Shown here piece by piece: positions 1-64,000 of a stretch of 64,000 nt of DNA. Numbering within the stretch: position 1 is the first letter of the stretch; each line of letters opens with the position of its first letter. This DNA is from a virus, in IMG/VR virus record IMGVR_UViG_3300005293_000009, positions 1-64,000 of that record; one strand, written 5' to 3'. The notes under the pieces are model-generated. The model did not search any database, was not told where the DNA came from, and saw only the letters and a list, made by a program, of their open reading frames with translations. The position numbers were made by a program, and so were the translations under genes.

Positions 1-469
1 CAGCCGACACTTCAGCGGCAGCGGCGGGAGCCACTGCAACAATCTCAACCGGGGTAACGGCTGCGATTTCAGATACCTCAGGCGTGGGTGCCTCAGGAAG
101 CTGCTTGACGACAGCCAGGAGCAGAGAACCTACTGCTGCCGAGACTACGAGAGCCGGGATAGCGCTCCAGTCTACGTCTGTGAACAGGGCCGCAGTTCCG
201 AACGCGGTGACTAGAGCCTGAGCTACCGTCTTGACGACGCGCGACAGAGCCGCGTACCACCAAGGCTGCTCGCCAGGTGTAGTCTCCGAGATTCCCGCCA
301 GGGATGTGATAAGCGAGAGGATGAAACCCATTCCAAAGGCCGAAGCCAGAATGAAGTATTCGGTTCCTGAAGCTGCCAGCGGAACGTAAGGAATCGCGAC
401 CACCGCTGCGGTGCGAAAGGCCCGGATAAGCGCGGCCTTCCACCAATTCGGGTCAGTGATCGTTGCCAT
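1..469 (-). CDS. Holin, r1t-like, with internal duplication (3' end beyond window)
   Basis: Reading leftward from the ATG at 469, 156 residues are visible before the window edge. The ATG is preceded by AAGGAG four bases upstream. Four hydrophobic segments are visible, at about residues 12-32, 40-62, 75-95 and 100-120. The W-K-A-A-L-I-R-A-F-R-T start and the later V-K-T-V-A-Q, T-D-V-D-W-S and L-L-L-A-V-V parts resemble r1t-type phage holins, which form the membrane lesion that releases endolysin. The first half (about 8-60) and second half (about 67-125) look like two copies of one two-helix unit. The visible C-terminal stretch is Ala/Val/Pro/Glu rich and probably cytoplasmic. It is the last visible gene of a leftward block. 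The assignment is inference from pattern; another small membrane protein is possible. Confidence 0.75.
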   Translation of the reverse strand, partial: MATITDPNWWKAALIRAFRTAAVVAIPYVPLAASGTEYFILASAFGMGFILSLITSLAGISETTPGEQPWWYAALSRVVKTVAQALVTAFGTAALFTDVDWSAIPALVVSAAVGSLLLAVVKQLPEAPTPEVSEIAAVTPVEIVAVAPAAAAEVSA

Positions 470-528
470 GATTCTCCTTGCAAGAGGGATAATACCCAGC
501 TAATTACTAGGTACTACCAGTGTAACGA

Positions 529-538
529 CCTTGCAAGG
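529..538. repeat. 10-bp perfect palindrome CCTTGCAAGG
   Basis: A perfect inverted repeat lies in the gap between the leftward DUF7455 and holin genes, upstream of the holin. It could be a protein-binding site or chance; the gap holds no gene. Confidence 0.3.
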
Positions 539-558
539 TTACTAGAATGTCCTAAAGT

Positions 559-822
559 TCAATCAGGCGAGGACTGTGACGGCTTCTTATTGATCTTGTA
601 CGTCTCATCCACGATGTCGATAGCGTGCTCGCGCAAGCCCGCCTCATTGCGGCGGAAGTGGTGCCCGCAGTAAAGCAAGCCCGACTTTGAGCTTGGCATG
701 TTGACCCAGACGAAAGCCTGCGCTCCACACTGATCGCAACGATCATTGATGTTGAGGGTGTCCGAGAGAGGGCGAACCTCTTCTCCCGCTTCCAGTTCTG
801 CGACGATAGGCTCCATGAGCAT
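559..822 (-). CDS. DUF7455-like zinc-ribbon protein
   Basis: An 87-residue protein with a C-D-Q-C-G-A-Q-A pair at about residues 29-36 and a Y-C-G-H-H motif some 20 residues later, which together form a likely Cys3His zinc site. Spacing and the following L-R-E-H-A-I-D-I-V-D-E-T resemble the actinobacterial DUF7455 family, whose role is unknown. AAGG lies six bases before the ATG at 822; an in-frame ATG six bases further in is an alternative start. It lies eight bases after the helix-turn-helix gene and is probably co-transcribed with it and the holin. Confidence 0.8.
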   Translation of the reverse strand: MLMEPIVAELEAGEEVRPLSDTLNINDRCDQCGAQAFVWVNMPSSKSGLLYCGHHFRRNEAGLREHAIDIVDETYKINKKPSQSSPD

Positions 823-830
823 AGTCTACC

Positions 831-1295
831 TTATTTTCCCTTCTTGATACGGTTGATTCCGTAATATAGTGGATTCGCGCTGGACAATCCCATACGCTTT
901 GCGATGTTCGACATAGACAACCCTGCCTCATAGTGCTTGTGCAGGGTCAGGTGGTACTCGTACGGCGTCCCCTCGGCCTTGACCTTGAGAATATCCTCCA
1001 CCGCAGCTTCGTAGGCTTCTGGTGAGAACTTTTTCCGCGCACGATGTGATGACGGCGGTACGTCCTTGTTGACGACTCGCCGCCGAACGCCAGCGTACTG
1101 CACATTCAGACGCTTCGCCATTGCTAGGAGTGAACCGCCCTTCTCGTAGTACTCGCACAGCAAGCGCGTGTATTCGCGGCTCGCGTCGTGCTGAGGCGAA
1201 ACCGTGTCTCTGGAGCCAAAAGCTTTCTTCGCAAGCTCCAGGTGAGGGAGGATGAGGGCTACATACTCATCCAGGAGCGCGCTGTCGGGGGTCAT
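831..1295 (-). CDS. Helix-turn-helix DNA-binding protein (leaderless)
   Basis: A 154-residue protein. I start it at the ATG at 1295 rather than at the longer upstream start, because a -10 TATAAT sits exactly six bases before it and a -35 TTGACT further up, so the message would begin on this ATG. Two helix-turn-helix-like segments are visible: one near residues 52-70 (S-L-L-A-M-A-K-R-L-N-V) and one near the C-terminus (A-G-L-S-M-S-N-I-A-K-R-M-G-L). Both have the spacing of homeodomain-like/resolvase-type helices. It may regulate the adjoining leftward lysis genes, or the rightward genes starting 85 bp away, but no target is shown. Confidence 0.75.
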   Translation of the reverse strand: MTPDSALLDEYVALILPHLELAKKAFGSRDTVSPQHDASREYTRLLCEYYEKGGSLLAMAKRLNVQYAGVRRRVVNKDVPPSSHRARKKFSPEAYEAAVEDILKVKAEGTPYEYHLTLHKHYEAGLSMSNIAKRMGLSSANPLYYGINRIKKGK

Positions 1296-1301
1296 GGTTC
1301 G

Positions 1302-1331
1302 ATTATATACATGCCGTCTCTGCCGAGTCAA
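1302..1331 (-). promoter_or_regulatory. Leaderless promoter of the leftward block
   Basis: The -35 TTGACT and -10 TATAAT are separated by 18 bases. The -10 lies six bases before the ATG at 1295, so the predicted first transcribed base is in the start codon. Confidence 0.8.
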
Positions 1332-1345
1332 GCCGAAATTGCAAC

Positions 1346-1374
1346 TTGACGGAAAGATGTTCGTGAGGTAGGCT
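1346..1374 (+). promoter_or_regulatory. Leaderless promoter, rightward
   Basis: The -35 TTGACG and -10 TAGGCT are 17 bases apart and the -10 is six bases before the ATG at 1381. It is divergent from the leftward promoter at 1302-1331, only 14 bases away, so a bound regulator could affect both. Confidence 0.85.
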
Positions 1375-1380
1375 GCTCTC

Positions 1381-1605
1381 ATGGCAGTTTTCAGAACGAA
1401 GGACCGCGAGAAGCGGCGTGAATGGAAAGCGTATCACGCGACCGCGATGAGCCGCGCCCGCGATGCGGTCTACTGGACCGATCCCGAGACTTCAATCGAG
1501 ACATATGAAGCGGAGCAGTGGGAAGACTACAAGGCCTTCATGATCCGTGAAGGGCAGACGCACGTAAACCACGAACGATTCTTGAAGGAGCTACGCAAAG
1601 CATGA
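1381..1605 (+). CDS. Small hypothetical protein
   Basis: A 74-residue protein of no family I recognise. It is charged, with a basic N-terminus (K-D-R-E-K-R-R-E-W-K) and a Trp/Tyr-rich middle, and is probably helical and cytoplasmic. The start is fixed by the leaderless promoter just upstream. It overlaps the next gene by four bases (ATGA), so the two are translationally coupled. Confidence 0.75.
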   Translation: MAVFRTKDREKRREWKAYHATAMSRARDAVYWTDPETSIETYEAEQWEDYKAFMIREGQTHVNHERFLKELRKA

Positions 1606-2036
1606 CTGATTACCCTGAAGAGATTCTTGGTGAATACGATGACGACGGTACGATGGTGAACAGCCTTGAAAACCTGAAGGAGGCTGTCATCGGCCACCGA
1701 ATCGTGTCCGCCGAGCGAAAGAAGTGGACCGAGAAGCGCTCCTACAGCGACTACGAGTACCCGATGGAGGCCATGGTCCTCACGCTCGACAACGGCAAGG
1801 AGGTCCGCCTGCATGAGGGCGGGGACTGCTGCGCCTACACCGAAGTGCGTGGCTTCCTGCTCAACCCCGAGCTAGTGGATCACGTAATCACTGGCGTAGG
1901 CACGACAGACGGCTTCGATACCTGGCACATCTACGCGGACCTCGGAGACGTAGTGGCGCTGAATGTGGCGTGGTCACCGGGGAACCCCTTCTACTACGGC
2001 TATGGATTCAACATCGAGGTCGTTGACCACTCGTGA
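1602..2036 (+). CDS. DUF7448-like protein
   Basis: A 144-residue protein with the pattern I-V-S-A-E near residue 36, L-D-N-G-K-E, G-G-D-C-C-A-Y-T-E-V near residue 74, and a C-terminal N-P-F-Y-Y-G-Y-G-F. These resemble the DUF7448 family found in actinobacterial phages; its function is not known. It starts within the end of the previous gene (ATGA), and its stop overlaps the GTG of the next gene. Family call is from memory of the motif, moderately sure. Confidence 0.75.
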   Translation: MTDYPEEILGEYDDDGTMVNSLENLKEAVIGHRIVSAERKKWTEKRSYSDYEYPMEAMVLTLDNGKEVRLHEGGDCCAYTEVRGFLLNPELVDHVITGVGTTDGFDTWHIYADLGDVVALNVAWSPGNPFYYGYGFNIEVVDHS

Positions 2037-2203
2037 CCTATACCGTTTACGATTGCGCTTGCGGTGAGCACATAGGTGCTGTAGGCTGGACAGACGGCGT
2101 ACATAACGCGACCTGGCTGTGGCTCAAGCACAATCAGGAGAGGCACCCAGAATGGCTGGACGAACATGACAGAACAAGAACCGACAACCCTTTTCAAGGC
2201 TGA
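2033..2203 (+). CDS. Small Cys/His protein, GTG start
   Basis: A 56-residue frame from a GTG that overlaps the preceding stop (GTGA) to a TGA inside the next gene. It contains C-A-C-G-E-H near the N-terminus, then W-L-W-L-K-H, H-P-E-W and a further His, suggestive of a small metal-binding or treble-clef-like fold. Coupling and residue pattern support a real gene, but it overlaps the nucleotidyltransferase start by 38 bases. Function unknown. Confidence 0.6.
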   Translation: MTYTVYDCACGEHIGAVGWTDGVHNATWLWLKHNQERHPEWLDEHDRTRTDNPFQG

Positions 2204-2909
2204 GTGGGGCTCTCGCGCGTACGGCACGAACACCGCTACGTCCGACCGAGACCTCATTCAGGTCGTCATCGAGCCTCCCGAGTACATCACTGGATTGAGC
2301 GAGTTCCGTCCGAAGCACGAGTCCACCGCCGAGCAGGGCGCTCGCAGCTTTGCCGACGACACCGATACGGTGACGTACGGCCTCCAGAAGTATGCCGCTC
2401 TCGCTGTGGACGGTAACCCTCAGGTGCTCGCTACGCTGTGGCTGCGCGAGTTCATCGAGTACCACGAGTGGTTCAGTTTCCTCCAGAACAACCGCCGTCT
2501 CTGTGTGTCCAAGAACGCCGGTCGAAAGTACCTCGGTTATATGAAGAGCCAGCGATACAACCTCGAAGGTCTGAAGGGCGGCAAGACGAATCGTCCCGAG
2601 CTTGTGCACACTCATGGGTATGATACTAAGTTCGCCATGCACGCAGTTCGCCTGGGATATCAGGGGAATGAACTGATGGAGACAGGCAATATCTCCCTCC
2701 CTATGGAGGGGGAAGCCCTCGAAACTTGCCAGGCTATTCGCGCCGGTAAGATGACGAAGGACGAGTGCCTGGAGCTTCTGACTGTTCTGGAGTTTGGATT
2801 GGAGACCGCTATTCTCCACTCGGACTTCCCGGAGAGGGGAGACCGTGGCCTCATGAGCCAAATCCTGCACGACATCTACCTGATTGATTGGGACCGTAAC
2901 TATGCCTAA
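2166..2909 (+). CDS. RlaP-like nucleotidyltransferase (RNA repair type)
   Basis: A 247-residue protein. Near residue 15 it has G-S-R-A-Y-G-T-N-T-A-T-S-D-R-D, the G-S/x10/D-x-D active-site signature of DNA polymerase beta-fold nucleotidyltransferases, matching the RlaP/YcgL group linked to RNA repair. The catalytic acids would be the two Asp in S-D-R-D. It is followed by a 2H phosphoesterase and, further on, phosphoesterases and a HAD phosphatase, which supports an RNA-end-processing role. The next gene overlaps its end by eight bases. Substrate is unknown; a tRNA or nucleotide-modifying role is equally possible. Confidence 0.8.
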   Translation: MTEQEPTTLFKAEWGSRAYGTNTATSDRDLIQVVIEPPEYITGLSEFRPKHESTAEQGARSFADDTDTVTYGLQKYAALAVDGNPQVLATLWLREFIEYHEWFSFLQNNRRLCVSKNAGRKYLGYMKSQRYNLEGLKGGKTNRPELVHTHGYDTKFAMHAVRLGYQGNELMETGNISLPMEGEALETCQAIRAGKMTKDECLELLTVLEFGLETAILHSDFPERGDRGLMSQILHDIYLIDWDRNYA

Positions 2910-3441
2910 CCTGCCAATGCCTGAGGGGCTGGGGACACCAGACCTCGAATGCGTGATGATTGACATCGCGCCGCTGGACGTGCTCAACATCCTGCACCCG
3001 ACCGCCGAGAATGAACTATTCTTCGGCACCACGCCTGAACTGAAGTACGCTCAGGGCGCGGTCGGTGCGACCAAGCCGCACGTCACGCTGCTGTTCGGCA
3101 TCCACCCGAGCGCGAGCTATCACCGCTGGGTGTGGGCGGTGCTCAAGGATTGGACGCCTGAGCCGATCAAGATCACCGAGGTTGGTGTCTTCCCGGTGCG
3201 TGACGAGGACCAGGAGTATCGGGTCGTCATCGGCCACGTCGAGAAGACCCCGAACCTCCTAGAGGCTCGTGCACGTCTAGAGACCCTAGACTACACAGAC
3301 GGATTCCCCGAATACAAGCCTCACGTCACCCTTGCATACATCAAGCGTGACGCCGACGAGCACCGTTGGATTCAGCGGCTCGGTGAGGAATACAACGGCA
3401 AGGTTTTCCCCGTTACCGGAGTAAATCTGGGAGACGACTGA
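2902..3441 (+). CDS. 2H phosphoesterase (LigT / 2'-5' RNA ligase-like)
   Basis: 179 residues from the ATG at 2902. Two H-V-T-L motifs, with His at residues 60 and 141, are the paired H-x-T signature of 2H phosphoesterases, which open 2',3'-cyclic phosphates or 2'-5' linkages in RNA. The second sits in Y-K-P-H-V-T-L-A-Y, typical of LigT. It overlaps the RlaP-like gene and is presumably co-expressed. Its role may be to process cleaved RNA ends or to degrade cyclic-nucleotide defence signals; the sequence does not decide between these. Confidence 0.85.
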   Translation: MPNLPMPEGLGTPDLECVMIDIAPLDVLNILHPTAENELFFGTTPELKYAQGAVGATKPHVTLLFGIHPSASYHRWVWAVLKDWTPEPIKITEVGVFPVRDEDQEYRVVIGHVEKTPNLLEARARLETLDYTDGFPEYKPHVTLAYIKRDADEHRWIQRLGEEYNGKVFPVTGVNLGDD

Positions 3442-3443
3442 GC

Positions 3444-3472
3444 TTGACAGACCGCATCGCTGCTAGTAAGGT
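3444..3472 (+). promoter_or_regulatory. Leaderless promoter
   Basis: TTGACA and TAAGGT with a 17-base spacer; the -10 is six bases before the ATG at 3479. Confidence 0.85.
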
Positions 3473-3478
3473 AGAAGC

Positions 3479-4087
3479 ATGACAAAGCGATTCTTCACAA
3501 GCGACCAGCACATCGGACATAAGTTCGTTGCTGGCACACGCGGCTTTGCCGACCCCGCTGAGCACGACCGTGTGCTCGCTGAGAAGTGGGATGCGGTCGT
3601 AGGTCCAGACGACACGGTGTTCGTACTGGGGGACATCTCGATCAACCCGAAGCGCGATGGTGCCTGGGACTGGTTTCGAGTCCGCCCCGGCAAGAAGCAC
3701 CTGATCGCTGGAAACCACGATGAGGTCCACGCGATGCACTCCAAGGCGCTTCAGGCGCAGCAGGACCCTCGCTGGACCGAGACGTTTGCCACGATCAACA
3801 CTTGGGCGCGTCTGAAGGTTCAGGGCCGCACGCTGCTGATGAGCCACCACCCGTACGACGGTGAGGGCTCGCGGGATATCGAGGACCGGAATGTCGAGTA
3901 CCGACTGAAGGACTCTGGATTCCCGTTGCTGCACGGTCACACGCACGCCAAGCATCGCGTTCACACGTCTGCGCTGGGTTCCCCCCAGTTTCATGTCGGC
4001 GTGGACGCCTGGGACTTCGAGCTTGTCCCGGAAGCAACCATCGTAGAGTGGCTGGAGTTCCTGCCACCGAGCCCGCAGGGGACGTGA
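3479..4087 (+). CDS. Calcineurin-like metallophosphoesterase
   Basis: A 202-residue protein with all the metal-binding blocks of the family: D9-x-H11, G51-D52, G78-N79-H80-D81, a S-H-H-P motif near 121-124 and G-H-T-H near 153-156. It is predicted to hydrolyse phosphomonoesters or diesters using two metal ions in the cytoplasm. Its close context (nucleotidyltransferase, 2H enzyme, HAD phosphatase) suggests nucleic-acid-end or nucleotide processing. It is transcribed from its own leaderless promoter. Confidence 0.9.
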   Translation: MTKRFFTSDQHIGHKFVAGTRGFADPAEHDRVLAEKWDAVVGPDDTVFVLGDISINPKRDGAWDWFRVRPGKKHLIAGNHDEVHAMHSKALQAQQDPRWTETFATINTWARLKVQGRTLLMSHHPYDGEGSRDIEDRNVEYRLKDSGFPLLHGHTHAKHRVHTSALGSPQFHVGVDAWDFELVPEATIVEWLEFLPPSPQGT

Positions 4088-4092
4088 CAAGT

Positions 4093-4731
4093 ATGAATCC
4101 GCTATACATCTGGGGTGGTCCCTGGCGTGACATCGACTACGTAATACGTGGTCGTGATGTTGTGGACATTGGGCTGCAAAAAACTCACCTGGAGCCTGAC
4201 ACACTTGAAGTAACACTCATAGGGGACTCCGCCGCGCGCATTATCGCGGCTATCGAAGGCTACCTTCCGGATACGGAGCCGACGCCTGAGCCGGTGAATC
4301 GTCAGGACGAGGCGCTAGCTGCGGCCCGCCGTGACGCCCTTGAGGCGAAGCGGCGGGCTCAAGCTGCCGAGGATGCACACACCGCGCTAGAGGATACCCT
4401 CGCTGATTATGAAGGCGAGATTGAGACCCTTCGTGCAGAGGTTGCACGACTTAAAGTTGCAAATGCTATGACGGTTTCCTTCGACCCGGCACCCCCTGGA
4501 GGGCCACGTCCGAACTCAACTGGATTTGCAACAGGGGGGTATGTCAGCGGGAAGGGCCGTACCCTCTCGGAACAGGTCGAGACGCTAGATCGTTGGGTAC
4601 GCAGGGAGCGGGTCCGGAGGCATCCTATGGATGAGCCCTGGCACACCGAGTACCTGAATCAGCCAATTCTGTCGGCTGAGGCCAGAGCACATCTCGAAAA
4701 GTACGACCCCTTTACATACGGAGACAACTAA
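4093..4731 (+). CDS. Coiled-coil hypothetical protein
   Basis: 212 residues from the ATG at 4093, just after the phosphoesterase stop. Residues about 70-140 (A-L-A-A-A-R-R-D-A-L-E-A-K onward) have a strong heptad pattern and should form a coiled coil. The flanks are compact N-terminal and Gly/Pro-rich C-terminal parts. I do not recognise a family. Its stop overlaps the next gene start by one base (TAATG). Confidence 0.75.
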   Translation: MNPLYIWGGPWRDIDYVIRGRDVVDIGLQKTHLEPDTLEVTLIGDSAARIIAAIEGYLPDTEPTPEPVNRQDEALAAARRDALEAKRRAQAAEDAHTALEDTLADYEGEIETLRAEVARLKVANAMTVSFDPAPPGGPRPNSTGFATGGYVSGKGRTLSEQVETLDRWVRRERVRRHPMDEPWHTEYLNQPILSAEARAHLEKYDPFTYGDN

Positions 4732-5624
4732 TGAAGCTAGGCATTCTTGGGGACCTGCACGGCAACATCGCCGCAGGCCGCTTCATGCTGTGGTCGATGG
4801 GCCAGATGGGCATCGATACCGTCATCCATGTAGGTGACTTCGGTATTTACTCGACTAATGACGGTATGAAGTTCGCCAGCAGGATGAACGAATACGCAAA
4901 GTTGCTGGACATCACGATCATTGTGGTGCCAGGTAACCACGAGAACTGGCGAATCATCAACGAGCTTACCGGAGACAACCGGACGAAGCTCGCCATGTAT
5001 CGCTCGAATATCTTCATTGCGCCGCGTGGTTATCGTTACACGTTCGATGGTGTTAGCTTCGTGATGCTCGGTGGTGCGCCCTCGGTGGACCGCAACTGGC
5101 GGGCTGCGGCTGATCGTAAGCGCGCCAACAAGGGCGAGTTCCAGGCTAACCAGAATTGGTATTGGGAAGAGCAGATCACTGCCGCTGACGTGGACTATGT
5201 GGTGGCTGGCGGCTACGCGGACGTGATGATCGGCCACGATGCCCCCCACGGTATCCAGGGGATAGAGAGCCGGATCAAGGGAAACCCTCACGGTTTCCAC
5301 ATTGCTGATATCCTCTATGCGGAGGATGGGCGGAAGCTGATGACTGAGGCTTTTCAGGGTGTGGCACCGCGATTCTTCTTCCACGGCCACTACCACTTCC
5401 CGGTGAACGAGTGGATTCAGCGACCTAAAGGTGAGTATGGTCTTGACAAGACTCACGTAATCGGGCTAGACTGTGAGTTCAACAACTATTCTATGGCGAT
5501 CCTCGACACGGTTGAGCAGAGCGCCTGGAATGTTGACCACAAAACACTGCTCTTCCAATATCGAAAGGATGGAATCGGAACATGGCCCTCGCACGCCTCT
5601 ACGAAGACATCGATGGATGCCTGA
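4731..5624 (+). CDS. Second calcineurin-like metallophosphoesterase
   Basis: A 297-residue protein with G-D-L-H-G near residue 7, H-V-G-D-F near 35, P-G-N-H-E-N near 65, I-G-H-D-A-P-H near 170 and H-G-H-Y-H-F near 220. This is a complete binuclear metallophosphoesterase site, of a different subfamily from the gene at 3479. Larger inserts between motifs suggest a distinct substrate. It is coupled to the coiled-coil gene upstream; the HAD gene starts within its last 43 bases. Confidence 0.9.
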   Translation: MKLGILGDLHGNIAAGRFMLWSMGQMGIDTVIHVGDFGIYSTNDGMKFASRMNEYAKLLDITIIVVPGNHENWRIINELTGDNRTKLAMYRSNIFIAPRGYRYTFDGVSFVMLGGAPSVDRNWRAAADRKRANKGEFQANQNWYWEEQITAADVDYVVAGGYADVMIGHDAPHGIQGIESRIKGNPHGFHIADILYAEDGRKLMTEAFQGVAPRFFFHGHYHFPVNEWIQRPKGEYGLDKTHVIGLDCEFNNYSMAILDTVEQSAWNVDHKTLLFQYRKDGIGTWPSHASTKTSMDA

Positions 5625-6133
5625 ACGCAAGCTGGAACGCTCGCGTATGGCGTGACAAAGAGAACCCTGAAGACCTGGGCGGATACCAGCGTGGCTGGGC
5701 GCACCCCTGTCACGACGACTTCGGCGTAGAGCGGGAAGTGTCCATTGCGAAGTACCGCATGGAGTACAACGAGCGTCTTATCCGGGCGATGAACAACCTC
5801 TCGGTCGAGTTCGTCTGGGCGACCACCTGGCGTCAGGACGCTATCGGGGTGGGCATTCTGATGGGGCTACTTCACAGCCCTCAGCGCGTGCTACACCCGC
5901 TGGACGGTCAGACGCGATTCCCCTCAATCAAATGGAAGTTCGATGCGATCCTCCATGAGCAGGACCACGACCCCTCACCGTTCATTGCCGTGGACGATGA
6001 GTGGGACTCGGATCGGGGCTACTACCGAGAGACCCTTGAGAGCATCGGCGGGCTAGTAATCTGCCCGGATTTCAACTTCGGAATCACCCCAGCGCACATC
6101 TCGCAGATGGAGCGCTACCTGGCAAAGTTCTAG
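5582..6133 (+). CDS. HAD phosphatase of the RNA-repair (HAD_SAK) type
   Basis: A 183-residue protein. Near its start it carries D9-I-D11-G, the HAD nucleophile motif, followed by W-A-T-T-W-R near residue 80 and V-D-D-E-W near 139. These fit the HAD domain of Swiss-Army-knife RNA repair proteins, where it acts as an end phosphatase. AAGGA lies nine bases before the ATG. Overlap with the phosphoesterase gene implies a shared transcript. Substrate is inferred from the family only. Confidence 0.75.
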   Translation: MALARLYEDIDGCLNASWNARVWRDKENPEDLGGYQRGWAHPCHDDFGVEREVSIAKYRMEYNERLIRAMNNLSVEFVWATTWRQDAIGVGILMGLLHSPQRVLHPLDGQTRFPSIKWKFDAILHEQDHDPSPFIAVDDEWDSDRGYYRETLESIGGLVICPDFNFGITPAHISQMERYLAKF

Positions 6134-6147
6134 ATCATCACACATCG

Positions 6148-6199
6148 ACACCCCTGGTAGTATAGAGTGAGCATTGTCTCACTCTTCTACTGGGGGTGT
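6148..6199 (+). promoter_or_regulatory. Long hairpin covering the start codon at 6196
   Basis: Arms 6148-6171 and 6178-6199 can pair through ACACCCC/GGGGTGT, GTAG/CTAC and GAGTGAG/CTCACTC, with two wobble pairs, a small bulge and a six-base loop. The 3' arm contains the GTG start of the following tail gene and its G-rich upstream bases, so the fold would hide the start. No U-run follows, so it is not a typical terminator. Confidence 0.6.
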
Positions 6200-6834
6200 C
6201 TGTGTTTCCTGAGGGAATCATCACGCGAGAACTACTGGTCGGGCCAGCCTACGACCTAACCTCCGGTGTACCCTTTGGCATCCGAGTAATGGTCCAGTCG
6301 AGTCGCGCACTTGTCAAGGACGGGATTCCTGTGCTGCCTAAGCTCACGGTTTACGAAGCCCCGCCAGGCGAGCAGATTTCAATCAGCCTTCCAGTTTGTG
6401 ACCAGCCTGGATACTCTGACGGTCGGGGCAATCCCATCGACGCGGGGCCTGGCGCATTCTCCCACTACTATCATATCGCTACAAGCTACCTGCACAGCGA
6501 GTCGGTAGCGGAGAAGGACCCGACAGTAAAGGTCGCCATTAGTACCGACGATCTGTCTCCGATTGACATCGATGACCTCATTTATTTCCAGAACGGAAAG
6601 CCTGCTGAGATTATTTATGTGCCGGATATCTGGTCTGCTCAGGTTGAAAATATCCCCATCCTAGTAAATGATACAATGGAGGAGTGGCTGGCAGGTACCG
6701 AACTACCGACCACAGCCGCCGACCTGAACGTTCTAGGGTGGCCTGAGTTTATCATTCTAGAACATGACACAGATTCCACGTCCGTACCTGACGGAGCGTT
6801 CATAGTAAGACTGCCTGAGGATTGGACCCCTTAG
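6196..6834 (+). CDS. Probable minor tail protein
   Basis: 212 residues from a GTG at 6196, which lies inside the hairpin described above; no strong purine-rich ribosome site precedes it. The protein is beta-rich and acidic, without membrane segments or catalytic motifs I recognise. The tail call rests on position: it immediately precedes two clear fibre-type genes. It could instead be a fibre adaptor or unrelated. Confidence 0.6.
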   Translation: MSVFPEGIITRELLVGPAYDLTSGVPFGIRVMVQSSRALVKDGIPVLPKLTVYEAPPGEQISISLPVCDQPGYSDGRGNPIDAGPGAFSHYYHIATSYLHSESVAEKDPTVKVAISTDDLSPIDIDDLIYFQNGKPAEIIYVPDIWSAQVENIPILVNDTMEEWLAGTELPTTAADLNVLGWPEFIILEHDTDSTSVPDGAFIVRLPEDWTP

Positions 6835-6857
6835 GCCTACAAATAAGGATAACCATC

Positions 6858-7232
6858 ATGGCAGGACTAACCCAGGCTCTCCAGCAGCAGGTACTTGATA
6901 GCACTGTGCTGTTTCCGACAACCGCCGCTACGGACCACATCGCTTACTCGTCCAACGGCACTTCTGAGGCCGCGATCCTCGCCCGTACCCCTATCGGTGC
7001 TACTGGTTGGGCCGCAGCTACAGCAGCCACCCCCTCGGTGAAGGCAAACAACGCCGTCCTAACCTCGGCAACTGCTTCCGGTTCGGGCACCATCACGCAC
7101 TTCGCGATCTACTCCGCATCAACCGCTGGTACGCAGAAGACGGACTGGCAGGCCCTCTCGGCTTCCCGCGCGGTCGTATCTGGTGACACACTTCAGTGGG
7201 CTATCGGAGCCCTCCAGATCACGCTCGACTAA
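6858..7232 (+). CDS. Small tail fibre / baseplate-type protein
   Basis: 124 residues from the ATG at 6858, with AAGGAT upstream. It is Ala/Thr/Ser-rich. Near the C-terminus it has T-H-F-A-I-Y, then V-V-S-G-D-T-L-Q-W-A-I-G and I-T-L-D. This arrangement is common in small phage fibre-associated proteins that trimerise. It sits between the minor tail gene and the giant fibre and ends at a strong terminator. Confidence 0.65.
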   Translation: MAGLTQALQQQVLDSTVLFPTTAATDHIAYSSNGTSEAAILARTPIGATGWAAATAATPSVKANNAVLTSATASGSGTITHFAIYSASTAGTQKTDWQALSASRAVVSGDTLQWAIGALQITLD

Positions 7233-7251
7233 TCTTCCTGGAATACAGATA

Positions 7252-7278
7252 GGGGCACCGGGGATTTTCCGGTGCCCC
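7252..7278 (+). terminator. Hairpin terminator after the small fibre gene
   Basis: A perfect ten-base stem (GGGGCACCGG / CCGGTGCCCC) with a seven-base loop. No long U-run follows. Confidence 0.75.
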
Positions 7279-7308
7279 TGATTAGCAGTACGGGGAGGGG
7301 GTAGAGTA

Positions 7309-10300
7309 GTGGCGGTCACTTTCGTTCGCAGTCACGTCGCGGAGTTCGTCAAGGCGGCGGGCACGACCGATGCCTACGCGCTGACTTCTCTCGTACCCGC
7401 AGGCAACCTCCTGGTCATGACGCTGGTGCATGACAATGCGGCAGTGGTCGCCAACTCGGTCGTGTCCTCGATCAGCAAGCCTGCCGGGGAGACTGCCTCG
7501 TGGGTGTTCCTCGGGCGAGCACAGCACCCGACATCCACCAGCGCTGGTGCGTTCGCCAACGGTGAGATGTGGGCGATCAAAACCACAGTGGACTGGCCGA
7601 ACGCGACCTCTCTGACGGTCACGTACGGTGCCTCGATCACGATGAAGGCGCAGAACATCCTGGAGTTCTCCGGGGCTGAGGCAGTCCTGCGCTCTACGGT
7701 CGGCACGGCGTACACCGCCGTCGCCGGTGGTGTGGCTATGGCTAGTACCAGCGGCACCACTCCGGTCGTCGGTGACCTCGCTGTCGGCCTGATCTTCGGC
7801 TCCAACCTCTCCGCCGCCCAGTCCGGGGATAACGACACCACGGGCGGCGCGTGGTCTAGCGTATTCGGGCTGGGTTCCACAGGCGGCAATGCGACGACCA
7901 ACAACTTCGGCATTGGCCAATACAAGATCATAACTACCACGTCTCATCAGTCGTTTAGTAGCCCAGGTGCATTGACGACGGGCAACGGTTCCATCGTCGC
8001 GATCCTGCGAGCCACTCCCGACCCGGTGATCAGTCAGGCCGCGTTCCGGTTCTACGAGGACGGCACCGAGTCCGGGTCCATCGCGCTCGCCGCGCAGAAC
8101 ACCGCACCGCTGGTGAACATCTCCGCTGGTGATGCAGTATTCCAGCTTCGGGTGCGGATGCAGGAGACCGGCAACGGCAATGTTCCGCCGACCGACAACT
8201 TCCAGTTGCAGTTCGAGAAGAACGCCAGCGGGACGTGGACGAACGTCTCACCTGCGCCTGGTCCGGTCATGTCCTACGACAGCCCGCGCCTGACCAACGC
8301 GGGCGCAACTACCAGCCGCCTCACCGGAGGCACGGGCTCCTTCGCCGCTGGTGAGATTTCTGAGGGTGGGGTGGTTGACAGCCTCGGCTGGGCGCAGAGT
8401 GGCTACACCGAACTGCTCTACTCGTTGAAGCTGATCGCCGCCGACCTCGCGCCCGGCGACACGCTCCGGTTTCGGGTGCTCCGAAATGGTCTGACAACCG
8501 GAGTAACGTACACTCAAACCCCGACTCTCACTGCTTTTGCCGGTCCTATGCCGCTCGCGGGGACCGTCGCCATTAGGAGCACGGTCCCTGCCGCCTCTCT
8601 TGTCCAAGACTCTGTAGTCCTTACACCACTGTATCCATCCTGGTCCCAGGAATTCGACATCAAAGAGACGACGGTGACTGTGCCGCCAGGGTACGGCATC
8701 CTCGTGGTTGACCTAGCGCAGTTCGACTCCGGGGCGCAGGTTACCGATCTGGCGGTTAACGCTGATTTTCCAGAGGCCGTACACACCAGCGGAAACTACA
8801 ATTTCTGGCTATGCGCTCCAACCCCCGGCTCAGTAAACCTGTGGGCCGAGTATTCGGGGGGTATGCCCTACGACAACGCCGCGATGGTTTGGCTTGTCAG
8901 TCTGAATTCTGACGGAAATCTTCCGGAGATTTACGACATCGACGAACAGTATGATAAGACTGTGGATGTTGCTACGGCATCAAAGGGTGCCGTTATTTTC
9001 GTTATCCACTCCAGAGACGGTTGGGATTTCTACCCAGAGCCCCTACCCTCTCTTGTCGCACTCGTTCCGTCATATATCCAGTCGTCTAACGAGGGATTCG
9101 GATTCTTCCACGCTCTCCCAACCCCAGACAGTGGCTCTATGGCCTTCGGAGTCGATTTCTCTGGCGGCTGGGGTTCGACGGCGATAGGTGTGTCGCTAAA
9201 GCCCGCCCCCCTTGCTGGGGGAGGTACGACACATATCGCGGCTGGTACCATTGCAATATCTAGTACGGCATCCGGAAACGCCACAGTACCAAGCGTCGGA
9301 ACCACTTACCAGGTATCCGGAACAGTATCCGGAGCTACGGCACTAACAGGCACGGCAACGAAGCGTACGCAAGTTACGGGCGCAGTCACTGCGGTGAGTG
9401 TGTCATCGGGTTCCGCCACTAGAGTACCTGTTACGTACCAGGCATCCGGAGTTAAGGTACTTACTTCGACTGTCTCAGGGACCGCCACGGTAGTTGCGGG
9501 CGCTCAGACTTATCCGGCATCCGGAGTTAAGGTACTTACTTCAGCAATTTCTGGCACCGTCTCGAAGAGAACCCAAGTATCGGGGGCGCTCGCTTTCGTT
9601 TCGGTGAATTCCGGAGCCGCGAAACTGACAGCTACGGCTTCCGGAGCGGTGGTGGGTGTGTCCGCTGTTTCCGGAACTCTGTCCAAGACCACTCAGGCCT
9701 TCGGTACTTCCTCTGCGGTATCCTCTGTTTCCGGAAACCCAAACAAGACCACTCAGGCCTCCGGCAGCCTGTCGGTAACTACCGACTCTACGGGTAGCGC
9801 TACAGTGGTGTCCACTGGCACCACATATCAGGCAACAGGTTCTATTAGCGCCTCTAGCTCTGTGTCGGGCACCGTTACAGCCCTTAAGACTATCCTTGCA
9901 CCGGGCACAGAAGTCCGTCGCAACCTGTTCCGCAATCCTTCTCCCTCCAACTCTACTACGCACTTCAGTTCAACGGGGAGCACGCTCTCCCTGGGTGTGA
10001 GCCAGTACGGCGGTCTGGCCGTATCGACGCGCACTACCATCGGCAACTACAGACTCCTGGACATGCTGACCGGCAATACGGTTGTAGCGGGCGAGAGTTA
10101 CCGCTTTCAGTTCGTATTTACGACAACGGAAGCAATGACAGGAATATATATCTATTTCCGTCCAAATGTGACCAGCAATACGAACCAAGTAACCCTGTGG
10201 AGCAACGGGTCTATTGCGAGCCCCCTCAGCTACCTACAGTTCGGCACTAATTTTACGGTACCTGCTGGTGCCGGGGACCTTACCAACTCCGGTATTGTAA

Positions 10301-13300
10301 TAGTGCAGAGCGGCTCCACGGTGGGGTCGGAGCTTAGAGTCGGTCAGGTTCTCCTTGAGCGCGGGGTTAGTGTCATGTCCCCGTGGTTTGATGGGGATTT
10401 GTGGGACACCCCTCAATTCGATTTCCAGTGGGTAGGAACACCAGAGGACTCGGCGTCTGTGGCCCTTGAAGTGGGCTCGAAGATCGCTATCAATTCTTCA
10501 GTATACGGGCCTCCAAAGGATGCTGCACTTAGAGCAGAGTACGGATTCAACGAAGGCAGCGGAGACTTCATTGCCGGTGAGGGACCGGATGCTGTTACTC
10601 TCGAAGGCTCTCCCCCGGCGTGGTACACAGACGGAGTATACGGCACTGCATTTGGTAGCGCCACTGACCCTGACGCTTACTTCTACTCCTCGCTGGATGC
10701 GGCTGGGCTGGATGAGTTCTCCAGCACTATATGGCTAAAGCCTCACACCTCGATATATGGTGGTGGGGAGATTTGGTGGGGGCCTGCCGCACTCTGTTTT
10801 ACTGTAATAGACGGCGTGGCTTCACTATCTTACAAGTTGAGACGCCCCACTGGTGTGACAATCGTCGTCGCGTTCGACACCACTATCCCGATGTTCGCCT
10901 GGTCACATGTTGCGGTAAGTGTTATTCGTCCTCAGGGTGCCATTAAGCTATACCTGAATGGTGTTCTAGTCGAAACGAAGGGATTCTCTCCACACTCTGC
11001 GGCGGGACTCCTCTACGATATTGAGGCGTGGCTTGACACCGTTGCGGTAGATGACTTCAGATTCTTCGAAGGCATTCTTACTGAGTCCGAAGTTTCTGCG
11101 TATATGTTGCAGAGCGTGGGGGAGCCGCCTCCGCCGCTGCCGACATCGGGCGCGATTGCCGTCACATCCGCTACGGACGGGGCTGTCTCCCTACAGCGTG
11201 CCGCTGTCGGTGTTGTCCCTAGCTCATCGTCCGTTTCCGGTACGCCTACAAAGCGCTCTCCGGTGGCGGGTTCGGTTGTAGTGTTGTCTATTGCGAGCGG
11301 TGCGCTCACACTCAAGACTGCCGTCAGCGCCACGCTCCCCATTGTCTCGACGGTGAGCGGCGCACCCATCACGAGCGCTAAGCCGGTAACCGGAACGGTT
11401 ATTGCAGTCTCCGCAGCTAACGGTGCCCCGACTACCCGCACGCAGGTCGCTGGAGCGGTGGCGTCGGGGTCGGCGGTCGCTGGAGCGGTGGCGTCGGGGT
11501 CGGCGGTCGCTGGAGCCGCACCTATTGTCTCTGCAATAACAGGCGCAGCCGGTCGCACGACCTACATCGGCGGTGTCATCTCGGCGGTCACCGCCACATC
11601 TGGATCAATCACTAACCGCACGCAGGTCGTCGGTACGCTGCCTATTGTTTCAACGGTAGCCGGAACAGCTATCCCGCCGACCAGCATCAACGGAACGGTG
11701 TCGGTAGTTTCGTCTTCGGTCGGTATAGTCTTCGCTAGTATGCAGGTAACCGGTGCGGTGGACATCGCCTCGACCGCCAACACCGGATTCGCTTCGCAGA
11801 ATAGTCTTATCGGCGGAACGGTCAGCACTGTCGTCGGCAGTTCCGGTGACGCTATTCGACGTGCGCCTACTGCCGGTGCTGTTCAGATCGTATCGACCGT
11901 TTCCGGTGTTTCGACAAAGCGGACCCCTGTTTCGGGAACTGTCCCTGTAGTCAGTACCACAACAGGAATTTCGAAGCTGACCGGGGTCACGTCAGGTGCG
12001 ATCACTGTAGTTTCGGCTGCGGCGGGCACGTCCACCAAGACCACCCAGGCGGCGGGCACGTCTGCCATTGTCTCCGAGGTAGTCGGGTCGGAGTCGCTAC
12101 GCTCCGCCGTCTCCAGTCAAGTAAATGTCGTCTCGACCCAGACGGGCTCGGTTGCTACAGGGTCGTCTCAGAACGGCATCGTGCGAATCTACTCTGCGGT
12201 GTCCGGTGCTGTTACCGCCACGCTCCCGATAGCGGGGTCGGTCGTAATCACGAGTGACGTTTCCGGTGAGCCGGTCAAGCTCACGTCTGCGGGCGGCGCG
12301 GTAGGGGCATCCAGCGCGGTAAGCGGTGCCTTGACAAAGGTTGGCCCGCTAACGTCTACCGTGGGGCTAGTCTCTAATACTTCTGGGTCGATACGCAGCC
12401 TACTGCCCACCGCAGGCACAGGTACGATCATCTCGACGGGTTCTGGGGCTCCCACTAAGTACACACAGGGGAGCGGGGTCGTCACCGCCACATCTACAGT
12501 GACCGGATTTGTCGTCTCCGGTAACTCCGTTGTCGCTCCTTCCATGCCCATCGTCTCTAGCGTAAGCGGGGCAGTGACCGCCAGGGGTACAACCGCTGGG
12601 GTTGTGCCTGTCCAGGTCGCCGTAACAGGAGCACCGGCGAAGCGCACACCGGTTAGCGGCGCTGCCAGCCTTACCTCGTCTGTATCCGGCGCTCCGACCA
12701 AGCAGACGCAGATTACCGGCACCCCCATTCAAACCATCAGCGGTGTGGGTGGGTCTGTGCTCGGCACACTGGTGGCGGGCGGCATCGTCACCATTACCTC
12801 GACAGTTATCGGAGACACAAACCCGCCGAAGCCTGTGAGTGGTGCCGTATCTGTCGTGTCTACTGTGACCGGCAGTGCGCTGCGTCAAGTTCCGACCTTC
12901 GGTACGGTGTCAGTCGTCAGCACCGCCCAGGGTGTCCCGGCTGGTACCCTCTCCGCCACTTCGGGACCCGTTGTGGTGGGCTCGGGAGTCGCCGGAACTG
13001 TGGCCCTCCGGAGAGTCGCCGGGGGCACCGTTGCTGCTGTCTCGGGTGTTCTCGGGACGGTTGGGAAGGTGTCTTCGGTATCCGGAACCACGGAAATTAC
13101 AGCCGCCACATTCGGTGCAGCTACGCGACTGGTACAGCTTGCGGGTATAGTCACGATCCTCTCCAGCGTGGTAGGCATCTCGTCCTCCCTGGAGACGCTC
13201 CACGTCAAGATCGCGGGACAGGAAATTATGCTCGCTCCGGGTATGCTGTTCTGGAAGAAGAATGGTGTGGAGGTTCCTGTGGGTATCGCGCGTAAGACAA

Positions 13301-13332
13301 ACGGTATCGAGCAGCCGTACTGGACTATTTAG
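7309..13332 (+). CDS. Giant repetitive tail fibre / minor tail protein with LamG-like domain
   Basis: 2007 residues from a GTG at 7309, preceded by a G-rich GGGGAGGGGG run about 8 bases upstream. Residues 1-220 form a beta-rich N-terminal part. About 640-860 and 1285-1960 are arrays of a roughly 20-residue unit with the core S-G-x3-K-x-T-Q-x2-G-x4-V-S. Between the arrays lie an R-N-L-F-R-N-P jelly-roll-like region (about 863-1050) and a LamG/concanavalin-like lectin region (about 1075-1266). The C-terminus is a short non-repetitive cap ending at residue 2007. The protein is predicted to be an extended fibre that binds host surface glycans. A perfect 30-bp tandem duplication lies inside. The reading frame is intact throughout. 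Confidence 0.9.
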   Translation: MAVTFVRSHVAEFVKAAGTTDAYALTSLVPAGNLLVMTLVHDNAAVVANSVVSSISKPAGETASWVFLGRAQHPTSTSAGAFANGEMWAIKTTVDWPNATSLTVTYGASITMKAQNILEFSGAEAVLRSTVGTAYTAVAGGVAMASTSGTTPVVGDLAVGLIFGSNLSAAQSGDNDTTGGAWSSVFGLGSTGGNATTNNFGIGQYKIITTTSHQSFSSPGALTTGNGSIVAILRATPDPVISQAAFRFYEDGTESGSIALAAQNTAPLVNISAGDAVFQLRVRMQETGNGNVPPTDNFQLQFEKNASGTWTNVSPAPGPVMSYDSPRLTNAGATTSRLTGGTGSFAAGEISEGGVVDSLGWAQSGYTELLYSLKLIAADLAPGDTLRFRVLRNGLTTGVTYTQTPTLTAFAGPMPLAGTVAIRSTVPAASLVQDSVVLTPLYPSWSQEFDIKETTVTVPPGYGILVVDLAQFDSGAQVTDLAVNADFPEAVHTSGNYNFWLCAPTPGSVNLWAEYSGGMPYDNAAMVWLVSLNSDGNLPEIYDIDEQYDKTVDVATASKGAVIFVIHSRDGWDFYPEPLPSLVALVPSYIQSSNEGFGFFHALPTPDSGSMAFGVDFSGGWGSTAIGVSLKPAPLAGGGTTHIAAGTIAISSTASGNATVPSVGTTYQVSGTVSGATALTGTATKRTQVTGAVTAVSVSSGSATRVPVTYQASGVKVLTSTVSGTATVVAGAQTYPASGVKVLTSAISGTVSKRTQVSGALAFVSVNSGAAKLTATASGAVVGVSAVSGTLSKTTQAFGTSSAVSSVSGNPNKTTQASGSLSVTTDSTGSATVVSTGTTYQATGSISASSSVSGTVTALKTILAPGTEVRRNLFRNPSPSNSTTHFSSTGSTLSLGVSQYGGLAVSTRTTIGNYRLLDMLTGNTVVAGESYRFQFVFTTTEAMTGIYIYFRPNVTSNTNQVTLWSNGSIASPLSYLQFGTNFTVPAGAGDLTNSGIVIVQSGSTVGSELRVGQVLLERGVSVMSPWFDGDLWDTPQFDFQWVGTPEDSASVALEVGSKIAINSSVYGPPKDAALRAEYGFNEGSGDFIAGEGPDAVTLEGSPPAWYTDGVYGTAFGSATDPDAYFYSSLDAAGLDEFSSTIWLKPHTSIYGGGEIWWGPAALCFTVIDGVASLSYKLRRPTGVTIVVAFDTTIPMFAWSHVAVSVIRPQGAIKLYLNGVLVETKGFSPHSAAGLLYDIEAWLDTVAVDDFRFFEGILTESEVSAYMLQSVGEPPPPLPTSGAIAVTSATDGAVSLQRAAVGVVPSSSSVSGTPTKRSPVAGSVVVLSIASGALTLKTAVSATLPIVSTVSGAPITSAKPVTGTVIAVSAANGAPTTRTQVAGAVASGSAVAGAVASGSAVAGAAPIVSAITGAAGRTTYIGGVISAVTATSGSITNRTQVVGTLPIVSTVAGTAIPPTSINGTVSVVSSSVGIVFASMQVTGAVDIASTANTGFASQNSLIGGTVSTVVGSSGDAIRRAPTAGAVQIVSTVSGVSTKRTPVSGTVPVVSTTTGISKLTGVTSGAITVVSAAAGTSTKTTQAAGTSAIVSEVVGSESLRSAVSSQVNVVSTQTGSVATGSSQNGIVRIYSAVSGAVTATLPIAGSVVITSDVSGEPVKLTSAGGAVGASSAVSGALTKVGPLTSTVGLVSNTSGSIRSLLPTAGTGTIISTGSGAPTKYTQGSGVVTATSTVTGFVVSGNSVVAPSMPIVSSVSGAVTARGTTAGVVPVQVAVTGAPAKRTPVSGAASLTSSVSGAPTKQTQITGTPIQTISGVGGSVLGTLVAGGIVTITSTVIGDTNPPKPVSGAVSVVSTVTGSALRQVPTFGTVSVVSTAQGVPAGTLSATSGPVVVGSGVAGTVALRRVAGGTVAAVSGVLGTVGKVSSVSGTTEITAATFGAATRLVQLAGIVTILSSVVGISSSLETLHVKIAGQEIMLAPGMLFWKKNGVEVPVGIARKTNGIEQPYWTI
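9226..9890 (+). repeat. First array of about 20-residue fibre repeats
   Basis: Repeated coding units with TCCGGA-containing boundaries and the protein core S-G-x3-K-x-T-Q-x2-G. Copies diverge at DNA level but keep period and phase. Confidence 0.8.
11161..13190 (+). repeat. Second array of about 20-residue fibre repeats
   Basis: Some thirty diverged units of the same V-S-x-V-S-G type after the lectin-like region, mostly S-G-x5-T-x3-G-x3-V-S. Confidence 0.8.
11446..11505 (+). repeat. Perfect 30-bp tandem duplication inside the fibre gene
   Basis: Two identical 30-bp copies in tandem, followed by the start of a third, encode V-A-G-A-V-A-S-G-S-A twice (from about residue 1380). Identity at every base points to a recent in-frame duplication. 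Confidence 0.9.
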
Positions 13333-13336
13333 CCGC

Positions 13337-13365
13337 TTGCGTAGACTCGCAGGATCATGTAGAAT
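13337..13365 (+). promoter_or_regulatory. Leaderless promoter
   Basis: TTGCGT and TAGAAT are 17 bases apart, and the -10 is six bases before the ATG at 13372. The -35 departs from TTGACA, but the geometry is exact. Confidence 0.7.
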
Positions 13366-13371
13366 CGCGGG

Positions 13372-13989
13372 ATGCGACTACTATACGACCTGGACGGGAA
13401 CCTCGTCCACTTTGATCGAGGCTATGACCTCATCATGAACACGGACTATATCCACCTGACGGACATTCCGCGCTCGCACGAGCAGACGAGCTTCAACCTG
13501 TGGGATGGGCGTACGCCTGAAGAGCAGGAGGCTATTCGTGAAGTCATGAATCGCCCCGGATTCTATCGAGACCTGGACCCGATTGACGGTGCTGTCGATG
13601 CGGTCAAGGAAGCGGTGGCACTCGGACACGAAGTCCACTTCCTGTCGGCACCATGGACCACTAACCCTACCTGTGCGCAGGATAAGTACGACTGGATTGG
13701 CAAGCACTTCGGTGACGACTGGCGTGACCGCCTGATCCTCGCCAAGGACAAGACCATTGTCTCGGGCGATATCCTGTTCGATGACAAGTACCCGATCCTC
13801 AAGAAGGAGCGCGCGGACTGGACGCAAGTCTTCTTCGATCAGCCATACAACCGCAATGCCGAGGGTCTGCGTATCACATCGTGGCAGACCGACGAGTGGA
13901 AGAACATTATCGAACTGGTTGCAGAACGGAAGCGTGAAGCGGGCGCACGAGCCGATGAACTAAGTTGGGCAGGGAGCGCACCGTGGTGA
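13372..13989 (+). CDS. 5'(3')-deoxyribonucleotidase-like HAD phosphatase
   Basis: A 205-residue protein. D6-L-D8-G-N is the HAD nucleophile block, L-S-A-P-W near residue 90 fits motif II, and K-D-K-T-I with D-I-L-F-D-D-K near 130-140 fits motifs III and IV of 5'(3')-deoxyribonucleotidases. These remove phosphate from deoxynucleoside monophosphates. The next gene is a dNMP kinase, so the pair would tune phage nucleotide pools. The start is fixed by a leaderless promoter. Confidence 0.85.
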   Translation: MRLLYDLDGNLVHFDRGYDLIMNTDYIHLTDIPRSHEQTSFNLWDGRTPEEQEAIREVMNRPGFYRDLDPIDGAVDAVKEAVALGHEVHFLSAPWTTNPTCAQDKYDWIGKHFGDDWRDRLILAKDKTIVSGDILFDDKYPILKKERADWTQVFFDQPYNRNAEGLRITSWQTDEWKNIIELVAERKREAGARADELSWAGSAPW

Positions 13990-14612
13990 CGCAGGTCGTA
14001 GGTATCGGGGGCAAACTAGCCTCCGGAAAGGATGCAATCGCTGACCACCTAGTCGAGAAGCACGGCTGGGTAAAGTTCGGCATGAGTGATGCACTCGCTG
14101 AAGCGCTGTACACGCTGGACCCGTACATCCCGCTTCCGACGCGACTCGGCTGGAAGAACCGCTTCACGGCATTCCTCGCTCGTGTATTCCGGGTTCCGCC
14201 CCGTAAGGTATTCGTCAAGTTCAAGTGGCTCTATGACTCCATGGGGTACGTACGCGCCAAGGAGAATGACGAGGTTCGCCGTCTGCTTCAGGTGCTTGGC
14301 ACCGAGGTCGGTCGGAAGCAGCTTTCGGACGGTGACCTCTGGACCGGTATAATGGAACGTAAGATCAACAAGGCTGTGGCGGAGGGGGTCCCTGGCGTGA
14401 TAGTTACCGGAGTCCGCTTTCCGAATGAACTCGCACTATTCGAGGACATGGACGCGGAAACCTGGTGGGTGGAGCGTCCGAGCCTCAAGTCCACAGTCAA
14501 TGCAGCCCACGCTAGCGAAAACAGCGTGAGTGCTGTAGACTTCGAACGAGTGGTCCTGAACGATGGATCGCTGTCAGACCTGTATCGCAAGGCGGATGCC
14601 CTTGTGACCTAA
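13983..14612 (+). CDS. Deoxynucleoside monophosphate kinase
   Basis: 209 residues from a GTG at 13983, with AGGGAG a few bases upstream; GTG at 13986 is an alternative. G-I-G-G-K-L-A-S-G-K-D near the N-terminus is the phosphate-binding loop. The length, the R-R-L-L-Q-V-L-G-T-E segment and the later V-I-V-T-G-V-R-F-P-N-E block fit T4 gp1-like dNMP kinases. They phosphorylate dNMPs for phage DNA synthesis. It overlaps the nucleotidase gene upstream. Confidence 0.85.
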   Translation: MVTQVVGIGGKLASGKDAIADHLVEKHGWVKFGMSDALAEALYTLDPYIPLPTRLGWKNRFTAFLARVFRVPPRKVFVKFKWLYDSMGYVRAKENDEVRRLLQVLGTEVGRKQLSDGDLWTGIMERKINKAVAEGVPGVIVTGVRFPNELALFEDMDAETWWVERPSLKSTVNAAHASENSVSAVDFERVVLNDGSLSDLYRKADALVT

Positions 14613-14631
14613 GCCGTAAGGAGGCGCAACC

Positions 14632-15018
14632 ATGGACCAGATTCTTTGCCTACAATACCGTCGTCGTGGCAAGCGCCTCCAGATCATCGTGCTGCCGTAC
14701 TCATTCAACGTGAGTGCGGCAGCGCTGATCCGGTTCGTCAGCGCGTACGATGAGAACATCGACCCCATCAAGGGTTGGCGAATGTGGCCGATCACTGGCA
14801 TGGCTACCACGCTGAAGATCAACGAACTTCCGGACTTCGAGGCGGATATTGCCGTCACCGAAATCTTCAAGAGTCAGTGGATGGACCCTGAGCGCGTGCG
14901 TCTAGAGTCGAAGGGGCACGCCAACACCGAGTCCTGGGACATGGGCGACCTTGTAGGAGGCCGCGTCCCGCGCCAGCTTCTAACTCGCATCCATGAGCAG
15001 GTTGACAACTGGGCCTGA
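14632..15018 (+). CDS. Hypothetical protein with strong ribosome site
   Basis: A 128-residue protein not matched to any family I know. The N-terminus is basic (Q-Y-R-R-R-G-K-R) and the rest is mixed alpha/beta with no membrane segment. A full AAGGAGG lies seven bases before the ATG, stronger than almost any other ribosome site in this part of the window. It is probably on the same transcript as the dNMP kinase. Confidence 0.75.
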   Translation: MDQILCLQYRRRGKRLQIIVLPYSFNVSAAALIRFVSAYDENIDPIKGWRMWPITGMATTLKINELPDFEADIAVTEIFKSQWMDPERVRLESKGHANTESWDMGDLVGGRVPRQLLTRIHEQVDNWA

Positions 15019-15030
15019 CGGGTGTATCGT
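15002..15030 (+). promoter_or_regulatory. Promoter with 5' leader
   Basis: TTGACA and TATCGT with a 17-base spacer; the ATG at 15060 is about 30 bases downstream, preceded by AGAAGGAA. The -35 lies inside the end of the upstream gene. Confidence 0.8.
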
Positions 15031-15059
15031 AGTGGGTACAACGACACCAGAAGGAACCC

Positions 15060-15488
15060 ATGTACGCTATCTACTTCGAATTCGGGCGAGGCGATGATGT
15101 CTATCAGTGCCTCTTCATCCCATCCACGTCCATCGGCGCGCACACGATCAAGCCGACGTTCGCTTACAAGGAACTGACCGCCATACGCTCGCGCCGCGTC
15201 TGGGAAGTGAAGACTAACTCCACGTACCGGCTCTCATCCGAGGTTCCTCGTGACACTGCCGACGTGATGAGTCACGAACTTGACCAGCTTCTCGGCCTCT
15301 CCGTCTACATGACGAGCATTCTCGTTGCTCCCGATTGGGTGATCAAGGGGACATTCCCTGTAGAGGTTTCGACCACCGATCTGCTCGCTCTCAAAGAGAA
15401 AGAAGACCGCATGCCCCCGGACCTGAACGCCCGGATCAAGACCATCCGCGACCAGAAGGGGTTCAGCCCCCTTCCTACGAACCGATGA
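15060..15488 (+). CDS. Hypothetical protein upstream of MoxR-like ATPase
   Basis: A 142-residue protein of unknown family, without membrane segments. Its stop overlaps the MoxR-like ATPase start (ATGA), so it may be a small partner of that ATPase; this rests only on the coupling. Confidence 0.7.
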   Translation: MYAIYFEFGRGDDVYQCLFIPSTSIGAHTIKPTFAYKELTAIRSRRVWEVKTNSTYRLSSEVPRDTADVMSHELDQLLGLSVYMTSILVAPDWVIKGTFPVEVSTTDLLALKEKEDRMPPDLNARIKTIRDQKGFSPLPTNR

Positions 15489-16537
15489 CCGTGGATTGGG
15501 CTACCGCAGCGGTAGCAACAACCGTGGCTGACTACAGCCAGACGGACGGCGGTCGCATCATTGCGTCCCTGTCCGCTGACCACTCCCCGGTTCGTAACGA
15601 GCTTGCCCAGCTTCTCGTGGCGAGCCTCGCTCAGCGGCGTGATGGGACGGCGCATCAGTATCTCGCTGGCATCGCTGGCGACCCCAATGCTGCGCAGGGT
15701 GACCCCGATCTGGCTAAGCCTGGCGTTGACGCGGATCGTCCTCAATACATCCGTCCGAACGGCTCGGTCTACTACGCCCGCCACTGGGGGGACTACTGGG
15801 ACGTGGACGTGCTCAAGAAGAGTCGTGACGCGGAGCAGTGGGCACTCCTGCTTGGCCCTCCTGGTACCGGCAAGACCGCCATGACGGAGGCGGCATTCGG
15901 TGACGACCTGCTGACTGTTGTCATCACCGGAGACACGACCGTGAGCGGTATCGTGGGGGGATTCATTCCGGACGGCATGGGCGGCTACCGCTGGGCGCGT
16001 GGTCCGCTTCAGATTGCAGTCGAAGAGGGTCGTCCGATTCTCATTGACGAAATCCTTCTGGCTAACCCTGTCGTCCTTTCCGTGCTCTACCCCCTCATGG
16101 ACGGTCGAGGCTTCCTGGACGTGCAGGAGAACCCCGAGATTGGGATCGTCCACGCCAAGGAAGGCTTCTACATCGTAGGTGCCGCCAACCCGGACGTGCC
16201 GGGTGCTAAGATGTCCGCAGCCCTCGGCTCCCGCTTCCCGATCCATGTGGAAGTGACGACCGACTGGGACCTGGCTAAGGCTCTCGGCGTGGACAACCGC
16301 GTGGTGGACGTGCTCGAAGGCCTGGCGCTCGCAGCTTCCGGTCGCAACTCGTCAATCTCTTGGGCTCCGCAGTTCCGTGAGGCGCTGGCGTTCAAGAGCC
16401 TGGAAGAGAAGTTCGGTCGCAAGTTCGCGATCCACAACCTCATGCGTCTGGTGCCGAAGGCGGACCTGGATGAAGTCACCACCCGCGTAGCTCCGCTGCT
16501 CGGCGGTCTCTCGGCTGTGACACCCGCCAAAATCTAA
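15485..16537 (+). CDS. MoxR-like AAA+ ATPase
   Basis: 350 residues from the ATG at 15485, overlapping the previous stop. Walker A is G-P-P-G-T-G-K-T at residues 124-131, Walker B is I-L-I-D-E near 185-189, and A-A-N-P-D near 233 and the arginine-containing A-A-L-G-S-R-F follow as sensor and finger. The V-S-G-I-V-G-G and M-D-G-R-G-F-L inserts resemble the MoxR/CobS group. MoxR ATPases usually work with a VWA-domain protein to remodel other proteins. A VWA protein is encoded at 41295, about 25 kb away. Ends at a strong terminator. Confidence 0.85.
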   Translation: MTVDWATAAVATTVADYSQTDGGRIIASLSADHSPVRNELAQLLVASLAQRRDGTAHQYLAGIAGDPNAAQGDPDLAKPGVDADRPQYIRPNGSVYYARHWGDYWDVDVLKKSRDAEQWALLLGPPGTGKTAMTEAAFGDDLLTVVITGDTTVSGIVGGFIPDGMGGYRWARGPLQIAVEEGRPILIDEILLANPVVLSVLYPLMDGRGFLDVQENPEIGIVHAKEGFYIVGAANPDVPGAKMSAALGSRFPIHVEVTTDWDLAKALGVDNRVVDVLEGLALAASGRNSSISWAPQFREALAFKSLEEKFGRKFAIHNLMRLVPKADLDEVTTRVAPLLGGLSAVTPAKI

Positions 16538-16540
16538 GCT

Positions 16541-16585
16541 TCTGGGGGGCGAGCTTCGTCGTTGGACTCGCTCCCCAGATTTCTT
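16541..16585 (+). terminator. Intrinsic terminator after MoxR-like ATPase
   Basis: A thirteen-base stem starting TCTGGGG and closing CCCCAGA, with one wobble pair, followed by TTTCTTTC. Confidence 0.85.
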
Positions 16586-16596
16586 TCACATCCGAC

Positions 16597-16626
16597 TTGA
16601 CAACGGAACAACGACACTGATAGTCT
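16597..16626 (+). promoter_or_regulatory. Promoter of rIIA homologue
   Basis: TTGACA and TAGTCT with an 18-base spacer. The leader to the start codon is about 40 bases. Confidence 0.8.
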
Positions 16627-16672
16627 GTAATCACGGCACAGGAAGTGCCCACAACGACAGAAGGAAAAGCTC

Positions 16673-18847
16673 TTGGAACTCGTACAGAACACTGTGACTG
16701 TCCAGTCGAACATGCAGTTCGATGAGACGTTCAAGGTCGGAATCGCGGACGATGACGCGGCAGTCTCGATGGTCATCGAACGCCTCATCAGCGCCTACAA
16801 GAACCCGTATCTCGCCGCTCTCCGCGAGTACACGTCGAACGCCTATGACGAGCACGTAGAGGCTGGCGTCAGCCGCCCGGTCGAGGTCAGCCTCCCGAGC
16901 GCACTCTCACCGGTCCTGAAGGTTCAGGACTTCGGTCGAGGCCTCACCCGCGAAGGCCTGAAGGGCTTCGGCACCATCGGCACGTCCTCCAAGCGTGGCA
17001 CGAACGAACTGACCGGTGGCTTCGGTATGGGCTCCAAGTGTGCTCTTGCGGCTGCTCCGACCTTCACGGTCGTGTCCGTCCGTGACGGCAAGCGCAACAC
17101 GGTGGTCGTGGCTCGTGACGAGAACAACGTCCCCCACATGAACTTCCTCGCGGAGACTGAGACCACGGACGAGACCGGCACTACGGTCATCATCCCCATT
17201 TCGGACGCCAGTAAGTTCGGTGACCTCACCAACTTCTGGACCGGCTGGAAGCCTGGCACCATCCTGGTCGATGACGAGCAGCCGAAGCGCTCCCTCCACA
17301 ACCCGGATCAGTATCGCGCCATGCGGAACGGGATCGCCTACTACGACCTCTCCAACACACCCTCATCGCGTGACGAAGTGCGTGTCGTGATCAACCAGGT
17401 CACCTACGAACTGAACTACAAGGACCTCGGGCTGACCTACAACCAGCGCGAAATCCTGAAGTACTACGTGGTGCGTCTGGATAACGGCACGGTGGAAATC
17501 GCACCGTCTCGTGAAACCCTGCTCTACAATGCCCGCACGAAGGCGGCAGTCGAGGCACGTATGGACGCTGTGCTGTCGCTGTCGGCTATCGAGCAGGCGA
17601 ACGCGATCACGAACGCTCCTGACATCAAGACGGCGCTGACGCTGCTGGACCGGATGCGGAACAACGGATACCCCACCACAGGTATCAAGTTCAACGGTAC
17701 CGGAATCGCTCTGCCGGGTGCGGTCATCAACGGCAACGTTGTCCCGGACGCTATGGGCACCTGGGCTTCCCCCCACCGCGACCACTCCATCAAGACGGGG
17801 TGGCGCGTGGACAAGGAGTTCCGTTCGCTGAGCGGTCGGAAGGTGTGGCTCAACTACGACCACACCAAGTTCGTCATCATCCACAGTGCGGGTGACCCCA
17901 CCCCGTACGGTCGGGCCGGTCGCCGGAAGGCTCACCGCGAGGCTTATGGTGTCGCGGAATACCTCTCCACGATTACCCCCGCCTCCGGTCGTGACTGGAA
18001 CTTCTTCATCACGAGTGAGCCGCTGAAGCGTGTCAACCGTCACTACCGCGACATGGCTGATGTCATCCTTTCCGCTGACGAGTTCAACGCTGTCGTCAAG
18101 ACGGTGCGTGCCGAGGCGGCGAAGGTGGCAAAGGCTGAGAGCGCCGCGAAGAAGGCGAGCCGTAAGCTGGTTGTGCTGGACAACTACTCGTCCTACCGCA
18201 ACCCGGTCGAAATTCCTGCGAGCGATATCGCCAGCAACTACGACTACACGATCATCCTGCGCAATCAGGACGGCGGAATGGGTGAGCGCTTCCGCGACTC
18301 GCTCATGACGAAGGCTCACGCAAACCGGACGTGGAACACCGCGCTCGACAAGCTGCGTCGGGAGTTCAAGGTGGCGGTGGTTCTGGTCGGCAAGAATGAC
18401 AAGATCGATGATCTGCTGCCGTTCATGCCCCCGGTCACCACGTTCCAGGAGCTTGCCGTCCAGAAGATCAAGGCGAGCTACGCGACCGCCTCGAAGTGGG
18501 ACCTCATGGCTCAGCGTGACCGTGACACCGAGTCGGTCGATGTGTTCCGCTACCTCAAGGACCACCACCTTGACCTCATCAACAACAAGAAGACGGTCAA
18601 GTGGGCAAAGGCTGTGCGGGATTACCGTGACACCGGAGCCGAAACTCGTCGTGAGTTTGAATGGCTCTCACACTACAGCACGGAGGTTCGTGACGCCCTG
18701 GCGGGGACCCGTTCGGACGGCATGACGGCTCTCCCTGAGAGCCCCATCAAGCGGTACCCCCTGCTGCGCTCCGTCTACGGACACAGCGCCAAGCCGGAAG
18801 ATGTCGTAGACTACGTGAATCTCCGGGACAAGGCCCTCAAGGGTTGA
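16673..18847 (+). CDS. rIIA: RIIA-like protein (GHKL ATPase domain)
   Basis: 724 residues from a TTG at 16673, with AAGGA about seven bases upstream. The N-terminal domain has the GHKL blocks: the N-box around E53 (E-Y-T-S-N-A-Y-D), D-F-G-R-G near residue 86 and G-G-F-G-M-G-S near 114. The rest is a long protein with an Ala/Lys-rich stretch near 490. Size, domain order and the RIIB-like gene downstream fit T4 RIIA, a membrane-associated protein needed against some prophage exclusion systems. The exact mechanism is unresolved even in T4. Ends 54 bases before the rIIB homologue, which has its own promoter. Confidence 0.85.
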   Translation: MELVQNTVTVQSNMQFDETFKVGIADDDAAVSMVIERLISAYKNPYLAALREYTSNAYDEHVEAGVSRPVEVSLPSALSPVLKVQDFGRGLTREGLKGFGTIGTSSKRGTNELTGGFGMGSKCALAAAPTFTVVSVRDGKRNTVVVARDENNVPHMNFLAETETTDETGTTVIIPISDASKFGDLTNFWTGWKPGTILVDDEQPKRSLHNPDQYRAMRNGIAYYDLSNTPSSRDEVRVVINQVTYELNYKDLGLTYNQREILKYYVVRLDNGTVEIAPSRETLLYNARTKAAVEARMDAVLSLSAIEQANAITNAPDIKTALTLLDRMRNNGYPTTGIKFNGTGIALPGAVINGNVVPDAMGTWASPHRDHSIKTGWRVDKEFRSLSGRKVWLNYDHTKFVIIHSAGDPTPYGRAGRRKAHREAYGVAEYLSTITPASGRDWNFFITSEPLKRVNRHYRDMADVILSADEFNAVVKTVRAEAAKVAKAESAAKKASRKLVVLDNYSSYRNPVEIPASDIASNYDYTIILRNQDGGMGERFRDSLMTKAHANRTWNTALDKLRREFKVAVVLVGKNDKIDDLLPFMPPVTTFQELAVQKIKASYATASKWDLMAQRDRDTESVDVFRYLKDHHLDLINNKKTVKWAKAVRDYRDTGAETRREFEWLSHYSTEVRDALAGTRSDGMTALPESPIKRYPLLRSVYGHSAKPEDVVDYVNLRDKALKG

Positions 18848-18872
18848 CAACCAAAACCGTTACTGCTAGACT
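18844..18872 (+). promoter_or_regulatory. Promoter of rIIB homologue
   Basis: TTGACA and TAGACT with a 17-base spacer. The -35 overlaps the rIIA stop. The leader is about 25 bases. Confidence 0.85.
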
Positions 18873-18901
18873 GGCAGTAATCCAACGAAAGGACAGCCAC
18901 C

Positions 18902-20023
18902 GTGGCATTCTATTCAATTCAGTCCAGCGATGAATTCTCTGGTGCGACCGTCATCTTCCCTGACGGGAGCACGCAGACCATCGCATCGGACAACGCGAAC
19001 TATGAGACGGTCGTCAAGGGCCTTCTCGATGGTTCGCTGTCGGACGATCAGCTTCTCGATCTGATCGCCCCCTTCGAAGCGATCTACAAGACGCTGACGA
19101 AGCTCTCCGAGCGGGTCTCCCGCAAGGGTTCCAAGCTCCTGTTCGACGGCGATGTGGTGAGCAGCAAGCTCAGCAACTTCATCATCGAACTCATGAACGA
19201 GGGCAAGGACGAGGCCTGGAAGGCGTACGTGGCCTTCATGGAGAAGCTGTACACCAACCCCTCCGAGCAGTCGCGTGAGCACCTGTTTCACTTCATCGAG
19301 GACAACGGCCTCCAGCTTACGGCAGACGGTGACCTCCTGCTCTACAAGGGCACCAAGGAGGACGGCAAGTCCACCCACGCCGGTTATGGAATCGTAAACG
19401 GTGTCGAGTTCCAGAACGACTACCTCCAGAACGCGCTCGGCGCTGTCGTGGAGATTCCTCGTTCGCTGGTGGACGAGGATCGTGGCTCGCTCTGCTCGAC
19501 CGGTCTGCACGTCGGTGCGTTCGAGTACGTCACCGGCAACTACGTGTCCACCTGGCCGCGCCTGTGGCTCGTGCTGGTCAACCCGCGCGATGTGGTCGCG
19601 GTCCCGCACGACTACCACTCCAGCAAGATTCGCGTCACGCGCTACGTCGTGGTCGGGGAGCTTGGTGCGACCCGCGAAGCCACGAAGTACGAGGGTCTGA
19701 TCTGGACGCCCGGTGACGTTGCGCCTGAGGCCGACGAGTTCGAAGAGGACGACGAGGACTTCTACGCAGACGAGTACGACGAGGCTGACTACAGCGAGTA
19801 CGATGAGGATGAGGACGAGCCCATTCAGGTTCAGGCTTCTGCCCCGGCTACCGTGGCGAAGTCGGCCACCGACTCGCGTGTCGAAGAGTACAAGAAGGTC
19901 ATCCGCGATCTGATCGCTCAGGACCCGAACGTCTCCCTTCGCCGGTACCGCTCGAAGAAGGTCACCGCTGCTCGCCGTGGCGAGTTCAAGCAGGCCGCTG
20001 AGGAACTGGGCTTCAAGCTCTAA
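18902..20023 (+). CDS. rIIB: RIIB-like protein
   Basis: 373 residues from a GTG at 18902, with AAAGGA upstream. The N-terminal half includes F-H-F-I-E-D-N-G-L, Y-K-G-T-K-E-D and C-S-T-G-L-H-V-G, as in RIIB-type proteins of T4 and actinophages. Residues about 278-315 are a very acidic linker of Asp/Glu/Tyr. A basic helical C-terminal part follows (R-R-Y-R-S-K-K), possibly nucleic-acid binding. In T4, RIIB acts with RIIA in lysis timing and exclusion. Ends at a strong terminator. Confidence 0.85.
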   Translation: MAFYSIQSSDEFSGATVIFPDGSTQTIASDNANYETVVKGLLDGSLSDDQLLDLIAPFEAIYKTLTKLSERVSRKGSKLLFDGDVVSSKLSNFIIELMNEGKDEAWKAYVAFMEKLYTNPSEQSREHLFHFIEDNGLQLTADGDLLLYKGTKEDGKSTHAGYGIVNGVEFQNDYLQNALGAVVEIPRSLVDEDRGSLCSTGLHVGAFEYVTGNYVSTWPRLWLVLVNPRDVVAVPHDYHSSKIRVTRYVVVGELGATREATKYEGLIWTPGDVAPEADEFEEDDEDFYADEYDEADYSEYDEDEDEPIQVQASAPATVAKSATDSRVEEYKKVIRDLIAQDPNVSLRRYRSKKVTAARRGEFKQAAEELGFKL

Positions 20024-20033
20024 CATCAGACGG

Positions 20034-20065
20034 AAAGGGTCCGGGCCTTGTGCCTGGACCCTTTT
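20034..20065 (+). terminator. Intrinsic terminator after rIIB homologue
   Basis: A stem pairs AAAGGGTCC with GGACCCTTT around a G/C-rich loop and is followed by a T-run. The next promoter's -35 lies within the loop. Confidence 0.9.
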
Positions 20066-20076
20066 TCGTGTACGAT
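20048..20076 (+). promoter_or_regulatory. Leaderless promoter embedded in a terminator
   Basis: TTGTGC and TACGAT are 17 bases apart and the -10 is six bases before the ATG at 20083. The -35 is part of the preceding terminator loop. Confidence 0.65.
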
Positions 20077-20082
20077 AGTACT

Positions 20083-20781
20083 ATGGTTCATCTTGTTTAC
20101 TACTGCAAAAACCCCGGCGAAGAGCTACGGTATAGCCTCCGCTCCGCTGCGGCACACGCAAATGTGGATCGGGTCACCATCATCGGGGATGCACCTAGCT
20201 GGCTGAAGTATGCCAAGGTGATCCCAGGGAACCCCACTGCGGATGCTCATGTCAACTCCGTGGCGAACGCGCACATTGCGGCACGGAATTTCAAGGATGA
20301 ATTCATTCTGTGTAATGACGACTTCTACTGGCTGAAGGATGCGCCGGTCGTCTACCCGCGCTGGTTCTTCCGTACGATGACCTCCCACATGGGGCTCTAC
20401 TCCGATCCGCGATCCGCGCATTGGAAGAAGCTCTATATGGACACTACAAAGTACCTCACATATAAGCAGGTACCGATGCCGAAGAGCTTTGAGCTACACA
20501 TTCCGATGCCCGTCCAGGGTGCCGAGCTTGACCGTATTCTCACGATGTCTGCTGCGGACCCGCACCTAGCTGGGCCGGGACTGTGGCGGTCGCTGTACGG
20601 CAACCTAGCGCCGAGCCTGCGGAATGTTCGGGCTATGCAACGAGACGATGTTAAGCTACACTCAATCAAGGCCCTCTCGCCGGATCAGGATTTCCTGTCC
20701 ACGGACGAGAAGACCGCCAAAGACCTACTGCAAATGCTTCGGGATCGGTTCCCGGAGCGCTCACCCTGGGAGAAGCGTTGA
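20083..20781 (+). CDS. Stealth-like glycosyltransferase or sugar-phosphotransferase
   Basis: 232 residues from the ATG at 20083. The F-I-L-C-N-D-D-F-Y-W block near residue 80, the V-I-I-G-D segment and the D-P-H-L-A-G-P-G block fit the Stealth-type sugar-phosphate transferases and related GT-A glycosyltransferases, where N-D-D binds the metal and nucleotide sugar. It may modify host surface or phage glycans or DNA. Length is short for a full Stealth protein. It ends by overlapping a TTG-start gene. Confidence 0.65.
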   Translation: MVHLVYYCKNPGEELRYSLRSAAAHANVDRVTIIGDAPSWLKYAKVIPGNPTADAHVNSVANAHIAARNFKDEFILCNDDFYWLKDAPVVYPRWFFRTMTSHMGLYSDPRSAHWKKLYMDTTKYLTYKQVPMPKSFELHIPMPVQGAELDRILTMSAADPHLAGPGLWRSLYGNLAPSLRNVRAMQRDDVKLHSIKALSPDQDFLSTDEKTAKDLLQMLRDRFPERSPWEKR

Positions 20782-20981
20782 ACGTATCGGCTCGCGAAGA
20801 AGCACTAGCTAAGGAACTGTACACTCAGGACATGGGTGTCCACCAGGGGGAGTTCGTTCCCTGGGAGCAGCAGATCGAGAAAGTGCGAGACAGCTACCGC
20901 CGTCAGGCTATGAAGGTCGTCAACTCCAAGTGGTTCAAGCACCAGCTAGACAAGGCGTTCTATCGAGGCAAAGCTGCATGA
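20778..20981 (+). CDS. Small hypothetical protein, TTG start
   Basis: 67 residues from a TTG overlapping the preceding stop (TTGA). It is charged and helical, with Lys/Arg-rich C-terminus. It shares an ATGA junction with the next gene. Unknown family. Confidence 0.65.
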   Translation: MNVSAREEALAKELYTQDMGVHQGEFVPWEQQIEKVRDSYRRQAMKVVNSKWFKHQLDKAFYRGKAA

Positions 20982-21364
20982 AGCGTATCCTGATTACCGG
21001 CGCACGAGAATGGCAGGATGAGAATGCTGTTCAAGATGCTATCTTCGAGTGGGTCTATTTCAACTCCCCGGAACCCGAAGAGATAGTTGTGGTGCACGGT
21101 GATGCTGCACGCGGTGCGGATCGTATGGCGCGCGACTTCGCTCGCGCCTGTGACTGGATCACGGAAGAGGCGCACCCGGCTGACTGGTCATGGGGCAACG
21201 GCGGCGGGGCTCTGCGGAACATTCATATGGTGAGCCTAGGCGCGGACGTGTGCCTGGCGTTCATCCGGGGGAAGTCTGCGGGAACCAGACATTGTGCTGG
21301 TGAGGCGGCAAAAGCAGGCATCCCCGTAATCCGCTATGTTGACAACCCGGACGAAGAGGCATAG
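20978..21364 (+). CDS. SLOG-type protein (DUF2493/YAcAr)
   Basis: 128 residues. The N-terminal I-L-I-T-G-A-R-E-W and the V-V-V-H-G-D-A-A-R-G-A-D block with later G-I-P-V-I-R-Y fit the DUF2493/YAcAr branch of the SLOG Rossmann superfamily. SLOG domains bind or process nucleotide-derived ligands and occur in anti-phage systems and their phage counterparts. A role in handling NAD- or ADP-ribose-type signals is attractive given the NAD+ genes nearby, but is inference. Confidence 0.75.
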   Translation: MKRILITGAREWQDENAVQDAIFEWVYFNSPEPEEIVVVHGDAARGADRMARDFARACDWITEEAHPADWSWGNGGGALRNIHMVSLGADVCLAFIRGKSAGTRHCAGEAAKAGIPVIRYVDNPDEEA

Positions 21365-21367
21365 ACT
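21339..21367 (+). promoter_or_regulatory. Promoter with short leader
   Basis: TTGACA and TAGACT with a 17-base spacer. A leader of about 28 bases ends in AGGAG before the TTG at 21401. Confidence 0.8.
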
Positions 21368-21400
21368 GGAGGCTCCTTCAACAACGACTAGGAGCAAGAC

Positions 21401-21793
21401 TTGACATTCTTCGACACCGACACTAAGGTGGAAACCGTGACCTCAGATAATTACATCGACGTGAAGTGGGAGTACACCGGCCTCCCAGATGAGAACGGCC
21501 TTCGCCTTCGCACTCGCGATGTGTGGTACGCCACAAAGCCGACCGTCCCAGAATTCCATGTCGTAGACAAAGACGACGCGCCGGTTCCTGACCATGAGGT
21601 CGTCGTGGATACCGCGTGGACCATCGGCAAGGCGGGCCTCAACAACATCATCATCATCTGCGACCGCGATGACATCAACGGACTTCGCGCCCTGCTGAAC
21701 TCGCTCGAATCCGAGTTCGACCGCCGCGATATGGACAAGCTGCACGCGCAGTTCAATGACGCCGACGAAGAGAGCGACAACAACGATGTCTGA
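21401..21793 (+). CDS. Acidic hypothetical protein, TTG start
   Basis: 130 residues from a TTG that follows AGGAG by six bases. The C-terminus is acidic (D-A-D-E-E-S-D). It has a hydrophobic I-I-I-I-C strand in the middle. Family unknown. The start codon is itself part of a TTGACA, but no -10 is correctly spaced to use it. Confidence 0.65.
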   Translation: MTFFDTDTKVETVTSDNYIDVKWEYTGLPDENGLRLRTRDVWYATKPTVPEFHVVDKDDAPVPDHEVVVDTAWTIGKAGLNNIIIICDRDDINGLRALLNSLESEFDRRDMDKLHAQFNDADEESDNNDV

Positions 21794-21809
21794 GTCTCGG
21801 AAGCCGACC

Positions 21810-21838
21810 TTGACAAGCGGGACAAGGGCCTGTAAGCT
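21810..21838 (+). promoter_or_regulatory. Leaderless promoter of the prs-like operon
   Basis: TTGACA and TAAGCT with a 17-base spacer; the -10 is six bases before the ATG at 21845. Confidence 0.85.
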
Positions 21839-21844
21839 ACAGGT

Positions 21845-22021
21845 ATGAACAAGTTCCGCGACAAGATCGCACACGCCGTGTCCAACTGGGTGCTGAACCA
21901 TATCGCCACGGAAGACTACCGTGAGAAGCTGGAGTTCATCATCGTCCTCGGCATGAATGAGCTTGAGCAGCGCGCTCAGGACGAGCGTGAATACATCGCA
22001 TGGAAGAAGGGCCAGGCATGA
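21845..22021 (+). CDS. Small helical protein before the prs-like gene
   Basis: 58 residues, charged and helical, ending K-K-G-Q-A. It is the first gene of a leaderless transcript and is coupled by ATGA to the PRPP-synthetase-like gene. It may serve as a leader cistron that gives the second gene ribosome access. Unknown family. Confidence 0.75.
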   Translation: MNKFRDKIAHAVSNWVLNHIATEDYREKLEFIIVLGMNELEQRAQDEREYIAWKKGQA

Positions 22022-22950
22022 CCATCAAATTCACCGCCAAGCACAAGAGCGGTTTCAGCGTCCACTCTCAGCTTTCCGCGTTCCTCTTCCCCGATGGGGC
22101 GGCGCACATCAAGGGCGCTGACAACGAGGCGAACGAGGGCGAGTTCCTGTACGAGGTCGCGGACCTTCGCGGCTTCAGCCACACCGACCTCTTCACGCTA
22201 GCCATGTGGGCCAACGCCTGCGACAACCGTGCCGTGGACAAGGTGCTCATCCTGCCGTACCTCCCCGGTGCGCGCATGGATCGTGGCAACCCGGAAGGTG
22301 CTGCCGTCTACTCGTGGTTCATCCTGAACGATGTCAACCCCCGCCAGATCATCACCATCGATCCGCACTCGGAGCGGGCACGGAACAATTTCTACGAGGT
22401 CTACGAGCGGGACGGTCGGCTGGACAAGTTCACCGTCTTCCCTGTGGAGCGCATCATCCGCAGGGGAGTGCAGGACGCCACCAGCGACTCCAAGCCGAAC
22501 AACACCTACCAGGGTGTCATCGCCCCGGACAAGGGGGCTCACGACCGAGCAGCGCGTGCTGCGGAGGTCATGGGGGTTCCGGTCTACACCGGAGGCAAGA
22601 CGCGCGACTTCGAAACCGGCAAGATCACCGGCTTCCACATGGAGGACGAGCTTCCCGACGAGGGCCGCTTCCTCATTGTAGATGACATCTGTGACGGTGG
22701 CGGAACCTTCCTCGCTCTCGCTGAGGCTACGGGCCTTCCGAAGGAACGGCTGGACCTGTGGGTCACGCACGGCATCTTCTCGAAGGGGCTCAAGGAACTG
22801 CTGAACCATTTCGGAACCATCCACACCACGGACTCGTACCTCGGCGGTGATGAGAATGACCCCATCCTCGCTCAGGTCATGATGAGCGGGGGGCGTGTCA
22901 AGATTCACCCCCTCACACCCTACCTGTACCCGGAGATTAGCCCCGCCTAG
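22018..22950 (+). CDS. prs: Ribose-phosphate pyrophosphokinase-like (PRPP or ADPR-PP synthetase)
   Basis: 310 residues. L-P-Y-L-P-G-A-R-M-D-R corresponds to the ATP-site block of PRPP synthetases, D-P-H-S-E to the metal/His block, and L-I-V-D-D-I-C-D-G-G-G-T (V221-T230) to the PRPP-binding loop. It should make PRPP from ribose-5-phosphate and ATP, feeding the NAMPT encoded nearby. The sequence is divergent from bacterial housekeeping Prs. A known phage relative (Adps of the NARP1 pathway) instead pyrophosphorylates ADP-ribose; motif reading cannot tell which substrate is used here. Confidence 0.85.
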   Translation: MTIKFTAKHKSGFSVHSQLSAFLFPDGAAHIKGADNEANEGEFLYEVADLRGFSHTDLFTLAMWANACDNRAVDKVLILPYLPGARMDRGNPEGAAVYSWFILNDVNPRQIITIDPHSERARNNFYEVYERDGRLDKFTVFPVERIIRRGVQDATSDSKPNNTYQGVIAPDKGAHDRAARAAEVMGVPVYTGGKTRDFETGKITGFHMEDELPDEGRFLIVDDICDGGGTFLALAEATGLPKERLDLWVTHGIFSKGLKELLNHFGTIHTTDSYLGGDENDPILAQVMMSGGRVKIHPLTPYLYPEISPA

Positions 22951-22954
22951 GGGG

Positions 22955-22984
22955 TTGACAAACCTAACCAGAAAGACGTAGACT
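22955..22984 (+). promoter_or_regulatory. Leaderless promoter of lipoprotein gene
   Basis: TTGACA and TAGACT with an 18-base spacer; the -10 is six bases before the ATG at 22991. Confidence 0.85.
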
Positions 22985-22990
22985 AAGAAC

Positions 22991-23407
22991 ATGAAAACAC
23001 GCACAAAGATCACAGGCGTAGGCCTCGCGGCAGTCCTGGGCGTCTTCGCCCTCACCGGGGCCGCATGTGCCTCCGACGCCGACAAGGCTTCCGAGAACAT
23101 CAGCACCGCCGCCGAAGCCTTCGAGGTCCAGCGTACGCTGGTCGCTACCAACGGCATCACCGGACAGGTCATGCTCTTCGCTGAGGGTCGCTGCTCGTTC
23201 GAGCACCCCAGCAAGATTCGCATCGACATCACATGCAAGTACGGCCCGGATGAGTACCGCCGTCACACCTACATCAAGGGTGATCAGGATCAGGTCGTCA
23301 TCAGCCAGGAAGAGTCCATCGATGTGAGCGAGTACCACTCGCGCATCGTCATCAAGCCGCAGAACGTCATCCCCGAGTTCGACATCATGGTGGGCGAGGA
23401 CGAGTAG
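22991..23407 (+). CDS. Predicted lipoprotein
   Basis: 138 residues with a basic n-region (K-T-R-T-K), a hydrophobic stretch and the lipobox L-T-G-A-A-C, giving a mature lipid-modified Cys near residue 27. The mature part is about 110 residues, mostly beta, with two further Cys that could pair. A phage-encoded surface lipoprotein could exclude superinfecting phages, as known for others, but no homologue is recognised. It sits between the prs-like and NAMPT genes as a single-gene unit with its own promoter and terminator. Confidence 0.8.
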   Translation: MKTRTKITGVGLAAVLGVFALTGAACASDADKASENISTAAEAFEVQRTLVATNGITGQVMLFAEGRCSFEHPSKIRIDITCKYGPDEYRRHTYIKGDQDQVVISQEESIDVSEYHSRIVIKPQNVIPEFDIMVGEDE

Positions 23408-23417
23408 TCCGACCCCT

Positions 23418-23451
23418 AAGTAGCCCCGGTCTTCGGATCGGGGCTACTTCC
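23418..23451 (+). terminator. Hairpin terminator after lipoprotein gene
   Basis: A perfect eleven-base stem (AAGTAGCCCCG / CGGGGCTACTT) with a ten-base loop. Confidence 0.85.
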
Positions 23452-23461
23452 ATATCTGGAC

Positions 23462-23491
23462 TTGACACCGATGCGATCATCGGTATAGACT
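23462..23491 (+). promoter_or_regulatory. Promoter of NAMPT gene
   Basis: TTGACA with TAGACT at 18 bases, or TATAGA at 16. A leader of about 35 bases ends in AAAGG before the ATG at 23530. Confidence 0.8.
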
Positions 23492-23529
23492 GAGTACAGA
23501 CCGAAAGACAATCAACCAGAAAGGCTCGC

Positions 23530-25047
23530 ATGAGCAAGTTCGACCCCATCCAGGCACTCATCGATACCGATGCGTACAAGCTCGGGCATATCCACATGTA
23601 CCCGGAGGGAACCACGCGAGTCCTCTCCAACTTCACCGACCGAGGCTCTCGCATCCCGGACCTGACGCACACGGTCCACTTCGGACTTCAGGCGTTCCTC
23701 CACTCGTGGATCACCGACGCCTGGGCACCCTTCTTCGCGGCGGATGAGGATCAGGTCTGCGACCTGTACGAAGAGTTCACCACGTCTGTCATCGGGCCGA
23801 ACACCATCGGCACGGATCACATTCGTGCCCTGCATAAGCTCGGATACCTGCCGCTCCGCTTCCGCTCGCTGCCGGAAGGTAGCCGCGTCCCGATCCGGGT
23901 TCCGAAGTTCACGGTGGAGAACACCGTACCGGAATTCTTCTGGCTGACGAACTACATCGAGACGGCAATGTCCTCGGAAGTTTGGCAGATCGCCACGTCC
24001 GCCACCATCGCTGACCGCTTCCGTAAGCTGCTCGATGAGTGGGCAATCAAGACGACCGGCTCGACCGAGGGTGTGCAGTGGCAGGGCCACGACTTCTCGT
24101 TCCGTGGCATGGCTGGCGTTCACGCCGCCGCGCTGTCGGGTATGGGGCACGCACTCAGCTTCACCGGCTCGGACAACCTCAACGTCATCCGCGCGGTGGA
24201 CAACTACTACGGCCCTGCCGAGGGTCTGATCATCGGATCGGTCCCCGCTACAGAGCACTCGGTCGCTACCGCCTTCGGCCCTGCCGATGAGCTTGGATAC
24301 TTCAACCGTATCCTGGACCAGAATCCCGCTGGCATCCTCTCGGCAGTCTCCGACTCGTACGACCTGTGGAATGTCCTCACCGATATCCTTCCGCAGATCA
24401 AGGACCGTATCCTCTCGCGTGACGGCAAGCTCGTCATCCGCCCGGACAGCGGCAACCCTGTGGATATCCTCACCGGCACTATCCAGAACACCGACCCGGA
24501 GTGGGGACGTTCAGTCAACACCCGCACGCCTGCCGAAGTCGGCACCGTGGAACTGCTGTGGGATGTCTTCGGCGGCACCGTCAACGAGCAGGGCTACAAG
24601 GTCCTGGACCCGCACATCGGCGTCATCTACGGTGACTCGATCACCTATGACCGCGCGCTGCAAATCTTCCAGCGGCTTGAAGCGAAGGGTTTCGCTTCGA
24701 CCAATGTCGTGTTCGGCGTCGGCAGCTTCACCTACCAGTACCAGACTCGTGACACGTTCATGAGCGCCATGAAGGCGACCTGGGTACAGGTCAACGGTGA
24801 GGGTAAGGACATCTTCAAGGACCCGGCTACCGACAGCGGGACCAAGAAGTCGGCTCGCGGTCGGATCGCGGTCCTTCAGGATTCGACTGGCGACTACTTC
24901 CTGGTGGACAGCACGTCATCGCCCGACGCCTCCGAGATTGAGGGTGGAGATTTCGATCACCTGAATACTGTCTGGGAGGACGGTAAGTTCCTGGTCGAAC
25001 ACACCTTCGCTGAGGTCCGCGCACGTCTGGGGCATATCAATGGCTAA
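23530..25047 (+). CDS. nadV: Nicotinamide phosphoribosyltransferase (NAMPT)
   Basis: 505 residues, close to the usual length of about 490. D-T-D-A-Y-K-L-G-H and N-F-T-D-R-G-S-R lie near the N-terminus; V-P-A-T-E-H-S carries the catalytic His243 and R-P-D-S-G-N-P (304-310) the nicotinamide-ribose site. It condenses nicotinamide with PRPP to nicotinamide mononucleotide in the cytoplasm. The PRPP-synthetase-like, PnuC and NadR-like genes within 6 kb complete an NAD+ salvage route. A Namat-like activity on ADP-ribose pyrophosphate is an alternative if the prs-like enzyme is an Adps. The next gene overlaps its end by eight bases. Confidence 0.92.
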   Translation: MSKFDPIQALIDTDAYKLGHIHMYPEGTTRVLSNFTDRGSRIPDLTHTVHFGLQAFLHSWITDAWAPFFAADEDQVCDLYEEFTTSVIGPNTIGTDHIRALHKLGYLPLRFRSLPEGSRVPIRVPKFTVENTVPEFFWLTNYIETAMSSEVWQIATSATIADRFRKLLDEWAIKTTGSTEGVQWQGHDFSFRGMAGVHAAALSGMGHALSFTGSDNLNVIRAVDNYYGPAEGLIIGSVPATEHSVATAFGPADELGYFNRILDQNPAGILSAVSDSYDLWNVLTDILPQIKDRILSRDGKLVIRPDSGNPVDILTGTIQNTDPEWGRSVNTRTPAEVGTVELLWDVFGGTVNEQGYKVLDPHIGVIYGDSITYDRALQIFQRLEAKGFASTNVVFGVGSFTYQYQTRDTFMSAMKATWVQVNGEGKDIFKDPATDSGTKKSARGRIAVLQDSTGDYFLVDSTSSPDASEIEGGDFDHLNTVWEDGKFLVEHTFAEVRARLGHING

Positions 25048-25408
25048 GACGAATTCGCTCAAGGAAGTTCCGTACGGTACAAAGCGGCTGAGGGTGGGGA
25101 AGGACCTTGTGGAGTACCCTACCCTCCTGGAGTACACCTACGGCAGTCCGGAGTATCCCTCTGCGGGTGTCACCTACAAGGACAACCTGCCGTTCGAGGC
25201 CACGCTGAAGATCGTCTCTCTTGAGCGAGGACGTTCGGCGGCACGATTCTGGTTTCAAGATATTGATACCGGCACCTACTATCCGTTCTTCGGGCAGACC
25301 CTTGTTGATATGTTGGAGCGTACTGTGGCAGATCATGGTGTCGTTGAGGGCACCTGGATTGCCGTCAAGAAGGGTTCCAACTACGGCATCGAACTGTACA
25401 CCCCCTGA
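25040..25408 (+). CDS. Hypothetical protein coupled to NAMPT
   Basis: 122 residues, beta-rich, with A-R-F-W-F-Q-D-I-D-T-G near residue 70 and no membrane segment. It overlaps the NAMPT stop. I do not recognise the family; a small modulator of the NAD+ enzymes is only a guess from position. Confidence 0.75.
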   Translation: MAKTNSLKEVPYGTKRLRVGKDLVEYPTLLEYTYGSPEYPSAGVTYKDNLPFEATLKIVSLERGRSAARFWFQDIDTGTYYPFFGQTLVDMLERTVADHGVVEGTWIAVKKGSNYGIELYTP

Positions 25409-25410
25409 GG

Positions 25411-25439
25411 TTGACACCGGTTACTGGAGACGCTAGGCT
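25411..25439 (+). promoter_or_regulatory. Leaderless promoter
   Basis: TTGACA and TAGGCT with a 17-base spacer, six bases before the ATG at 25446. Confidence 0.85.
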
Positions 25440-25445
25440 TTAATC

Positions 25446-25565
25446 ATGCGAAGACGACTTCGAATCTGGATTTACTGGCTGAGCGAGAACGCCGCAGCCG
25501 TCCGGGGGGATTTCCCCACAGCCCGCTATTACCTCGCCAGGAGAATAGAAGAGGAAAACAAGTGA
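25446..25565 (+). CDS. 39-residue basic peptide
   Basis: Begins M-R-R-R-L-R-I-W-I-Y-W-L and ends E-E-E-N-K. It is the first cistron of a leaderless transcript and overlaps the next gene by GTGA. It may be a real peptide with an amphipathic basic/aromatic helix or a translation-coupling leader. Confidence 0.65.
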   Translation: MRRRLRIWIYWLSENAAAVRGDFPTARYYLARRIEEENK

Positions 25566-25756
25566 CACGTTTTGAAGTAGTCTTTGAGACCGCGCTCTAC
25601 CGCTCGGTGTTCGTTGAGGCCGCTGACAGAGAAGAGGCGGAGACGCTGGCGGTGGAGAATCACTTCCCCGCCAGTGAGCTTCCGCTGCCTCCGGGGTACG
25701 ATCTGAACCCCGACTGGTTTGTTGAAGGAACGGTGCGGGTGCGCGATGACGACTGA
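25562..25756 (+). CDS. Small hypothetical protein
   Basis: 64 residues from a GTG overlapping the previous stop. F-E-V-V-F-E-T and V-F-V-E-A-A-D-R-E-E-A-E form a beta-alpha pattern; a short ferredoxin-like or PepSY-like fold is possible. Unknown function. Confidence 0.7.
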   Translation: MTRFEVVFETALYRSVFVEAADREEAETLAVENHFPASELPLPPGYDLNPDWFVEGTVRVRDDD

Positions 25757-25934
25757 CACCGAACTGCATTCGTCCGACGAGTGGTCGATTCTGCTCGATG
25801 TTCTCGTGGTCAATCCTGACGGATGGGATCGCTCGAACTTTGCACAGGACTGGGCTCGCCCCATTACCCGTCCGGAGTTCATCCGGAAGGTTGGGATGAG
25901 CACCATCGACATGAGAGGGCGGCGGGGCCGATGA
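25746..25934 (+). CDS. Small hypothetical protein
   Basis: 62 residues from the ATG at 25746, overlapping the previous gene by 11 bases and the next by four. Trp-containing, otherwise unremarkable; it ends in a basic R-G-R-R-G-R tail. Confidence 0.65.
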   Translation: MTTDTELHSSDEWSILLDVLVVNPDGWDRSNFAQDWARPITRPEFIRKVGMSTIDMRGRRGR

Positions 25935-26116
25935 CTGATGAGAAGCCTGTAGCCCTCGGCTGGGTAGACGTGGACCAACTTGCCGCACGTATTGAGCGGG
26001 AAGTAGAGCCCTCATTTCTGGAACTGGTTTACGGCAACCCCGCCAACACCAGAACCGTCGAGTCCCTGCTTCAAGAGGTTTACCGCCAGAGGGGGTGCCA
26101 TGTCGGACGTAGGTGA
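25931..26116 (+). CDS. Small hypothetical protein
   Basis: 61 residues, coupled by ATGA to the gene before it and overlapping the next by 17 bases. Helical, with the pattern L-A-A-R-I-E-R-E. Unknown. Confidence 0.65.
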   Translation: MTDEKPVALGWVDVDQLAARIEREVEPSFLELVYGNPANTRTVESLLQEVYRQRGCHVGRR

Positions 26117-26351
26117 CGTGAACCAGGCGCATACGCCTGGCAGCGGTGGCACCCTCGGAGACGAGCTTGAGACCTACCTGCTCGCTGCCCAGCGTGTCCA
26201 TGAGGGCGGCACCATGCTTGACCGTATGGTGTTCCAGTCGCTCCACAACGCGCAGAATGTGATCACCCTCGGCAAGATCATCACCGCTCTTGAGGAAGAG
26301 AATCGGACGCTGATGGAAATGCTGTACGGGGGACTTGACGGAATGGGTTGA
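26100..26351 (+). CDS. Small helical hypothetical protein
   Basis: 83 residues, last gene of this five-gene set of small coupled cistrons. The C-terminal half (A-Q-N-V-I-T-L-G-K-I-I-T-A-L-E-E-E) is a likely helix or short coiled coil. Unknown. Confidence 0.7.
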   Translation: MSDVGDVNQAHTPGSGGTLGDELETYLLAAQRVHEGGTMLDRMVFQSLHNAQNVITLGKIITALEEENRTLMEMLYGGLDGMG

Positions 26352-26363
26352 GTGCGGTAGGCT
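26335..26363 (+). promoter_or_regulatory. Leaderless promoter of pnuC operon
   Basis: TTGACG and TAGGCT with a 17-base spacer, six bases before the ATG at 26370. Confidence 0.85.
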
Positions 26364-26369
26364 TACTCC

Positions 26370-26522
26370 ATGGCAACCAACGAGTTCAGGTCCAGTAACG
26401 GATTCACCGTCCGCACCGTGGACTACCAACACATCTACATCGACAACGTGTACCTCAACCGCCCACACCTGGAGGCGCTTTTGGAGTACGCCGAATATCT
26501 GAGAGAGAATCCAATCCGATGA
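26370..26522 (+). CDS. 50-residue protein upstream of pnuC
   Basis: First cistron of a leaderless message, coupled by ATGA to the PnuC gene. It contains T-V-D-Y-Q-H-I-Y-I-D-N-V-Y. As before the prs-like gene, a tiny first cistron precedes the enzyme gene. Confidence 0.7.
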   Translation: MATNEFRSSNGFTVRTVDYQHIYIDNVYLNRPHLEALLEYAEYLRENPIR

Positions 26523-27448
26523 GCATTCCCCACATCCCCACGCCGGTCTCTGGCGTCGTGCGATTCGTCAAGAACGATATCTTCATCGCGTTTGTGGTCG
26601 CAATCGTCCTGTCGGGGGCGACCTTCGCACTCGGCTTCGCGCTGCACTGGTTCCCGAACGGGGTCAACGGCTTCGAGGTTGCCGCCGCCACGCTGAACTA
26701 CGGCGCGACCTACCTCAGCATCAAGCAGCGCCGGTTCGCCTACACCCTCGGCTTCGTGGCGTCTGCCTTCTGGGCGGTCGCGTACTACCAGTACAACCTG
26801 CTTGGCTCCGCGATCCTCTCGCTGTACCTTGTGGGTCAGCTTATCTATGGCTACTTCCGCTGGGGTCCTGACGGCAAGACGCGCCCGGTGCATAAGTTCC
26901 AGTGGAAGTGGGCGTGGGCCTATGCGCTCGCTACCGTGCTCACCTACGCGGGTGCGGTCGGTATCATTACCCTCTTCGGCGGCAGCTTCGCCTTCTGGGA
27001 TGGTGCCATTCTGGTGCTGACTATCCTCGCGCAGTTCCTCCTGGACAACAAGGTGCTCTCGTCTTGGTACGTGTGGGGTGCCGTCAACGTGATCGGTGTC
27101 GTGCTCTACACTACGGCAGGCGCTCCGTTCGCTGCGGTCCAGCAGTTCATCTTCGGCGTGGCTAACATCTGGGGCTTCATTGCCTGGAAGAAGAGCATGG
27201 AAAATTCGGGTGAAAATTTTTCTGAAAGGGCCATTTCAAAATCAGAGCCCAAAGAAGAATCTCGTCTAATGTTCATAGATGAATCAACGGGCGAGAGCCC
27301 TCTCGTCAAGCGTCTCGTGGGTGAGCAGTACAGCGGAAGCTCGAAGGTGGACGCCACATTCCACCCGCACACGTCTCTGTTCCTGATGAGCGGTGAGAAG
27401 CCGATCATCCGTGACGCGACCACCGAAATCGATCAAATCAAGCCCTGA
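26519..27448 (+). CDS. pnuC: PnuC-type nicotinamide riboside transporter
   Basis: 309 residues with about seven membrane segments in residues 20-225. A-A-T-L-N-Y-G-A-T-Y-L-S and Q-F-L-L-D-N-K-V-L-S-S-W-Y-V-W are typical PnuC blocks. It should move nicotinamide riboside through the cytoplasmic membrane by facilitated diffusion, trapped inside by phosphorylation. The NadR-like gene next to it has the needed kinase domain. Residues about 226-309 form an extra soluble Ser/Glu-rich tail not usual in PnuC; its coding part has an AT-richer stretch near 27200-27280. Confidence 0.9.
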   Translation: MSIPHIPTPVSGVVRFVKNDIFIAFVVAIVLSGATFALGFALHWFPNGVNGFEVAAATLNYGATYLSIKQRRFAYTLGFVASAFWAVAYYQYNLLGSAILSLYLVGQLIYGYFRWGPDGKTRPVHKFQWKWAWAYALATVLTYAGAVGIITLFGGSFAFWDGAILVLTILAQFLLDNKVLSSWYVWGAVNVIGVVLYTTAGAPFAAVQQFIFGVANIWGFIAWKKSMENSGENFSERAISKSEPKEESRLMFIDESTGESPLVKRLVGEQYSGSSKVDATFHPHTSLFLMSGEKPIIRDATTEIDQIKP

Positions 27449-27450
27449 GC

Positions 27451-27479
27451 TTGACACACGAAGGGCCGTCAGGTAGGCT
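27451..27479 (+). promoter_or_regulatory. Leaderless promoter of nadR-like gene
   Basis: TTGACA and TAGGCT with a 17-base spacer, six bases before the ATG at 27486. Confidence 0.9.
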
Positions 27480-27485
27480 GAGAGC

Positions 27486-28535
27486 ATGACAAAAGCTTTC
27501 GTCCTCATGACCGCTCTCCCACCGACCTTTGGTCATCTGGACCTGATCCAGTTCGCCGGTAATCTGTTCGTGGACCAGGTGACTGTGTTGCTGAATACTG
27601 ATCCTCGTGAGCCGCTGGCGAGAGAGCGCTACTACGCGCTGTCTCTGGCTGTCAACAAGCTTGCCCTTGGTGGGAAGATTCATGTGCTGTGGCAGAACGA
27701 AGAGGTCCAGCAGGAGCCTACCGACCCTGACGACCAAGCTTTCTGGGATGACTGGGTAGCTAACCTCGTCCGCTTCGGCTTCGAGCCGGGTGACTACATC
27801 GTAGCGTCTGAGCAGTACGGTGTGCGTCTGGCGGCGGAAGCTCGTGGGAGATTCATGCCTTACGACCGGGACCGCTGGGTGCGCTATACCAAGGGCACCA
27901 AGGCGCGTGAGGATTACCTTCAGGAGTGGAGCAACATTCTCCCCGAGTTCCGTCACAACCTACAGAAGAAGGTGACAATCTTCGGTGCGGAATCCACCGG
28001 CAAGACGACACTGACAGAATCGCTAGCTAGTGACGCATTCTTCGGGATGTCCACTAAGCTGTTCGAGTGGGCGCGTCCGTTCCTGGAAATGACCGGGCCG
28101 GAAGTTACTCGGGAAGGTATGTACCGAATTTGGGAGGGGCAGTATGCTCTCCAGGCTTCGACCTACGAGAATGCGCTGAAGCCGCTCGTGATTCAGGATA
28201 CCGACCTCTTCACCACCATCGGATTCTGGGAGGACTGGGAACCGGATACGGTGCCGCAGGGCATCTACCCGAGCGCTCGCGAAACGCAGAGCGACCTGTA
28301 CATCCTGACAAAGAGCAACATCCCGTTCGAGCACGACATCCTGCGGTATGGGGGAGACGAGCGTCAGACGAGTGATGAGTACTGGCTTGACATCTGTGCG
28401 CGTCATGGGCTAAACTACATAGTACTGGACGGTGACGATCCGAAGGAACGCCTCATGGAGGCTTCTGAAGCGATCTGGGACCTTCTGGAAGACAACCCCC
28501 TGACCTACAAGCGCATCGGAGCAGAATATGCCTGA
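27486..28535 (+). CDS. nadR: NadR-like NMN adenylyltransferase / nicotinamide riboside kinase
   Basis: 349 residues in two domains. The N-terminal M-T-A-L-P-P-T-F-G-H-L-D is a nucleotidyltransferase H-x-G-H-like block, here with H-L-D in place of the second His. The C-terminal domain has G-A-E-S-T-G-K-T (167-174), a P-loop of the NadR kinase type, and Q-D-T-D-L-F-T-T near 240. It would adenylate NMN to NAD+ and phosphorylate nicotinamide riboside brought in by PnuC. No repressor helix-turn-helix is present, unlike enterobacterial NadR. The altered H-L-D should be checked for activity. Confidence 0.88.
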   Translation: MTKAFVLMTALPPTFGHLDLIQFAGNLFVDQVTVLLNTDPREPLARERYYALSLAVNKLALGGKIHVLWQNEEVQQEPTDPDDQAFWDDWVANLVRFGFEPGDYIVASEQYGVRLAAEARGRFMPYDRDRWVRYTKGTKAREDYLQEWSNILPEFRHNLQKKVTIFGAESTGKTTLTESLASDAFFGMSTKLFEWARPFLEMTGPEVTREGMYRIWEGQYALQASTYENALKPLVIQDTDLFTTIGFWEDWEPDTVPQGIYPSARETQSDLYILTKSNIPFEHDILRYGGDERQTSDEYWLDICARHGLNYIVLDGDDPKERLMEASEAIWDLLEDNPLTYKRIGAEYA

Positions 28536-28932
28536 CACCATCACCATCACCGACCCCGGCTGGGACTGGGTATTTACCGCCTGGATTGTCGCGCTACCTG
28601 CGGCGGGGCTCCTGGTCGTGATCACTCTGCTGGCGCTCTCGTTCATCCTGCCGGGGCGGAGCAGACGGAAGGCGCTGCGAGGGGGTGCGAGTGCTATCGG
28701 ATTCATCACCCTCATCCTTGGCGCGTTTGCATTTCTCCTGATTGCGATGATCGGCAGCGATATATACGAGGACCGCATCTATGCGCTTCAGACGGAAGCG
28801 CTAGAAGACGCCGGATTCGAGAAGGTGACGCTCACTTACGACAGATTCACCGCCAGCATGGAGGGGGACTACTTCTCCGGAGTCCTCGTGGAAACTGACA
28901 CCCTCACCTACCAGATTGTGGAAATCAAATGA
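28528..28932 (+). CDS. Membrane protein with two helices
   Basis: 134 residues with hydrophobic segments near 17-42 and 55-78, joined by a basic loop (G-R-S-R-R-K-A-L-R). A soluble domain of about 55 residues follows. It overlaps the nadR-like gene by eight bases and the HD hydrolase by four, so it belongs to the same transcript. Unknown role. Confidence 0.75.
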   Translation: MPDTITITDPGWDWVFTAWIVALPAAGLLVVITLLALSFILPGRSRRKALRGGASAIGFITLILGAFAFLLIAMIGSDIYEDRIYALQTEALEDAGFEKVTLTYDRFTASMEGDYFSGVLVETDTLTYQIVEIK

Positions 28933-29675
28933 TCACCTTCAAGAACGAGAAGCCTCTTAAAGAGTACGACGCAGTTTCGCTGGCAGAAATGCTGCGGGCG
29001 GATTTTGTAGAGAAGTATCCTGCACCGACCGTTCAGCGACTTCAGAATGCAATCCAGGTGGCGAGCTACCTGCACCGCAACGATGTGCGCAGGGGTGCGC
29101 GTAGCACGAGCGTGAGCCCGCCCTACATCGAGCACCCGCTCCGTGTGGCGCTTCGAGCGCTTCGCCGGTTCCAGGTGGCGGACCCTAACGTCATCATCGC
29201 TGCGGTCCTGCATGACACGGTAGAGGACCACGCGCTTGACTTCGTGGACTTCGAGGGTGTGCGTGCCACGGACAAGGGGTACGAGGATCGAGTCGCCCTC
29301 GGGTATCTCTCGCAGCAGTTTGGGTTCGAGGTTGCGAAGTTCGTGGAACTTGTCTCAAACCCGCCGATCACACCCGGCACCCCGAAGGCGGAGAAGATCG
29401 CCGCATACCAGGCACATGTTGCCAAGGTGGTCAACCTCTCCAGCGAAGCGCTCATCATCAAGGTGAGTGACTTCATCGACAATGCTGGGTCGCTACACCA
29501 CCACTACTCGTACGGCGACCCGAAGGTTGGGTATTTCCTGGACCGGTATGAGCCGCTTCTGGAGGTCTACCGAGGCGCACTCAACACCGGCAATCACGAG
29601 TTCTGGGTGGCTAAGGTGCGGGAACGTCTGGATGACGTGGAGAGCCAGTTCGACAAGTTCCGCTCTGTGGCTTGA
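28929..29675 (+). CDS. MESH1/SpoT-type HD hydrolase
   Basis: 248 residues. His69 (E-H-P-L-R-V-A), H95-D96 (V-L-H-D-T-V-E-D) and D181 (K-V-S-D-F-I-D-N) form the metal site of RelA/SpoT-family hydrolases. Like MESH1 and small alarmone hydrolases, it has no synthetase part. It should cleave the 3' pyrophosphate of ppGpp, or related substrates such as NADPH or ppApp. This could silence the stringent response or neutralise alarmone-type toxins during infection. It is placed in the NAD+ operon. Confidence 0.8.
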   Translation: MITFKNEKPLKEYDAVSLAEMLRADFVEKYPAPTVQRLQNAIQVASYLHRNDVRRGARSTSVSPPYIEHPLRVALRALRRFQVADPNVIIAAVLHDTVEDHALDFVDFEGVRATDKGYEDRVALGYLSQQFGFEVAKFVELVSNPPITPGTPKAEKIAAYQAHVAKVVNLSSEALIIKVSDFIDNAGSLHHHYSYGDPKVGYFLDRYEPLLEVYRGALNTGNHEFWVAKVRERLDDVESQFDKFRSVA

Positions 29676-29700
29676 CTTCCGTCTACCCCTACAGTAAGCT
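29672..29700 (+). promoter_or_regulatory. Leaderless promoter
   Basis: TTGACT and TAAGCT with a 17-base spacer, six bases before the ATG at 29707. The -35 overlaps the HD hydrolase stop. Confidence 0.85.
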
Positions 29701-29706
29701 GAGAGC

Positions 29707-30441
29707 ATGACAAACATCAAGACCTACCTGGTCGGCGGCGCTGTGCGCGACGAACTGCTGGGCCTGCGGTCAAAGGACCTGGACTACGTGGTGGTGGTGG
29801 AAGATGCGCCTACCGTCGAGTGGGCCTGGACCGGGATGCGGGATTACCTGATCGACCAGGGCTTCAAGATTTTCCTGGAGACCCCCGAGTACTTCACGAT
29901 CCGGGCGCGCTTCCCGAAGGGTCACGTCAACGAGAAGATCGTGGGTGACTTCGTGCTGGCTCGGAAGGACGGCCCCTACACGGATGGTCGCCGCCCGGAC
30001 TGGGTTGAGGCAGGCACCCTGGAGGATGATCTGCGGCGTCGAGACTTTACAGTCAACGCCCTGGCGAAGGCTGAGGATGGTTCGATCATCGACCTGTTCG
30101 GTGGTCAGGCTGATCTGGCGGATCGGCGTCTGCATGCGGTGGGAGACCCCCGAGAGCGGTTGACCGAGGATGCTCTGCGCGCCTTCCGTGCGGTTCGCTT
30201 CGCGATCACTAAGGGCTTCCACATCGATGACGAACTGTCGAACGCTATGCGTACGCTGCGTGTACTCGATGCGCTGGAACAGAACATTGCCGCCGAGCGA
30301 ATCAAGGATGAACTGCACCGCTGCTTCGCCTTCGATACCGTGATGACAATCAGCTTCCTGACCCGCCACTTCCCAGCGTACCTGCCTATCATGCAGGCAA
30401 AGGGCATTTGGCTTCGTCCGACGATGGAGACCCCGAAGTGA
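29707..30441 (+). CDS. CCA-adding enzyme / poly(A) polymerase-like nucleotidyltransferase
   Basis: 244 residues. G-G-A-V-R-D-E-L-L-G and S-K-D-L-D-Y-V-V carry the catalytic acids; R-R-R-D-F-T-V-N-A-L-A and D-P-R-E-R-L-T-E-D-A-L-R-A-F-R-A-V-R-F are the template-like blocks of class II tRNA nucleotidyltransferases. It is shorter than host enzymes of about 400 residues because most of the C-terminal body and tail domain are missing. It could repair tRNA CCA ends after tRNA-cleaving defences. Confidence 0.88.
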   Translation: MTNIKTYLVGGAVRDELLGLRSKDLDYVVVVEDAPTVEWAWTGMRDYLIDQGFKIFLETPEYFTIRARFPKGHVNEKIVGDFVLARKDGPYTDGRRPDWVEAGTLEDDLRRRDFTVNALAKAEDGSIIDLFGGQADLADRRLHAVGDPRERLTEDALRAFRAVRFAITKGFHIDDELSNAMRTLRVLDALEQNIAAERIKDELHRCFAFDTVMTISFLTRHFPAYLPIMQAKGIWLRPTMETPK

Positions 30442-30692
30442 CCCACAGCGTGTACGTGTTTATGATGACGGTGCCTGAGGCGGACCTAGAGAAGAAGTCG
30501 CTGATGAAGCGATACTGGGCTCTGGGTCTTTCTCAGGCGGTCAACCAGGCTGAGAGCAAAGGCTTCAACGTGATCAAGAGCGTTGAGCCTTCCTACCATG
30601 TGGGTCGGGACGTGGCGTATGACGAGGACGGCAATGTCGTTCGCGGAATGGCTGCGCTGTATGTCGAACTGATGGTGCGTGCGAAGGCTTGA
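30438..30692 (+). CDS. Small hypothetical protein, GTG start
   Basis: 84 residues from a GTG overlapping the preceding stop (GTGA). The pattern Y-V-F-M-M-T-V, helix, V-I-K-S-V-E-P suggests a ferredoxin-like fold. Unknown. Confidence 0.7.
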   Translation: MTHSVYVFMMTVPEADLEKKSLMKRYWALGLSQAVNQAESKGFNVIKSVEPSYHVGRDVAYDEDGNVVRGMAALYVELMVRAKA

Positions 30693-30694
30693 AA

Positions 30695-30721
30695 AGAGCC
30701 TGAAATTATGGGGTATAGTGC
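30695..30721 (+). promoter_or_regulatory. Possible promoter with long leader
   Basis: TTGAAA near 30690 and TATAGT near 30714 have a 19-base spacer, wider than usual in this genome. A leader of about 50 AT-rich bases, with TTTTTCTAGGAAAAA able to fold, precedes the ATG at 30771. Confidence 0.45.
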
Positions 30722-30770
30722 TCCCCTACAAATCACACTTTTTCTAGGAAAAAATTGACAGGAGAATCCA

Positions 30771-30998
30771 ATGGCCGTATACCAGTCCGGTACAGAGCCT
30801 CTAGTGCGCCGAAGGACCTATACGGAGCGTGTCCCGTACCACTGGTACGAGCAGATGTCTGAGGCGGGGATCGCTCGCTACATGCGAAAGCGGAACCATA
30901 TTCCTCGGAAAGCATCGCTCTCGATTGAGACGGATGGGTGGGACCCCAGCTTTCAGGTGTTCGGCTTCAGATGGTACGAAGTTGAAACGAATGCTTGA
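30771..30998 (+). CDS. Small hypothetical protein
   Basis: 75 residues, basic and aromatic (R-R-R-T-Y-T-E-R, H-W-Y-E-Q-M). AGGAGAA lies upstream of the ATG. Unknown family; single gene between promoters. Confidence 0.7.
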   Translation: MAVYQSGTEPLVRRRTYTERVPYHWYEQMSEAGIARYMRKRNHIPRKASLSIETDGWDPSFQVFGFRWYEVETNA

Positions 30999-31024
30999 CT
31001 TCGGATACTCCTATATACTAGAGT
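30995..31024 (+). promoter_or_regulatory. Promoter of secreted-protein gene
   Basis: TTGACT and TAGAGT with an 18-base spacer. The ATG at 31031 is at leaderless distance; a second in-frame ATG with its own ribosome site is at 31061. Confidence 0.8.
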
Positions 31025-31060
31025 AGAGACATGGCGGATGGACCGCCCGAAAGGAACACA

Positions 31061-31846
31061 ATGAAGAAGCTTCTTCAGACTGCCGCTGGCATCGCACTGG
31101 GTGCGGGGCTCGTCGGTGCGTCTCTTGTCGCCGCTGCCCCCGCCAGTGCGGCCAAGCCTACCCCACCGCCCGCGCCGGTCTGCTATGAGACTGCCTGGAC
31201 GATTGAGAATCGTATTCTCATCGACCCAGGAACCCCTACCGTAGCGGACGACTACGTAGAGATTGGTGAGTACGTTGTCTCACCGGGCTCTTTCGTAGAG
31301 GCTGAACAGGGCGGTGTTTATCTTTCGTCGTCCTCATCCTGGACGGGCGGTAACATCTTTGGCACCCAGGCGGTAAACTACGACGCCCCCTTCTCGGAGG
31401 CTGTTAGCGACGAGCCTCAGACGTATTTTACCCCGAACTACGTGGATCACACCTATCAGTACCCTTCGCCTCTCGGTCAGATTGGCGTAGACCTGGACAA
31501 CAACGGGGACGCTGAAACTACACTCACGTTCGATACGTTCGATACGTGGGCCGGAATCTCGGCGGCTAACCCCGAGGCTCGCATCAAGTCTGTGGGGTTT
31601 GTCCTCTCAGGGTTCAGTGAGGGCTGGCTGTCTCATAGCACAGTCGGGGAGAACATCTTCCCCTGGTTCTACTTCGTCAAGGGCTATTGGGGTAAGGACG
31701 CTATTTACGAGTGGGTGCCCGCTGGCACCGGGCATGGCAAGACTGTCCCCGCCAACACGGCTGACATTCGCTACACGGTAACAGGGCAGGTTGAAGTTGC
31801 TTGTCCCTACACCCCGCCTACGAAGCCCGGTAAGGGCAATAAGTAG
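31061..31846 (+). CDS. Secreted protein with Sec signal peptide
   Basis: 261 residues from the ATG at 31061, preceded by AAAGGA. It starts M-K-K-L-L-Q-T-A-A with a long hydrophobic core and an A-P-A-S-A-A cleavage site near residue 30-32. The mature part is acidic, beta-rich, Tyr/Trp/Ser-rich and Pro-rich at both ends; no catalytic motif is visible. An in-frame leaderless ATG at 31031 would add ten residues before the signal, so two start forms are possible. Likely acts outside the membrane, for instance in exclusion or wall processes; no family is recognised. Confidence 0.8.
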   Translation: MKKLLQTAAGIALGAGLVGASLVAAAPASAAKPTPPPAPVCYETAWTIENRILIDPGTPTVADDYVEIGEYVVSPGSFVEAEQGGVYLSSSSSWTGGNIFGTQAVNYDAPFSEAVSDEPQTYFTPNYVDHTYQYPSPLGQIGVDLDNNGDAETTLTFDTFDTWAGISAANPEARIKSVGFVLSGFSEGWLSHSTVGENIFPWFYFVKGYWGKDAIYEWVPAGTGHGKTVPANTADIRYTVTGQVEVACPYTPPTKPGKGNK

Positions 31847-31857
31847 TCACACGAAGA

Positions 31858-31890
31858 CCCCCCGTCTGTTCTTGACAGGCGGGGGTTTTC
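31858..31890 (+). terminator. Terminator overlapping the next promoter
   Basis: A stem of eleven pairs (CCCCCGTCTGT with ACAGGCGGGGG, one wobble) is followed by TTTTC. The 3' arm includes the next -35 TTGACA. Confidence 0.85.
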
Positions 31891-31900
31891 TGTGTAGGCT
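31872..31900 (+). promoter_or_regulatory. Leaderless promoter nested in terminator
   Basis: TTGACA and TAGGCT with a 17-base spacer, six bases before the ATG at 31907. Confidence 0.88.
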
Positions 31901-31906
31901 GTAGGT

Positions 31907-32428
31907 ATGACTACTCTTGTCGGACTGGATTTCGAAATGGCGAACCCCATCGTGGGGTCGCTGTGTGCGTACGGACTGGCGTACGAAGATGGGACCGTGG
32001 AGAGCGGCGTCCTAGCTCTGCATCCTACGAAGGGCGGACGCCAGGAGCGTCAGCGTTTCCACGGTATCTCCCCCGCTGAGACGGCGGCAGGCTTCGGCCC
32101 GCAGGCTCTCTACCGGCGTCTGCTGGCTCTGCCTTCGGACGCGGTGCTCGTAGCACATGATGCTCGGATCGACCGCACCCATCTGTACGCTTGGCTTGAC
32201 ATGTGGGGGCTTCCGCTGCTGGACTTCCGCTGGTTCGACACCCTGCGTATCGCACGTCGAGAGTTCGGCAAGCAGGGGAAGACGGGCGTGGCGGCTATGG
32301 CTGAGCGCATGGGGCTTACCGTGAAGGCGCATGACCCGGCTGATGATGCGCGGGTGGCGCTAGAGATTGCTACGCGCTTCGAGTGGGGACAGTTCCGAGT
32401 GCTTGACAACCCTATCGGCGTCCTGTAG
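31907..32428 (+). CDS. DEDDh exonuclease (DnaQ-like)
   Basis: 173 residues. L-D8-F-E10 is motif I, A-H-D-A-R-I-D near residue 84 motif II, and H-D-P-A-D-D-A-R near 144 motif III of DEDDh 3'-5' exonucleases. Size fits a stand-alone epsilon-type or RNase T-type enzyme. It may proofread, trim RNA ends or degrade DNA. A second such gene is at 33085. Confidence 0.85.
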   Translation: MTTLVGLDFEMANPIVGSLCAYGLAYEDGTVESGVLALHPTKGGRQERQRFHGISPAETAAGFGPQALYRRLLALPSDAVLVAHDARIDRTHLYAWLDMWGLPLLDFRWFDTLRIARREFGKQGKTGVAAMAERMGLTVKAHDPADDARVALEIATRFEWGQFRVLDNPIGVL

Positions 32429-32431
32429 GCT
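32403..32431 (+). promoter_or_regulatory. Leaderless promoter
   Basis: TTGACA and TAGGCT with a 17-base spacer, six bases before the ATG at 32438. It lies inside the end of the exonuclease gene. Confidence 0.88.
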
Positions 32432-32437
32432 GTAGTC

Positions 32438-32623
32438 ATGGAAACAGTCATCGCTATTCTTCTCCTTCTGCTGCTCGTGGTTCTGGGAGTCTGCATGATC
32501 CTGTCGTGGGTGCGTTACAACGTCGAGGGGCGTGGCGGTAGGTATCTCGCTGGTGCGCTTGCGACTACAACATTTGCTGTGGTAGGCTTCTGGTACATAT
32601 TCTTCTCAGGGGCACTCTCGTGA
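32438..32623 (+). CDS. Small two-helix membrane protein
   Basis: 61 residues with hydrophobic segments at about 4-24 and 38-58 and a basic loop between. It overlaps the next gene start (GTGATG). Unknown. Confidence 0.75.
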   Translation: METVIAILLLLLLVVLGVCMILSWVRYNVEGRGGRYLAGALATTTFAVVGFWYIFFSGALS

Positions 32624-32829
32624 TGTACCCGATCCCGGCTGACAACCCCCGGCTGATGGTGTGGTTGTACCACTACATCGTCTGCTTCATCGTTGGATCG
32701 GTGATAGGGCACCTTATCTCCTTCGTACCGGAAGCATGGATAGCACTCATCGTGCTGAATGTGATCGTGCTGACATTCCTCGTGAACAACACAAGTAGAA
32801 AGATGAAAAATTATGAAAGCAACCACTGA
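32620..32829 (+). CDS. Small two-helix membrane protein
   Basis: 69 residues from the GTG at 32620, or 68 from the ATG at 32623. Hydrophobic segments lie at about 13-35 and 40-57, with a charged tail. It is paired with the preceding membrane protein and may form a complex with it. Confidence 0.7.
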   Translation: MMYPIPADNPRLMVWLYHYIVCFIVGSVIGHLISFVPEAWIALIVLNVIVLTFLVNNTSRKMKNYESNH

Positions 32830-33088
32830 AAGCGGAGCCGTGTACGAGTTCACTAAGGACGGATCGAAGTTCCGCCGTCTGAAGAACAAGCTCGCTCGGG
32901 ACCCTGAAGCTGAAGTTCCTCGCGTGGACCTGCGCCAGGACGGCAAGTGGCTGACTCTCTTCCAGCCGGTTGAGCCGGTCGTGGGTCTGCCGATGACTCT
33001 GTTCGTGGAGCCGCTGGACCCGCCGCAGATCGAGGGCGCATCCATCACGGTACGCCACACGTCTGTCGTTGTGGGGGTGGAAGCGTGA
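32813..33088 (+). CDS. Hypothetical protein
   Basis: 91 residues, beta-rich, with a basic R-R-L-K-N-K-L-A-R patch near residue 21. It overlaps both neighbours. Unknown. Confidence 0.7.
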   Translation: MKATTESGAVYEFTKDGSKFRRLKNKLARDPEAEVPRVDLRQDGKWLTLFQPVEPVVGLPMTLFVEPLDPPQIEGASITVRHTSVVVGVEA

Positions 33089-33663
33089 CCATCTTCGCAT
33101 TTCTCGATGTGGAAACCACTGGACTCGACCCGGTAGACAACTACGTCCTTGAGGTTGCCTGGCAGTTCACGGATGATCGGTTCAACCCTATCGGGGAAGG
33201 CCAGTCGTGGATCGTGGACCACGGCCTGAGGGAGCCGACTGTCGCGGCCCAGATTCGGGACTCGGCGTTCATCACCAACATGCATTCGGAGTCGGGCCTG
33301 CTGCTGGACCTGGCGAACCCGAGCGTTCCGAAGCTTCGTATGGATGACATTCTTGATGCGTTCGTAGATAGCGCGCTGGATGTGGGGGCAGCTAATGACC
33401 AGGTTCGCCTCGCCGGATACTCCGTATCATTCGACCGTGAATTCCTCCGGGAGAATGGTTGGCGTGACTTGTTCGAGTCGAAGGCGCTCGGCTTCCAGAT
33501 GCATCACCGCATCCTGGACCTGTCGTCCGTGATCCAGATGTTCGAGGCGGCTGACCGTGAGGTTCCGTCCACCTACAACGAGAACCCACACCGTGCGCTG
33601 GATGACGCTCTCGATGCACTGGAGAAGGCTCAACTCATGGCTCGCGAGATTTCCTGGTCTTGA
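33085..33663 (+). CDS. Second DEDDh exonuclease
   Basis: 192 residues. F-L-D8-V-E10-T-T-G-L-D is motif I, Y-S-V-S-F-D-R-E near residue 112 is motif II and H-R-A-L-D-D-A near 172 is motif III. The layout resembles oligoribonuclease/RNase T-like phage enzymes. It is coupled to the gene before it by ATGA-like overlap. Two different DEDDh enzymes within 2 kb suggest distinct substrates. Confidence 0.88.
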   Translation: MTIFAFLDVETTGLDPVDNYVLEVAWQFTDDRFNPIGEGQSWIVDHGLREPTVAAQIRDSAFITNMHSESGLLLDLANPSVPKLRMDDILDAFVDSALDVGAANDQVRLAGYSVSFDREFLRENGWRDLFESKALGFQMHHRILDLSSVIQMFEAADREVPSTYNENPHRALDDALDALEKAQLMAREISWS

Positions 33664-33688
33664 CAACCGTAGATCAGTGATGTAGGCT
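33660..33688 (+). promoter_or_regulatory. Leaderless promoter
   Basis: TTGACA and TAGGCT with a 17-base spacer, six bases before the ATG at 33695. Confidence 0.88.
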
Positions 33689-33694
33689 AGGAGC

Positions 33695-33847
33695 ATGCAG
33701 CAGCTACAGGAACTCCTCGCCTACATCGCCCTCCTCACTGCGGGGGTGTATGTGTCCGTCATGGCGGTGGCACTCGTAATGAGCTTCGCCACACTCATCG
33801 TCGTGTTCTTGCTGTCTCTTATTACGAAGGATCGGACAAATGGTTGA
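33695..33847 (+). CDS. 50-residue single-helix membrane peptide
   Basis: Mostly one long hydrophobic stretch (about residues 8-43) with a K-D-R-T-N tail. Overlaps the next gene by eight bases. Confidence 0.7.
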   Translation: MQQLQELLAYIALLTAGVYVSVMAVALVMSFATLIVVFLLSLITKDRTNG

Positions 33848-34214
33848 ACTCTTCCTGCTTCTCCCCTTCACACTGATGTCCCTGTCAGCGGGCAAGATCG
33901 CCATAGAACACCGCCGTGCGCTTCGGGGTGGTATCGAGATTCCTCGTACGGGTCGGCTGAGGGCTGTCGCCTCGCTGGACCGTGAGCGCCAGAAGGCTAT
34001 CGAAATCGGTAAGCGTGAGCTTGCGGTTCGTGACGCTGAAGTTTGGGATTGGGCCTTCGAGCGGGCGATAGAGGATGCCGACCCCCAGCGGGCCATTGCG
34101 GAGAGTCGGACGGACGACCGAGCCTGCTACTGCCCTGAGTGTGTAGGGTCGAACGGTGAACCCTACATCGGACTCCCTTGGATTGCCGTTGATCGCCCCT
34201 ATCGGATTGGGTAG
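33840..34214 (+). CDS. Hypothetical protein with Cys pair
   Basis: 124 residues with a hydrophobic N-terminus (about 1-18), a helical Arg/Glu-rich middle and C-Y-C-P-E-C near residue 98, which may bind zinc. Unknown. Confidence 0.7.
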   Translation: MVELFLLLPFTLMSLSAGKIAIEHRRALRGGIEIPRTGRLRAVASLDRERQKAIEIGKRELAVRDAEVWDWAFERAIEDADPQRAIAESRTDDRACYCPECVGSNGEPYIGLPWIAVDRPYRIG

Positions 34215-34216
34215 CG

Positions 34217-34522
34217 GTGCCTATGACTGAAGATCAGATCACCGCTCTCTGTGAGAGTATGCTTCGTGACTGGGGGCTGGACCGCTGGATCATCCGGTGG
34301 GAAGATACGCTGCCTTCCTTCCAGGGTAACCTTGCGGGACACTGTAGCTGGGACGAGCGTGTCATCCGACTGTCTCGGGAGTACGTGCTGGATTACGAGT
34401 CCAGCGATGTGGTGGCGATTCTTCAGCATGAAATTGCACACGCTCGGACACCTGAAGAGAAGTTTCATGGTCCGAGATTCGATTGGAACCTAAGAGAAAT
34501 GAGGTCAGGCTGTGCCACGTAA
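34217..34522 (+). CDS. SprT-like metalloprotease
   Basis: 101 residues counted from the GTG at 34217; an ATG two codons in is an alternative. H71-E-I-A-H75-A-R is the zinc protease motif, and H-G-P-R-F-D-W follows as the third ligand region. It resembles the SprT/Wss1 minimal fold but lacks the zinc ribbon. Relatives cut DNA-crosslinked proteins; a second, longer SprT-like gene is at 52120. Confidence 0.8.
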   Translation: MPMTEDQITALCESMLRDWGLDRWIIRWEDTLPSFQGNLAGHCSWDERVIRLSREYVLDYESSDVVAILQHEIAHARTPEEKFHGPRFDWNLREMRSGCAT

Positions 34523-34691
34523 AGATGGACGACCGCGCATGCCGGTGAAGCTGGGACTGGACCCGCTGCCCTGGGTAGACAAGGAAGACGGCGAAGGTCG
34601 CTGGATTCGTCAGGCTCACCCGGACGGGTGGACCGAGTTCGAGCCGCGTGACGGCTACTCCAAGAATGAAGAGGACTACTATGGCTCGTAA
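34512..34691 (+). CDS. 59-residue hypothetical protein, GTG start
   Basis: From the GTG at 34512, inside the end of the SprT-like gene, to a TAA inside the next gene. It starts V-P-R-K-D-G-R-P-R and has W-I-R-Q-A-H-P-D-G-W. Both ends overlap neighbours, as is usual for real genes here. Confidence 0.65.
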   Translation: MPRKDGRPRMPVKLGLDPLPWVDKEDGEGRWIRQAHPDGWTEFEPRDGYSKNEEDYYGS

Positions 34692-34887
34692 GAGTGCCCC
34701 GCGCCTGCCGGTGACTGGACGATTCTTCTTCTCGGTAGGTAACTACCAGGAGAATGCGGAACTGGACCCGGAGTTTGTGGACCTGTATGCGCGTAATGCG
34801 CAAGGCATCTGGTTCGTGAACGGACTAAAGACTGACGAAAACGAAATCCCGGACGACCTCTGGGAAGTAAGGACCGTGCAACGGTAG
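34681..34887 (+). CDS. Small hypothetical protein
   Basis: 68 residues from the ATG at 34681, beginning M-A-R-K-S-A-P-R. The later part holds a likely beta strand pair. Unknown. Confidence 0.7.
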   Translation: MARKSAPRLPVTGRFFFSVGNYQENAELDPEFVDLYARNAQGIWFVNGLKTDENEIPDDLWEVRTVQR

Positions 34888-34894
34888 AATGGTG

Positions 34895-34900
34895 TACAGT
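34895..34900 (+). promoter_or_regulatory. Leaderless -10 without clear -35
   Basis: TACAGT is six bases before the ATG at 34907, but no TTGACA-like box is found at 16-18 bases upstream. Confidence 0.45.
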
Positions 34901-34906
34901 AAGAGC

Positions 34907-35254
34907 ATGAGCAACACGTCAAACAACAAGCCCGTAGAAACCGTAGACGCTTTCGTCCTTCAGGAGTGCATCCGCATCGCCAACGATGTGACGGAGAGTG
35001 TGGAGCGTCGGCGTAAAGCGTCAGCGTGGGCGAAGAAGCTGGTCGAGTCTGCGGGCTCTAACTGGGAGGGCGGCGGGCGTACCGTGGCGGAGAAGGCTGG
35101 GGTCGAGGTAGACCCTAAGGCTCCGGGCGGACAGCGCGTAGACAGCGGGAGCGGCTATGCCGGGGTCTCGCGTAACAGTGGGCGTGTGGCGGACATCGAG
35201 GCGGGGCAGCTTAGCTCCGAGCTTCACTCGGGACAGCGGGTGTCTCGTGGGTAA
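34907..35254 (+). CDS. Hypothetical protein
   Basis: 115 residues. The N-terminal part is helical (V-T-E-S-V-E-R-R-R-K-A), the C-terminal 60 residues are Gly/Ser-rich and probably disordered. The next gene starts at a GTG in its last codons. Confidence 0.65.
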   Translation: MSNTSNNKPVETVDAFVLQECIRIANDVTESVERRRKASAWAKKLVESAGSNWEGGGRTVAEKAGVEVDPKAPGGQRVDSGSGYAGVSRNSGRVADIEAGQLSSELHSGQRVSRG

Positions 35255-35540
35255 GCGCGTCAAATTCAAGGATGGTGGGGTGCTCCTTTTCGGAAAGTAC
35301 TTCGTGGATGAGGACCTAGCGTTCTGGACCGGGTTCGTGCTGTTCATCCTGTCTATGGGGCTGTCTGTGGTCGCCGCCGCTACCGATTGGTGGGTGCTGT
35401 ATATCCCGTTCTTCCTTATTATCGGGAGTGTGGGGTTGGCTGTTGTGTGGGCTGTCCTCTCGTTCTTCTGGGGCAGATGGGCTGAAGTGTTTCGTAAGGG
35501 GCGTCGGCGGGGACTTGACACCGAGGCTGAAGACCGGTAG
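35247..35540 (+). CDS. Two-helix membrane protein, GTG start
   Basis: 97 residues from a GTG at 35247, with hydrophobic segments at about 28-48 and 52-75. The end W-A-E-V-F-R-K recalls the W-V-E-I-F-R-K end of the gene at 37157, so it may be a distant relative of the membrane pair there. Confidence 0.7.
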   Translation: MGKRVKFKDGGVLLFGKYFVDEDLAFWTGFVLFILSMGLSVVAAATDWWVLYIPFFLIIGSVGLAVVWAVLSFFWGRWAEVFRKGRRRGLDTEAEDR

Positions 35541-35543
35541 GCT
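35515..35543 (+). promoter_or_regulatory. Leaderless promoter
   Basis: TTGACA and TAGGCT with a 17-base spacer, six bases before the ATG at 35550. Confidence 0.88.
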
Positions 35544-35549
35544 GATCGT

Positions 35550-35876
35550 ATGAGCATGCTACGGAATCTATTCGTTGACGACGAGCGGACCCCGCCTCCG
35601 GGAATGGACTGGGAAGTCGTCAAGACGGCAGGAGACGCCTATTCGGCGCTTTCTGGCGCAGAGTATGCCGTAGTCTCCCTAGACTACGTGCTGATCGGCT
35701 GGGAGAGCGGCTTCGATGTGGTGTGGTGGATGCATACCAACAACCGCTGGCCTACGCACGAGCTTCGCGTACATTCGTCCTCCTATATGGGGCGCGCGCA
35801 GATCATCGAGTTCGCTCAGGCGCATGCGCCTAAGGGTCTGCGGGTCATCGATGCTTCTGCTGAGCGGGGGCTGTGA
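35550..35876 (+). CDS. cREC-type receiver-like domain protein
   Basis: 108 residues. L-F-V-D10-D11-E-R-T-P-P and V-S-L-D-Y-V-L near residue 45 fit the cyclic-phosphate-processing receiver domain (cREC), a CheY-like fold found beside RNA-repair enzymes. It adds to the RNA-repair set at 2-6 kb. Assignment is by motif only. Confidence 0.7.
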   Translation: MSMLRNLFVDDERTPPPGMDWEVVKTAGDAYSALSGAEYAVVSLDYVLIGWESGFDVVWWMHTNNRWPTHELRVHSSSYMGRAQIIEFAQAHAPKGLRVIDASAERGL

Positions 35877-36292
35877 TGCATTTGTGGGTTTCGAAGACCG
35901 GACTGGTCCGAGAGGACTGGCGGATCAGGCACGGCACTAAGAGTCGTGTGGCGGCAGGTTGCGAGTGCGACCTATGCAAGAAGGCGGCGCGCTCATTCGA
36001 GATTGCGTCCAAGCAGCCTAAAGAGGCGTCCGCCCCGCTCGCGGTCGGCATGACCGATGTCGGCTGGATCGTGCTACAGATTCAGCGTATGGCGGAGGAT
36101 CGTTCGATCCCTGCCGCTAAGCGTGCGCGTGCCCGCTGGTGGTACCAACGGCTGACGTACGCAGACTCCGCGTCGGCTACCTCCATCGTCCAGGAGAGCG
36201 GCGGGCGTCGGCGCTCGCATAACGCGAGGCGTCTCGTGGCGTCGGACCTAGAGTACAGCGGGGACTACAAGCGCCCGCTGATTCAGACTTGA
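35873..36292 (+). CDS. Hypothetical protein with Cys pair
   Basis: 139 residues from the GTG at 35873, or 138 from the ATG at 35876. C-E-C-D-L-C near residue 30 in a basic context suggests zinc and nucleic-acid binding; the rest is basic and helical. W-R-I-R-H-G-T near the start resembles small HNH-like or WhiB-neighbour proteins but is not conclusive. Confidence 0.65.
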   Translation: MMHLWVSKTGLVREDWRIRHGTKSRVAAGCECDLCKKAARSFEIASKQPKEASAPLAVGMTDVGWIVLQIQRMAEDRSIPAAKRARARWWYQRLTYADSASATSIVQESGGRRRSHNARRLVASDLEYSGDYKRPLIQT

Positions 36293-36317
36293 CAGTTGGA
36301 GCGGGAGCGGGTAGGCT
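36289..36317 (+). promoter_or_regulatory. Leaderless promoter
   Basis: TTGACA and TAGGCT with a 17-base spacer, six bases before the ATG at 36324. Confidence 0.9.
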
Positions 36318-36323
36318 GTAGGC

Positions 36324-36569
36324 ATGACAACTCGAACGCACCCGCTTCTTCGCATCAAGCGATTCTTCCAGGTGGCCGTCAAGCATTACCCCTGGACCTT
36401 CTGGACCGTAGTGGTGATTCTGGCGGCGATCCACATTCCAGTGCTGATCTGGCCTCTGGAGATGGGGGCCGTGGCCCTGGGCCTCTGGGCAGTCATCGTC
36501 GGTGCGACTCTTTTCGTTGGGCTGATCTGGAAGATCGTCACCGAGATTGCGGACGGGGGAGGACGCTGA
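36324..36569 (+). CDS. Two-helix membrane protein
   Basis: 81 residues with hydrophobic segments near 25-45 and 48-70. The stop overlaps the next start by one base. Confidence 0.75.
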   Translation: MTTRTHPLLRIKRFFQVAVKHYPWTFWTVVVILAAIHIPVLIWPLEMGAVALGLWAVIVGATLFVGLIWKIVTEIADGGGR

Positions 36570-36946
36570 TGGGCTGGGCGGGCGGCGGTAAGCGTGTCAT
36601 CGACATGCGCGCGTTCATTGAGAACGAGCTTGCGAAGTGGGAGCTTGGTGCGCTGGTGGCGGTCGTGGGTCCGGAGAAGACGACTGACGACTGGTTCAAG
36701 CTGACTATCAAATACCGCCCTCCGGGCAACGAGCACCGGAAGGATATCCAGTTCTACGACAAGAACATCGTCGTCAACATCGGCTATAGTCGGAAGGCTG
36801 GCTACTGGAACCGCACCTTCATCCGGAAGGCTATCCGGAACGCGGGACAGGAGTTCCAGGAAGAGAAGGTGGCTGCGGTCGTGTGGTCTTCCATGCCGCG
36901 TGAACTGACGACCGGTCGTGACGAGGATGGACGGTTCGCGCTGTGA
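36569..36946 (+). CDS. Basic hypothetical protein
   Basis: 125 residues from the ATG at 36569 (TGATG junction). Rich in Lys/Arg, with W-F-K-L-T-I-K-Y and F-I-R-K-A-I-R-N-A. Possibly nucleic-acid binding; unknown family. Confidence 0.75.
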   Translation: MGWAGGGKRVIDMRAFIENELAKWELGALVAVVGPEKTTDDWFKLTIKYRPPGNEHRKDIQFYDKNIVVNIGYSRKAGYWNRTFIRKAIRNAGQEFQEEKVAAVVWSSMPRELTTGRDEDGRFAL

Positions 36947-37125
36947 GACGGTGCGGATGGTGTGGTGTCGAGCTTCGGTGGTGGCAACTAAACCACTGCC
37001 GAGTTTGCGCCTTCTCGCTGCGGTATGACACGTCTTCGCCGCCTTGTCGGCACGCTTCGCGCTGGGATGGTGTGCCTGACCACGCGCCTTGGTCCTTCAA
37101 GCGCCCTGAGTATCCAATCACTTGA
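36943..37125 (+). CDS. Zinc-ribbon protein, GTG start
   Basis: 60 residues with C-G-W-C and C-R-V-C pairs near residues 4-7 and 19-22, a short zinc ribbon, then a Pro-rich tail. It overlaps the preceding stop (GTGA). Confidence 0.75.
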   Translation: MRRCGWCGVELRWWQLNHCRVCAFSLRYDTSSPPCRHASRWDGVPDHAPWSFKRPEYPIT

Positions 37126-37150
37126 CATCCCTGCGGGGATAGAGTAGGCT
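37122..37150 (+). promoter_or_regulatory. Leaderless promoter
   Basis: TTGACA and TAGGCT with a 17-base spacer, six bases before the ATG at 37157. The -35 overlaps the preceding stop. Confidence 0.9.
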
Positions 37151-37156
37151 GTAGAC

Positions 37157-37501
37157 ATGACAAACAAGAACAACCTCATCTTCTACGAATCGGGGCACTA
37201 CACCCGAGAGGCGTACGGTCATGTGGAAGAGTACCACCCCGCCGTCTTCGTGGTGGCGGGAGGGCGTGCGCGCGTTCCTGTGATGCTGCTCTGGCTGACG
37301 TGGAGCCTCATCCTCGCCGTGCTCTTCGTGATCGACACCTGGACAGGTATTGCGAGCGGGGACATCGCTACGGAGTTCGTCTGGAACCTGTCCCTGTACT
37401 GGGTGCTCGGTCTGGTGGCGGTCTTCGTGATCTACTGGCCGCTGAAGTTCGTCTGGTACGTCCTGTCGTGGTGGGTCGAAATCTTCCGGAAGGCGATGTG
37501 A
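37157..37501 (+). CDS. Membrane protein, first of a tandem paralogous pair
   Basis: 114 residues with an N-terminal soluble part (L-I-F-Y-E-S-G), A-G-G-R-A-R-V-P-V-M-L-L-W-L-T-W, two membrane segments (about 43-60 and 75-95) and F-V-I-Y-W-P-L. The next gene has the same layout and blocks. Likely inner-membrane; function unknown. Confidence 0.8.
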   Translation: MTNKNNLIFYESGHYTREAYGHVEEYHPAVFVVAGGRARVPVMLLWLTWSLILAVLFVIDTWTGIASGDIATEFVWNLSLYWVLGLVAVFVIYWPLKFVWYVLSWWVEIFRKAM

Positions 37502-37848
37502 TGATTACTCGTAAGAAGAATGACTTCCTCTACTACGAGCCGAGCGGGTTTACGCTGAACGGCCTGCACCTAGGTGAAAGGTTCACTGCAAGGCTCGTCC
37601 TCGCTGGCGGCAGGGTGAAGGTGCCCGTATCGCTGCTGTGGGCAACCTGGGCGTTGATCGGTGCGGTAATCTTCACCGTGGAGACGGTGGTGGGCTTGAA
37701 CACCGGAGTGGCGTTCTATGGTCCCTGGTGGACCGTCACCGGCTACTACCTGCTGTTCACCCTCGGTTGGTTCGTCATCTACTGGCCCATCTACGCGGTG
37801 ATCTTCATCGTTCGGACGTGGGTTGATGTTGTCCGGAGCGCGCTGTAG
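37501..37848 (+). CDS. Membrane protein, second of a tandem paralogous pair
   Basis: 115 residues from the ATG at 37501 (TGATG). Shares L-Y-Y-E-P-S-G, A-G-G-R-V-K-V-P-V-S-L-L-W-A-T-W and F-V-I-Y-W-P-I with its neighbour. Codons differ widely, so the duplication is old and the pair has been kept. Confidence 0.8.
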   Translation: MITRKKNDFLYYEPSGFTLNGLHLGERFTARLVLAGGRVKVPVSLLWATWALIGAVIFTVETVVGLNTGVAFYGPWWTVTGYYLLFTLGWFVIYWPIYAVIFIVRTWVDVVRSAL

Positions 37849-37854
37849 TCGCGC

Positions 37855-37883
37855 TTGACGTTCGTCACTAAAGAGAGTAGACT
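37855..37883 (+). promoter_or_regulatory. Leaderless promoter
   Basis: TTGACG and TAGACT with a 17-base spacer, six bases before the ATG at 37890. Confidence 0.85.
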
Positions 37884-37889
37884 GTAGTC

Positions 37890-38036
37890 ATGATCGCACT
37901 TATCCTCATCCTAGCATTCATCGCGGGACTCATCGCCTACTTCGTGGATGGTCGCCTGCCGGTGGCTCTCTCGGTGGCGGGCATCGTCGGGTTGGCAGCA
38001 ACCGTAGCGTCGGTGATCCTGGATGTCTTCGTCTGA
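37890..38036 (+). CDS. 48-residue two-helix membrane peptide
   Basis: Almost wholly hydrophobic, with F-V-D-G-R-L-P as the turn between two short helices. Overlaps the next gene by 14 bases. Confidence 0.7.
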   Translation: MIALILILAFIAGLIAYFVDGRLPVALSVAGIVGLAATVASVILDVFV

Positions 38037-38295
38037 GGGCAGCTTGGCTAAGCCGGTGTGGACCCCGCCCTACTGTGACACCTTCTGGGGTTCGCACGGA
38101 TGCTCGCTGGACCGAGGCCATTCGGGGCCGTGCCTGTGCATCACCGTGTTCTATGACGAAGACGGTCAGATTGAAGAGACCGTCTGTGACGGTAACTGCG
38201 CTCCGCCGTACTTCGGGCCGGATACGGAGTTCTTCTCCAACCATGGGATGCCTACACCTGAGGCTACACTTAGGGCGGCGCATAATGGCAACTAG
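38023..38295 (+). CDS. Cys-rich hypothetical protein
   Basis: 90 residues with six Cys and several His in its first 65 residues (Y-C-D-T-F, G-C-S-L-D-R-G-H, C-L-C, V-C-D-G-N-C), probably a metal-binding fold. Unknown. Confidence 0.7.
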   Translation: MSSSEGSLAKPVWTPPYCDTFWGSHGCSLDRGHSGPCLCITVFYDEDGQIEETVCDGNCAPPYFGPDTEFFSNHGMPTPEATLRAAHNGN

Positions 38296-38452
38296 AATCT
38301 GGAGCCCGCCTGACTACTGGTACAACCAGCCCTCTGACGGACCTGCGGAGGGGGAGAGTCGTGCGGCGTGGAAGAACCGCACCTTCGCCGCGCACTACGG
38401 CAACCCTGGGATGTTCACCCTGGCGGAACTACTGGAAGATGGAGACCGGTGA
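38285..38452 (+). CDS. Small hypothetical protein
   Basis: 55 residues from the ATG at 38285. W-S-P-P-D-Y-W-Y and A-A-W-K-N-R-T-F are aromatic-rich. It overlaps both neighbours. Confidence 0.65.
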   Translation: MATRIWSPPDYWYNQPSDGPAEGESRAAWKNRTFAAHYGNPGMFTLAELLEDGDR

Positions 38453-38814
38453 GCGGGTCGGGGTGGGACTGGGACGCCATTGCTGCGTCCGATTATCCGG
38501 TGGTGGTAAATCCTGCCGCGCTACGGCGGGACATGGTGTACTGCGAGTTCTGGACGCTGAGCCTCCCTTCGGAGTCGTACGGCTACGTGACCGGGCTAGT
38601 CATAGAGTGGTCGGAGTGGCTACGGGTGCGAGAGCAGCGAGCGGGACCCCTGCGTATCGACCTGAGCGGGTACGGGCTGGAGGGTGCGGAGCTTTACCCC
38701 TTCATGCGTGCACGCTTCTCGCTGTGGACCGCTCCGGAGAACCCGCGCTGGCCGCGTACAGTCGTGGCGGTGTGGACGCTGGACGGCGGCTTCAAAAAGC
38801 CGGGTCGGGCTTGA
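38449..38814 (+). CDS. Hypothetical protein, GTG start
   Basis: 121 residues from a GTG overlapping the previous stop (GTGA). Trp-rich, beta-type protein, no family recognised. Its end overlaps the promoter that points into the AT-rich island. Confidence 0.7.
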   Translation: MSGSGWDWDAIAASDYPVVVNPAALRRDMVYCEFWTLSLPSESYGYVTGLVIEWSEWLRVREQRAGPLRIDLSGYGLEGAELYPFMRARFSLWTAPENPRWPRTVVAVWTLDGGFKKPGRA

Positions 38815-38839
38815 CAAAAGCGGCCCGGTGAACTAAAAT
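38811..38839 (+). promoter_or_regulatory. Strong promoter firing into the AT-rich non-coding island
   Basis: TTGACA and TAAAAT with a 17-base spacer, one of the closest matches to consensus in the window. No start codon lies at leaderless distance; the first probable gene starts about 290 bases later. Transcription may make a long leader, a non-coding RNA or a replication primer. Confidence 0.85.
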
Positions 38840-39136
38840 AACTAATCAACAGTCCCCCCAACAGGTAGCAGACTATTGGAAACTAATAAAACTAAACTAG
38901 TGTTTTAGATATTAGTTTTTAGTGGTAGGATATTAGTTAGAGGCCGATTTGCAATCTGGCTGAAAAATGGGGTAAGCTCTTCTAATATAATTAATTAACT
39001 TAAACTTATATACTTATCCGACTACGTACCGGTAGATTAGGAAAAAACGCTACTCCCTATTTCTACTGCTCTTCCTTAGGGAACGTGGTCGGAAAGGTTT
39101 ATTAGTTTTTGTCAGTATACACCAATGGAGATAGAA
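38837..39136. other. AT-rich island with ATTAGT/ACTAAT repeats: candidate replication origin
   Basis: About 300 bases without a gene and far richer in A+T than the rest. ACTAAT or its complement ATTAGT occurs at least five times, the ATTAGT copies near 38927, 38951 and 39099 and ACTAAT copies near 38841 and 38882. TTAATTAA and other AT runs lie near 38990-39010. It sits downstream of a strong promoter. Repeated short sites next to an AT-rich melting region are typical of origins, but no initiator gene is recognised beside it. Confidence 0.5.
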
Positions 39137-39664
39137 ATGAGTGAAGTAATTGACCCGGTAACGGGGATGACCCAGGCGGACCTGGATGCGTTCGTGGAGG
39201 CTCGGAAGGCGAAAGGTCCGAAGCGTGATGCGCGCGTGTGTGTCTGCGGTCACGGTGCCGGTGCACACTTCTCGGTGACGGGGCTTGGCGGGCCTTCGGA
39301 CATCGCAGAGCGTGAAGCGGGAACGATTCGGTGCCAGGCTGGTAAGACGCCGTGCGAGTGCCAGAAGTTTACGTACGTGCTGCGTTCGACTGACATTCGG
39401 TCGTTCATCCAGAAGACGACAGGTCCCGGAGCGGAGCATGCGCTGGCTAAGGGGATCGCGTCTACCCTTGGACGTGGGATCGTGGTGGAGTGGCGCGAGG
39501 ATATCGCCTGCTTCTACTGCGGTAAGGCTCCTTCGGAAGTTGGTGCACTGATTCCGATCCCGTACAATGAGCGTGGTGGTGAAGCGTTCCGTTCGACTGT
39601 GGAGAATCGTCTGCATTGCGCGGGGTGCCGGATCGAGATTCAGAAGCAGGTCTCTGGCGTATAA
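39137..39664 (+). CDS. Multi-cysteine zinc-binding protein
   Basis: 175 residues from the ATG at 39137, with GGAG six bases upstream; an ATG four codons before is an alternative. Cys groups: V-C-V-C-G-H near residue 34, C-Q...C-E-C near 65-75, F-Y-C-G-K near 130 and H-C-A-G-C near 163, suggesting two or three zinc sites. First gene after the candidate origin, so a replication or regulatory role is possible. Family unknown. Confidence 0.75.
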   Translation: MSEVIDPVTGMTQADLDAFVEARKAKGPKRDARVCVCGHGAGAHFSVTGLGGPSDIAEREAGTIRCQAGKTPCECQKFTYVLRSTDIRSFIQKTTGPGAEHALAKGIASTLGRGIVVEWREDIACFYCGKAPSEVGALIPIPYNERGGEAFRSTVENRLHCAGCRIEIQKQVSGV

Positions 39665-39665
39665 T
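39660..39665 (+). promoter_or_regulatory. Leaderless -10 TATAAT
   Basis: A perfect -10 six bases before the ATG at 39672, overlapping the preceding stop. The -35 region is weak. Confidence 0.6.
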
Positions 39666-39671
39666 AGCTTC

Positions 39672-39968
39672 ATGGAAACCGTTGAGCTTCAGGTGCCTGG
39701 AGGCAGGCGTGTAAGTGCGCTTCGCCTTCAGGACCTTCCTGCTGAGCATGTGCTGGCGTTCATGTCGCTGCCGGTGGGGGTCAAGGAGCATATGGGCGTG
39801 AAGCTATTCAAGCTGGCGCTAGGCTCTAACGGGGAAGATGTGCTCGCGGGACTGACGTTCGGAGAGCTTGAGTATCTGATGAGCGAATGGTTCCTGTTGT
39901 CGGGTGAGTCGGAGGCGGAGGACCCGGACGGTCGAGGGCTGGGGCTTGACTGGAATCTGATTCCGTAG
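39672..39968 (+). CDS. Hypothetical protein
   Basis: 98 residues with L-T-F-G-E-L-E-Y-L-M-S-E-W near the C-terminus, reminiscent of phage tail assembly chaperones but isolated from tail genes, so I leave it unnamed. Start set by the TATAAT spacing. Confidence 0.7.
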   Translation: METVELQVPGGRRVSALRLQDLPAEHVLAFMSLPVGVKEHMGVKLFKLALGSNGEDVLAGLTFGELEYLMSEWFLLSGESEAEDPDGRGLGLDWNLIP

Positions 39969-39974
39969 TAGTCT
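39946..39974 (+). promoter_or_regulatory. Leaderless promoter
   Basis: TTGACT and TAGTCT with a 17-base spacer, six bases before the ATG at 39981. Confidence 0.85.
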
Positions 39975-39980
39975 TGGGGT

Positions 39981-40181
39981 ATGGCACTCAAACATACTCA
40001 TACACTCAGCGGTACCGGACCCTTCCCGTTCGAATCGCTCTCGGAACTGGTGACCGCTGTATCGGAGGCGGCAGGCGAGAGCCGAGACTGGAAGAATGAC
40101 ATTACTGTCAACCTCCTCACGGAGAACCGAACCGCAGACGGGGTACGCTACCTCGACTGGGAGATTCAGGTTACCTGGTGA
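39981..40181 (+). CDS. Small hypothetical protein
   Basis: 66 residues, with T-H-T-L-S-G-T-G near the start and D-W-E-I-Q-V-T-W at the end; alpha-beta pattern. Unknown. Confidence 0.7.
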   Translation: MALKHTHTLSGTGPFPFESLSELVTAVSEAAGESRDWKNDITVNLLTENRTADGVRYLDWEIQVTW

Positions 40182-40282
40182 GCTTGCTGGCGGTGGCGGC
40201 TATCCCTCTGCTCGTTGCCGTGATCGCGACTGTTCACGGTGCGGCACTTCATCGGAGTCTTGACAAGCCTGCCTTCGGCTGA
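40178..40282 (+). CDS. 34-residue membrane peptide, GTG start
   Basis: A GTG overlapping the preceding stop begins a short hydrophobic peptide (L-L-A-V-A-A-I-P-L-L-V-A-V) with a basic tail. Too short to be certain. Confidence 0.45.
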   Translation: MSLLAVAAIPLLVAVIATVHGAALHRSLDKPAFG

Positions 40283-40288
40283 TAGCGT
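40260..40288 (+). promoter_or_regulatory. Promoter with leader
   Basis: TTGACA and TAGCGT with a 17-base spacer; the TTG start at 40321 is about 30 bases downstream. Confidence 0.75.
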
Positions 40289-40320
40289 TTAGGCAACTCA
40301 ACAGAAAGTGAAATGAAACC

Positions 40321-40572
40321 TTGACAGAAGCACTCGGCGGGGAAATCCTCGCTACAATCCTCTGGTTCGTACTCGGAGATATCGCCGTGTTCGGCGTGGC
40401 GATGCTCGTGTTCGGACTGTTCGTACTCATCGCGTCGGCTACGGATGCGGAGTGGGTTGCCGGTCTTGGCGTCCTGTTCGCATGGATCGCGGCGATTGCA
40501 ACGGTCGTGATCGTGTGGTGGAACATCATCACGCACGCACTCGCGGCTGGTTCGCTCATCTGGGGGTGGTAA
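40321..40572 (+). CDS. Three-helix membrane protein, TTG start
   Basis: 83 residues from the TTG at 40321. Hydrophobic segments near 9-20, 24-40 and 48-78. No strong ribosome site. The size suits a holin-like or small membrane protein, but there is no lysin beside it. Confidence 0.65.
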   Translation: MTEALGGEILATILWFVLGDIAVFGVAMLVFGLFVLIASATDAEWVAGLGVLFAWIAAIATVVIVWWNIITHALAAGSLIWGW

Positions 40573-40574
40573 CG

Positions 40575-40811
40575 GTGGCTCGGTACGTTCACGGCAGTAG
40601 TGAGCTTCTGGATCACGCGGCGGCGGCTAAGTCGCTGTCGGAGAAGGAAGAGTGGCTTAGACTCTCCAAGAGAGTGTATGCCCTCGGTCCAAGCATCCCG
40701 AGAGGCGCTACCCTCGAAGGGGCGCAGCAGGATGTGGATAATGCTCGCATTGTTCTCGCTGCGGCGTACAAGCTATACACGAACCCGTTCGGGGTGGTGA
40801 AGACGGTCTGA
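40575..40811 (+). CDS. Small helical protein, GTG start
   Basis: 78 residues from the GTG at 40575, just after the membrane protein. A-A-A-A-K-S-L-S-E-K-E-E-W-L-R-L-S-K-R is helical. Its stop overlaps the next start (TGATG). Confidence 0.65.
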   Translation: MARYVHGSSELLDHAAAAKSLSEKEEWLRLSKRVYALGPSIPRGATLEGAQQDVDNARIVLAAAYKLYTNPFGVVKTV

Positions 40812-41110
40812 TGGTTGACCGACTGGTGTTTAGTGTGGACGGGGTTTGGGAGACGCGCGCAGTCGCGCCGTACACCATACCGTCTAACGGATTCATCCAA
40901 CGCGGGGACGCCTGGGTCAACGCTAGTTCGATCACTGTAGTTGCTCTTGAGCATATTCGCCACAAGCCTCTTTACATCCGGATAGAAAGTTGTCAGGGAC
41001 GCCGTACGGATTGGGGCTTCGTGGGTGGCGGACGACCGTTTGACATCCGCGCGGGAGATACGATCCAATTCCAGCCTGGTAATCTAGAATCGAGGATTCA
41101 CTATTACTGA
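40811..41110 (+). CDS. Hypothetical protein
   Basis: 99 residues, beta-rich, no recognised motif. Coupled to the gene upstream by a one-base overlap. Confidence 0.7.
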   Translation: MVDRLVFSVDGVWETRAVAPYTIPSNGFIQRGDAWVNASSITVVALEHIRHKPLYIRIESCQGRRTDWGFVGGGRPFDIRAGDTIQFQPGNLESRIHYY

Positions 41111-41270
41111 CGACGATGCAGAACTTGAACGGCTCGCGGCTGTGATCCGTGCGAACATGCACTGGAAGAAGATGATGGAGGACGGCTACATGTCTGTCGG
41201 CTTTAACACACCGGAAGAGATTGCGCAAGCTGTCTGGGACTCCGGGTTCCGTCCAGGGGTTGACAAGTAG
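41103..41270 (+). CDS. Small protein, uncertain start (ATT or GTG)
   Basis: A frame of 55 residues is open from an ATT at 41103, overlapping the preceding stop, to a TAG at 41270; a GTG at 41142 gives 42 residues. D-D-D-A-E-L-E-R-L-A-A-V-I-R is a good helix and the composition is coding-like. ATT starts are rare, so the N-terminus is open. Confidence 0.5.
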   Translation: MTDDDAELERLAAVIRANMHWKKMMEDGYMSVGFNTPEEIAQAVWDSGFRPGVDK

Positions 41271-41288
41271 CCTCATGGCCGCTATAGT
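41260..41288 (+). promoter_or_regulatory. Leaderless promoter of VWA gene
   Basis: TTGACA and TATAGT with a 17-base spacer, six bases before the ATG at 41295. Confidence 0.9.
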
Positions 41289-41294
41289 TGAAGT

Positions 41295-43040
41295 ATGACA
41301 GGCCACGAGACGCAGCTTCAGCGCATGACCGCAAACCCCGACTGGGTTCGCGTCAGCGGGGACCTGTCCATCCTCTGCAACATGTGGGCAGGTCGCCGCG
41401 ACCTTCAGGTGTACTTGGGTCGTGACGGTGGGAAGGGGAAAGCTTCGGCGTTCTTCGACCCTCGCAGCGCACAGATCGAAATCAATTCGGAGGATGCGTT
41501 CGGTAAGGGTTCGGACGGTTCGCTCGTTGGGGACCTGACTTCTCGCATGGAGCTTGCGAAGTATCCCGTTGCAGGAGGTCTTTCCCTGCACGAGAGCGGA
41601 CACGCACGGCACAGCACCGCAGACTGGGAGGAACTTCGTAAGTCGTTCGACTCGGAAGCGGAGTGGACCGTGTTCGTCCGTCTGGAAGAGACGCGCATCG
41701 AAGGCCTTATGGCCCTCACCTTTCCGCAGGATGTCGGATACTTGCGGGCTAGCACTCGGGAACTGCTGATGGGCGATGACCCTGCGGGGTGGACCGGACG
41801 TGGTGCGGCGCAGCTTCTTGTTGGACGTGCGGAAATCGGTGTACTGGAAGCGTCGGATGTTCAGGCGGTAGAGACTGCACTCGTATCTGCGGGGTGGTCG
41901 CCGTCTGTGTTGACGCGCCTGCGTGAAATCGTGGGAGAGTTTCTTCTGCTGGTTGACCGTGGCGATGATCTTGAGATTATGGTTGCGCTCGCGAAGGAGC
42001 TTCACGCGCTGATGCCTGAGGACCCTGCGGGGGATGAAGACGGAGAAGATTCCGGGATGCCGTCTGACTTGGCGGACGCTATTGCGGATGCGCTGGGGCG
42101 TGCGGCTCAGGGTGGGCGACTGTCCGCTATTGAGGCGGGCGACCGTGCGGAGTCCGCGCGTAAGCGTGAAGAGGCTGATGCGGCTGACCGTATCCAGTCG
42201 GAGAATGAAGCGAAGGCTCGCGAAACGTTTACCGATTCTGGTAATGGGACGGCGAAGGTGCCGTCACAACTACGGACTAACCGAGCACCAACAGGGGACG
42301 AGCGTTCTGCGGCGGTTCGTCTGAGTAGAGACCTAGAGAAAGCGAAGTATCGTGACCGGATCGAAACGGAATGGAACACCGACGTACCGCCTGGGAAATT
42401 CAACGGTGGGGAAGCTATGCGTCTGGATGCTGCGCGGAGTGTCGGCGGAGACACCAGTCGTTACAAGCCGTTCCGCACAAAGCGCTACGAGGAAACTGAT
42501 GAGCCGCCGCTGACCGTAGGCATCATGTCTGATGTGTCGGGTTCGATGAGCGCGGTGCAGGAAGCAGTCGGTACGGCGGTGTGGGTGATGAACGAGGCGG
42601 TATACCGTCTGGACCTCGCAACCTGCGCGGCTGTCTACTTCGGAGAGCGCGTCTACCCTGGACTTCGGAAGGGCGAGCACAGCAGTAGGGTGCGTGAGTG
42701 GAACGGGCGTGACGGCTGGGAAGACTTCGATGGGGCGTTCCGTGCGCTTGACGGTGAGCTTGAACTGCTCAACGGTAAAGGCGCACGACTGTTGGTTGTC
42801 GTGTCGGATGGGCAGTACGGATCAACCGTGCGTGTCAATCAGGCTGAGGCTCGTGATCGCTGGGTGCGGACTTGCGTCCAGAATGGTGTGGGTGTAGTCT
42901 GGCTACAGGTGCGAGGGCAGAAGACGCCGGTTGCAGAGGGACCGGGGATTGAGATTGTGAGTGTCGGGACTTCGATCCTGGACGCTATTGGACCGATAGG
43001 ACAAGCTTGCATCCGTGCATTGTCGCACGCTAGCGCATAA
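41295..43040 (+). CDS. VWA-domain protein with HExxH motif (MoxR partner)
   Basis: 581 residues. H99-E-S-G-H103 with a later E-E-T-R-I-E is a putative zinc-peptidase-like site of the CobT/VWA-peptidase kind. The middle (about 235-330) is acidic and Ala/Arg-rich. The C-terminal VWA domain begins near 405 with D413-V-S415-G-S417, the metal-ion adhesion site, and V-V-S-D-G-Q near residue 500. VWA proteins act as adaptors of MoxR ATPases, one of which is at 15485. The target of such a pair in phages is unknown. Confidence 0.85.
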   Translation: MTGHETQLQRMTANPDWVRVSGDLSILCNMWAGRRDLQVYLGRDGGKGKASAFFDPRSAQIEINSEDAFGKGSDGSLVGDLTSRMELAKYPVAGGLSLHESGHARHSTADWEELRKSFDSEAEWTVFVRLEETRIEGLMALTFPQDVGYLRASTRELLMGDDPAGWTGRGAAQLLVGRAEIGVLEASDVQAVETALVSAGWSPSVLTRLREIVGEFLLLVDRGDDLEIMVALAKELHALMPEDPAGDEDGEDSGMPSDLADAIADALGRAAQGGRLSAIEAGDRAESARKREEADAADRIQSENEAKARETFTDSGNGTAKVPSQLRTNRAPTGDERSAAVRLSRDLEKAKYRDRIETEWNTDVPPGKFNGGEAMRLDAARSVGGDTSRYKPFRTKRYEETDEPPLTVGIMSDVSGSMSAVQEAVGTAVWVMNEAVYRLDLATCAAVYFGERVYPGLRKGEHSSRVREWNGRDGWEDFDGAFRALDGELELLNGKGARLLVVVSDGQYGSTVRVNQAEARDRWVRTCVQNGVGVVWLQVRGQKTPVAEGPGIEIVSVGTSILDAIGPIGQACIRALSHASA

Positions 43041-43041
43041 G

Positions 43042-43085
43042 CTCCGGGGGCTGGTTCGCACTGTCCCGCACACCAGACCCCCGGA
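43042..43085 (+). terminator. Large hairpin after VWA gene
   Basis: TCCGGGGG and CTGGT pair with ACCAG and CCCCCGGA around a 16-base loop. No U-run follows, so it is either a weak terminator or a processing/stability structure. Confidence 0.6.
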
Positions 43086-43104
43086 TCAACCGTAAGGAAA
43101 GAAT

Positions 43105-43215
43105 ATGAGTGAAGCACTACCAGCAATACCGCGCAACGAGGCGCTTGCACGACTCATGGCTCAACTGAAAGAACAACAAGAAAAGGATAAAGACAATGGG
43201 ACCAATTTCGAGTGA
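43105..43215 (+). CDS. 36-residue peptide
   Basis: From the ATG at 43105, with AAGGAAA upstream, to a TGA inside the next gene. Helical with Q-L-K-E-Q-Q-E-K-D-K. The ribosome site is good. Confidence 0.6.
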   Translation: MSEALPAIPRNEALARLMAQLKEQQEKDKDNGTNFE

Positions 43216-43435
43216 TGTACTGATGTTCCTCGCGGAGCTTGAACAGGCCACGAGCGAAATCATCACGAAGTACTACGATGCCAGCGCGGCTGACTGGGAT
43301 GAGAACGGCACCGAGGCAACCAAGAACTTCAAGTTCTACGCGCCTATTCTCGTGAAGGTTGTCACGTCCGAGGATGGGAAGGTGCTGGCTCAGTTCGTGG
43401 AGGAAGGGGTTGACTTCTACCCGGATCAGGAGTAA
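43196..43435 (+). CDS. Acidic hypothetical protein
   Basis: 79 residues with AAGGA eight bases upstream. Acidic, alpha-beta. Unknown; overlaps the peptide before it. Confidence 0.7.
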   Translation: MGPISSDVLMFLAELEQATSEIITKYYDASAADWDENGTEATKNFKFYAPILVKVVTSEDGKVLAQFVEEGVDFYPDQE

Positions 43436-43436
43436 C

Positions 43437-43556
43437 ATGACTGTAGGTGTGAATGACAGCCCCACCCGGTGTGAGCAATGCGGGCGCACCGAAGCGACGT
43501 ACACCTGGGTAGGCCAATGGGTCTGCTCTCTCTGCGAGAGAAAGGCACGACGATGA
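43437..43556 (+). CDS. 39-residue zinc-ribbon protein
   Basis: Two pairs, C-E-Q-C-G and C-S-L-C-E-R, twenty-odd residues apart, form a minimal zinc ribbon. Starts right after the preceding stop and overlaps the next gene (ATGA). Confidence 0.7.
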   Translation: MTVGVNDSPTRCEQCGRTEATYTWVGQWVCSLCERKARR

Positions 43557-43939
43557 CAATCAAGATCGAAACCGAGTGGGGCGTGGTCTATCCATATGCT
43601 CCTGAAGTTGTCCACCCGATGGTGGACCGCGCCTCTGCCGAAGCGCACGCCCGCTCTACCGGGTCGATCCTTATGTGCCGAGACTGGTCTGTGGTTCGAC
43701 AGCAACCCGGCTGTACTGACCATAATCCTGTTCAACATCGTGACGGCAAGCCCGCGTGGTGTAAGCGGTGCGGGCTGACCGCTAGCTTCACTGTTCCGGA
43801 ATTTCGGTTTGTCAAATCCTCCAACGCCCCTCAACCGAGTGAGCAGCATCCGGTTGGAGACGTGGACCCGAGCATGGTCTATCGCCCGACCGAGACGCCC
43901 CGCACGCGGAGAGTTGACAATGGGCCTAGAGGGCAGTAA
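43553..43939 (+). CDS. Hypothetical protein with zinc-knuckle-like pair
   Basis: 128 residues. A-W-C-K-R-C-G near residue 70 plus nearby C-T-D-H may bind zinc. The C-terminal 40 residues are Pro/Arg-rich and disordered. Unknown. Confidence 0.7.
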   Translation: MTIKIETEWGVVYPYAPEVVHPMVDRASAEAHARSTGSILMCRDWSVVRQQPGCTDHNPVQHRDGKPAWCKRCGLTASFTVPEFRFVKSSNAPQPSEQHPVGDVDPSMVYRPTETPRTRRVDNGPRGQ

Positions 43940-43942
43940 GCT
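43914..43942 (+). promoter_or_regulatory. Leaderless promoter
   Basis: TTGACA and TAAGCT with a 17-base spacer, six bases before the ATG at 43949. Confidence 0.88.
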
Positions 43943-43948
43943 GTAGGT

Positions 43949-44218
43949 ATGGAACTTCTACACGACTTCATGCTCTACATCCAGAGCCTCTTCGTTCGCC
44001 CTAAGCGCTCGGATCGCGAGCGACGTAGGTGCACCAGCGAAATCCTGAAGGCTGGACTGCCGGTGTTCATCATCGTTAGTCTGATCGGCACTACGCTTCT
44101 CGCGCTGTTCGTCAACCTCTGGTTCCTCCTGCTGCTTATCGTCATCGCGGTGGGTTGGCCGCTGTGGTACGGCTTTGTCAAGTACCACGCTTCGAAGTAC
44201 GGACTACTCGGATGGTGA
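43949..44218 (+). CDS. Two-helix membrane protein
   Basis: 89 residues with a basic cytoplasmic stretch (R-P-K-R-S-D-R-E-R-R-R) and membrane segments near 34-56 and 58-76. Unknown. Confidence 0.75.
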   Translation: MELLHDFMLYIQSLFVRPKRSDRERRRCTSEILKAGLPVFIIVSLIGTTLLALFVNLWFLLLLIVIAVGWPLWYGFVKYHASKYGLLGW

Positions 44219-44622
44219 ACCTGCACGGGCCGGGGGCGAAACTTCTACCTATCAGCCCTGCAACGTACGATCCGGGCAAGCGAATGCAGGCCGCAACTAT
44301 GGCGGCGTACGTAGGCCTTGGCGTGGCGATGCATGTCCACTCATCCCACACGGAGTTCTGGACGGACAAGCGGGTCCCTCCGTGGAAGATCGACGTGTAT
44401 TCGGCTCGCACCTATAAGGGGCCGCTAGAGTTCGACCGGCGACTAGAGCACCCGACCGAGCCGTGGTCACCATTCGCCCCGCCAGTCAGGACGGCAGAAG
44501 ATCGAATCGAGCAGGCTATCGCGGTCCTGTCCGAGCTAGCGGAGACTGATCCGGTGGCGCTCCAGGCGATTGACATTCTGGAGGGAAGGTTGACAAACCC
44601 AGAACAAGAGAGTAGGCTGTAA
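44212..44622 (+). CDS. Hypothetical protein
   Basis: 136 residues from the ATG at 44212, overlapping the membrane protein stop by seven bases. The C-terminal part (T-A-E-D-R-I-E-Q-A-I-A-V-L-S-E-L) is helical. Unknown. Confidence 0.7.
   Translation: MVNLHGPGAKLLPISPATYDPGKRMQAATMAAYVGLGVAMHVHSSHTEFWTDKRVPPWKIDVYSARTYKGPLEFDRRLEHPTEPWSPFAPPVRTAEDRIEQAIAVLSELAETDPVALQAIDILEGRLTNPEQESRL
44590..44618 (+). promoter_or_regulatory. Leaderless promoter
   Basis: TTGACA and TAGGCT with a 17-base spacer, six bases before the ATG at 44625. Confidence 0.9.
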
Positions 44623-44624
44623 CT

Positions 44625-45011
44625 ATGACAATCGATCTTCGCAACTTCAAGTCCGGTGACCGGGTACGTGCCACCAACCAGAGAAACACGGACACCGCTG
44701 AGTTTACCGTGGATTCGTCCTCCGAGACCCTCCTGTACTCCGCGACCAATGTTTTCAATGCAGAGTCGTGGGACTTCACCCTCATCGAACCGCCCAAGCC
44801 CAAGCTGCCGAAGGTGGCGGGTGTGTACCGTCTGACGCCAGGCAAGTTCGGTGACCGTCACCTGATTCTGACTACGGTGGGTTCGTGGTACTGGATCGAC
44901 TTCACGACCGCGCACAAGAATGATGGTGGCTTCGTGTATCAGGGTGAGCACATCAAGGAGAGCGTCGTGAAGAAGTACGCGGGAGAGCTTCACCTTCAGT
45001 GGGCGTACTGA
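44625..45011 (+). CDS. Beta-rich hypothetical protein
   Basis: 128 residues; F-K-S-G-D-R-V-R-A near the start and Pro/Lys linker near 60 suggest two small beta barrels, SH3-like. Overlaps the next start by one base. Confidence 0.7.
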   Translation: MTIDLRNFKSGDRVRATNQRNTDTAEFTVDSSSETLLYSATNVFNAESWDFTLIEPPKPKLPKVAGVYRLTPGKFGDRHLILTTVGSWYWIDFTTAHKNDGGFVYQGEHIKESVVKKYAGELHLQWAY

Positions 45012-45292
45012 TGACACACGCAACACTGGGGCAGGACTTTCAGCAGTTCCTCCGCGAAGCCTTCCCGAAGCGCACCAAGAAATCTTTCTCCCGCGAGAAG
45101 CGGATCAGCCGCATGCTGTCCGTCGTGATGTTCGTGATGATGCTCGGAGGTACGGCGGCGTCTCTTGCGTCTGCGGCCTTCTTCGGAAACGGATACCTCG
45201 CGTTTCTGATCATCCCCTCGTTAGGGGTTGGCTTCGTGGTCGGGATGTTCGGGGACTGGTATGACGCCAAGTATCATCTGAACGGGCTCTGA
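45011..45292 (+). CDS. Two-helix membrane protein
   Basis: 93 residues from the ATG at 45011. A basic N-terminus (P-K-R-T-K-K) precedes membrane segments near 35-58 and 60-80. Unknown. Confidence 0.7.
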   Translation: MTHATLGQDFQQFLREAFPKRTKKSFSREKRISRMLSVVMFVMMLGGTAASLASAAFFGNGYLAFLIIPSLGVGFVVGMFGDWYDAKYHLNGL

Positions 45293-45313
45293 TGTAAAAC
45301 ATTCTAGACAAAT

Positions 45314-45337
45314 AAATAACATGGTAGTATGTTATTT
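45314..45337 (+). promoter_or_regulatory. Inverted repeat adjoining the HNH gene start: candidate operator
   Basis: AAATAACAT and ATGTTATTT are perfect inverted nine-base arms around a six-base centre, ending on the base before the ATG at 45338. TAGTAT within it could be the -10, so a bound protein would block the promoter. The flank is unusually AT-rich. Confidence 0.65.
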
Positions 45338-45760
45338 ATGACCACTAGAATCTGCACCCGCCGAGAATGCGGACAACCTGAAGAGGGGCTTGGCCTCTGC
45401 CTCGAACATCTAGAAGAGGTAGAGGCCAGGATCACGCAGGGACTCCCGCCTACAGGAACGCTACTCGGAGAATGGGGGCGTTGGCGGACGAACGGTGCTG
45501 GATATCGCATCCGGTCGCGAACCGTCAACGGCGTGCAAGAGTTTCAACTAGAGCATCGTCATGTGATGGAGGAACACCTTGGACGACCACTGGAACGTGG
45601 TGAGAATGTGCACCACCGCAACGGTTTTCGGGATGATAACCGTCTAGAGAATCTAGAGCTTTGGTCAACGGCACAGCCCGCTGGTCAGCGAGTAGCCGAG
45701 AAGCTGGCGTGGGCAAAAATGATCACGGAGCGCTACGGCCCAGAAGAACACCTTCTGTAA
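45338..45760 (+). CDS. HNH homing-type endonuclease
   Basis: 140 residues from the ATG at 45338. C-T-R-R-E-C near residue 5 and C-L-E-H form a zinc site; [16 protein letters not shown] and D-N-R-L-E-N-L-E-L form the His-Me finger nuclease of mobile HNH genes. The AT-rich upstream base composition and single-gene insertion suggest recent arrival. Lies next to a terminase-small-subunit-like gene, a known habitat of HNH genes. Confidence 0.88.
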
Positions 45761-45765
45761 TAGAG

Positions 45766-45771
45766 GTATAA
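45766..45771 (+). promoter_or_regulatory. Possible promoter -10 TATAAT
   Basis: A perfect -10 about 145 bases before the ATG at 45915, with no clear -35. The AT-rich gap 45761-45914 otherwise holds no gene. Confidence 0.4.
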
Positions 45772-45914
45772 TACTTTGTAGACCAACTGAATCGATCCGA
45801 GAAAGAACCCAGGCATTTAAGGGGTTTCGGACGTGAAAGTTGCTGAAAAGCAGGCCGTCTCGTTGAATAAGCGAAGATTTATCCTGCATAGTTCACACTA
45901 CAAAGGATTTGTAC

Positions 45915-46820
45915 ATGCAGGAAATCGAAGCAGGGGAACCCGCTGAGCTAGAGATTGAAGCCCCGCCAGGGCTGCTTCCCGACCTCGAAGCATGGGGCAT
46001 TGTCGAGATTGAGCGTGGTGTTTGCGAAGATACCTTTGAAAACCGGAAGGCTATCCGAGCCAATAAGGGCAAGGCCAATACCGTCTTCGATAGTAATGGA
46101 AACCCAACAGGCTATCTACAGGTGGTCACGGCGGAAATGTACGCCACCGCTCAAGGCCTGTCAAAAAGCGATCTTCTTTCCGACCCGGACGATTACAACT
46201 CCGACTACCTCAACGGTGTCAAGCTCCTGCTCGCTCAGAACGCAGACCACCTGGCACCGACGTGGGTCCTCAATACTACCAAAACTTTTATCCGTCAGCA
46301 AGACCGTATCAAGGAACTCGGCGCAGACGGCGAACTGTACGCCAGCCAGACTCGGCTCGTAACCGTACCGCACCGTTGCAAGACGACGAAGGCTGACGGC
46401 ACGCGATGCTGGGGCTGGGCAGACGGTAGCTCGGACCTGAACGGCATGTGCCGTGTACACGCACGGCGCGCGAACCGCTCCCCCTCACACGGCCTGAGTA
46501 CACGCCAGATTATGCGCAACCGTATGGACTCCGCCGTCCCCGGTCTGTGGGAAAAGCTGGAAGTGCTGACCGACTCGGAAGACGAGCGCATTGCGCTGAC
46601 CGCTATCCGTGACATGATGGACCGTGCCGGTTACAAGGCCGTGGACCACGTTGAGCAGAAGGTCGAAGTAACCGTAACCGACGCCTCGGACGTTGTGAAG
46701 GATCGCCTCAAGAAACTGAAGAAGGGCCAGGACGACAAGGCCGCACTTCTCAAGCAGATGCGTGAAGCAACCGCCGCCGAAGATGTAGTAGACGCGGAGG
46801 TTGTTGACGATGACGAGTGA
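45915..46820 (+). CDS. Terminase-small-subunit-like protein
   Basis: 301 residues from the ATG at 45915, with AAAGG upstream. H-R-C-K, C-W-G-W and C-R-V-H-A form a zinc-like set near residues 156-178. E-D-E-R-I-A-L-T-A-I-R-D-M-M-D-R-A-G-Y and the V-E-Q-K-V-E-V-T-V segment resemble the helical oligomerisation end of phage small terminases. No large terminase lies in the window, so the call is tentative; a DNA-binding protein of another kind is possible. It begins the AACCG-rich zone. Confidence 0.55.
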   Translation: MQEIEAGEPAELEIEAPPGLLPDLEAWGIVEIERGVCEDTFENRKAIRANKGKANTVFDSNGNPTGYLQVVTAEMYATAQGLSKSDLLSDPDDYNSDYLNGVKLLLAQNADHLAPTWVLNTTKTFIRQQDRIKELGADGELYASQTRLVTVPHRCKTTKADGTRCWGWADGSSDLNGMCRVHARRANRSPSHGLSTRQIMRNRMDSAVPGLWEKLEVLTDSEDERIALTAIRDMMDRAGYKAVDHVEQKVEVTVTDASDVVKDRLKKLKKGQDDKAALLKQMREATAAEDVVDAEVVDDDE

Positions 46821-46968
46821 AGCCCGCGAGAAGCTAGAGCAGATGCGCGACCAAATAGTTTTTGACGCACAGGGGGCGCTCTCCCGCGCGGAGCTTCAGC
46901 GTCTACGGCAGTACTGGGGTGACATTACCCAGATTCTCCAGCTTGACACGGACGCCAAGGGCGAGTAA
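46810..46968 (+). CDS. 52-residue helical protein
   Basis: From the ATG at 46810, overlapping the previous stop by 11 bases. E-A-R-E-K-L-E-Q-M-R-D is a clear helix. Its end contains the next promoter. Confidence 0.65.
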   Translation: MTSEAREKLEQMRDQIVFDAQGALSRAELQRLRQYWGDITQILQLDTDAKGE

Positions 46969-46971
46969 ACT
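46943..46971 (+). promoter_or_regulatory. Leaderless promoter
   Basis: TTGACA and TAAACT with a 17-base spacer, six bases before the ATG at 46978. Confidence 0.88.
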
Positions 46972-46977
46972 AAGACC

Positions 46978-47220
46978 ATGCTCACAACCGAACGGCTCGC
47001 CGCACTGCACGCTGTCAAGAACGGCGAGGTAACCGTGCGGAAAGTCAGCGCGCCGGGACTCCCCTGGAGATTCCAGCCTGCCGAGCGAACCGTAGCACTC
47101 GGGTTCCTGCTGAAGGCGGACCTGATTTCGGTAACCGCTGAGTTCGGCCCGAACCGTTCACGACCGTCAACCGTGACACTCACGGATCGAGGGTGGCGTG
47201 CTATTCGAGCTACGGCGTGA
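46978..47220 (+). CDS. Possible winged-helix protein
   Basis: 80 residues. R-L-A-A-L-H-A-V-K and L-T-D-R-G-W-R-A-I-R near the C-terminus have the look of a MarR/PadR-type wing end, but the fold is too short to be sure. Coding strand is packed with AACCG words. Confidence 0.55.
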   Translation: MLTTERLAALHAVKNGEVTVRKVSAPGLPWRFQPAERTVALGFLLKADLISVTAEFGPNRSRPSTVTLTDRGWRAIRATA

Positions 47221-47386
47221 ACTGATCCGGCTTGCGAACCGTAACCGTCTGAGCGCGGAAGCCGTGACCGACCTACTGGACCTCGCGGAGCATCTGAACG
47301 GCCTGGTTGTAGACGAGGATGACCGTGAACTTCTCACCGCCGAGCATGTGCTAGACTTCTGGCAGGAGAGTTTCGATGAATCGTAG
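47198..47386 (+). CDS. Small helical protein, GTG start
   Basis: 62 residues from the GTG at 47198, overlapping both neighbours. L-I-R-L-A-N-R-N-R and V-T-D-L-L-D-L-A-E-H are amphipathic helices. Unknown. Confidence 0.6.
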   Translation: MLFELRRELIRLANRNRLSAEAVTDLLDLAEHLNGLVVDEDDRELLTAEHVLDFWQESFDES

Positions 47387-48131
47387 ACAACGGCAAGCAA
47401 CCGCAACCGCTATCGTGTCTGAAGCGAAGCGGCACGTTGGGTATCGCGCCCAACCGCAGCGCCGTAGCGCCTTTGCCCTTAAGCAGTACCTCGGGAAAGC
47501 GTGGAACGGCACGTTCATAGACCGCGTACTCCATGACGCATTCGGAGACTTCGCGGAAGTGCGGTTTGTGTCAACCGTGTCAGCGCTCGGGTACTACCTG
47601 AACCGTAACCGTGTCTATCACAAGCCCCGGCCCGGAGACATCGCGTTCTTCAACTTCGCATCGAACCCGCTGGAACCGTTCGAGCAACCGCACGTTGGTG
47701 TGGTAATTTCGGTTGAACCGAACGGCTCGTTCCGAACCGTAGAGGGCGAGACTTCACCCGGCACGCCTCAAGGGTCGCAGCTTGCAGACGGTGTATTCGA
47801 GAGAGTGCGGCACGTAACCGATACCGTAGGCTTCGTGCGCCCAACCGTACGGAAGATCGAACCGCTAGACGGCACGCCTACAACCGTGCAGATGAGCTAC
47901 TTCGACTCGAACCCCAGTACGCGCGCCAAGGCAATCGAAACCGTGCAGCGAGCGCTGAACCGTGTACGGCCTGCTTGGACGTTCAACCGTGGCAAGAAGG
48001 ACGGCGAGTTTAAGAGCGCTCTCGGCCTGTACGCTCGTGAGACGGGAACCGTGGAGAACCGTGGCGAACTGACGTACCCGGTACTCGACACCCTCGGAAC
48101 CGAGACCGGCGTGTATACGGTAGACTCATGA
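47376..48131 (+). CDS. CHAP/NlpC-like protein without catalytic cysteine
   Basis: 251 residues, with AGGAGAG before the ATG. W43-N44-G-T-F occupies the place where CHAP amidases have Trp-Cys; P-G-D-I-A-F-F, H106-V-G-V-V and V-E-G-E-T follow as in CHAP domains. The Cys is replaced by Asn, so a standard cysteine hydrolase is unlikely. Residues about 175-251 may bind peptidoglycan or DNA. It could be an inactive wall-binding protein or an unusual lysin. Carries twenty AACCG words on the coding strand. Confidence 0.65.
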   Translation: MNRRQRQATATAIVSEAKRHVGYRAQPQRRSAFALKQYLGKAWNGTFIDRVLHDAFGDFAEVRFVSTVSALGYYLNRNRVYHKPRPGDIAFFNFASNPLEPFEQPHVGVVISVEPNGSFRTVEGETSPGTPQGSQLADGVFERVRHVTDTVGFVRPTVRKIEPLDGTPTTVQMSYFDSNPSTRAKAIETVQRALNRVRPAWTFNRGKKDGEFKSALGLYARETGTVENRGELTYPVLDTLGTETGVYTVDS

Positions 48132-48379
48132 CACGCTCAGAACGGTGCAAGTCTGACGACCTCTTCGACAACGAGCACCACCGATGCATCGGCGCGATCT
48201 ACACCGGCTGGCTCGAAGAAGGCGTGCCGTGTGAGTGCGCCTGCCACAAGCTTCCACGGTGCTTCACACCGTATGTCGCAAACCACGGAACCGGCATCTA
48301 CGACTGCGACCTACACGAAGGGCACGGCGGGAACTTTCACTCACACAGAGGTCGGATACTTTGGTCGAAGCGTGTTTGA
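48128..48379 (+). CDS. Cys/His-rich protein
   Basis: 83 residues with five Cys and eight His; C-E-C-A-C-H near residue 38 and C-D-L-H-E-G-H near 60 suggest zinc binding. Coupled to the previous gene by ATGA. Confidence 0.75.
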   Translation: MTRSERCKSDDLFDNEHHRCIGAIYTGWLEEGVPCECACHKLPRCFTPYVANHGTGIYDCDLHEGHGGNFHSHRGRILWSKRV

Positions 48380-48404
48380 CATCGAGTAAACCGTGTGCTA
48401 GAGT
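48376..48404 (+). promoter_or_regulatory. Promoter of candidate small RNA
   Basis: TTGACA and TAGAGT with a 17-base spacer. No start codon follows at leaderless distance and no good gene before the terminator at 48496. Confidence 0.8.
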
Positions 48405-48410
48405 AGTCTT

Positions 48411-48532
48411 ACGTCCAGGTAGTAAACGCCGAAACGGTATTACGAAACAACGTGCCAAACCGGGTGAGTGGTTCCTGTGCCTCCCCGGCTCTCGGCAAAA
48501 CCCCGCTCATCAGTTACGGCGGGGTTTTGTTG
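48411..48532 (+). ncRNA. Candidate small non-coding RNA
   Basis: About 120 bases between a consensus promoter and a strong terminator. GCCGA near 48428 can pair with TCGGC near 48491, and CCGGG near 48457 with CCCGG near 48484, giving a nested fold. A 29-codon GTG frame overlaps but has no ribosome site. No known RNA family recognised; it does not fold as a tRNA. Confidence 0.5.
48496..48532 (+). terminator. Intrinsic terminator of the candidate RNA
   Basis: A perfect eleven-base stem CAAAACCCCGC / GCGGGGTTTTG with a twelve-base loop and a following T-rich tail. Confidence 0.92.
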
Positions 48533-48570
48533 TTGGTACGGCGTGCCACATAACCGTAACCGGTTTGTGG

Positions 48571-48576
48571 TAGGCT
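48571..48576 (+). promoter_or_regulatory. Leaderless -10 TAGGCT
   Basis: Six bases before the ATG at 48583; the -35 position does not resemble TTGACA, so strength is uncertain. Confidence 0.55.
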
Positions 48577-48582
48577 CGCAGC

Positions 48583-48831
48583 ATGTCCCACGTAGAGATT
48601 CACTGGCTTGAGACCGCAACCGATGCGGCACGCCTGGAGTACGCCGGTCTGCCCCGGCTCGACCTTGAACCGTCACAGTGCACGGCGTGCAACGCAAGAG
48701 TTGGGGAGGTAAACGGCACGAACGGTGATGTCTTCTGGAAACCGTGCGGCCTGGTGCTCAACGGTGATGCAATCGGCACGCTCTGCCGCAAGTGCTTCGC
48801 TCCAGTTGACAAAAGCCTCACGGCACGCTAA
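48583..48831 (+). CDS. Four-cysteine zinc protein
   Basis: 82 residues with C-T-A-C near residue 33 and C-R-K-C near 68, a split zinc ribbon. Unknown function. Confidence 0.7.
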   Translation: MSHVEIHWLETATDAARLEYAGLPRLDLEPSQCTACNARVGEVNGTNGDVFWKPCGLVLNGDAIGTLCRKCFAPVDKSLTAR

Positions 48832-48834
48832 GCT
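48806..48834 (+). promoter_or_regulatory. Leaderless promoter
   Basis: TTGACA and TAAGCT with a 17-base spacer, six bases before the ATG at 48841. Confidence 0.88.
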
Positions 48835-48840
48835 GACGGC

Positions 48841-49083
48841 ATGAGAAGCAACAGCAAACCGGTCCCGATTCGCGACCTGTCCGAAGAGGACCAACGCGGT
48901 CTCGTCGGAAACGTCGTGACCGTGAAGGTCTACGAAGACCTGGAAACACAGGAACCGTCCGCCACACTACATGGGCGGCTCGCCTTGATCGCCCTGACCC
49001 CGGACGGCACCGTCGTAGTCTTCGAGTACCAGCCCAACTTCCAGCCTGTACCGGCGTCTCAGCCGATCACTGTCGAGTGGTGA
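48841..49083 (+). CDS. Small beta protein, first of a likely paralogous pair
   Basis: 80 residues. The order helix, V-V-T-V-K-V, A-T-L-H-G-R-L-A-L, V-V-V-F-E-Y, P-V-P-A is shared with the next gene. Unknown function. Confidence 0.7.
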   Translation: MRSNSKPVPIRDLSEEDQRGLVGNVVTVKVYEDLETQEPSATLHGRLALIALTPDGTVVVFEYQPNFQPVPASQPITVEW

Positions 49084-49089
49084 CCCGGC

Positions 49090-49118
49090 TTGACAACGGT
49101 CGAACGGCACGCTAGGAT
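49090..49118 (+). promoter_or_regulatory. Near-leaderless promoter
   Basis: TTGACA and TAGGAT with a 17-base spacer; the ATG at 49126 is seven bases after the -10. Confidence 0.85.
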
Positions 49119-49125
49119 GGGAAGC

Positions 49126-49389
49126 ATGAAGGACACGTCCAAGACCATCCCACTCGCTGAGGTTGCTAGCTACAGCAACGGTGACCTCATCTATCTGATC
49201 GACCAGGTTGTCGTTCTCGACTTCACGGAGAACGGCGAGACCGCGACCGTAACTGGCACGCTCGAACTGCTGCTTCGAACCGACGAGGGGTTCGCCCTGA
49301 AGTTCGCCGGATACCCGGATGTCGTACCGGTGCCACTCGCCAGCGATGCAACGCTCTCGTTCACCGACTACGAGAAGTGGGGGCTCTGA
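49126..49389 (+). CDS. Small beta protein, second of a likely paralogous pair
   Basis: 87 residues from the ATG at 49126. D-L-I-Y-L, V-V-V-L-D-F, A-T-V-T-G-T-L-E-L and P-V-P-L-A line up with the gene before it. Similarity is low and read by eye. Confidence 0.7.
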   Translation: MKDTSKTIPLAEVASYSNGDLIYLIDQVVVLDFTENGETATVTGTLELLLRTDEGFALKFAGYPDVVPVPLASDATLSFTDYEKWGL

Positions 49390-49391
49390 TC

Positions 49392-49592
49392 ATGGCAGTT
49401 CATGGTGTGAGCGCAACCGCCAAGGGCAAGAACTCGGAACCGGGGGACTGGACCCTCAAGACCAACACCGGCAAGCCGGTACTGGATGAGAAGAACAAGC
49501 CCATCGCTGGGCTCTCATTCCGTTCGGCCAGTGACGCGGCGCGTAGTCACCTGACTCGTACGGGAGAGTACGTCTTCCCGATTCGCGGCTAA
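49392..49592 (+). CDS. Small hypothetical protein
   Basis: 66 residues from the ATG at 49392; a GTG at 49377 inside the upstream gene is an alternative. Contains A-T-A-K-G-K-N-S and A-A-R-S-H-L-T-R-T-G. Unknown; an antisense promoter lies just downstream. Confidence 0.65.
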   Translation: MAVHGVSATAKGKNSEPGDWTLKTNTGKPVLDEKNKPIAGLSFRSASDAARSHLTRTGEYVFPIRG

Positions 49593-49637
49593 GGCTGGGA
49601 GAGGCCTCGTCCACGTCCTCTGTTGTGTTATAAGTAC

Positions 49638-49666
49638 AGCATAGCAGGGTTCCCCCGATAGTGCAA
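49638..49666 (-). promoter_or_regulatory. Leftward promoter with no clear gene
   Basis: On the minus strand TTGCAC and TATGCT are 17 bases apart, followed by a leader with ACAACAGAGGA. It points into the 3' end of the gene at 49392. Only an unconvincing 52-codon GTG frame follows, so it may make an antisense RNA or be a relic. Confidence 0.6.
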
Positions 49667-49677
49667 TACCTAAATGA

Positions 49678-49713
49678 AAGAATTCCGTCTGGACTCCAGG
49701 CGGAATTTCTTTT
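49678..49713 (+). terminator. Intrinsic terminator
   Basis: Twelve-base stem AATTCCGTCTGG / CCAGGCGGAATT with one wobble and a three-base loop, followed by TCTTTTG. Confidence 0.88.
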
Positions 49714-49723
49714 GCCCTAGGAC

Positions 49724-49752
49724 TTGACACCGGCTCCAGCTTGCCGTAGTGT
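49724..49752 (+). promoter_or_regulatory. Promoter with leader
   Basis: TTGACA and TAGTGT with a 17-base spacer. A 34-base leader ends in GAAGGGAAAACA before the ATG at 49787. First of the right-hand leadered class. Confidence 0.85.
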
Positions 49753-49786
49753 AGGAACTACCAACCCGGTCAACGAAGGGAAAACA

Positions 49787-50140
49787 ATGACCAACACACT
49801 CACCCCCGAGCAGCTTGAGCAGCTTGCCAGCATCGAGGTAGGCATGGGAGCGACCTACCGCACGGCACTCGGCGGCATCTACATCCCGTTCACCGTGGTC
49901 GCCGTGCGGCGCGGAGGCAAGGAAGTCGATGTGCGCCGCGACAAGACGATCATCGTGGAGCGCAAGAGCGGCTGGGAAGACAACCACGTCAAGGCGTACG
50001 AGTACGACCCCGAGGGTCGGCTCGAAACCTACACGCTCCGGAACAACGGCCAGTACATCGCAAAGGGCGAGCCGAAAGAGCGCTGGTCCTCGACACTCCA
50101 GATCGGCTACCGCCGTGACTGGACAGACATGAGCATGTGA
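49787..50140 (+). CDS. Hypothetical protein
   Basis: 117 residues, N-terminal helix (P-E-Q-L-E-Q-L-A) then a beta-rich basic part (V-D-V-R-R-D-K-T-I-I-V). Unknown; overlaps the next start by one base. Confidence 0.75.
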   Translation: MTNTLTPEQLEQLASIEVGMGATYRTALGGIYIPFTVVAVRRGGKEVDVRRDKTIIVERKSGWEDNHVKAYEYDPEGRLETYTLRNNGQYIAKGEPKERWSSTLQIGYRRDWTDMSM

Positions 50141-50373
50141 TGAACCGGCTCGCGAAAGACGGGTACGACCGTTGCGAGTGCGGGTGCAAGTACTGGGAGC
50201 ACGACCGCTGTATCGACTGCGGCACGTACATCCGGTCTGCACTCGTGCTCGACGTGAAGGACGCGCAGGAAGACTACGACCGTGCGTCCATCCCCCAGCT
50301 TGCCGCAGCGCAAGCAGAACTGAAGCGTGCGAGAAACCGTCTCGCTCAGCTTGACAAGCAACTTCTAGGCTAG
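50140..50373 (+). CDS. Zinc-ribbon protein with helical tail
   Basis: 77 residues from the ATG at 50140 (GTG at 50137 also possible). C-E-C-G-C and C-I-D-C-G make a ribbon; the remaining part, A-A-Q-A-E-L-K-R-A-R, is helical. Confidence 0.75.
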   Translation: MNRLAKDGYDRCECGCKYWEHDRCIDCGTYIRSALVLDVKDAQEDYDRASIPQLAAAQAELKRARNRLAQLDKQLLG

Positions 50374-50379
50374 TAAGGT
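50351..50379 (+). promoter_or_regulatory. Leaderless promoter
   Basis: TTGACA and TAAGGT with a 17-base spacer, six bases before the ATG at 50386. Confidence 0.88.
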
Positions 50380-50385
50380 AGGAAC

Positions 50386-50763
50386 ATGAGATTCAACATC
50401 GTACACGAGCGCAGTGACACCGTGGTTGGCGAGGCCGACCAGGTGGAGGTCGCGCAGTCCGTACTCTCCGGAATTTACGGCGAGATGTTCGTCGTCATCG
50501 ACAAGTGGAGCGGTGTGGCACTCGACCGCCCTGCCCAGAACGCCGTACCTGGAGCATCAATCCTCACGGAAGAGCAGCTTCCCTGGGGCACCATCGACCT
50601 TCTCTCTCGCGAGGGCAAAAAGGTTCTCGCGATCAAGCTCGTCCGCGAACTGACGCACCTGGGCCTCGGTGAAGCCAAGGATGTCGTTGACCGCCGTGTG
50701 GTCGAAGCCAACCGGCTCGCGCAAGAGCAGGCCCGACTTGACGAAGAGCGTCGGAACTGGTAG
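50386..50763 (+). CDS. Protein with ribosomal L7/L12 C-terminal-like segment
   Basis: 125 residues. Residues 76-103 read G-K-K-V-L-A-I-K-L-V-R-E-L then L-G-L-G-E-A-K-D-V-V-D, the hallmark of the L7/L12 C-terminal domain that recruits translation factors to the ribosome. The N-terminal 70 residues are unrelated to L7/L12. It may bind EF-Tu/EF-G or the ribosomal stalk proteins; similar short domains occur in other actinobacterial and phage proteins with unknown role. Confidence 0.75.
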   Translation: MRFNIVHERSDTVVGEADQVEVAQSVLSGIYGEMFVVIDKWSGVALDRPAQNAVPGASILTEEQLPWGTIDLLSREGKKVLAIKLVRELTHLGLGEAKDVVDRRVVEANRLAQEQARLDEERRNW

Positions 50764-50766
50764 GGT
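50738..50766 (+). promoter_or_regulatory. Leaderless promoter
   Basis: TTGACG and TAGGGT with a 17-base spacer, six bases before the ATG at 50773. Confidence 0.85.
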
Positions 50767-50772
50767 TAAGAC

Positions 50773-51087
50773 ATGAGCACACAGGAAATTCGCCAGGCAG
50801 AACTGGCGCTCGCGGAAGCCAACCGTGCCGTCCGAATCGCGCAGCTTCAACTGGCTCGCGCTAAGAGCCGGGAGCCGGAAGAGCCCCCGGTCGATACGAC
50901 CCTCCAGATCAAGGTCCAGTATCGCGAGGGCGAGAAGGCCTACACGTACGTCGCATACCGCACCCCCGAAGGCTACTGGCTCGTTACGGGTCGGAACTAC
51001 GCGGGCAAGCGGCTCGGGTGGGAAGACATTCTCCACCTGGCTGACAAGAACTATTCGGGTCCCGCGCATCTGCGCGTCCTGAAGTAA
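50773..51087 (+). CDS. Helical/beta hypothetical protein
   Basis: 104 residues: an N-terminal Ala/Glu/Arg coiled segment (about 5-35) and a C-terminal beta part with Y-T-Y-V-A-Y-R. Unknown. Confidence 0.7.
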   Translation: MSTQEIRQAELALAEANRAVRIAQLQLARAKSREPEEPPVDTTLQIKVQYREGEKAYTYVAYRTPEGYWLVTGRNYAGKRLGWEDILHLADKNYSGPAHLRVLK

Positions 51088-51118
51088 CAAGCTGCCGGTT
51101 TCTCCTTCCGGCTTCCCC

Positions 51119-51160
51119 GGCCCCGGCTCGCGTCCTCCCTTCCGCGAGTCGGGGCCTTCT
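51119..51160 (+). terminator. Intrinsic terminator
   Basis: A fourteen-base stem from GGCCCCGG to CGGGGCC with one wobble and a ten-base loop, followed by TTCT. Confidence 0.88.
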
Positions 51161-51162
51161 CC

Positions 51163-51186
51163 GTTTAGTGCCCGGACTCTTACGTG
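51163..51186 (+). repeat. 24-bp intergenic motif, copy 1
   Basis: GTTTAGTG, CCCGGA, CTCTTACGTG. Lies just after a terminator and 35 bases before the next -35. Confidence 0.9.
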
Positions 51187-51221
51187 GTTATGGATGCCGA
51201 AGATAAGGTCATCGCTTATAG

Positions 51222-51250
51222 TTGACATGCGGTACCGGATCATGTAAGCT
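51222..51250 (+). promoter_or_regulatory. Promoter with leader
   Basis: TTGACA and TAAGCT with a 17-base spacer; the leader ends in GAAGGGAAATCGAA before the ATG at 51279. Confidence 0.88.
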
Positions 51251-51278
51251 GGAGCTACGCCGACGAAGGGAAATCGAA

Positions 51279-51488
51279 ATGGCGAAGATGCTGACAGTGC
51301 AGGTTGAGGAAGGCCCCCTGGTCATTCCGGTTGCCGTGGATGTGTGGCAGGAGTGGATCGACGTTCACGCCGACGAGGATGAGGATGGGTTCGCGCTCGC
51401 AGAGGCGTACCTCTACGCCGACGAGGATGGTGCGATCATCTGCCAGTGTTGCGGCGTGAACTACAACCCGGCAGTTGACAAGGACTGA
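51279..51488 (+). CDS. Acidic small protein with Cys pair
   Basis: 69 residues. D-E-D-E-D near 33 and C-Q-C-C near 58. Possible metal binding; unknown. Confidence 0.75.
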   Translation: MAKMLTVQVEEGPLVIPVAVDVWQEWIDVHADEDEDGFALAEAYLYADEDGAIICQCCGVNYNPAVDKD

Positions 51489-51503
51489 AGAGTCCTGTAG
51501 GCT
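51475..51503 (+). promoter_or_regulatory. Promoter with leader
   Basis: TTGACA and TAGGCT with a 17-base spacer; leader ends in GGAAGGGAAATC before the ATG at 51532. Confidence 0.9.
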
Positions 51504-51531
51504 GTAACTACAACGAACAGGAAGGGAAATC

Positions 51532-51849
51532 ATGTTCACTCTCAAGCTCACCGATTCCGATGAGGCACTCCAGGTCGAAGGCATCGACCTCAACGTCTGG
51601 GACTCGAACCTCTACGGCTCTGGACCGGCGCGCGGTATCGTGGTCACCGGATACCCCATGTTCAAGGACGAGAACGGTCTCTGGGACACCGACACCGATG
51701 TCATCCTGTTCAGCGCCGACACCAACTTCAATCCGGAAGAGTGGGACGAAGACGCCTGGTACGGCCTGAGCGAGGACACCGCCCCCGGCGAGGTCCCGAA
51801 TGAAGTCATGACCCTCGTCAATAACATCCTCAAGGAGCTTTCGGTATGA
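51532..51849 (+). CDS. Acidic hypothetical protein
   Basis: 105 residues with many Asp/Glu and Trp, including N-P-E-E-W-D-E-D-A-W-Y. Beta-rich first half. Overlaps the next start (ATGA). Confidence 0.75.
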   Translation: MFTLKLTDSDEALQVEGIDLNVWDSNLYGSGPARGIVVTGYPMFKDENGLWDTDTDVILFSADTNFNPEEWDEDAWYGLSEDTAPGEVPNEVMTLVNNILKELSV

Positions 51850-52037
51850 GCACGATCACCGTTCACCCCCGGTTCGCCACCCTGGAATGGGCGTGCAACA
51901 ACGACGATGAGCACGAGGGTGCGGACGACCAGGAAATCGTCCTCCAGCCTCTCTCGGACATCGAGGATTCCGGCACCGCGATCTGCCCGCAGTGTGGCGA
52001 GGACATGGAACTCGTGAGCGTGACTGTCACGCAGTAG
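51846..52037 (+). CDS. Acidic zinc protein
   Basis: 63 residues with N-terminal W-A-C and C-terminal I-C-P-Q-C-G-E; three or more Cys could bind zinc. Unknown. Confidence 0.75.
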   Translation: MSTITVHPRFATLEWACNNDDEHEGADDQEIVLQPLSDIEDSGTAICPQCGEDMELVSVTVTQ

Positions 52038-52060
52038 TCCCAAAGTAGTGCGGGTCGGGT

Positions 52061-52089
52061 TTGACATCCGGCCCGCATTGCTGTACGCT
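52061..52089 (+). promoter_or_regulatory. Promoter with leader
   Basis: TTGACA and TACGCT with a 17-base spacer; leader ends in GGAAGGGAAACCA before the ATG at 52120. Confidence 0.88.
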
Positions 52090-52119
52090 TGAAGTATCAG
52101 CCAAACGGAAGGGAAACCA

Positions 52120-52581
52120 ATGGCATCTCTCACTCAGACTCAACTCGAAGCGAACGCGCTTCTCCGTCAGCACGGCCTCTACGAGAAGGGGTGGCGGTTC
52201 ATCTGGGACAACGCGAAGACGCGCGGCGGTCAGTGCAAGCACCGCGAGCGCACGATCAGCATGAGCAAGTACCTCGTGCCGCTGTGGTCCGAGGACCAGG
52301 TGACGCAGACGCTCATCCACGAGGTCGCGCACGCGGTCGTGGGTCCCGGCAACGGGCACGGCCCCGTATGGGCGCGGCAGATGCGCGCCATGGGTGTGCG
52401 GGCGGATCGTTGCCACAGCAACGAGACCGTACAGGGCCGGTACCTTGCGATCTGCGACCACTGCGGCGTGGAGGCACACCGCGCGCACCGCATGAGCCCC
52501 GCCATGAAGCAGGGCCGACACCTTCACGCGGCGTGCCGCAAGCCGGTGCGGTGGGTTGACACCGCCACCCTGGTGCGGTAA
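52120..52581 (+). CDS. SprT-like metalloprotease with C-terminal zinc part
   Basis: 153 residues. H67-E-V-A-H71-A is the protease motif, G-H-G-P-V-W-A-R-Q-M follows, and C-D-H-C near 112 with C-R near 145 may be a zinc ribbon. This is closer to full SprT than the protein at 34217. SprT/Spartan relatives clear DNA-protein crosslinks. Confidence 0.88.
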   Translation: MASLTQTQLEANALLRQHGLYEKGWRFIWDNAKTRGGQCKHRERTISMSKYLVPLWSEDQVTQTLIHEVAHAVVGPGNGHGPVWARQMRAMGVRADRCHSNETVQGRYLAICDHCGVEAHRAHRMSPAMKQGRHLHAACRKPVRWVDTATLVR

Positions 52582-52584
52582 GGT
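52556..52584 (+). promoter_or_regulatory. Leaderless promoter
   Basis: TTGACA and TAAGGT with a 17-base spacer, six bases before the ATG at 52591; one of the few leaderless units right of 51 kb. Confidence 0.88.
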
Positions 52585-52590
52585 AGAGGC

Positions 52591-52824
52591 ATGGCAAGAG
52601 AAACGCGCCGGGTCCGGGTCGAAGACATCGATCCGGGCCTTGAGCAGGAGAACCCGCAGACCTGGCTTCGCATCCTGCCGTATGACGGGTGCGGTCAGTA
52701 CAACGCGGATCGCACCATGCGGTACATCAACTGGTGCGACCCGGACGATGACGATGAGTACCCGGTACAGCACGGACAATGGTACCCGGTCGGCACACTG
52801 ATACCGCTTGACTTCTACGTCTAG
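52591..52824 (+). CDS. Small hypothetical protein
   Basis: 77 residues with R-V-R-V-E-D-I-D and acidic D-D-D-D-E-Y; Tyr/Trp-rich. Unknown. Confidence 0.7.
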   Translation: MARETRRVRVEDIDPGLEQENPQTWLRILPYDGCGQYNADRTMRYINWCDPDDDDEYPVQHGQWYPVGTLIPLDFYV

Positions 52825-52836
52825 ACCCTGTAAGCT
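52808..52836 (+). promoter_or_regulatory. Promoter with leader
   Basis: TTGACT and TAAGCT with a 17-base spacer; leader ends in GAAGGGAAATCGAA before the ATG at 52868. Confidence 0.88.
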
Positions 52837-52867
52837 GTAAGTACAAGCCAACCGAAGGGAAATCGAA

Positions 52868-53197
52868 ATGGCAACGTACACAGACGACATTGACCCGGAG
52901 GGCCGCTTCTGGGTCCACGACACCGTGACGGACGATCAGCCGGATGTCGGCATGCCGTTCGGTGAAGCGACGGTCGGGATCGTGGACGAGCACGAGGGCG
53001 GTGTGGTGCTGTACTGCCACGAGGCTTCCGCGCCGTCCATCCTCAAAATGCTCCGCCGATCAGCCGCACCGGGAAAGCTGGTGTTTCAGGGCGCAATCGT
53101 GGACACGCACCAGGAGCTTCCCGAGTCCGAGCGGTTCGTCACGGTCTGGGGCGAGACGGAGTGGTTCGAGCGCGTCAAGCTCGCGCGGTTCGAGTAA
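52868..53197 (+). CDS. Hypothetical protein
   Basis: 109 residues, alpha-beta, with G-G-V-V-L-Y-C-H-E-A near 48 and a basic helix after it. No known family. Confidence 0.75.
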   Translation: MATYTDDIDPEGRFWVHDTVTDDQPDVGMPFGEATVGIVDEHEGGVVLYCHEASAPSILKMLRRSAAPGKLVFQGAIVDTHQELPESERFVTVWGETEWFERVKLARFE

Positions 53198-53230
53198 ACA
53201 GCACGCCGCCTCCGGGCGGCTTTGCTGTTT
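53196..53230 (+). terminator. Terminator overlapping the 24-bp motif
   Basis: AAACAGCA and GCCGCC pair with GGCGGC and TGCTGTTT. The final GTTT is also the first four bases of motif copy 2. Confidence 0.85.
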
Positions 53231-53250
53231 AGTGCCGATCCTCTTGCGTG
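53227..53250 (+). repeat. 24-bp intergenic motif, copy 2
   Basis: GTTTAGTG, CCGATC, CTCTTGCGTG. Eleven bases before the next -35, and sharing four bases with the preceding terminator. Confidence 0.9.
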
Positions 53251-53260
53251 CGGATGCGGC

Positions 53261-53289
53261 TTGACATTGGCGTGCGGATGCGATACGCT
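53261..53289 (+). promoter_or_regulatory. Promoter with leader
   Basis: TTGACA and TACGCT with a 17-base spacer; leader ends in GGGAAGGGAACCCC before the ATG at 53317. Confidence 0.88.
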
Positions 53290-53316
53290 TGAGGTACATC
53301 GAGGGAAGGGAACCCC

Positions 53317-53637
53317 ATGAAGGAATACCAAGTCAGCCTGAGCCTGCCGGTCGAAGCGCTGGACGTTGCGGGCGCGGTCGCAGAGTTTCGCTGGGACGTG
53401 GCGAACGGGCCTGCCTATGTGTACGGCGTGGATACGGGCGAGGAACTGCTGAGCTACGACTCGGAGACTCGCACCGCTACCGCTGGCGCACGGATCGACA
53501 AGGGCGCGCTTGACGCGCTCGCGGATCGCGTGCTTGACCGTGCGGACGTGGACGAGACAGGCTACCTCATCGCGGGCGCGGATGAGGTTCGCGACATCCT
53601 CCGTGACGAGCTTTACAAGCTGCTCGGCATGGTGTAG
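53317..53637 (+). CDS. Hypothetical protein
   Basis: 106 residues. Strand-rich first half, helical C-terminal half (R-V-L-D-R-A-D, V-R-D-I-L-R-D-E-L). Unknown. Confidence 0.75.
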   Translation: MKEYQVSLSLPVEALDVAGAVAEFRWDVANGPAYVYGVDTGEELLSYDSETRTATAGARIDKGALDALADRVLDRADVDETGYLIAGADEVRDILRDELYKLLGMV

Positions 53638-53640
53638 GCT
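53612..53640 (+). promoter_or_regulatory. Leaderless promoter
   Basis: TTTACA and TAGGCT with a 17-base spacer, six bases before the ATG at 53647. Confidence 0.78.
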
Positions 53641-53646
53641 AGAGCC

Positions 53647-53904
53647 ATGGGACAGACACAGACCACCAAGCTCGCCGGTAGCCTCGCGGTCGGGGATCGC
53701 ATCCTCTGGGACGGCGTGCCTGCAACGGTGACGTACCGCCAGAACTACCGGGTGGCGATGCTCCCCGGCGTGCAGACCGAACTCATGGTGCAGGGCGAGA
53801 ACTTCACCGCCGCGACCACGATCAACGCGGGCGATGCGGTCGTCATGGCAGACGAGCCGTGTGCCAAGTGCGCGAACGGGATGCATCGCGGGGTGCTCGC
53901 GTGA
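53647..53904 (+). CDS. Small protein with Cys pair
   Basis: 85 residues, beta-rich, ending with C-A-K-C-A-N-G-M. Unknown; overlaps the next start by GTGA. Confidence 0.7.
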   Translation: MGQTQTTKLAGSLAVGDRILWDGVPATVTYRQNYRVAMLPGVQTELMVQGENFTAATTINAGDAVVMADEPCAKCANGMHRGVLA

Positions 53905-54050
53905 CGCTCGGAGATGAGGCGCAGAAGTACGCCGACCTCGCAACGGGCGCGCTCGAAGAGTCGAAGCGCCGGTCAGACCCCCGCGAAGCCGACCGAGACA
54001 TCGCACGCGCGGCAGTCTACGCGCAACTGGCTCGCGCCGCGCAGAGTTGA
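53901..54050 (+). CDS. 49-residue helical protein, GTG start
   Basis: Ala/Arg/Asp-rich helix with Y-A-D-L-A-T-G-A-L-E-E-S. Overlaps the preceding stop; likely co-translated with it. Confidence 0.65.
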   Translation: MTLGDEAQKYADLATGALEESKRRSDPREADRDIARAAVYAQLARAAQS

Positions 54051-54075
54051 CAGCTTGCCGCCGATGCGGTAAGCT
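54047..54075 (+). promoter_or_regulatory. Promoter with leader
   Basis: TTGACA and TAAGCT with a 17-base spacer; leader ends in GAGAAGGGAAATCTC before the ATG at 54112. The -35 overlaps the preceding stop. Confidence 0.88.
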
Positions 54076-54111
54076 CGAAGTATCACAACGACAACCGAGA
54101 AGGGAAATCTC

Positions 54112-54477
54112 ATGCTCAACCTCTACTCCACCCCCTCACACATCGAGGCACCGGACTTCGGCAAGTACTTCGGGCGTGACGGTCTGGGATACCAGGCCTA
54201 CGCGGAAGCGGAACAGGCGTACATCGACGCGCTGAAAGCGTGGGCGAAGAAGCTCGCACCGGCATCGCCCATCGCTGGCGAGCTTGTCAGCATGCCCTAC
54301 GCGGACGGTGCCGCGCTGTACATCATCGTGCAGTCGTCGGGCAAGCACGGACTCATGCCGGTGCCGGTCGGGGACGCCTGGCGCGACCCGAACTTCGAGC
54401 AGTACGCAACGGTCGCCGCACTGAAAGACATGGTGGCGCGGAACCGACGCTTCGAGAAGGCGCGGGCGCGCGTTTGA
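54112..54477 (+). CDS. Hypothetical protein
   Basis: 121 residues with a helical middle (Y-A-E-A-E-Q-A-Y-I-D-A-L-K-A-W) and basic C-terminus. Its first residues (L-N-L-Y-S-T-P-S-H-I) resemble the start of the DUF7178-like gene at 59949 (L-N-T-I-P-T-P-A-H-I). Confidence 0.75.
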   Translation: MLNLYSTPSHIEAPDFGKYFGRDGLGYQAYAEAEQAYIDALKAWAKKLAPASPIAGELVSMPYADGAALYIIVQSSGKHGLMPVPVGDAWRDPNFEQYATVAALKDMVARNRRFEKARARV

Positions 54478-54502
54478 CACTCTGAACGTGAGGGTGTAGT
54501 CT
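54474..54502 (+). promoter_or_regulatory. Leaderless promoter
   Basis: TTGACA and TAGTCT with a 17-base spacer, six bases before the ATG at 54509. Confidence 0.88.
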
Positions 54503-54508
54503 GGGGAC

Positions 54509-54763
54509 ATGGCAAACGAACCGGACTACATCCTCACGATCAAGATGTCCAAGCACGGCGCGGAGGACGCGCTGGAGAAGTTCGACGGCTGGGAGGGCAC
54601 GCGGCACATCGCGAGCGTCCCGGACGATGACGGTGCGCGCATCGTCACAATCTGGCATGTGCCGAACGCAACCGTAGGCGCGGGGATCATCCTCTCATGC
54701 GGAGGCTGGATCGATGACCTCGTTTGGGGAGACTACCGTCTCATCCCGAATCGGCGTCTGTAG
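54509..54763 (+). CDS. Small hypothetical protein
   Basis: 84 residues. Y-I-L-T-I-K-M-S-K-H-G, helix, H-I-A-S-V-P-D-D-D, strand: a ferredoxin-like order. Overlaps the next GTG start. Confidence 0.7.
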   Translation: MANEPDYILTIKMSKHGAEDALEKFDGWEGTRHIASVPDDDGARIVTIWHVPNATVGAGIILSCGGWIDDLVWGDYRLIPNRRL

Positions 54764-54900
54764 TGGCGCGCGTCATCGACCCCAGCACAGGGGAGGACGT
54801 GCGGACGTGTGCCGGATGCGGCATCGACCATGATGCGGAAGGCTTGACGTGCTTCAACGCGCGGGACTTGTGCATCGACTGTTGTGGCGAGACTCACTGA
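54763..54900 (+). CDS. 45-residue zinc protein, GTG start
   Basis: C-A-G-C-G, C-F-N and C-I-D-C-C give five or six Cys in 45 residues. One-base overlap with the stop before. Probably a zinc ribbon. Confidence 0.65.
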   Translation: MARVIDPSTGEDVRTCAGCGIDHDAEGLTCFNARDLCIDCCGETH

Positions 54901-54916
54901 AAGGCCCTCCGGGGCG

Positions 54917-54940
54917 AACGCAAGAGTATGGGCACTAAAC
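54917..54940 (-). repeat. 24-bp intergenic motif, copy 3
   Basis: Reading on the minus strand: GTTTAGTG, CCCATA, CTCTTGCGTT. Lies between two convergent genes. Confidence 0.88.
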
Positions 54941-54948
54941 GTGCAACG

Positions 54949-54978
54949 CGAAAGGGCACCCTCTCGGATGCCCTTTCG
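54949..54978. terminator. Bidirectional terminator between convergent genes
   Basis: Ten-base perfect stem CGAAAGGGCA / TGCCCTTTCG with a ten-base loop, placed between converging units at 54763-54900 and 54981-55145. Confidence 0.8.
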
Positions 54979-54980
54979 GA

Positions 54981-55145
54981 TCAGTTGGCGAACAGAACCT
55001 TGCGCTTGTCGATCCAATCGACTACGCGGGCCTCTCCAGCGGGGCGACCCTTGAGCCAAGTGCGGGATGCCGCTTCGGTTCCCCGCGCGTAATCCAGCCA
55101 TTCCCCATCAACGAGAATCTGTCCGAGATATTCTTCCAGTTCCAT
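54981..55145 (-). CDS. Small leftward hypothetical protein
   Basis: 54 residues from the ATG at 55145, with GGGAGAGAAA upstream. Acidic N-terminus (M-E-L-E-E-Y), basic C-terminus (D-K-R-K). One of three leftward genes in the right-hand region, each with its own promoter. Unknown. Confidence 0.75.
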   Translation of the reverse strand: MELEEYLGQILVDGEWLDYARGTEAASRTWLKGRPAGEARVVDWIDKRKVLFAN

Positions 55146-55173
55146 TTTCTCTCCCTTTTGACTTGTTACTTCG

Positions 55174-55202
55174 ATACTACAGGAAAGAATGCGGAATGTC
55201 AA
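55174..55202 (-). promoter_or_regulatory. Leftward promoter with leader
   Basis: TTGACA and TAGTAT with a 17-base spacer on the minus strand; leader of about 25 bases. Divergent from the promoter at 55226. Confidence 0.88.
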
Positions 55203-55225
55203 ACTAAGAATCTTCGGATTCTGGC

Positions 55226-55254
55226 TTGCAATGCCGTGCGGATGGGTGTAGGCT
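55226..55254 (+). promoter_or_regulatory. Promoter with leader
   Basis: TTGCAA and TAGGCT with a 17-base spacer; leader ends in GGGAAGGGAACCTAAA before the ATG at 55286. Confidence 0.85.
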
Positions 55255-55285
55255 GGCTTTAGACAGACAGGGAAGGGAACCTAAA

Positions 55286-55903
55286 ATGTCAAACCTCCAC
55301 ACCCGCCACATCACGGCGGTTTTCCGCACGGCGGATGCCGACCTCATTGCGGAAGGCATCGACTGGTACGCGGACGCGCGCCGCGTTGCGGACGCTTACG
55401 CGGTCAAGTACAACGTGCCGGTGTCGGTCGCGGCTGGCGTGCTCGCGGCGCTCTCGCCCCTCAATTCGTGGGGGAACAACGTCAACCTCGCGGGGCGCAT
55501 GCTCGCGTCGGGCGGGACCCTTGAGCGCGGATATCTCAAGGCGAACCTCGCAAAGGCGCGGGCGATCATGGCTACGGGATCACTTGAGCCTTTGGGCGGG
55601 CTCAAGGTGAACAACTTCTACCTCTCGATCATTACGGGCGGCGCGGAAGGCGTGACGATTGATCGCCACGCATGGTGCATCGCGCACAACGATCGTTCGC
55701 GGACAAACTCGATCCCGAAACTCTCGCCTAAGGCGTACGCGGAGATTGCCGAGCGCTACCGCCGTGCGGCTGTAATCCTCTCGAAAGAGTACGGCATGCC
55801 GCTCTCGCCCGCCGTGGTACAGGCGGTAACGTGGGTTGTCTGGCGTCGGCGGTACTGGGGCGCGGGCGCGTTTGACACTTACAACGTGGATGATGTAAAC
55901 TAG
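55286..55903 (+). CDS. DUF7178-like protein A
   Basis: 205 residues. A-G-V-L-A-A-L-S-P-L-N-S-W-G-N-N, K-V-N-N-F-Y-L and V-T-I-D126-R-H128-A are the family blocks. The helical layout with a conserved Asp recalls HhH-GPD DNA glycosylases but the helix-hairpin-helix is not clear. A second copy lies at 59949. Function unknown; a DNA or nucleotide base-handling enzyme is a reasonable hypothesis. Confidence 0.78.
   Translation: MSNLHTRHITAVFRTADADLIAEGIDWYADARRVADAYAVKYNVPVSVAAGVLAALSPLNSWGNNVNLAGRMLASGGTLERGYLKANLAKARAIMATGSLEPLGGLKVNNFYLSIITGGAEGVTIDRHAWCIAHNDRSRTNSIPKLSPKAYAEIAERYRRAAVILSKEYGMPLSPAVVQAVTWVVWRRRYWGAGAFDTYNVDDVN
55872..55901 (+). promoter_or_regulatory. Leaderless promoter
   Basis: TTGACA and TAAACT with an 18-base spacer, six bases before the ATG at 55908. 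Confidence 0.85.
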
Positions 55904-55907
55904 ATCC

Positions 55908-56150
55908 ATGGTTGTTATCTCATTCTTCATTTTCGCCGGGGTTATAGGTTTCGTGACCTATAACCTCGGACGTGCGCGCCGCATGAATCATGGTCTCAAG
56001 CATCGCCCGGATGACTACGCGGTGAACCTCCAGACAGGCGAGATAATCGAACGCGGTTCGGCAGCGTGGAACCTCGCATGCCGTGAGGGTAACCTCGCGA
56101 CAACCCTACAGCCCCAGAATGGCGCGCGGAAAGGTGTGACGTTCGAATGA
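55908..56150 (+). CDS. Small membrane-anchored protein
   Basis: 80 residues with one N-terminal membrane segment (about 2-19) and a soluble tail. Coupled to the redoxin gene by ATGA, so it may anchor or pair with it. Confidence 0.75.
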   Translation: MVVISFFIFAGVIGFVTYNLGRARRMNHGLKHRPDDYAVNLQTGEIIERGSAAWNLACREGNLATTLQPQNGARKGVTFE

Positions 56151-56371
56151 TCACAGTGTGGACTCAAGCGGGATGCGGGCCGTGCTACGCGCTCAAGCGG
56201 GCGCTCAAGGGCATTACGTACCTTGAGCGGGATGCCGCTAGCGCGGACGCCGGTAGGCTCGCGTACTGGCGCGCTCAAGGCTGGCAGACGCCTATCGTAG
56301 AGCATGCGGGCGGGACGTTCGGGGGTTTCGATCCCGCGAAGGTTCGCGCGCTCGCGGACGCGCGCCGATAG
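56147..56371 (+). CDS. Glutaredoxin / NrdH-like redoxin
   Basis: 74 residues with C10-G-P-C13 in V-W-T-Q-A-G-C-G-P-C, Q-T-P-I-V near 48 (the cis-Pro block) and G-G-F-D-P. Size and motifs fit NrdH/glutaredoxin-like redoxins that supply electrons to ribonucleotide reductase. No reductase gene is in the window, so the host enzyme or one outside it would be the partner. Confidence 0.85.
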   Translation: MITVWTQAGCGPCYALKRALKGITYLERDAASADAGRLAYWRAQGWQTPIVEHAGGTFGGFDPAKVRALADARR

Positions 56372-56387
56372 CGCCCCCCTACGGGGA

Positions 56388-56411
56388 CACGCAAGAGTTT
56401 GACCACTAAAC
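56388..56411 (-). repeat. 24-bp intergenic motif, copy 4
   Basis: On the minus strand: GTTTAGTG, GTCAAA, CTCTTGCGTG. Follows a short CCCC/GGGG hairpin after the redoxin gene. Confidence 0.9.
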
Positions 56412-56449
56412 CCGCGCCGAGATTTCTCGCGCGAGTTTCGCATTTCGTG

Positions 56450-56478
56450 TTGCGGTTTGGCGCGGACCATGCTAAGCT
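56450..56478 (+). promoter_or_regulatory. Promoter with leader
   Basis: TTGCGG and TAAGCT with a 17-base spacer; leader holds ACAGAGAGAAA and CAGGGAGAAGCAC before the ATG at 56520. Confidence 0.8.
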
Positions 56479-56519
56479 AGCTTTAGCAAGACAGAGAGAA
56501 ACTAAACAGGGAGAAGCAC

Positions 56520-56771
56520 ATGAACGTTATCGAGATTGTCTACACTGTCGCTCAGATCGCGGTGGGGAACCTCTACATGTGGGATGCGCCGGGAAACCTC
56601 ACCTTCAAGGTTGTGGGGCTTCACCCGGCTCCGGATGCCGCTTTCGCCGGTAACAGGATCGCCCCGTTCGCGGACGTTATCTGGTCCGATGACAATGGGA
56701 AGGTCACCACGATGAACCTCCAGAGCATCGCCTCGGGCGTGCGGATCGGGCAGATCATCCCGACAGACTGA
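56520..56771 (+). CDS. Small hypothetical protein
   Basis: 83 residues, beta-rich, with V-G-N-L-Y-M-W-D-A-P-G. Unknown family. Confidence 0.75.
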   Translation: MNVIEIVYTVAQIAVGNLYMWDAPGNLTFKVVGLHPAPDAAFAGNRIAPFADVIWSDDNGKVTTMNLQSIASGVRIGQIIPTD

Positions 56772-56773
56772 AC

Positions 56774-56805
56774 GCGGGGGAGCTACGGCTCCCCCGCTTT
56801 CGTTT
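56774..56805 (+). terminator. Intrinsic terminator
   Basis: Perfect ten-base stem GCGGGGGAGC / GCTCCCCCGC with a TACG loop, then TTTCGTTT. Confidence 0.92.
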
Positions 56806-56809
56806 GCCC

Positions 56810-56833
56810 GTTTAGTGCCCATATGCTTACGTG
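56810..56833 (+). repeat. 24-bp intergenic motif, copy 5 (diverged)
   Basis: GTTTAGTG, CCCATA, TGCTTACGTG; two mismatches in the second half. Confidence 0.85.
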
Positions 56834-56908
56834 CTCCGGACGTGCGGCGCGTGCCGCGAGCATGCGGCAGGGGTTATCAATCTGTTACCAAAGTCATGCG
56901 GTTTCGGG

Positions 56909-56937
56909 TTTGCAATGACGCCGGATGCGTGTATAGT
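56909..56937 (+). promoter_or_regulatory. Promoter with leader
   Basis: TTTGCA and TATAGT with a 17-base spacer; leader of about 55 bases ends in CAGGAAGG before the ATG at 56995. Confidence 0.75.
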
Positions 56938-56994
56938 AGTAATTACAGAGGGACACCCAGTAAGGGACTCCCCAGAACAGGAAGGTTAGTCATC

Positions 56995-57336
56995 ATGGCT
57001 ACCACCACGAAAGATCGCCGCAACGCCGCTCGCAAGCCGGGGCTCAACGTCACGAACGACGCCGCGCTCCACGCCCTTGTGAATCGCCACAAGGAACTCA
57101 AGGCAATCGAGCGCGCCGCCGCCGAGGCTGAGCGCGAGCGCAAGGGCATCGAGTCCGAACTTCGTGCCGCCATGGGTGACGAAGAGCAGATCGTCGTGCG
57201 CGGTGTCGTCATCGCTCGCCTGTCGTCCGAGCGCAAGACGCAGAAGATCGACAGGGACACGCTCCGCAACGTCTTCCCCGAGGCCTACAGCGCGGTTGTG
57301 TCCTACGCGCCGTATCGCTACATCGAGGTCCTGTAG
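56995..57336 (+). CDS. Coiled-coil protein
   Basis: 113 residues from the ATG at 56995. Residues about 28-60 (R-H-K-E-L-K-A-I-E-R-A-A-A-E-A-E-R-E-R) form a coiled coil; the end (Y-A-P-Y-R-Y-I-E-V-L) is strand-like. It resembles small phage recombination- or nuclease-associated proteins in layout, but no family is certain. Confidence 0.75.
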   Translation: MATTTKDRRNAARKPGLNVTNDAALHALVNRHKELKAIERAAAEAERERKGIESELRAAMGDEEQIVVRGVVIARLSSERKTQKIDRDTLRNVFPEAYSAVVSYAPYRYIEVL

Positions 57337-57345
57337 CCTCACACA

Positions 57346-57378
57346 GAAAGCCCCCGGCCCTTGCGGTCGGGGGTTTTC
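57346..57378 (+). terminator. Terminator containing the next -35
   Basis: GAAAGCCCCCG pairs with CGGGGGTTTTC. The TTGCGG -35 of the next promoter lies in the loop. Confidence 0.88.
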
Positions 57379-57389
57379 TAGTGTAAGCT
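57361..57389 (+). promoter_or_regulatory. Promoter nested in terminator, with leader
   Basis: TTGCGG and TAAGCT with a 17-base spacer; leader ends in AAGGGAGGCCACA before the ATG at 57416. Confidence 0.8.
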
Positions 57390-57415
57390 ATGAGTAACAG
57401 ACAAGGGAGGCCACA

Positions 57416-57652
57416 ATGGCTATCAACACGGCAGGATACCACGTCGCAGGAATCGCGCGGGCGTCACGCATGAACCCCTCGCCCCGCTATGAGGCGCGGG
57501 TGTACGTCATGCGCCATGAGGCGGATGAGCGGCACATCGTGATCGACGCCGAGCTAGGCAAGATCGTGAAGCGGTTCCGCGACACTGAGACAGCGTGGAT
57601 GGACGCCGAGCGCTGGGCGAACGACTACGCCGACAAGGTGCACGCGGAGTAG
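57416..57652 (+). CDS. Small hypothetical protein
   Basis: 78 residues, basic then helical (A-W-M-D-A-E-R-W-A-N-D-Y). Unknown. Confidence 0.75.
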   Translation: MAINTAGYHVAGIARASRMNPSPRYEARVYVMRHEADERHIVIDAELGKIVKRFRDTETAWMDAERWANDYADKVHAE

Positions 57653-57682
57653 GGCGCGGGGCTTCGGCCCCAAACCCAGCAA

Positions 57683-57706
57683 CACGCAAGAGTAGCGCCG
57701 CTAAAC
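57683..57706 (-). repeat. 24-bp intergenic motif, copy 6
   Basis: On the minus strand: GTTTAGCG, GCGCTA, CTCTTGCGTG. Confidence 0.88.
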
Positions 57707-58023
57707 GCGGGAAAAACTGCCGGTAGAACCACTTAGGGGGAGAGTGCGCTAACACTCTCCCCTTGCATCCTCCGGTTCGGATTCACCACTCACGGGTTTC
57801 ACCTGCCAGGGCCGTTGGACACCCCTTAGCGTTGGCCGATATTTAGTTATTGTGCATGTTAGGGTGTGGACTCTTTGGCGGTCGCACTTACCCCTACGGG
57901 GACTCGAATTCCTAGGCTCACGGACTGAACGCCCGGTCTTGCTGTGATCTTCGCCCTTTTGGTTGTCACCAGCTTATCATGGTTGCGGAGCGTATGTCAA
58001 CTTCAATCTCATCCAATTTCAGA
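57707..58023. other. Non-coding region with hairpins, possible structured RNA
   Basis: No plausible gene on either strand. A perfect ten-base hairpin GGGGAGAGTG / CACTCTCCCC sits at 57737-57762. Further along, GGTTCGGATTC at 57773, CCCCTACGGGG at 57891-57901 and a minus-strand TTCGAGT recall tRNA T-arms, but no cloverleaf closes. It may be an RNA of unknown type or the remains of a tRNA locus. Confidence 0.5.
57737..57762 (+). terminator. Strong hairpin, possible terminator
   Basis: Perfect ten-base stem with a CGCTAA loop, followed by TTGC rather than a U-run. Confidence 0.65.
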
Positions 58024-58052
58024 TTTGTTTTCGCGCCAGAGTATGCTAAGCT
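58024..58052 (+). promoter_or_regulatory. Promoter with leader
   Basis: TTTGTT and TAAGCT with a 17-base spacer; leader holds ACAACAGAGAGAAAGGA before the ATG at 58089. The -35 is weak. Confidence 0.65.
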
Positions 58053-58088
58053 TGCCGTAGGCAGAACAACAGAGAGAAAGGAACTGCC

Positions 58089-58298
58089 ATGAACGAGGAC
58101 TTCGAGTCGGAGCTTTACGACGAGGGCTTCCTGGACGACATTGAGTCGTTCTCGGACACGTCCCTCGATGACGAGGACGAGGACTGGGACGACGAGGACG
58201 AGCCCGAGTACGATGACGCGGACTACTGGGACGAGCGCCAGGCCGCGTACGACGACGAGTGGCCCGACCCGCTGGAACTTCCGAGCTACGGGTCGTAG
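58089..58298 (+). CDS. Extremely acidic small protein
   Basis: 69 residues with 32 Asp/Glu and a single Arg, spread along the whole chain with Tyr/Trp in between. Such composition is found in DNA-mimic anti-restriction proteins such as Ocr and in some histone-like inhibitors. No sequence family is recognised. It is a single-gene unit with promoter, ribosome site, terminator and motif copy 7. Confidence 0.8.
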   Translation: MNEDFESELYDEGFLDDIESFSDTSLDDEDEDWDDEDEPEYDDADYWDERQAAYDDEWPDPLELPSYGS

Positions 58299-58303
58299 CG
58301 CAT

Positions 58304-58352
58304 AGCCCCAGGTTTTCAACGCCGGTACTACTCCGGGACCTGGGGCTTCGTG
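58304..58352 (+). terminator. Hairpin terminator
   Basis: Perfect ten-base stem AGCCCCAGGT / ACCTGGGGCT with a 24-base loop. Confidence 0.8.
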
Positions 58353-58359
58353 CTGCCCG

Positions 58360-58383
58360 GTTTAGTGGCGAGACTCTTGCGTT
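58360..58383 (+). repeat. 24-bp intergenic motif, copy 7
   Basis: GTTTAGTG, GCGAGA, CTCTTGCGTT. Lies between convergent units. Confidence 0.9.
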
Positions 58384-58407
58384 GCGCTGCTCGCGCCGCA
58401 AATGACA

Positions 58408-58427
58408 ACAGCCCCTTTCGGGGCTGT
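58408..58427 (-). terminator. Terminator of the leftward gene
   Basis: Eight-base stem ACAGCCCC / GGGGCTGT with a four-base loop, just past the leftward gene's end. Confidence 0.75.
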
Positions 58428-58430
58428 GTG

Positions 58431-58652
58431 TCAGGCGAAGATTCCGCGTGCCGCTTCCCAGGCTTCCTGGGCTCGGGCTTCTTCCCATCCCCGGTTCTCG
58501 TAGTAGCGTTCTACTGCGAGTTCTGCCTGAACCTCAGCGTACGATTCTTCGGCATCCGGGAGGTATTCGCAAATCTGCGCGAAGGTGAATGTAACGCCGG
58601 GGCGAATCAGGCCGCAACGCTTAGCGCGGGCGATGATATCCATGGGGTTCAT
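58431..58652 (-). CDS. Leftward small helical protein
   Basis: 73 residues from the ATG at 58652 with AGGGAA upstream. Begins D-I-I-A-R-A-K-R-C-G-L and ends with a Glu/Ala-rich helix; F-T-F-A-Q-I-C-E-Y could be a turn of a DNA-binding fold. Unknown. Confidence 0.75.
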   Translation of the reverse strand: MNPMDIIARAKRCGLIRPGVTFTFAQICEYLPDAEESYAEVQAELAVERYYENRGWEEARAQEAWEAARGIFA

Positions 58653-58699
58653 TTCGTTCCCTGTCTCTCTGTTTAGTTTCTGTCTTGCTGTATATCTAT

Positions 58700-58728
58700 A
58701 CTCTACAGCACAATGCCGCGAGAGTCAA
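58700..58728 (-). promoter_or_regulatory. Leftward promoter with leader
   Basis: TTGACT and TAGAGT with a 17-base spacer on the minus strand; leader holds AACAGAGAGACAGGGAACG. Divergent from the promoter at 58763. Confidence 0.88.
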
Positions 58729-58762
58729 GCCGAGATTCAAGAAAAAAACTTTCCGTTCTAGG

Positions 58763-58791
58763 TTGACACGTTGCCAGGCATAGGGTAATGT
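58763..58791 (+). promoter_or_regulatory. Promoter of Lsr2-like gene
   Basis: TTGACA and TAATGT with a 17-base spacer; leader of about 45 bases ends in AACAGGAAGAG before the ATG at 58842. Confidence 0.85.
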
Positions 58792-58841
58792 TGTACTTAC
58801 AAGGGCAGAGAGCCCCAAACCACAACAGGAAGAGAAACATC

Positions 58842-59162
58842 ATGCGTACCACCCTCAACATCAAGCACTCGTCCCCCGCCGACCTCGCCCGCGCGCTCCG
58901 CTCCGCCGCCGCGAAGATCGATGCCGGTGACATCACGCCCGGTGCGGACATCACGGTCGGAAGCGTCCGCGTGCAGGTCGCGGTCCCGCAGGAGTCGGAG
59001 AAGCGCGCGTGGGCGCGTGCCAATGGCTACCCGGTCGGTTCGCGCGGTCGCTACTCGAAGGCCCTCGAAGAGGCCTACGCCGCGCACGTCGCGTCGGAGA
59101 AGGCCGCACGCGCCGCAGAGCGCAAGGCCGCACGCGCCGCGAAGGCCCTTGTCAGCGCCTAG
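58842..59162 (+). CDS. Lsr2-like DNA-binding protein
   Basis: 106 residues from the ATG at 58842. R-A-W-A-R-A-N-G-Y-P-V-G-S-R68-G69-R70 matches the Lsr2 C-terminal domain, whose R-G-R enters the minor groove of AT-rich DNA; V-G-S-V-R-V-Q-V precedes it. The C-terminal 25 residues are an Ala/Lys/Arg helix as in histone-like tails. The usual Lsr2 dimerisation N-terminus is not obvious. It could displace or mimic the host silencer. Confidence 0.82.
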   Translation: MRTTLNIKHSSPADLARALRSAAAKIDAGDITPGADITVGSVRVQVAVPQESEKRAWARANGYPVGSRGRYSKALEEAYAAHVASEKAARAAERKAARAAKALVSA

Positions 59163-59188
59163 CGCTCGCGGAAGGTCCCGCTAAGAAT

Positions 59189-59215
59189 CCCCCGGCAAAT
59201 CGCCGGGGGTTTCTT
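59189..59215 (+). terminator. Intrinsic terminator
   Basis: Eight-base stem CCCCCGGC / GCCGGGGG with a five-base loop, followed by TTTCTTG. The next -35 begins at its tail. Confidence 0.9.
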
Positions 59216-59242
59216 GCATTCCCCGCAGAACTATGGTAGGCT
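59214..59242 (+). promoter_or_regulatory. Leaderless promoter
   Basis: TTGCAT and TAGGCT with a 17-base spacer, six bases before the ATG at 59249. Confidence 0.8.
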
Positions 59243-59248
59243 TACAGC

Positions 59249-59401
59249 ATGGACATTACGACACCCTGCCACGGCCTACCCCCGCAGATTGACTATGCGT
59301 TCGAGGGTCGCGCGTACATGCAAGAGCGGGTAGTTGACGGCTTTGGGTGCCCTGCCCCCGGATGCTATCTATCCTGGGATGCCCAAGGCAAAGCGCAATA
59401 G
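59249..59401 (+). CDS. 50-residue Cys-containing protein
   Basis: P-C-H-G and G-C-P-A-P-G-C carry three Cys and one His, a possible zinc site. Start fixed by the leaderless promoter. Unknown. Confidence 0.75.
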   Translation: MDITTPCHGLPPQIDYAFEGRAYMQERVVDGFGCPAPGCYLSWDAQGKAQ

Positions 59402-59404
59402 CGC

Positions 59405-59433
59405 TTGACACAATGGAAAAAGCCTGATAGGCT
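59405..59433 (+). promoter_or_regulatory. Promoter with leader
   Basis: TTGACA and TAGGCT with a 17-base spacer; leader holds GGGAGAGAGG and GGGAAGAGGGAATC before the ATG at 59473. Confidence 0.9.
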
Positions 59434-59472
59434 ATAGACATAGGGAGAGAGGCTCCCAGGGAAGAGGGAATC

Positions 59473-59625
59473 ATGCTCAAGGTCATCGCCACCGGGATCG
59501 CGACCGACTACGCCTTTGAGGCGGAGTTCGCGGAGGCGGCGGCTGAGGATGCCCTCCGCGACTGGTACGCGGACGCGGCGAACTGGCCGCGCTGGGACCA
59601 CGAAGAGGGGAAGTGGGACCTGTAG
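59473..59625 (+). CDS. 50-residue acidic protein
   Basis: A-E-F-A-E-A-A-A-E-D-A-L-R-D-W-Y helix and Trp-rich end (W-P-R-W-D-H-E-E-G-K-W). Unknown. Confidence 0.75.
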   Translation: MLKVIATGIATDYAFEAEFAEAAAEDALRDWYADAANWPRWDHEEGKWDL

Positions 59626-59648
59626 GGTCCCCGCCCCTCGCGGGCCAG

Positions 59649-59672
59649 CACGCAAGAGTCTGCCCACTAAAC
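59649..59672 (-). repeat. 24-bp intergenic motif, copy 8
   Basis: On the minus strand: GTTTAGTG, GGCAGA, CTCTTGCGTG. Its TAG is the stop codon of the leftward gene that follows. Confidence 0.9.
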
Positions 59673-59831
59673 AGAAGAGCCGCGACCCTCGCGGATCGCG
59701 GCGTTCCGTGCCGCCGAGCGCGTGCGCGCTCGCTGTGTGCGGCTGTCGGCGTGCGGACTGGTCCGGGAGCCTTTCCGGAGTTCCTGCATCGCGCGGTACT
59801 GGGCTGTCGGCTCATTCTTGCGCTTGCTCAT
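59667..59831 (-). CDS. 54-residue basic leftward protein
   Basis: From the ATG at 59831 to a TAG inside motif copy 8. Strongly basic (K-R-K-N, T-R-T-Q-R-A-R-T-R-S), likely to bind nucleic acid. Leaderless promoter at the correct distance upstream supports it. Confidence 0.7.
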   Translation of the reverse strand: MSKRKNEPTAQYRAMQELRKGSRTSPHADSRTQRARTRSAARNAAIREGRGSSV

Positions 59832-59837
59832 ACTGAA

Positions 59838-59865
59838 AGCTTAGCACACTCTCGCGAGGATGCAA
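59838..59865 (-). promoter_or_regulatory. Leftward leaderless promoter
   Basis: TTGCAT and TAAGCT with a 16-base spacer on the minus strand; the -10 is six bases before the ATG at 59831. Confidence 0.75.
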
Positions 59866-59889
59866 GACAAAAGTTTTTTTAGTTTGAGC

Positions 59890-59917
59890 TTGCATTCTCG
59901 CTGGAACCTGATAAGCT
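59890..59917 (+). promoter_or_regulatory. Promoter with leader
   Basis: TTGCAT and TAAGCT with a 16-base spacer; leader ends in GAGAGAGGAACCCCAA before the ATG at 59949. Confidence 0.78.
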
Positions 59918-59948
59918 TGCTATCAAGAGCAAGAGAGAGGAACCCCAA

Positions 59949-60560
59949 ATGCTCAACACCATCCCCACCCCCGCGCACATCGTCGCGGCGTTCCACGCCA
60001 TTGATGACCTGGCTGACGTGTCGGCAGGCATCGCATGGTATGAGGATGCCTACGGCATGGCTGAGACGCTGGGCGTCGTCTACGGGTGCACTACGGCACA
60101 GGCGGCAGGCATCATCGCCGCGCTGAGCCCTCAGCAGGGCTGGGCGCAGAACGTCAAGGCGGCAGAGAAATTCCTCGCCACGGGCGCGCGTGTGCACACT
60201 GAGAGCAACATGGGCAAGTGCCGTCGCATCCTCGCGGGTGAGGACATTCTGAAAGTGCTCAACGCACCTAAGACCCAGAATTTCTACCTGGGAATTGTGA
60301 GCATGGGCGTTCAGGGCGTGTGCATTGATCGGCACGCGCTTGATATCGCCCTGGGCGTCCGCCACACTGACGCCTCGCGCCCTGCCATTGGCGCGCGTCT
60401 CTACGTCACCGCCGCACAGGCCTACAGGGACGCCGCTGAGGCCCTGAACGCTGAGGGTGTGGTAATCACCCCGGCAGAGCTTCAGAGCGTCACCTGGGCC
60501 GCACACGTCCCCGTGTGGTCGGGCGTCAAGACGGGTGAGCCGGTCGCGCTGAGCTACTGA
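59949..60560 (+). CDS. DUF7178-like protein B
   Basis: 203 residues, paralogue of the protein at 55286. A-G-I-I-A-A-L-S-P-Q-Q-G-W, T-Q-N-F-Y-L-G-I and C-I-D127-R-H129-A line up. Divergence is large, so the pair is old or came separately. The conserved D-R-H suggests an enzyme; substrate unknown. Confidence 0.8.
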   Translation: MLNTIPTPAHIVAAFHAIDDLADVSAGIAWYEDAYGMAETLGVVYGCTTAQAAGIIAALSPQQGWAQNVKAAEKFLATGARVHTESNMGKCRRILAGEDILKVLNAPKTQNFYLGIVSMGVQGVCIDRHALDIALGVRHTDASRPAIGARLYVTAAQAYRDAAEALNAEGVVITPAELQSVTWAAHVPVWSGVKTGEPVALSY

Positions 60561-60571
60561 GGCAAGGCAAG

Positions 60572-60606
60572 CGCCCTAGAATCTCTCAGAGAATCTAGGG
60601 CGTTTG
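60572..60606 (+). terminator. Intrinsic terminator
   Basis: Nine-base stem CGCCCTAGA / TCTAGGGCG with an inner TCTC/GAGA pair, followed by TTT. Confidence 0.85.
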
Positions 60607-60608
60607 AC

Positions 60609-60638
60609 TTGACAGAATGGCGCGGCATGCCTTATGCT
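60609..60638 (+). promoter_or_regulatory. Promoter with leader
   Basis: TTGACA and TATGCT with an 18-base spacer; leader ends in AGGGAGAGAGGAACCCC before the ATG at 60665. Confidence 0.88.
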
Positions 60639-60664
60639 TGTACTAACAGGGAGAGAGGAACCCC

Positions 60665-60790
60665 ATGGACATCACTCACGAAGACTACTGCGACTGCGGT
60701 GACGCGCAGGCTTGCGCAGAGCGCGAGGCGGAGGCGCACAAGGGCCTCGCGCACGCGGACCCGGTGTGGGTCGCGAGCATCAGCCGCTAG
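60665..60790 (+). CDS. 41-residue Cys-containing protein
   Basis: Y-C-D-C-G-D and A-C-A-E near residues 8-18, with two or three His later. Possible zinc site. Unknown. Confidence 0.7.
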   Translation: MDITHEDYCDCGDAQACAEREAEAHKGLAHADPVWVASISR

Positions 60791-60795
60791 CGGGA

Positions 60796-60824
60796 GGGGC
60801 TGGGCCTACGGGCTCAGCCCTTTT
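60796..60824 (+). terminator. Intrinsic terminator
   Basis: GGGCTGGGCC pairs with GGGCTCAGCCC (one wobble), loop TAC, followed by TTTT. Confidence 0.88.
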
Positions 60825-60837
60825 ACCGGCCCCGGCA

Positions 60838-60861
60838 CACGCAAGAGTATCGGCACTAAAC
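60838..60861 (-). repeat. 24-bp intergenic motif, copy 9
   Basis: On the minus strand: GTTTAGTG, CCGATA, CTCTTGCGTG. Sits 27 bases before the next -35. Confidence 0.92.
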
Positions 60862-60888
60862 TGGGCGGAAATTAGTTTCCATTTCGGT

Positions 60889-60918
60889 TTGACATATGCC
60901 CCCGGCATGCTATAGACT
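60889..60918 (+). promoter_or_regulatory. Promoter with leader
   Basis: TTGACA with TAGACT at 18 bases or TATAGA at 16; leader ends in GAGGGAGAGGAACCCCAGA before the ATG at 60947. Confidence 0.85.
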
Positions 60919-60946
60919 GTAAGTAACGAGGGAGAGGAACCCCAGA

Positions 60947-61147
60947 ATGGCCGCAACAATCGCCGCAGAGTCGGCACTCGACAACCTGATCGAAGAGGAA
61001 TGGTTTGACGCTGAGGGCATCCTGATCAATCGGACGGATGACGGCGCGATCATCGTCTGGTGCGACCGGGAAGTCTACTACATCAGTAGCGAGGGTTTCA
61101 TCAGCCGCCGCGACTTCAAGGGTGGACCCCAGCGGGTCATCCTGTAA
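60947..61147 (+). CDS. Small hypothetical protein
   Basis: 66 residues, acidic N-terminal helix and beta hairpin (I-I-V-W-C-D-R-E-V-Y-Y-I). Unknown. Confidence 0.75.
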   Translation: MAATIAAESALDNLIEEEWFDAEGILINRTDDGAIIVWCDREVYYISSEGFISRRDFKGGPQRVIL

Positions 61148-61156
61148 AAACTAGAG

Positions 61157-61186
61157 TGGCCTGGGGGTTTGACTCCCAGGCCATTC
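61157..61186 (+). terminator. Terminator enclosing the next -35
   Basis: TGGCCTGGG pairs with CCCAGGCCA around a nine-base loop that includes TTGACT of the next promoter, followed by TTC. Confidence 0.8.
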
Positions 61187-61197
61187 TGGTGTAGACT
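61169..61197 (+). promoter_or_regulatory. Promoter nested in terminator, with leader
   Basis: TTGACT and TAGACT with a 17-base spacer; leader ends in GAGGGAGAGGAACCCTA before the ATG at 61224. Confidence 0.85.
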
Positions 61198-61223
61198 ACT
61201 AGTAACGAGGGAGAGGAACCCTA

Positions 61224-61400
61224 ATGGACCTGAACGCACTGGATCGCTGGATCACCGGCAACGACGGCATGGATCAGTACGAGGATTGCCCCTGCGGCGA
61301 TGAGGAATGCGATGGGGAGCACGAGGATGATCGTGACTTCGACAGCATGCCGGGAGGCGCGGACTACGAGGACTGGGAGCCGTTCTTCCCTGAGGACTGA
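61224..61400 (+). CDS. 58-residue acidic Cys-containing protein
   Basis: C-P-C-G-D-E-E-C-D near residue 23 and many Asp/Glu (E-H-E-D-D-R-D, Y-E-D-W-E). May bind metal or mimic nucleic acid. Unknown. Confidence 0.75.
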   Translation: MDLNALDRWITGNDGMDQYEDCPCGDEECDGEHEDDRDFDSMPGGADYEDWEPFFPED

Positions 61401-61428
61401 GAGGGAGGGGTTCGCCCCTCCCTCTCCC
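61399..61428 (+). terminator. Intrinsic terminator with TTCG loop
   Basis: Perfect twelve-base stem GAGAGGGAGGGG / CCCCTCCCTCTC with a TTCG tetraloop; its first bases overlap the stop codon. Confidence 0.9.
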
Positions 61429-61452
61429 GTTTAGTGCCTGTACTCTTACGTG
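61429..61452 (+). repeat. 24-bp intergenic motif, copy 10
   Basis: GTTTAGTG, CCTGTA, CTCTTACGTG. Immediately follows the terminator stem. Confidence 0.92.
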
Positions 61453-61483
61453 ATCCGGTTTCCGCTTTTTATGGGATTCCCGA

Positions 61484-61513
61484 TTGTACTTTGTCCCCCG
61501 TATGGTGTATGCT
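61484..61513 (+). promoter_or_regulatory. Leaderless promoter
   Basis: TTGTAC and TATGCT with an 18-base spacer, six bases before the ATG at 61520. Confidence 0.78.
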
Positions 61514-61519
61514 GTAACT

Positions 61520-61720
61520 ATGAACGAAGACCTGGTGCAGACTCAGCCCATCCTCATCATCCCCCCGCGTCCCGCGCTCCCCGCGCGCGTGCGGACGCGC
61601 AAGCGTGTGAACATGCCGCTGTGGGGATTCATGCTTACGCTCTTCGGCGCGCAGGCTGTGGGCGGAGTCGCCACAATCATCGGGATTGTGGCTCTGGCTT
61701 TGACATTCGGTTCAAACTAG
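61520..61720 (+). CDS. Small membrane protein
   Basis: 66 residues: a Pro/Arg-rich cytoplasmic part and hydrophobic stretch about residues 35-62. Unknown. Confidence 0.72.
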   Translation: MNEDLVQTQPILIIPPRPALPARVRTRKRVNMPLWGFMLTLFGAQAVGGVATIIGIVALALTFGSN

Positions 61721-61728
61721 AGTACGAT
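61700..61728 (+). promoter_or_regulatory. Promoter with leader
   Basis: TTGACA and TACGAT with a 17-base spacer; leader ends in AGAGAGAAGGGAAGCCCCA before the ATG at 61757. Confidence 0.88.
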
Positions 61729-61756
61729 AGTACTAACAGAGAGAAGGGAAGCCCCA

Positions 61757-62065
61757 ATGGCTACTCAGACGGCAATCATCCTCGGCCAGGACGGCACTGT
61801 CACGGAAGTGCAGTACGCCGAAAAGGACTCGTACCCCACGATGCGCAACGCGGTCGGCGGCATGATCGAGTCCGTGTCCTACTGGACGAAGAACATCGAC
61901 GCCTACGTGAACGAAGAGGGCCTGTACACGCCGGGACTGGAAGTGAACCCGTTCGGGCGCAAGGTCTTCGGTCAGCGCTGGATGGGCAACATCGTGATCC
62001 CCCGCGTGACGCCCACGAAGCGCAAGCGCCTCGCGGCGATGGGCCTGCCCATCGCGCAGGCCTAG
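61757..62065 (+). CDS. DUF3846-like protein
   Basis: 102 residues. Strand-rich start (A-I-I-L-G-Q-D-G-T-V-T), V-G-G-M-I-E-S-V, Y-V-N-E-E-G-L and P-F-G-R-K fit DUF3846, a short family common in phages and plasmids and sometimes seen beside conjugation or anti-defence genes. No activity is known. Confidence 0.75.
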   Translation: MATQTAIILGQDGTVTEVQYAEKDSYPTMRNAVGGMIESVSYWTKNIDAYVNEEGLYTPGLEVNPFGRKVFGQRWMGNIVIPRVTPTKRKRLAAMGLPIAQA

Positions 62066-62078
62066 CGCCTCGCACAAG

Positions 62079-62113
62079 CCGCCCAGATGCCGATTAGGTG
62101 TCTGGGCGGTTCT
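62079..62113 (+). terminator. Intrinsic terminator
   Basis: Nine-base stem CCGCCCAGA / TCTGGGCGG with a 13-base loop, then TTCT. Confidence 0.88.
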
Positions 62114-62133
62114 GTGTTAGAGTAGAGATATCG

Positions 62134-62209
62134 CAACGCGGGGCTTTGACTGTGAGACTCAGCGTGAAATCGGAGTAATAGCCTCCGGAGTATGCACCCG
62201 CTTGCGTTG
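62134..62209 (+). ncRNA. Candidate structured RNA
   Basis: About 76 bases between two terminators, closed by CAACGC / GCGTTG with GCGGG / CCCGC next to it, and with an inner GGAG/CTCC hairpin. No gene fits here. No strong promoter directly precedes it, only a TAGAGT at 62118-62123. It lacks a tRNA T-loop. Could be a leader element or a small RNA. Confidence 0.45.
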
Positions 62210-62265
62210 GCCCTAGCCGGTCTCCCTTCCTCTCTGTTCATCCGGCTAGGGCCTCTCTCGTTTTT
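62209..62265 (+). terminator. Intrinsic terminator
   Basis: Perfect twelve-base stem GGCCCTAGCCGG / CCGGCTAGGGCC with a long loop, followed after a few bases by TTTTT. Confidence 0.85.
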
Positions 62266-62292
62266 GACACAGCGCTAGAGTAATGCTAGACT
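62264..62292 (+). promoter_or_regulatory. Near-leaderless promoter
   Basis: TTGACA and TAGACT with a 17-base spacer; the ATG at 62300 is seven bases past the -10. Confidence 0.88.
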
Positions 62293-62299
62293 TGAATGT

Positions 62300-62488
62300 A
62301 TGGCCCTTCCCATCCTCGTCGGCGTAGGGGCGTTCGTGATCTTGGCGATCATGCTCGCCCTTCTTTGGACGAGCGCACGCTCTGACGAGAAGACAGACGC
62401 CGTAACGCAGGAAATCATCATCAAGGCCAATACGGGGCCTGTCATCGTGCACGCGCCCGTTGACACAACGCAAGAGGAGGAACACTAA
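62300..62488 (+). CDS. Small membrane protein
   Basis: 62 residues with one N-terminal membrane helix (about 4-24) and a soluble tail. AGGAGG for the next gene lies in its last codons. Confidence 0.75.
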   Translation: MALPILVGVGAFVILAIMLALLWTSARSDEKTDAVTQEIIIKANTGPVIVHAPVDTTQEEEH

Positions 62489-62677
62489 ATGCGAAACTTC
62501 TGGAATGTAGTACGTGAAGTCGAGTGGTACGCCGTGCTATCTATTGTGCTACTAGTCATCGCGCTAGTGCTCGCCGTGCTTATCGCCGTAGGCGTTATCG
62601 CCCCTCTGCTATGGGTGCTCATTATCGTACTGACACAGGCTGCTGTGGTCGCCGCTGTACTGTCTCACCGGACTTGA
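62489..62677 (+). CDS. Small two-helix membrane protein
   Basis: 62 residues beginning directly after the previous stop, with AGGAGG nine bases upstream. Two hydrophobic helices (about 14-36 and 38-58). The pair may work together; holin-like shape but no lysin nearby. Confidence 0.75.
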   Translation: MRNFWNVVREVEWYAVLSIVLLVIALVLAVLIAVGVIAPLLWVLIIVLTQAAVVAAVLSHRT

Positions 62678-62702
62678 CCCGCTAGCCGGTAGGGTGTATG
62701 CT
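62674..62702 (+). promoter_or_regulatory. Leaderless promoter
   Basis: TTGACC and TATGCT with a 17-base spacer, six bases before the ATG at 62709. Confidence 0.82.
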
Positions 62703-62708
62703 TGTCCC

Positions 62709-63266
62709 ATGGGACAAGCAACAGAGAAGCAGACCACGCTCATCAAGAGCCTGCTGGACGAGCGCGAAGTCGGATCGACTGAAGCGCTCATCCGTGGGGC
62801 TCTGGACTCGGGCTCGCTGGACATTCGTTCGGCGTCCGAGTTCATCACGAAACTCTTCGCCGCGCCTCGCAAGCCGAAGGCCGCGCCTGCGGAGTCGCCC
62901 TGGACGAAGGCGAATGCCGCGCTCGCGAAGGTGGAAATCTCGTTCTACGCGATTCCGGCAGGATACGTCACGGCACAGCGTATCGACCTGTACGGCTCGG
63001 ACTACCTGTTCGTGCGCGTGCGCAACTATCAGGGCAAGCGGTATATCTCGCGCGTGCACGGCGCACCTGGCTCGCCCCGGTACTCGCGTATCGACCCTGT
63101 GACGACTCTGGCGCTCGCGACCATCATGCAGGACCGTCACGTCGAGTTTGCGGCGCTCTGGCACGAGCACAGCGGGCGCTGTGGGCGTTGCAACGCGACC
63201 CTGACGGATCAGGTTTCGCGTGAAAAGGGCCTCGGGCCTGACTGCGCGAAGGTCTGGGGCCTGTAG
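62709..63266 (+). CDS. DUF6011-domain protein
   Basis: 185 residues. The N-terminal part is helical (T-L-I-K-S-L-L-D-E-R-E, A-S-E-F-I-T-K-L-F); the C-terminal C-G-R-C-N-A-T-L-T-D with S-R-E-K-G-L-G-P-D-C is the DUF6011 zinc site. Such proteins are frequent in actinophages, often near recombination or nuclease genes. Function unknown. Confidence 0.85.
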   Translation: MGQATEKQTTLIKSLLDEREVGSTEALIRGALDSGSLDIRSASEFITKLFAAPRKPKAAPAESPWTKANAALAKVEISFYAIPAGYVTAQRIDLYGSDYLFVRVRNYQGKRYISRVHGAPGSPRYSRIDPVTTLALATIMQDRHVEFAALWHEHSGRCGRCNATLTDQVSREKGLGPDCAKVWGL

Positions 63267-63268
63267 GG

Positions 63269-63298
63269 TTCGCATTCTCTCCCGTTGTATGCTAGGCT
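63269..63298 (+). promoter_or_regulatory. Promoter with leader
   Basis: TTCGCA and TAGGCT with an 18-base spacer; leader ends in GGGAGAGAGGAACCCCAG before the ATG at 63326. Confidence 0.72.
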
Positions 63299-63325
63299 AG
63301 GTGCAACGGGAGAGAGGAACCCCAG

Positions 63326-63475
63326 ATGTGCACTTGCGAAAACCCCATCGCTACCGGCTCGGAGTGGTACAAGATTCCGGGCGGGCGCGAGCGGCTGTGG
63401 TGCTGCCACCTGTGCGGAGGCGACCTGCCTGCCGAGACGGAAGGCGGATACAGCGCCTCGCTGATCCAGTACTGA
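63326..63475 (+). CDS. 49-residue Cys-rich protein
   Basis: M-C-T-C-E at the start and C-C-H-L-C-G near residue 26: five Cys and a His, a probable zinc ribbon. Unknown. Confidence 0.75.
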   Translation: MCTCENPIATGSEWYKIPGGRERLWCCHLCGGDLPAETEGGYSASLIQY

Positions 63476-63478
63476 GCG

Positions 63479-63507
63479 AAGGGTGGGCCTGCGGGCTCAC
63501 CCTTTTC
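63479..63507 (+). terminator. Intrinsic terminator
   Basis: AAGGGTGGGCC pairs with GGGCTCACCCTT (one wobble) around a short loop, followed by TTCTCTT. Confidence 0.88.
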
Positions 63508-63515
63508 TCTTGCCC

Positions 63516-63539
63516 GTTTAGCGCCCGTACTCTTGCGTG
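63516..63539 (+). repeat. 24-bp intergenic motif, copy 11
   Basis: GTTTAGCG, CCCGTA, CTCTTGCGTG. Between a terminator and the next promoter, 52 bases before the -35. Confidence 0.92.
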
Positions 63540-63591
63540 GCATTGCTGCGGCGCGCTGCCGAAACTCCCGCGAAACTCGCCACATTCTGGG

Positions 63592-63621
63592 TTGTACTTT
63601 GACGCGAGAGTGTGTTAGGAT
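63592..63621 (+). promoter_or_regulatory. Promoter with leader
   Basis: TTGTAC and TAGGAT with an 18-base spacer; a TTGACG 9 bases inside offers an alternative. Leader ends in AGAGAGAGGGAGACC before the ATG at 63646. Confidence 0.7.
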
Positions 63622-63645
63622 TGTATCAACAGAGAGAGGGAGACC

Positions 63646-63891
63646 ATGGAAACCATCAAGGTCATCAACATCAGCCGGATCAAGAACTCGCGCAACGGGA
63701 ACGCCCGGTTCGAACTCGAACTTCAGGACGGGACGAAGCGCCAGACGGCGGCTGACTCGTCCTACGCCGCTGACGTGGAGAACGCCTATCACGCCTGGGA
63801 CGGCGCGTCAGGGCTGACGGCATCCGTGGAGTACAACGGATGGGGAAAAATCACCCGCTTCGCGGTGCTTGCATTCCACAGCCGAGTATGA
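63646..63891 (+). CDS. Small hypothetical protein
   Basis: 81 residues, beta-rich then helical, with D-G-T-K-R-Q-T near the middle. Unknown. Confidence 0.75.
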   Translation: METIKVINISRIKNSRNGNARFELELQDGTKRQTAADSSYAADVENAYHAWDGASGLTASVEYNGWGKITRFAVLAFHSRV

Positions 63892-63897
63892 TAGGCT
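63869..63897 (+). promoter_or_regulatory. Promoter with leader
   Basis: TTGCAT and TAGGCT with a 17-base spacer; leader holds AACAGAGAGGGGAGCAGAA before the ATG at 63928. Confidence 0.85.
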
Positions 63898-63927
63898 GTA
63901 ATCACAACAACAGAGAGGGGAGCAGAA

Positions 63928-64000
63928 ATGCTCATCATGACGCAGGCACAGGCCGAGGACTTCGGTCTTGAGCACCTGGACATGACCAAGGTCACGATTC
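63928..64000 (+). CDS. Start of a gene cut by the window end
   Basis: 24 codons visible from the ATG at 63928, beginning M-L-I-M-T-Q-A-Q-A-E-D-F-G. The promoter and ribosome site support it; the product cannot be judged. Confidence 0.7.
   Translation, partial: MLIMTQAQAEDFGLEHLDMTKVTI

What the first reader, a model, noticed from the sequence alone, without database searches (positions are those of the whole stretch)
38811..39136. Promoter-driven AT-rich island with ATTAGT repeats: candidate origin
A near-consensus promoter fires into about 300 AT-rich bases with repeated ACTAAT/ATTAGT, with no gene for 290 bases. This combination suits a replication origin with a transcript primer, or a large regulatory RNA.
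Basis: partly seen in the sequence, partly recalled or inferred. Interest (0 to 1): 0.7.

Follow-up and report, generated by a model that had tools for sequence, protein, structure and literature searches.

The report
Structured RNA-like island in actinophages
A 300-base AT-rich stretch with no gene, in the genome of a large virus of soil bacteria, appears to encode a folded RNA that recurs next to the same gene in related viruses; its job (RNA regulator or start point of DNA copying) is unknown.

Summary
TTGACA-17-TAAAAT starts at 38811, followed by the most AT-rich 300 nt of the window and five ATTAGT/ACTAAT copies (0.5 expected). The promoter itself is ordinary: about 45 like it occur in the window. 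The repeats are partly the arms of a hairpin.

Comparison changes the picture. An AT-rich non-coding island sits upstream of orthologues of gene 39137 (a 175-aa zinc-motif protein) in six Microbacterium-type relatives and in most of ~40 IMG/VR contigs. In Big4 and Cece it is the most AT-rich site of the whole genome. In the window's closest group the last ~165 nt are homologous: a model built without the window finds it at E=1.4e-9. The pairing of this 3' domain covaries (0/500 shuffles). Distant relatives carry one long AU-rich stem-loop whose sequence differs but whose pairing is kept, and G-U changes exceed A-C changes on the gene strand.

Best reading: an unnamed, transcribed structured-RNA element (no Rfam match), as stand-alone RNA or long leader; function undetermined. 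The origin claim is not excluded: GC skew peaks on the element in the window, Big4 and Cece. But the skew does not change sign, no DnaA-type box is present, and no replication evidence exists.

The parts
38811..38839 (+). sigma-70/sigma-A type promoter TTGACA-17-TAAAAT; inferred transcript start about 38846
   Evidence: the same -35/-10 pair at the same place in Big4, Zooman and Cece (TTGACA-17-TAGAAT), degenerate in L002
38841..38937 (.). four of the five ATTAGT/ACTAAT copies (38841, 38882, 38911, 38932; the fifth is at 39101)
38872..38926 (+). 5' hairpin that takes in the repeats: 38872-38888 pairs with 38910-38926 in the minimum-energy fold
   Evidence: the relatives have their own repeat units (ACTATCC in Cece, GACTAT in L002) in the same left/right arrangement. 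Covariation for this part was not shown
38960..39126 (+). conserved 3' domain of the candidate RNA
   Evidence: found at E=1.4e-9 (61.7 bits) by a covariance model built without the window; pair counts
38968..39124 (+). closing helix: UGGGGUA (38968-38974) with UACACCA (39118-39124), ending 2 nt before the Shine-Dalgarno sequence of gene 39137
   Evidence: 94% of cells paired, mostly invariant; 6 of 7 pairs in the window
39002..39108 (+). long helix P1: 39002-39027 with 39083-39108 (core UCCGACUACGU/ACGUGGUCGGA), followed by a T run
   Evidence: in the group alignment P1 has 6 pairs with changes on both sides
39137..39664 (+). gene A1: 175-aa protein, CxCGH...H...C...CxC motif plus a C-terminal pair of CxxC motifs; its orthologue anchors all relatives used here
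   Evidence: no Pfam, PHROGs or NCBIfam match to the window protein, no PDB sequence match, AlphaFold pLDDT 85.6, no significant fold match

Best explanation
The island encodes a structured RNA of about 280 nt. Host RNA polymerase starts at the 38811 promoter (inferred). The transcript folds into a 5' repeat hairpin and a 3' domain with a long AU-rich helix, and closes just before the ribosome-binding site of the zinc-motif gene at 39137. In this phage group it is either a long structured leader or a separate RNA read through into the gene. In distant relatives the same place holds one very long stem-loop, sometimes with a promoter-like site or a small ORF between it and the zinc-motif gene, so there it looks like a stand-alone RNA. 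I think an RNA-level function is most likely, possibly bound by the neighbouring protein (inferred, untested). Shown: conservation of position, homology of the 3' domain in five phages, covarying pairs there. Inferred: transcription, RNA ends, protein partner, function.
For: An AT-rich non-coding island lies upstream of the A1 orthologue in Big4, Zooman, Cece, A3Wally, Pumpernickel, DSL-LC01 and most IMG/VR relatives. The covariance model built without the window finds the window element, and nothing else in the 64 kb, at E=1.4e-9; Big4 and Cece have one copy per genome. Pair counts on the five-phage alignment: 87.8% of cells paired against 82.3% shuffled, covariation score 0.279 against 0.201, 0 of 500 shuffles reach either, and slid controls give 0.05-0.15. 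Promoter kept in 4 of 5. Distant relatives keep a long stem, about 20-45 bp, around a core while its sequence changes, with compensatory columns in clades A and B. With helices found by Watson-Crick pairs only, single changes give G-U more often than A-C on the gene strand, against the unpaired baseline: clade A 155:98 against 449:525, clade B 61:32 against 134:169; on independent pairs p = 0.007-0.30.
Against: The G-U test shows nothing clear in the window's own group (23:32 and 33:26). Fold energy there is only moderately low (z about -3; L002 z -0.5 to -0.8) and neighbouring coding stretches fold as well. The two strands have similar mean z over all loci (-3.9 and -3.7). Only five alignable sequences support the covariation, and its structure came from the same alignment. 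The models do not find A3Wally, Pumpernickel or distant elements, so wider membership rests on synteny and architecture. No terminator-like site. No expression data.
Confidence: 0.6

Rival explanations
1. Replication origin. The AT-rich island is the unwinding site, repeats and hairpins are initiator or primase sites, and the promoter opens the duplex or supplies a primer (ColE1 RNA II or T4/T7-like). An RNA structure and an origin can coexist.
For: Most AT-rich 300 nt in the complete Big4 (0.63, next 0.537) and Cece (0.627, next 0.537) genomes and in DSL-LC01; second or third in two contigs. The 8-kb GC-skew maximum is centred within 250 nt of it in Big4, Cece and the window, and the element bin is at or near the top in the 2-kb profiles of all seven Microbacterium-type sequences. 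Single copy; repeat units differ between phages but keep the direct/inverted layout.
Against: No sign change of skew at the element in the window, Big4 or Cece; in distant phages sign changes coincide with divergent genes. No DnaA-type box within 1 mismatch in the island or nine relatives, though the window has 21 elsewhere. The adjacent gene has no recognised replication domain. Skew peak and AT content may reflect heavy transcription of the small-gene block around it.
Confidence: 0.25
2. A cis-acting leader only: the RNA folds next to the Shine-Dalgarno sequence and controls translation of gene 39137, perhaps by feedback from its own zinc-motif protein. This is one form of the best explanation, listed apart because it would be tested differently.
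For: The closing helix ends 2 nt before the Shine-Dalgarno sequence and its 3' strand is nearly invariant; synteny with the same gene in every relative used; no terminator-like site between.
Against: In several distant relatives a small ORF or a promoter-like TTGACA-17-TAGAGT/TAGAAT lies between the element and the gene (promoters read by eye), so cotranscription is not universal.
Confidence: 0.3
3. Ordinary AT-rich promoter spacer with chance or neutral repeats.
For: The promoter type is common in the window.
Against: Homology and covariation of the 3' domain, island conserved as genome-wide AT maximum, repeat excess P < 1/5000.
Confidence: 0.06

Closest known systems
ColE1 RNA II / transcript-primed origins (PMC5043065)
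   Same: promoter, structured transcript, possible duplex opening by transcription
   Different: no evidence of a persistent hybrid, primer or replication here; no antisense RNA identified; skew keeps its sign
GOLLD and ROOL phage RNAs (PMC12286853)
   Same: structured RNAs of unknown function encoded in phages
   Different: those are much longer (659 nt, over 800 nt) and more complex, often near tRNA islands; no Rfam match here and no tRNA in the window
Highly expressed non-coding RNAs of mycobacteriophages L5, D29 and StarStuff (PMC5712189)
   Same: non-coding RNAs of actinophages with no known function, one of them intergenic
   Different: different phages and positions; expression is proven there and not here; no sequence comparison was made
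Structured 5' leaders of phage or bacterial genes (general knowledge)
   Same: fold placed directly before a Shine-Dalgarno sequence
   Different: in distant relatives the fold is separated from the gene by a small ORF or promoter-like site

Membership tests
Rfam 15 families | covariance-model match | tested here: not met
   no match up to E=5 in 38400-39500; in 20 relatives' loci only tRNAs at gathering score
replication origin | change of GC-skew sign at the site | tested here: not met
   skew positive on both sides in the window, Big4 and Cece; peak, not switch
replication origin | AT-rich unwinding region | tested here: met
   genome-wide AT maximum in Big4 and Cece, window maximum here
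replication origin | initiator binding sites (host DnaA boxes tested) | tested here: not met
   none within 1 mismatch of TTRTCCACA in the island or nine relatives; phage-specific initiator sites cannot be judged
replication origin | replication starts there | not testable with these tools
   needs marker-frequency sequencing
structured RNA | compensatory base-pair changes above controls | tested here: met
   0/500 shuffles reach the score; five sequences only, structure derived from the same alignment
structured RNA | G-U favoured over A-C on the transcribed strand | tested here: inconclusive
   seen in distant clades A and B, not in the window's group
structured RNA | a transcript is made | not testable with these tools
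   promoter present; no expression data
cis-acting leader | always cotranscribed with the gene | tested here: inconclusive
   no terminator in the window; small ORF or promoter-like site between in some distant relatives

The most novel reading that the evidence does not exclude
A widespread, undescribed element of large actinophages: one long AU-rich stem-loop RNA whose arm sequences turn over freely while pairing is kept, which also marks (and may prime) the replication origin and works with the adjacent zinc-motif protein.
Probability: 0.15. Interest if true: 0.8.

Novelty: new variant of a known kind. Interest (0 to 1): 0.5.

Why it matters
If the element is a functional RNA, it is a new family shared by cultured Microbacterium phages and uncultured relatives known from metagenomes, and it can be tested in laboratory strains because Big4, Zooman and Cece are isolated on Microbacterium. 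If it also marks the origin, it would give an entry point to replication in ~190-kb actinophages.

Tried and rejected
Nucleotide search in phages found no relative; relatives came only through the proteins. The VWA protein gave no IMG/VR relative. No relative of A1 in bacterial genomes. Telomere-resolution site: considered because several distant cores hold ACGCGT-like palindromes, dropped because the arms are not a symmetric inverted repeat around it. HNH/guide-RNA pairing (IscB/omega-RNA-like): considered from the C-terminal CxxC motifs; no Rfam match and no significant fold match, not pursued. Terminator at the end of P1: no site found. tRNA or tmRNA: none. Fold energy alone as proof of structure: rejected, neighbouring coding stretches reach similar values in the window. 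One search ended at its time limit and its L002 row is void (record name clash); L002 was redone.

Full report
What was checked. The finding describes a near-consensus promoter at 38811 that fires into about 300 AT-rich bases with repeated ACTAAT/ATTAGT and no gene. All of that is present. The promoter scores 11 of 12. The island is the most AT-rich 300 nt of the window, 65% against 52.7% for the next. Five of the window's eleven ATTAGT/ACTAAT copies lie in it, where shuffles of the island give 0.5 on average and none of 5000 reach five. The promoter is not special: 47 TTGACA-type matches occur in the window against 0.5 expected. The repeats read ACTAAT on the left and ATTAGT on the right, and in the minimum-energy fold a 17-pair hairpin takes in a copy on each arm.

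Where it comes from. The window is part of a 66,415-base viral contig. Its proteins resemble those of the ~190-kb Microbacterium phages A3Wally, Cece, Big4, Zooman and Pumpernickel. The gene after the island (start 39137) encodes a 175-aa protein with CxCGH-H-C-CxC and two CxxC motifs. It has orthologues in those phages, in DSL-LC01, and in about 40 IMG/VR contigs at roughly 30-40% identity (L002: 59%). The window protein has no Pfam, PHROGs or NCBIfam match and no PDB relative. AlphaFold gives a confident model (pLDDT 85.6) without a significant structural match. One relative's record is named only 'xxxxxxxx' in the tool output and was not fetched.

The island is conserved. Upstream of the orthologue there is a non-coding AT-rich stretch in Big4, Zooman, Cece, A3Wally, Pumpernickel, DSL-LC01, L002 and most distant contigs. 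Some contigs (L031, L041, L046 and their near copies) have genes there instead. In the complete Big4 and Cece genomes it is the most AT-rich 300 nt of all.

Structure in the window's group. Window, L002, Big4, Zooman and Cece can be aligned. The last ~165 nt share a closing helix (UGGUGUA/UACACCA), a long helix P1 and a 3' hairpin. For this structure 87.8% of cells pair, against 82.3% in shuffles; the covariation score is 0.279 against 0.201; no shuffle of 500 reaches either, and slid partners score 0.05-0.15. The structure was derived from the same five sequences, so this favours it. A covariance model from the other four phages finds the window element at E=1.4e-9 and nothing else in the 64 kb. 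Big4 and Cece each hold one copy. The models do not recover A3Wally, Pumpernickel or the distant elements.

Structure in distant relatives. Most distant loci examined hold one long stem-loop, about 20-45 pairs in the clearer cases, around a core that often contains ACTAT...TAGTWTACGYGTA...ATAGT. Arm sequences differ between phages while pairing is kept; clades A and B show 19 and 10 columns with changes on both sides. Two core patterns searched through all of IMG/VR were found 13 times, twelve of them in contigs already known to carry the A1 gene; the thirteenth, L118, was not examined. In a test that starts from Watson-Crick pairs only, single changes gave G-U over A-C 155:98 (clade A) and 61:32 (clade B), while unpaired positions gave 449:525 and 134:169. 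On independent sequence pairs the odds ratios are 1.3-3.5 with p from 0.007 to 0.30. The window's group shows no such excess. This favours, moderately, a single-stranded function of the gene strand, probably as RNA, in the distant clades.

Is it an origin? For: AT maximum, single copy, and the 8-kb GC-skew maximum centred within 250 nt of the element in Big4, Cece and the window; 2-kb profiles of the seven Microbacterium-type sequences peak at or near it. Against: no sign change there; no DnaA-type box in the island or in nine relatives, with 21 elsewhere in the window; no replication gene identified next to it. The skew peak covers about 8 kb of small same-strand genes, so heavy transcription could explain it. 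In DSL-LC01 and the other distant genomes the 8-kb skew is not maximal at the element. I leave the origin at 0.25.

How it most likely works. Host polymerase starts near 38846 (inferred) and makes a folded RNA that ends or continues at the ribosome-binding site of gene 39137. Whether it acts as a separate RNA or as a leader is open. The promoter-like sites and small ORFs between element and gene in distant relatives argue for a separate RNA there; the closing helix next to the Shine-Dalgarno sequence argues for a leader here. The zinc-motif protein is a natural candidate partner, by synteny only.

Limits. Few close sequences; no expression or replication data; fold energy alone is not exceptional in the window. 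All distant relatives were found through the A1 gene, so the link between element and gene is partly a product of the search. Comparison with D29/L5 RNAs (PMC5712189), ColE1 (PMC5043065) and GOLLD/ROOL (PMC12286853) is by kind, not by sequence. T4- and T7-type origins are mentioned from general knowledge.

Noticed in passing
window 1-64000: 47 near-consensus TTGACA-N16-18-TAnnnT sites, 44 of them on the + strand, against 0.5 expected; many lie just before genes, so many genes seem to have their own host-type promoter.
   Followed up: partly
window 34000-43000; Big4 about 162-171 kb; Cece about 156-165 kb: Block of strong positive GC skew of about 8 kb centred on the island, the maximum of each of these sequences.
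   Followed up: partly
window 22000-28535: PRPP synthetase and nicotinamide phosphoribosyltransferase genes, followed by a nucleotidyltransferase/kinase-like ORF at 27486 (by eye): a candidate NAD salvage module.
   Followed up: no
window 16673-20023: RIIA-like and RIIB-like genes side by side.
   Followed up: no
window 15335-16537 and 41295-43040: A MoxR-like ATPase and a VWA-type protein, often neighbours elsewhere, lie 25 kb apart (MoxR and VWA assignments by eye).
   Followed up: no
window 7309-13332: A 2007-aa ORF made of many short imperfect repeats (SAVSGT-type), probably a tail or surface protein.
   Followed up: no
window 55226-55903 and 59949-60560: Two ORFs that look like paralogues of each other by eye.
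   Followed up: no
L049-L068 (Big4, Cece): The first bases recur at 174695 in Big4 and 168435 in Cece, as expected of terminal direct repeats of about 17.7 and 18.1 kb.
   Followed up: no
L118:4144-4164: The distant core motif in a contig that the A1 protein search did not bring in.
   Followed up: no
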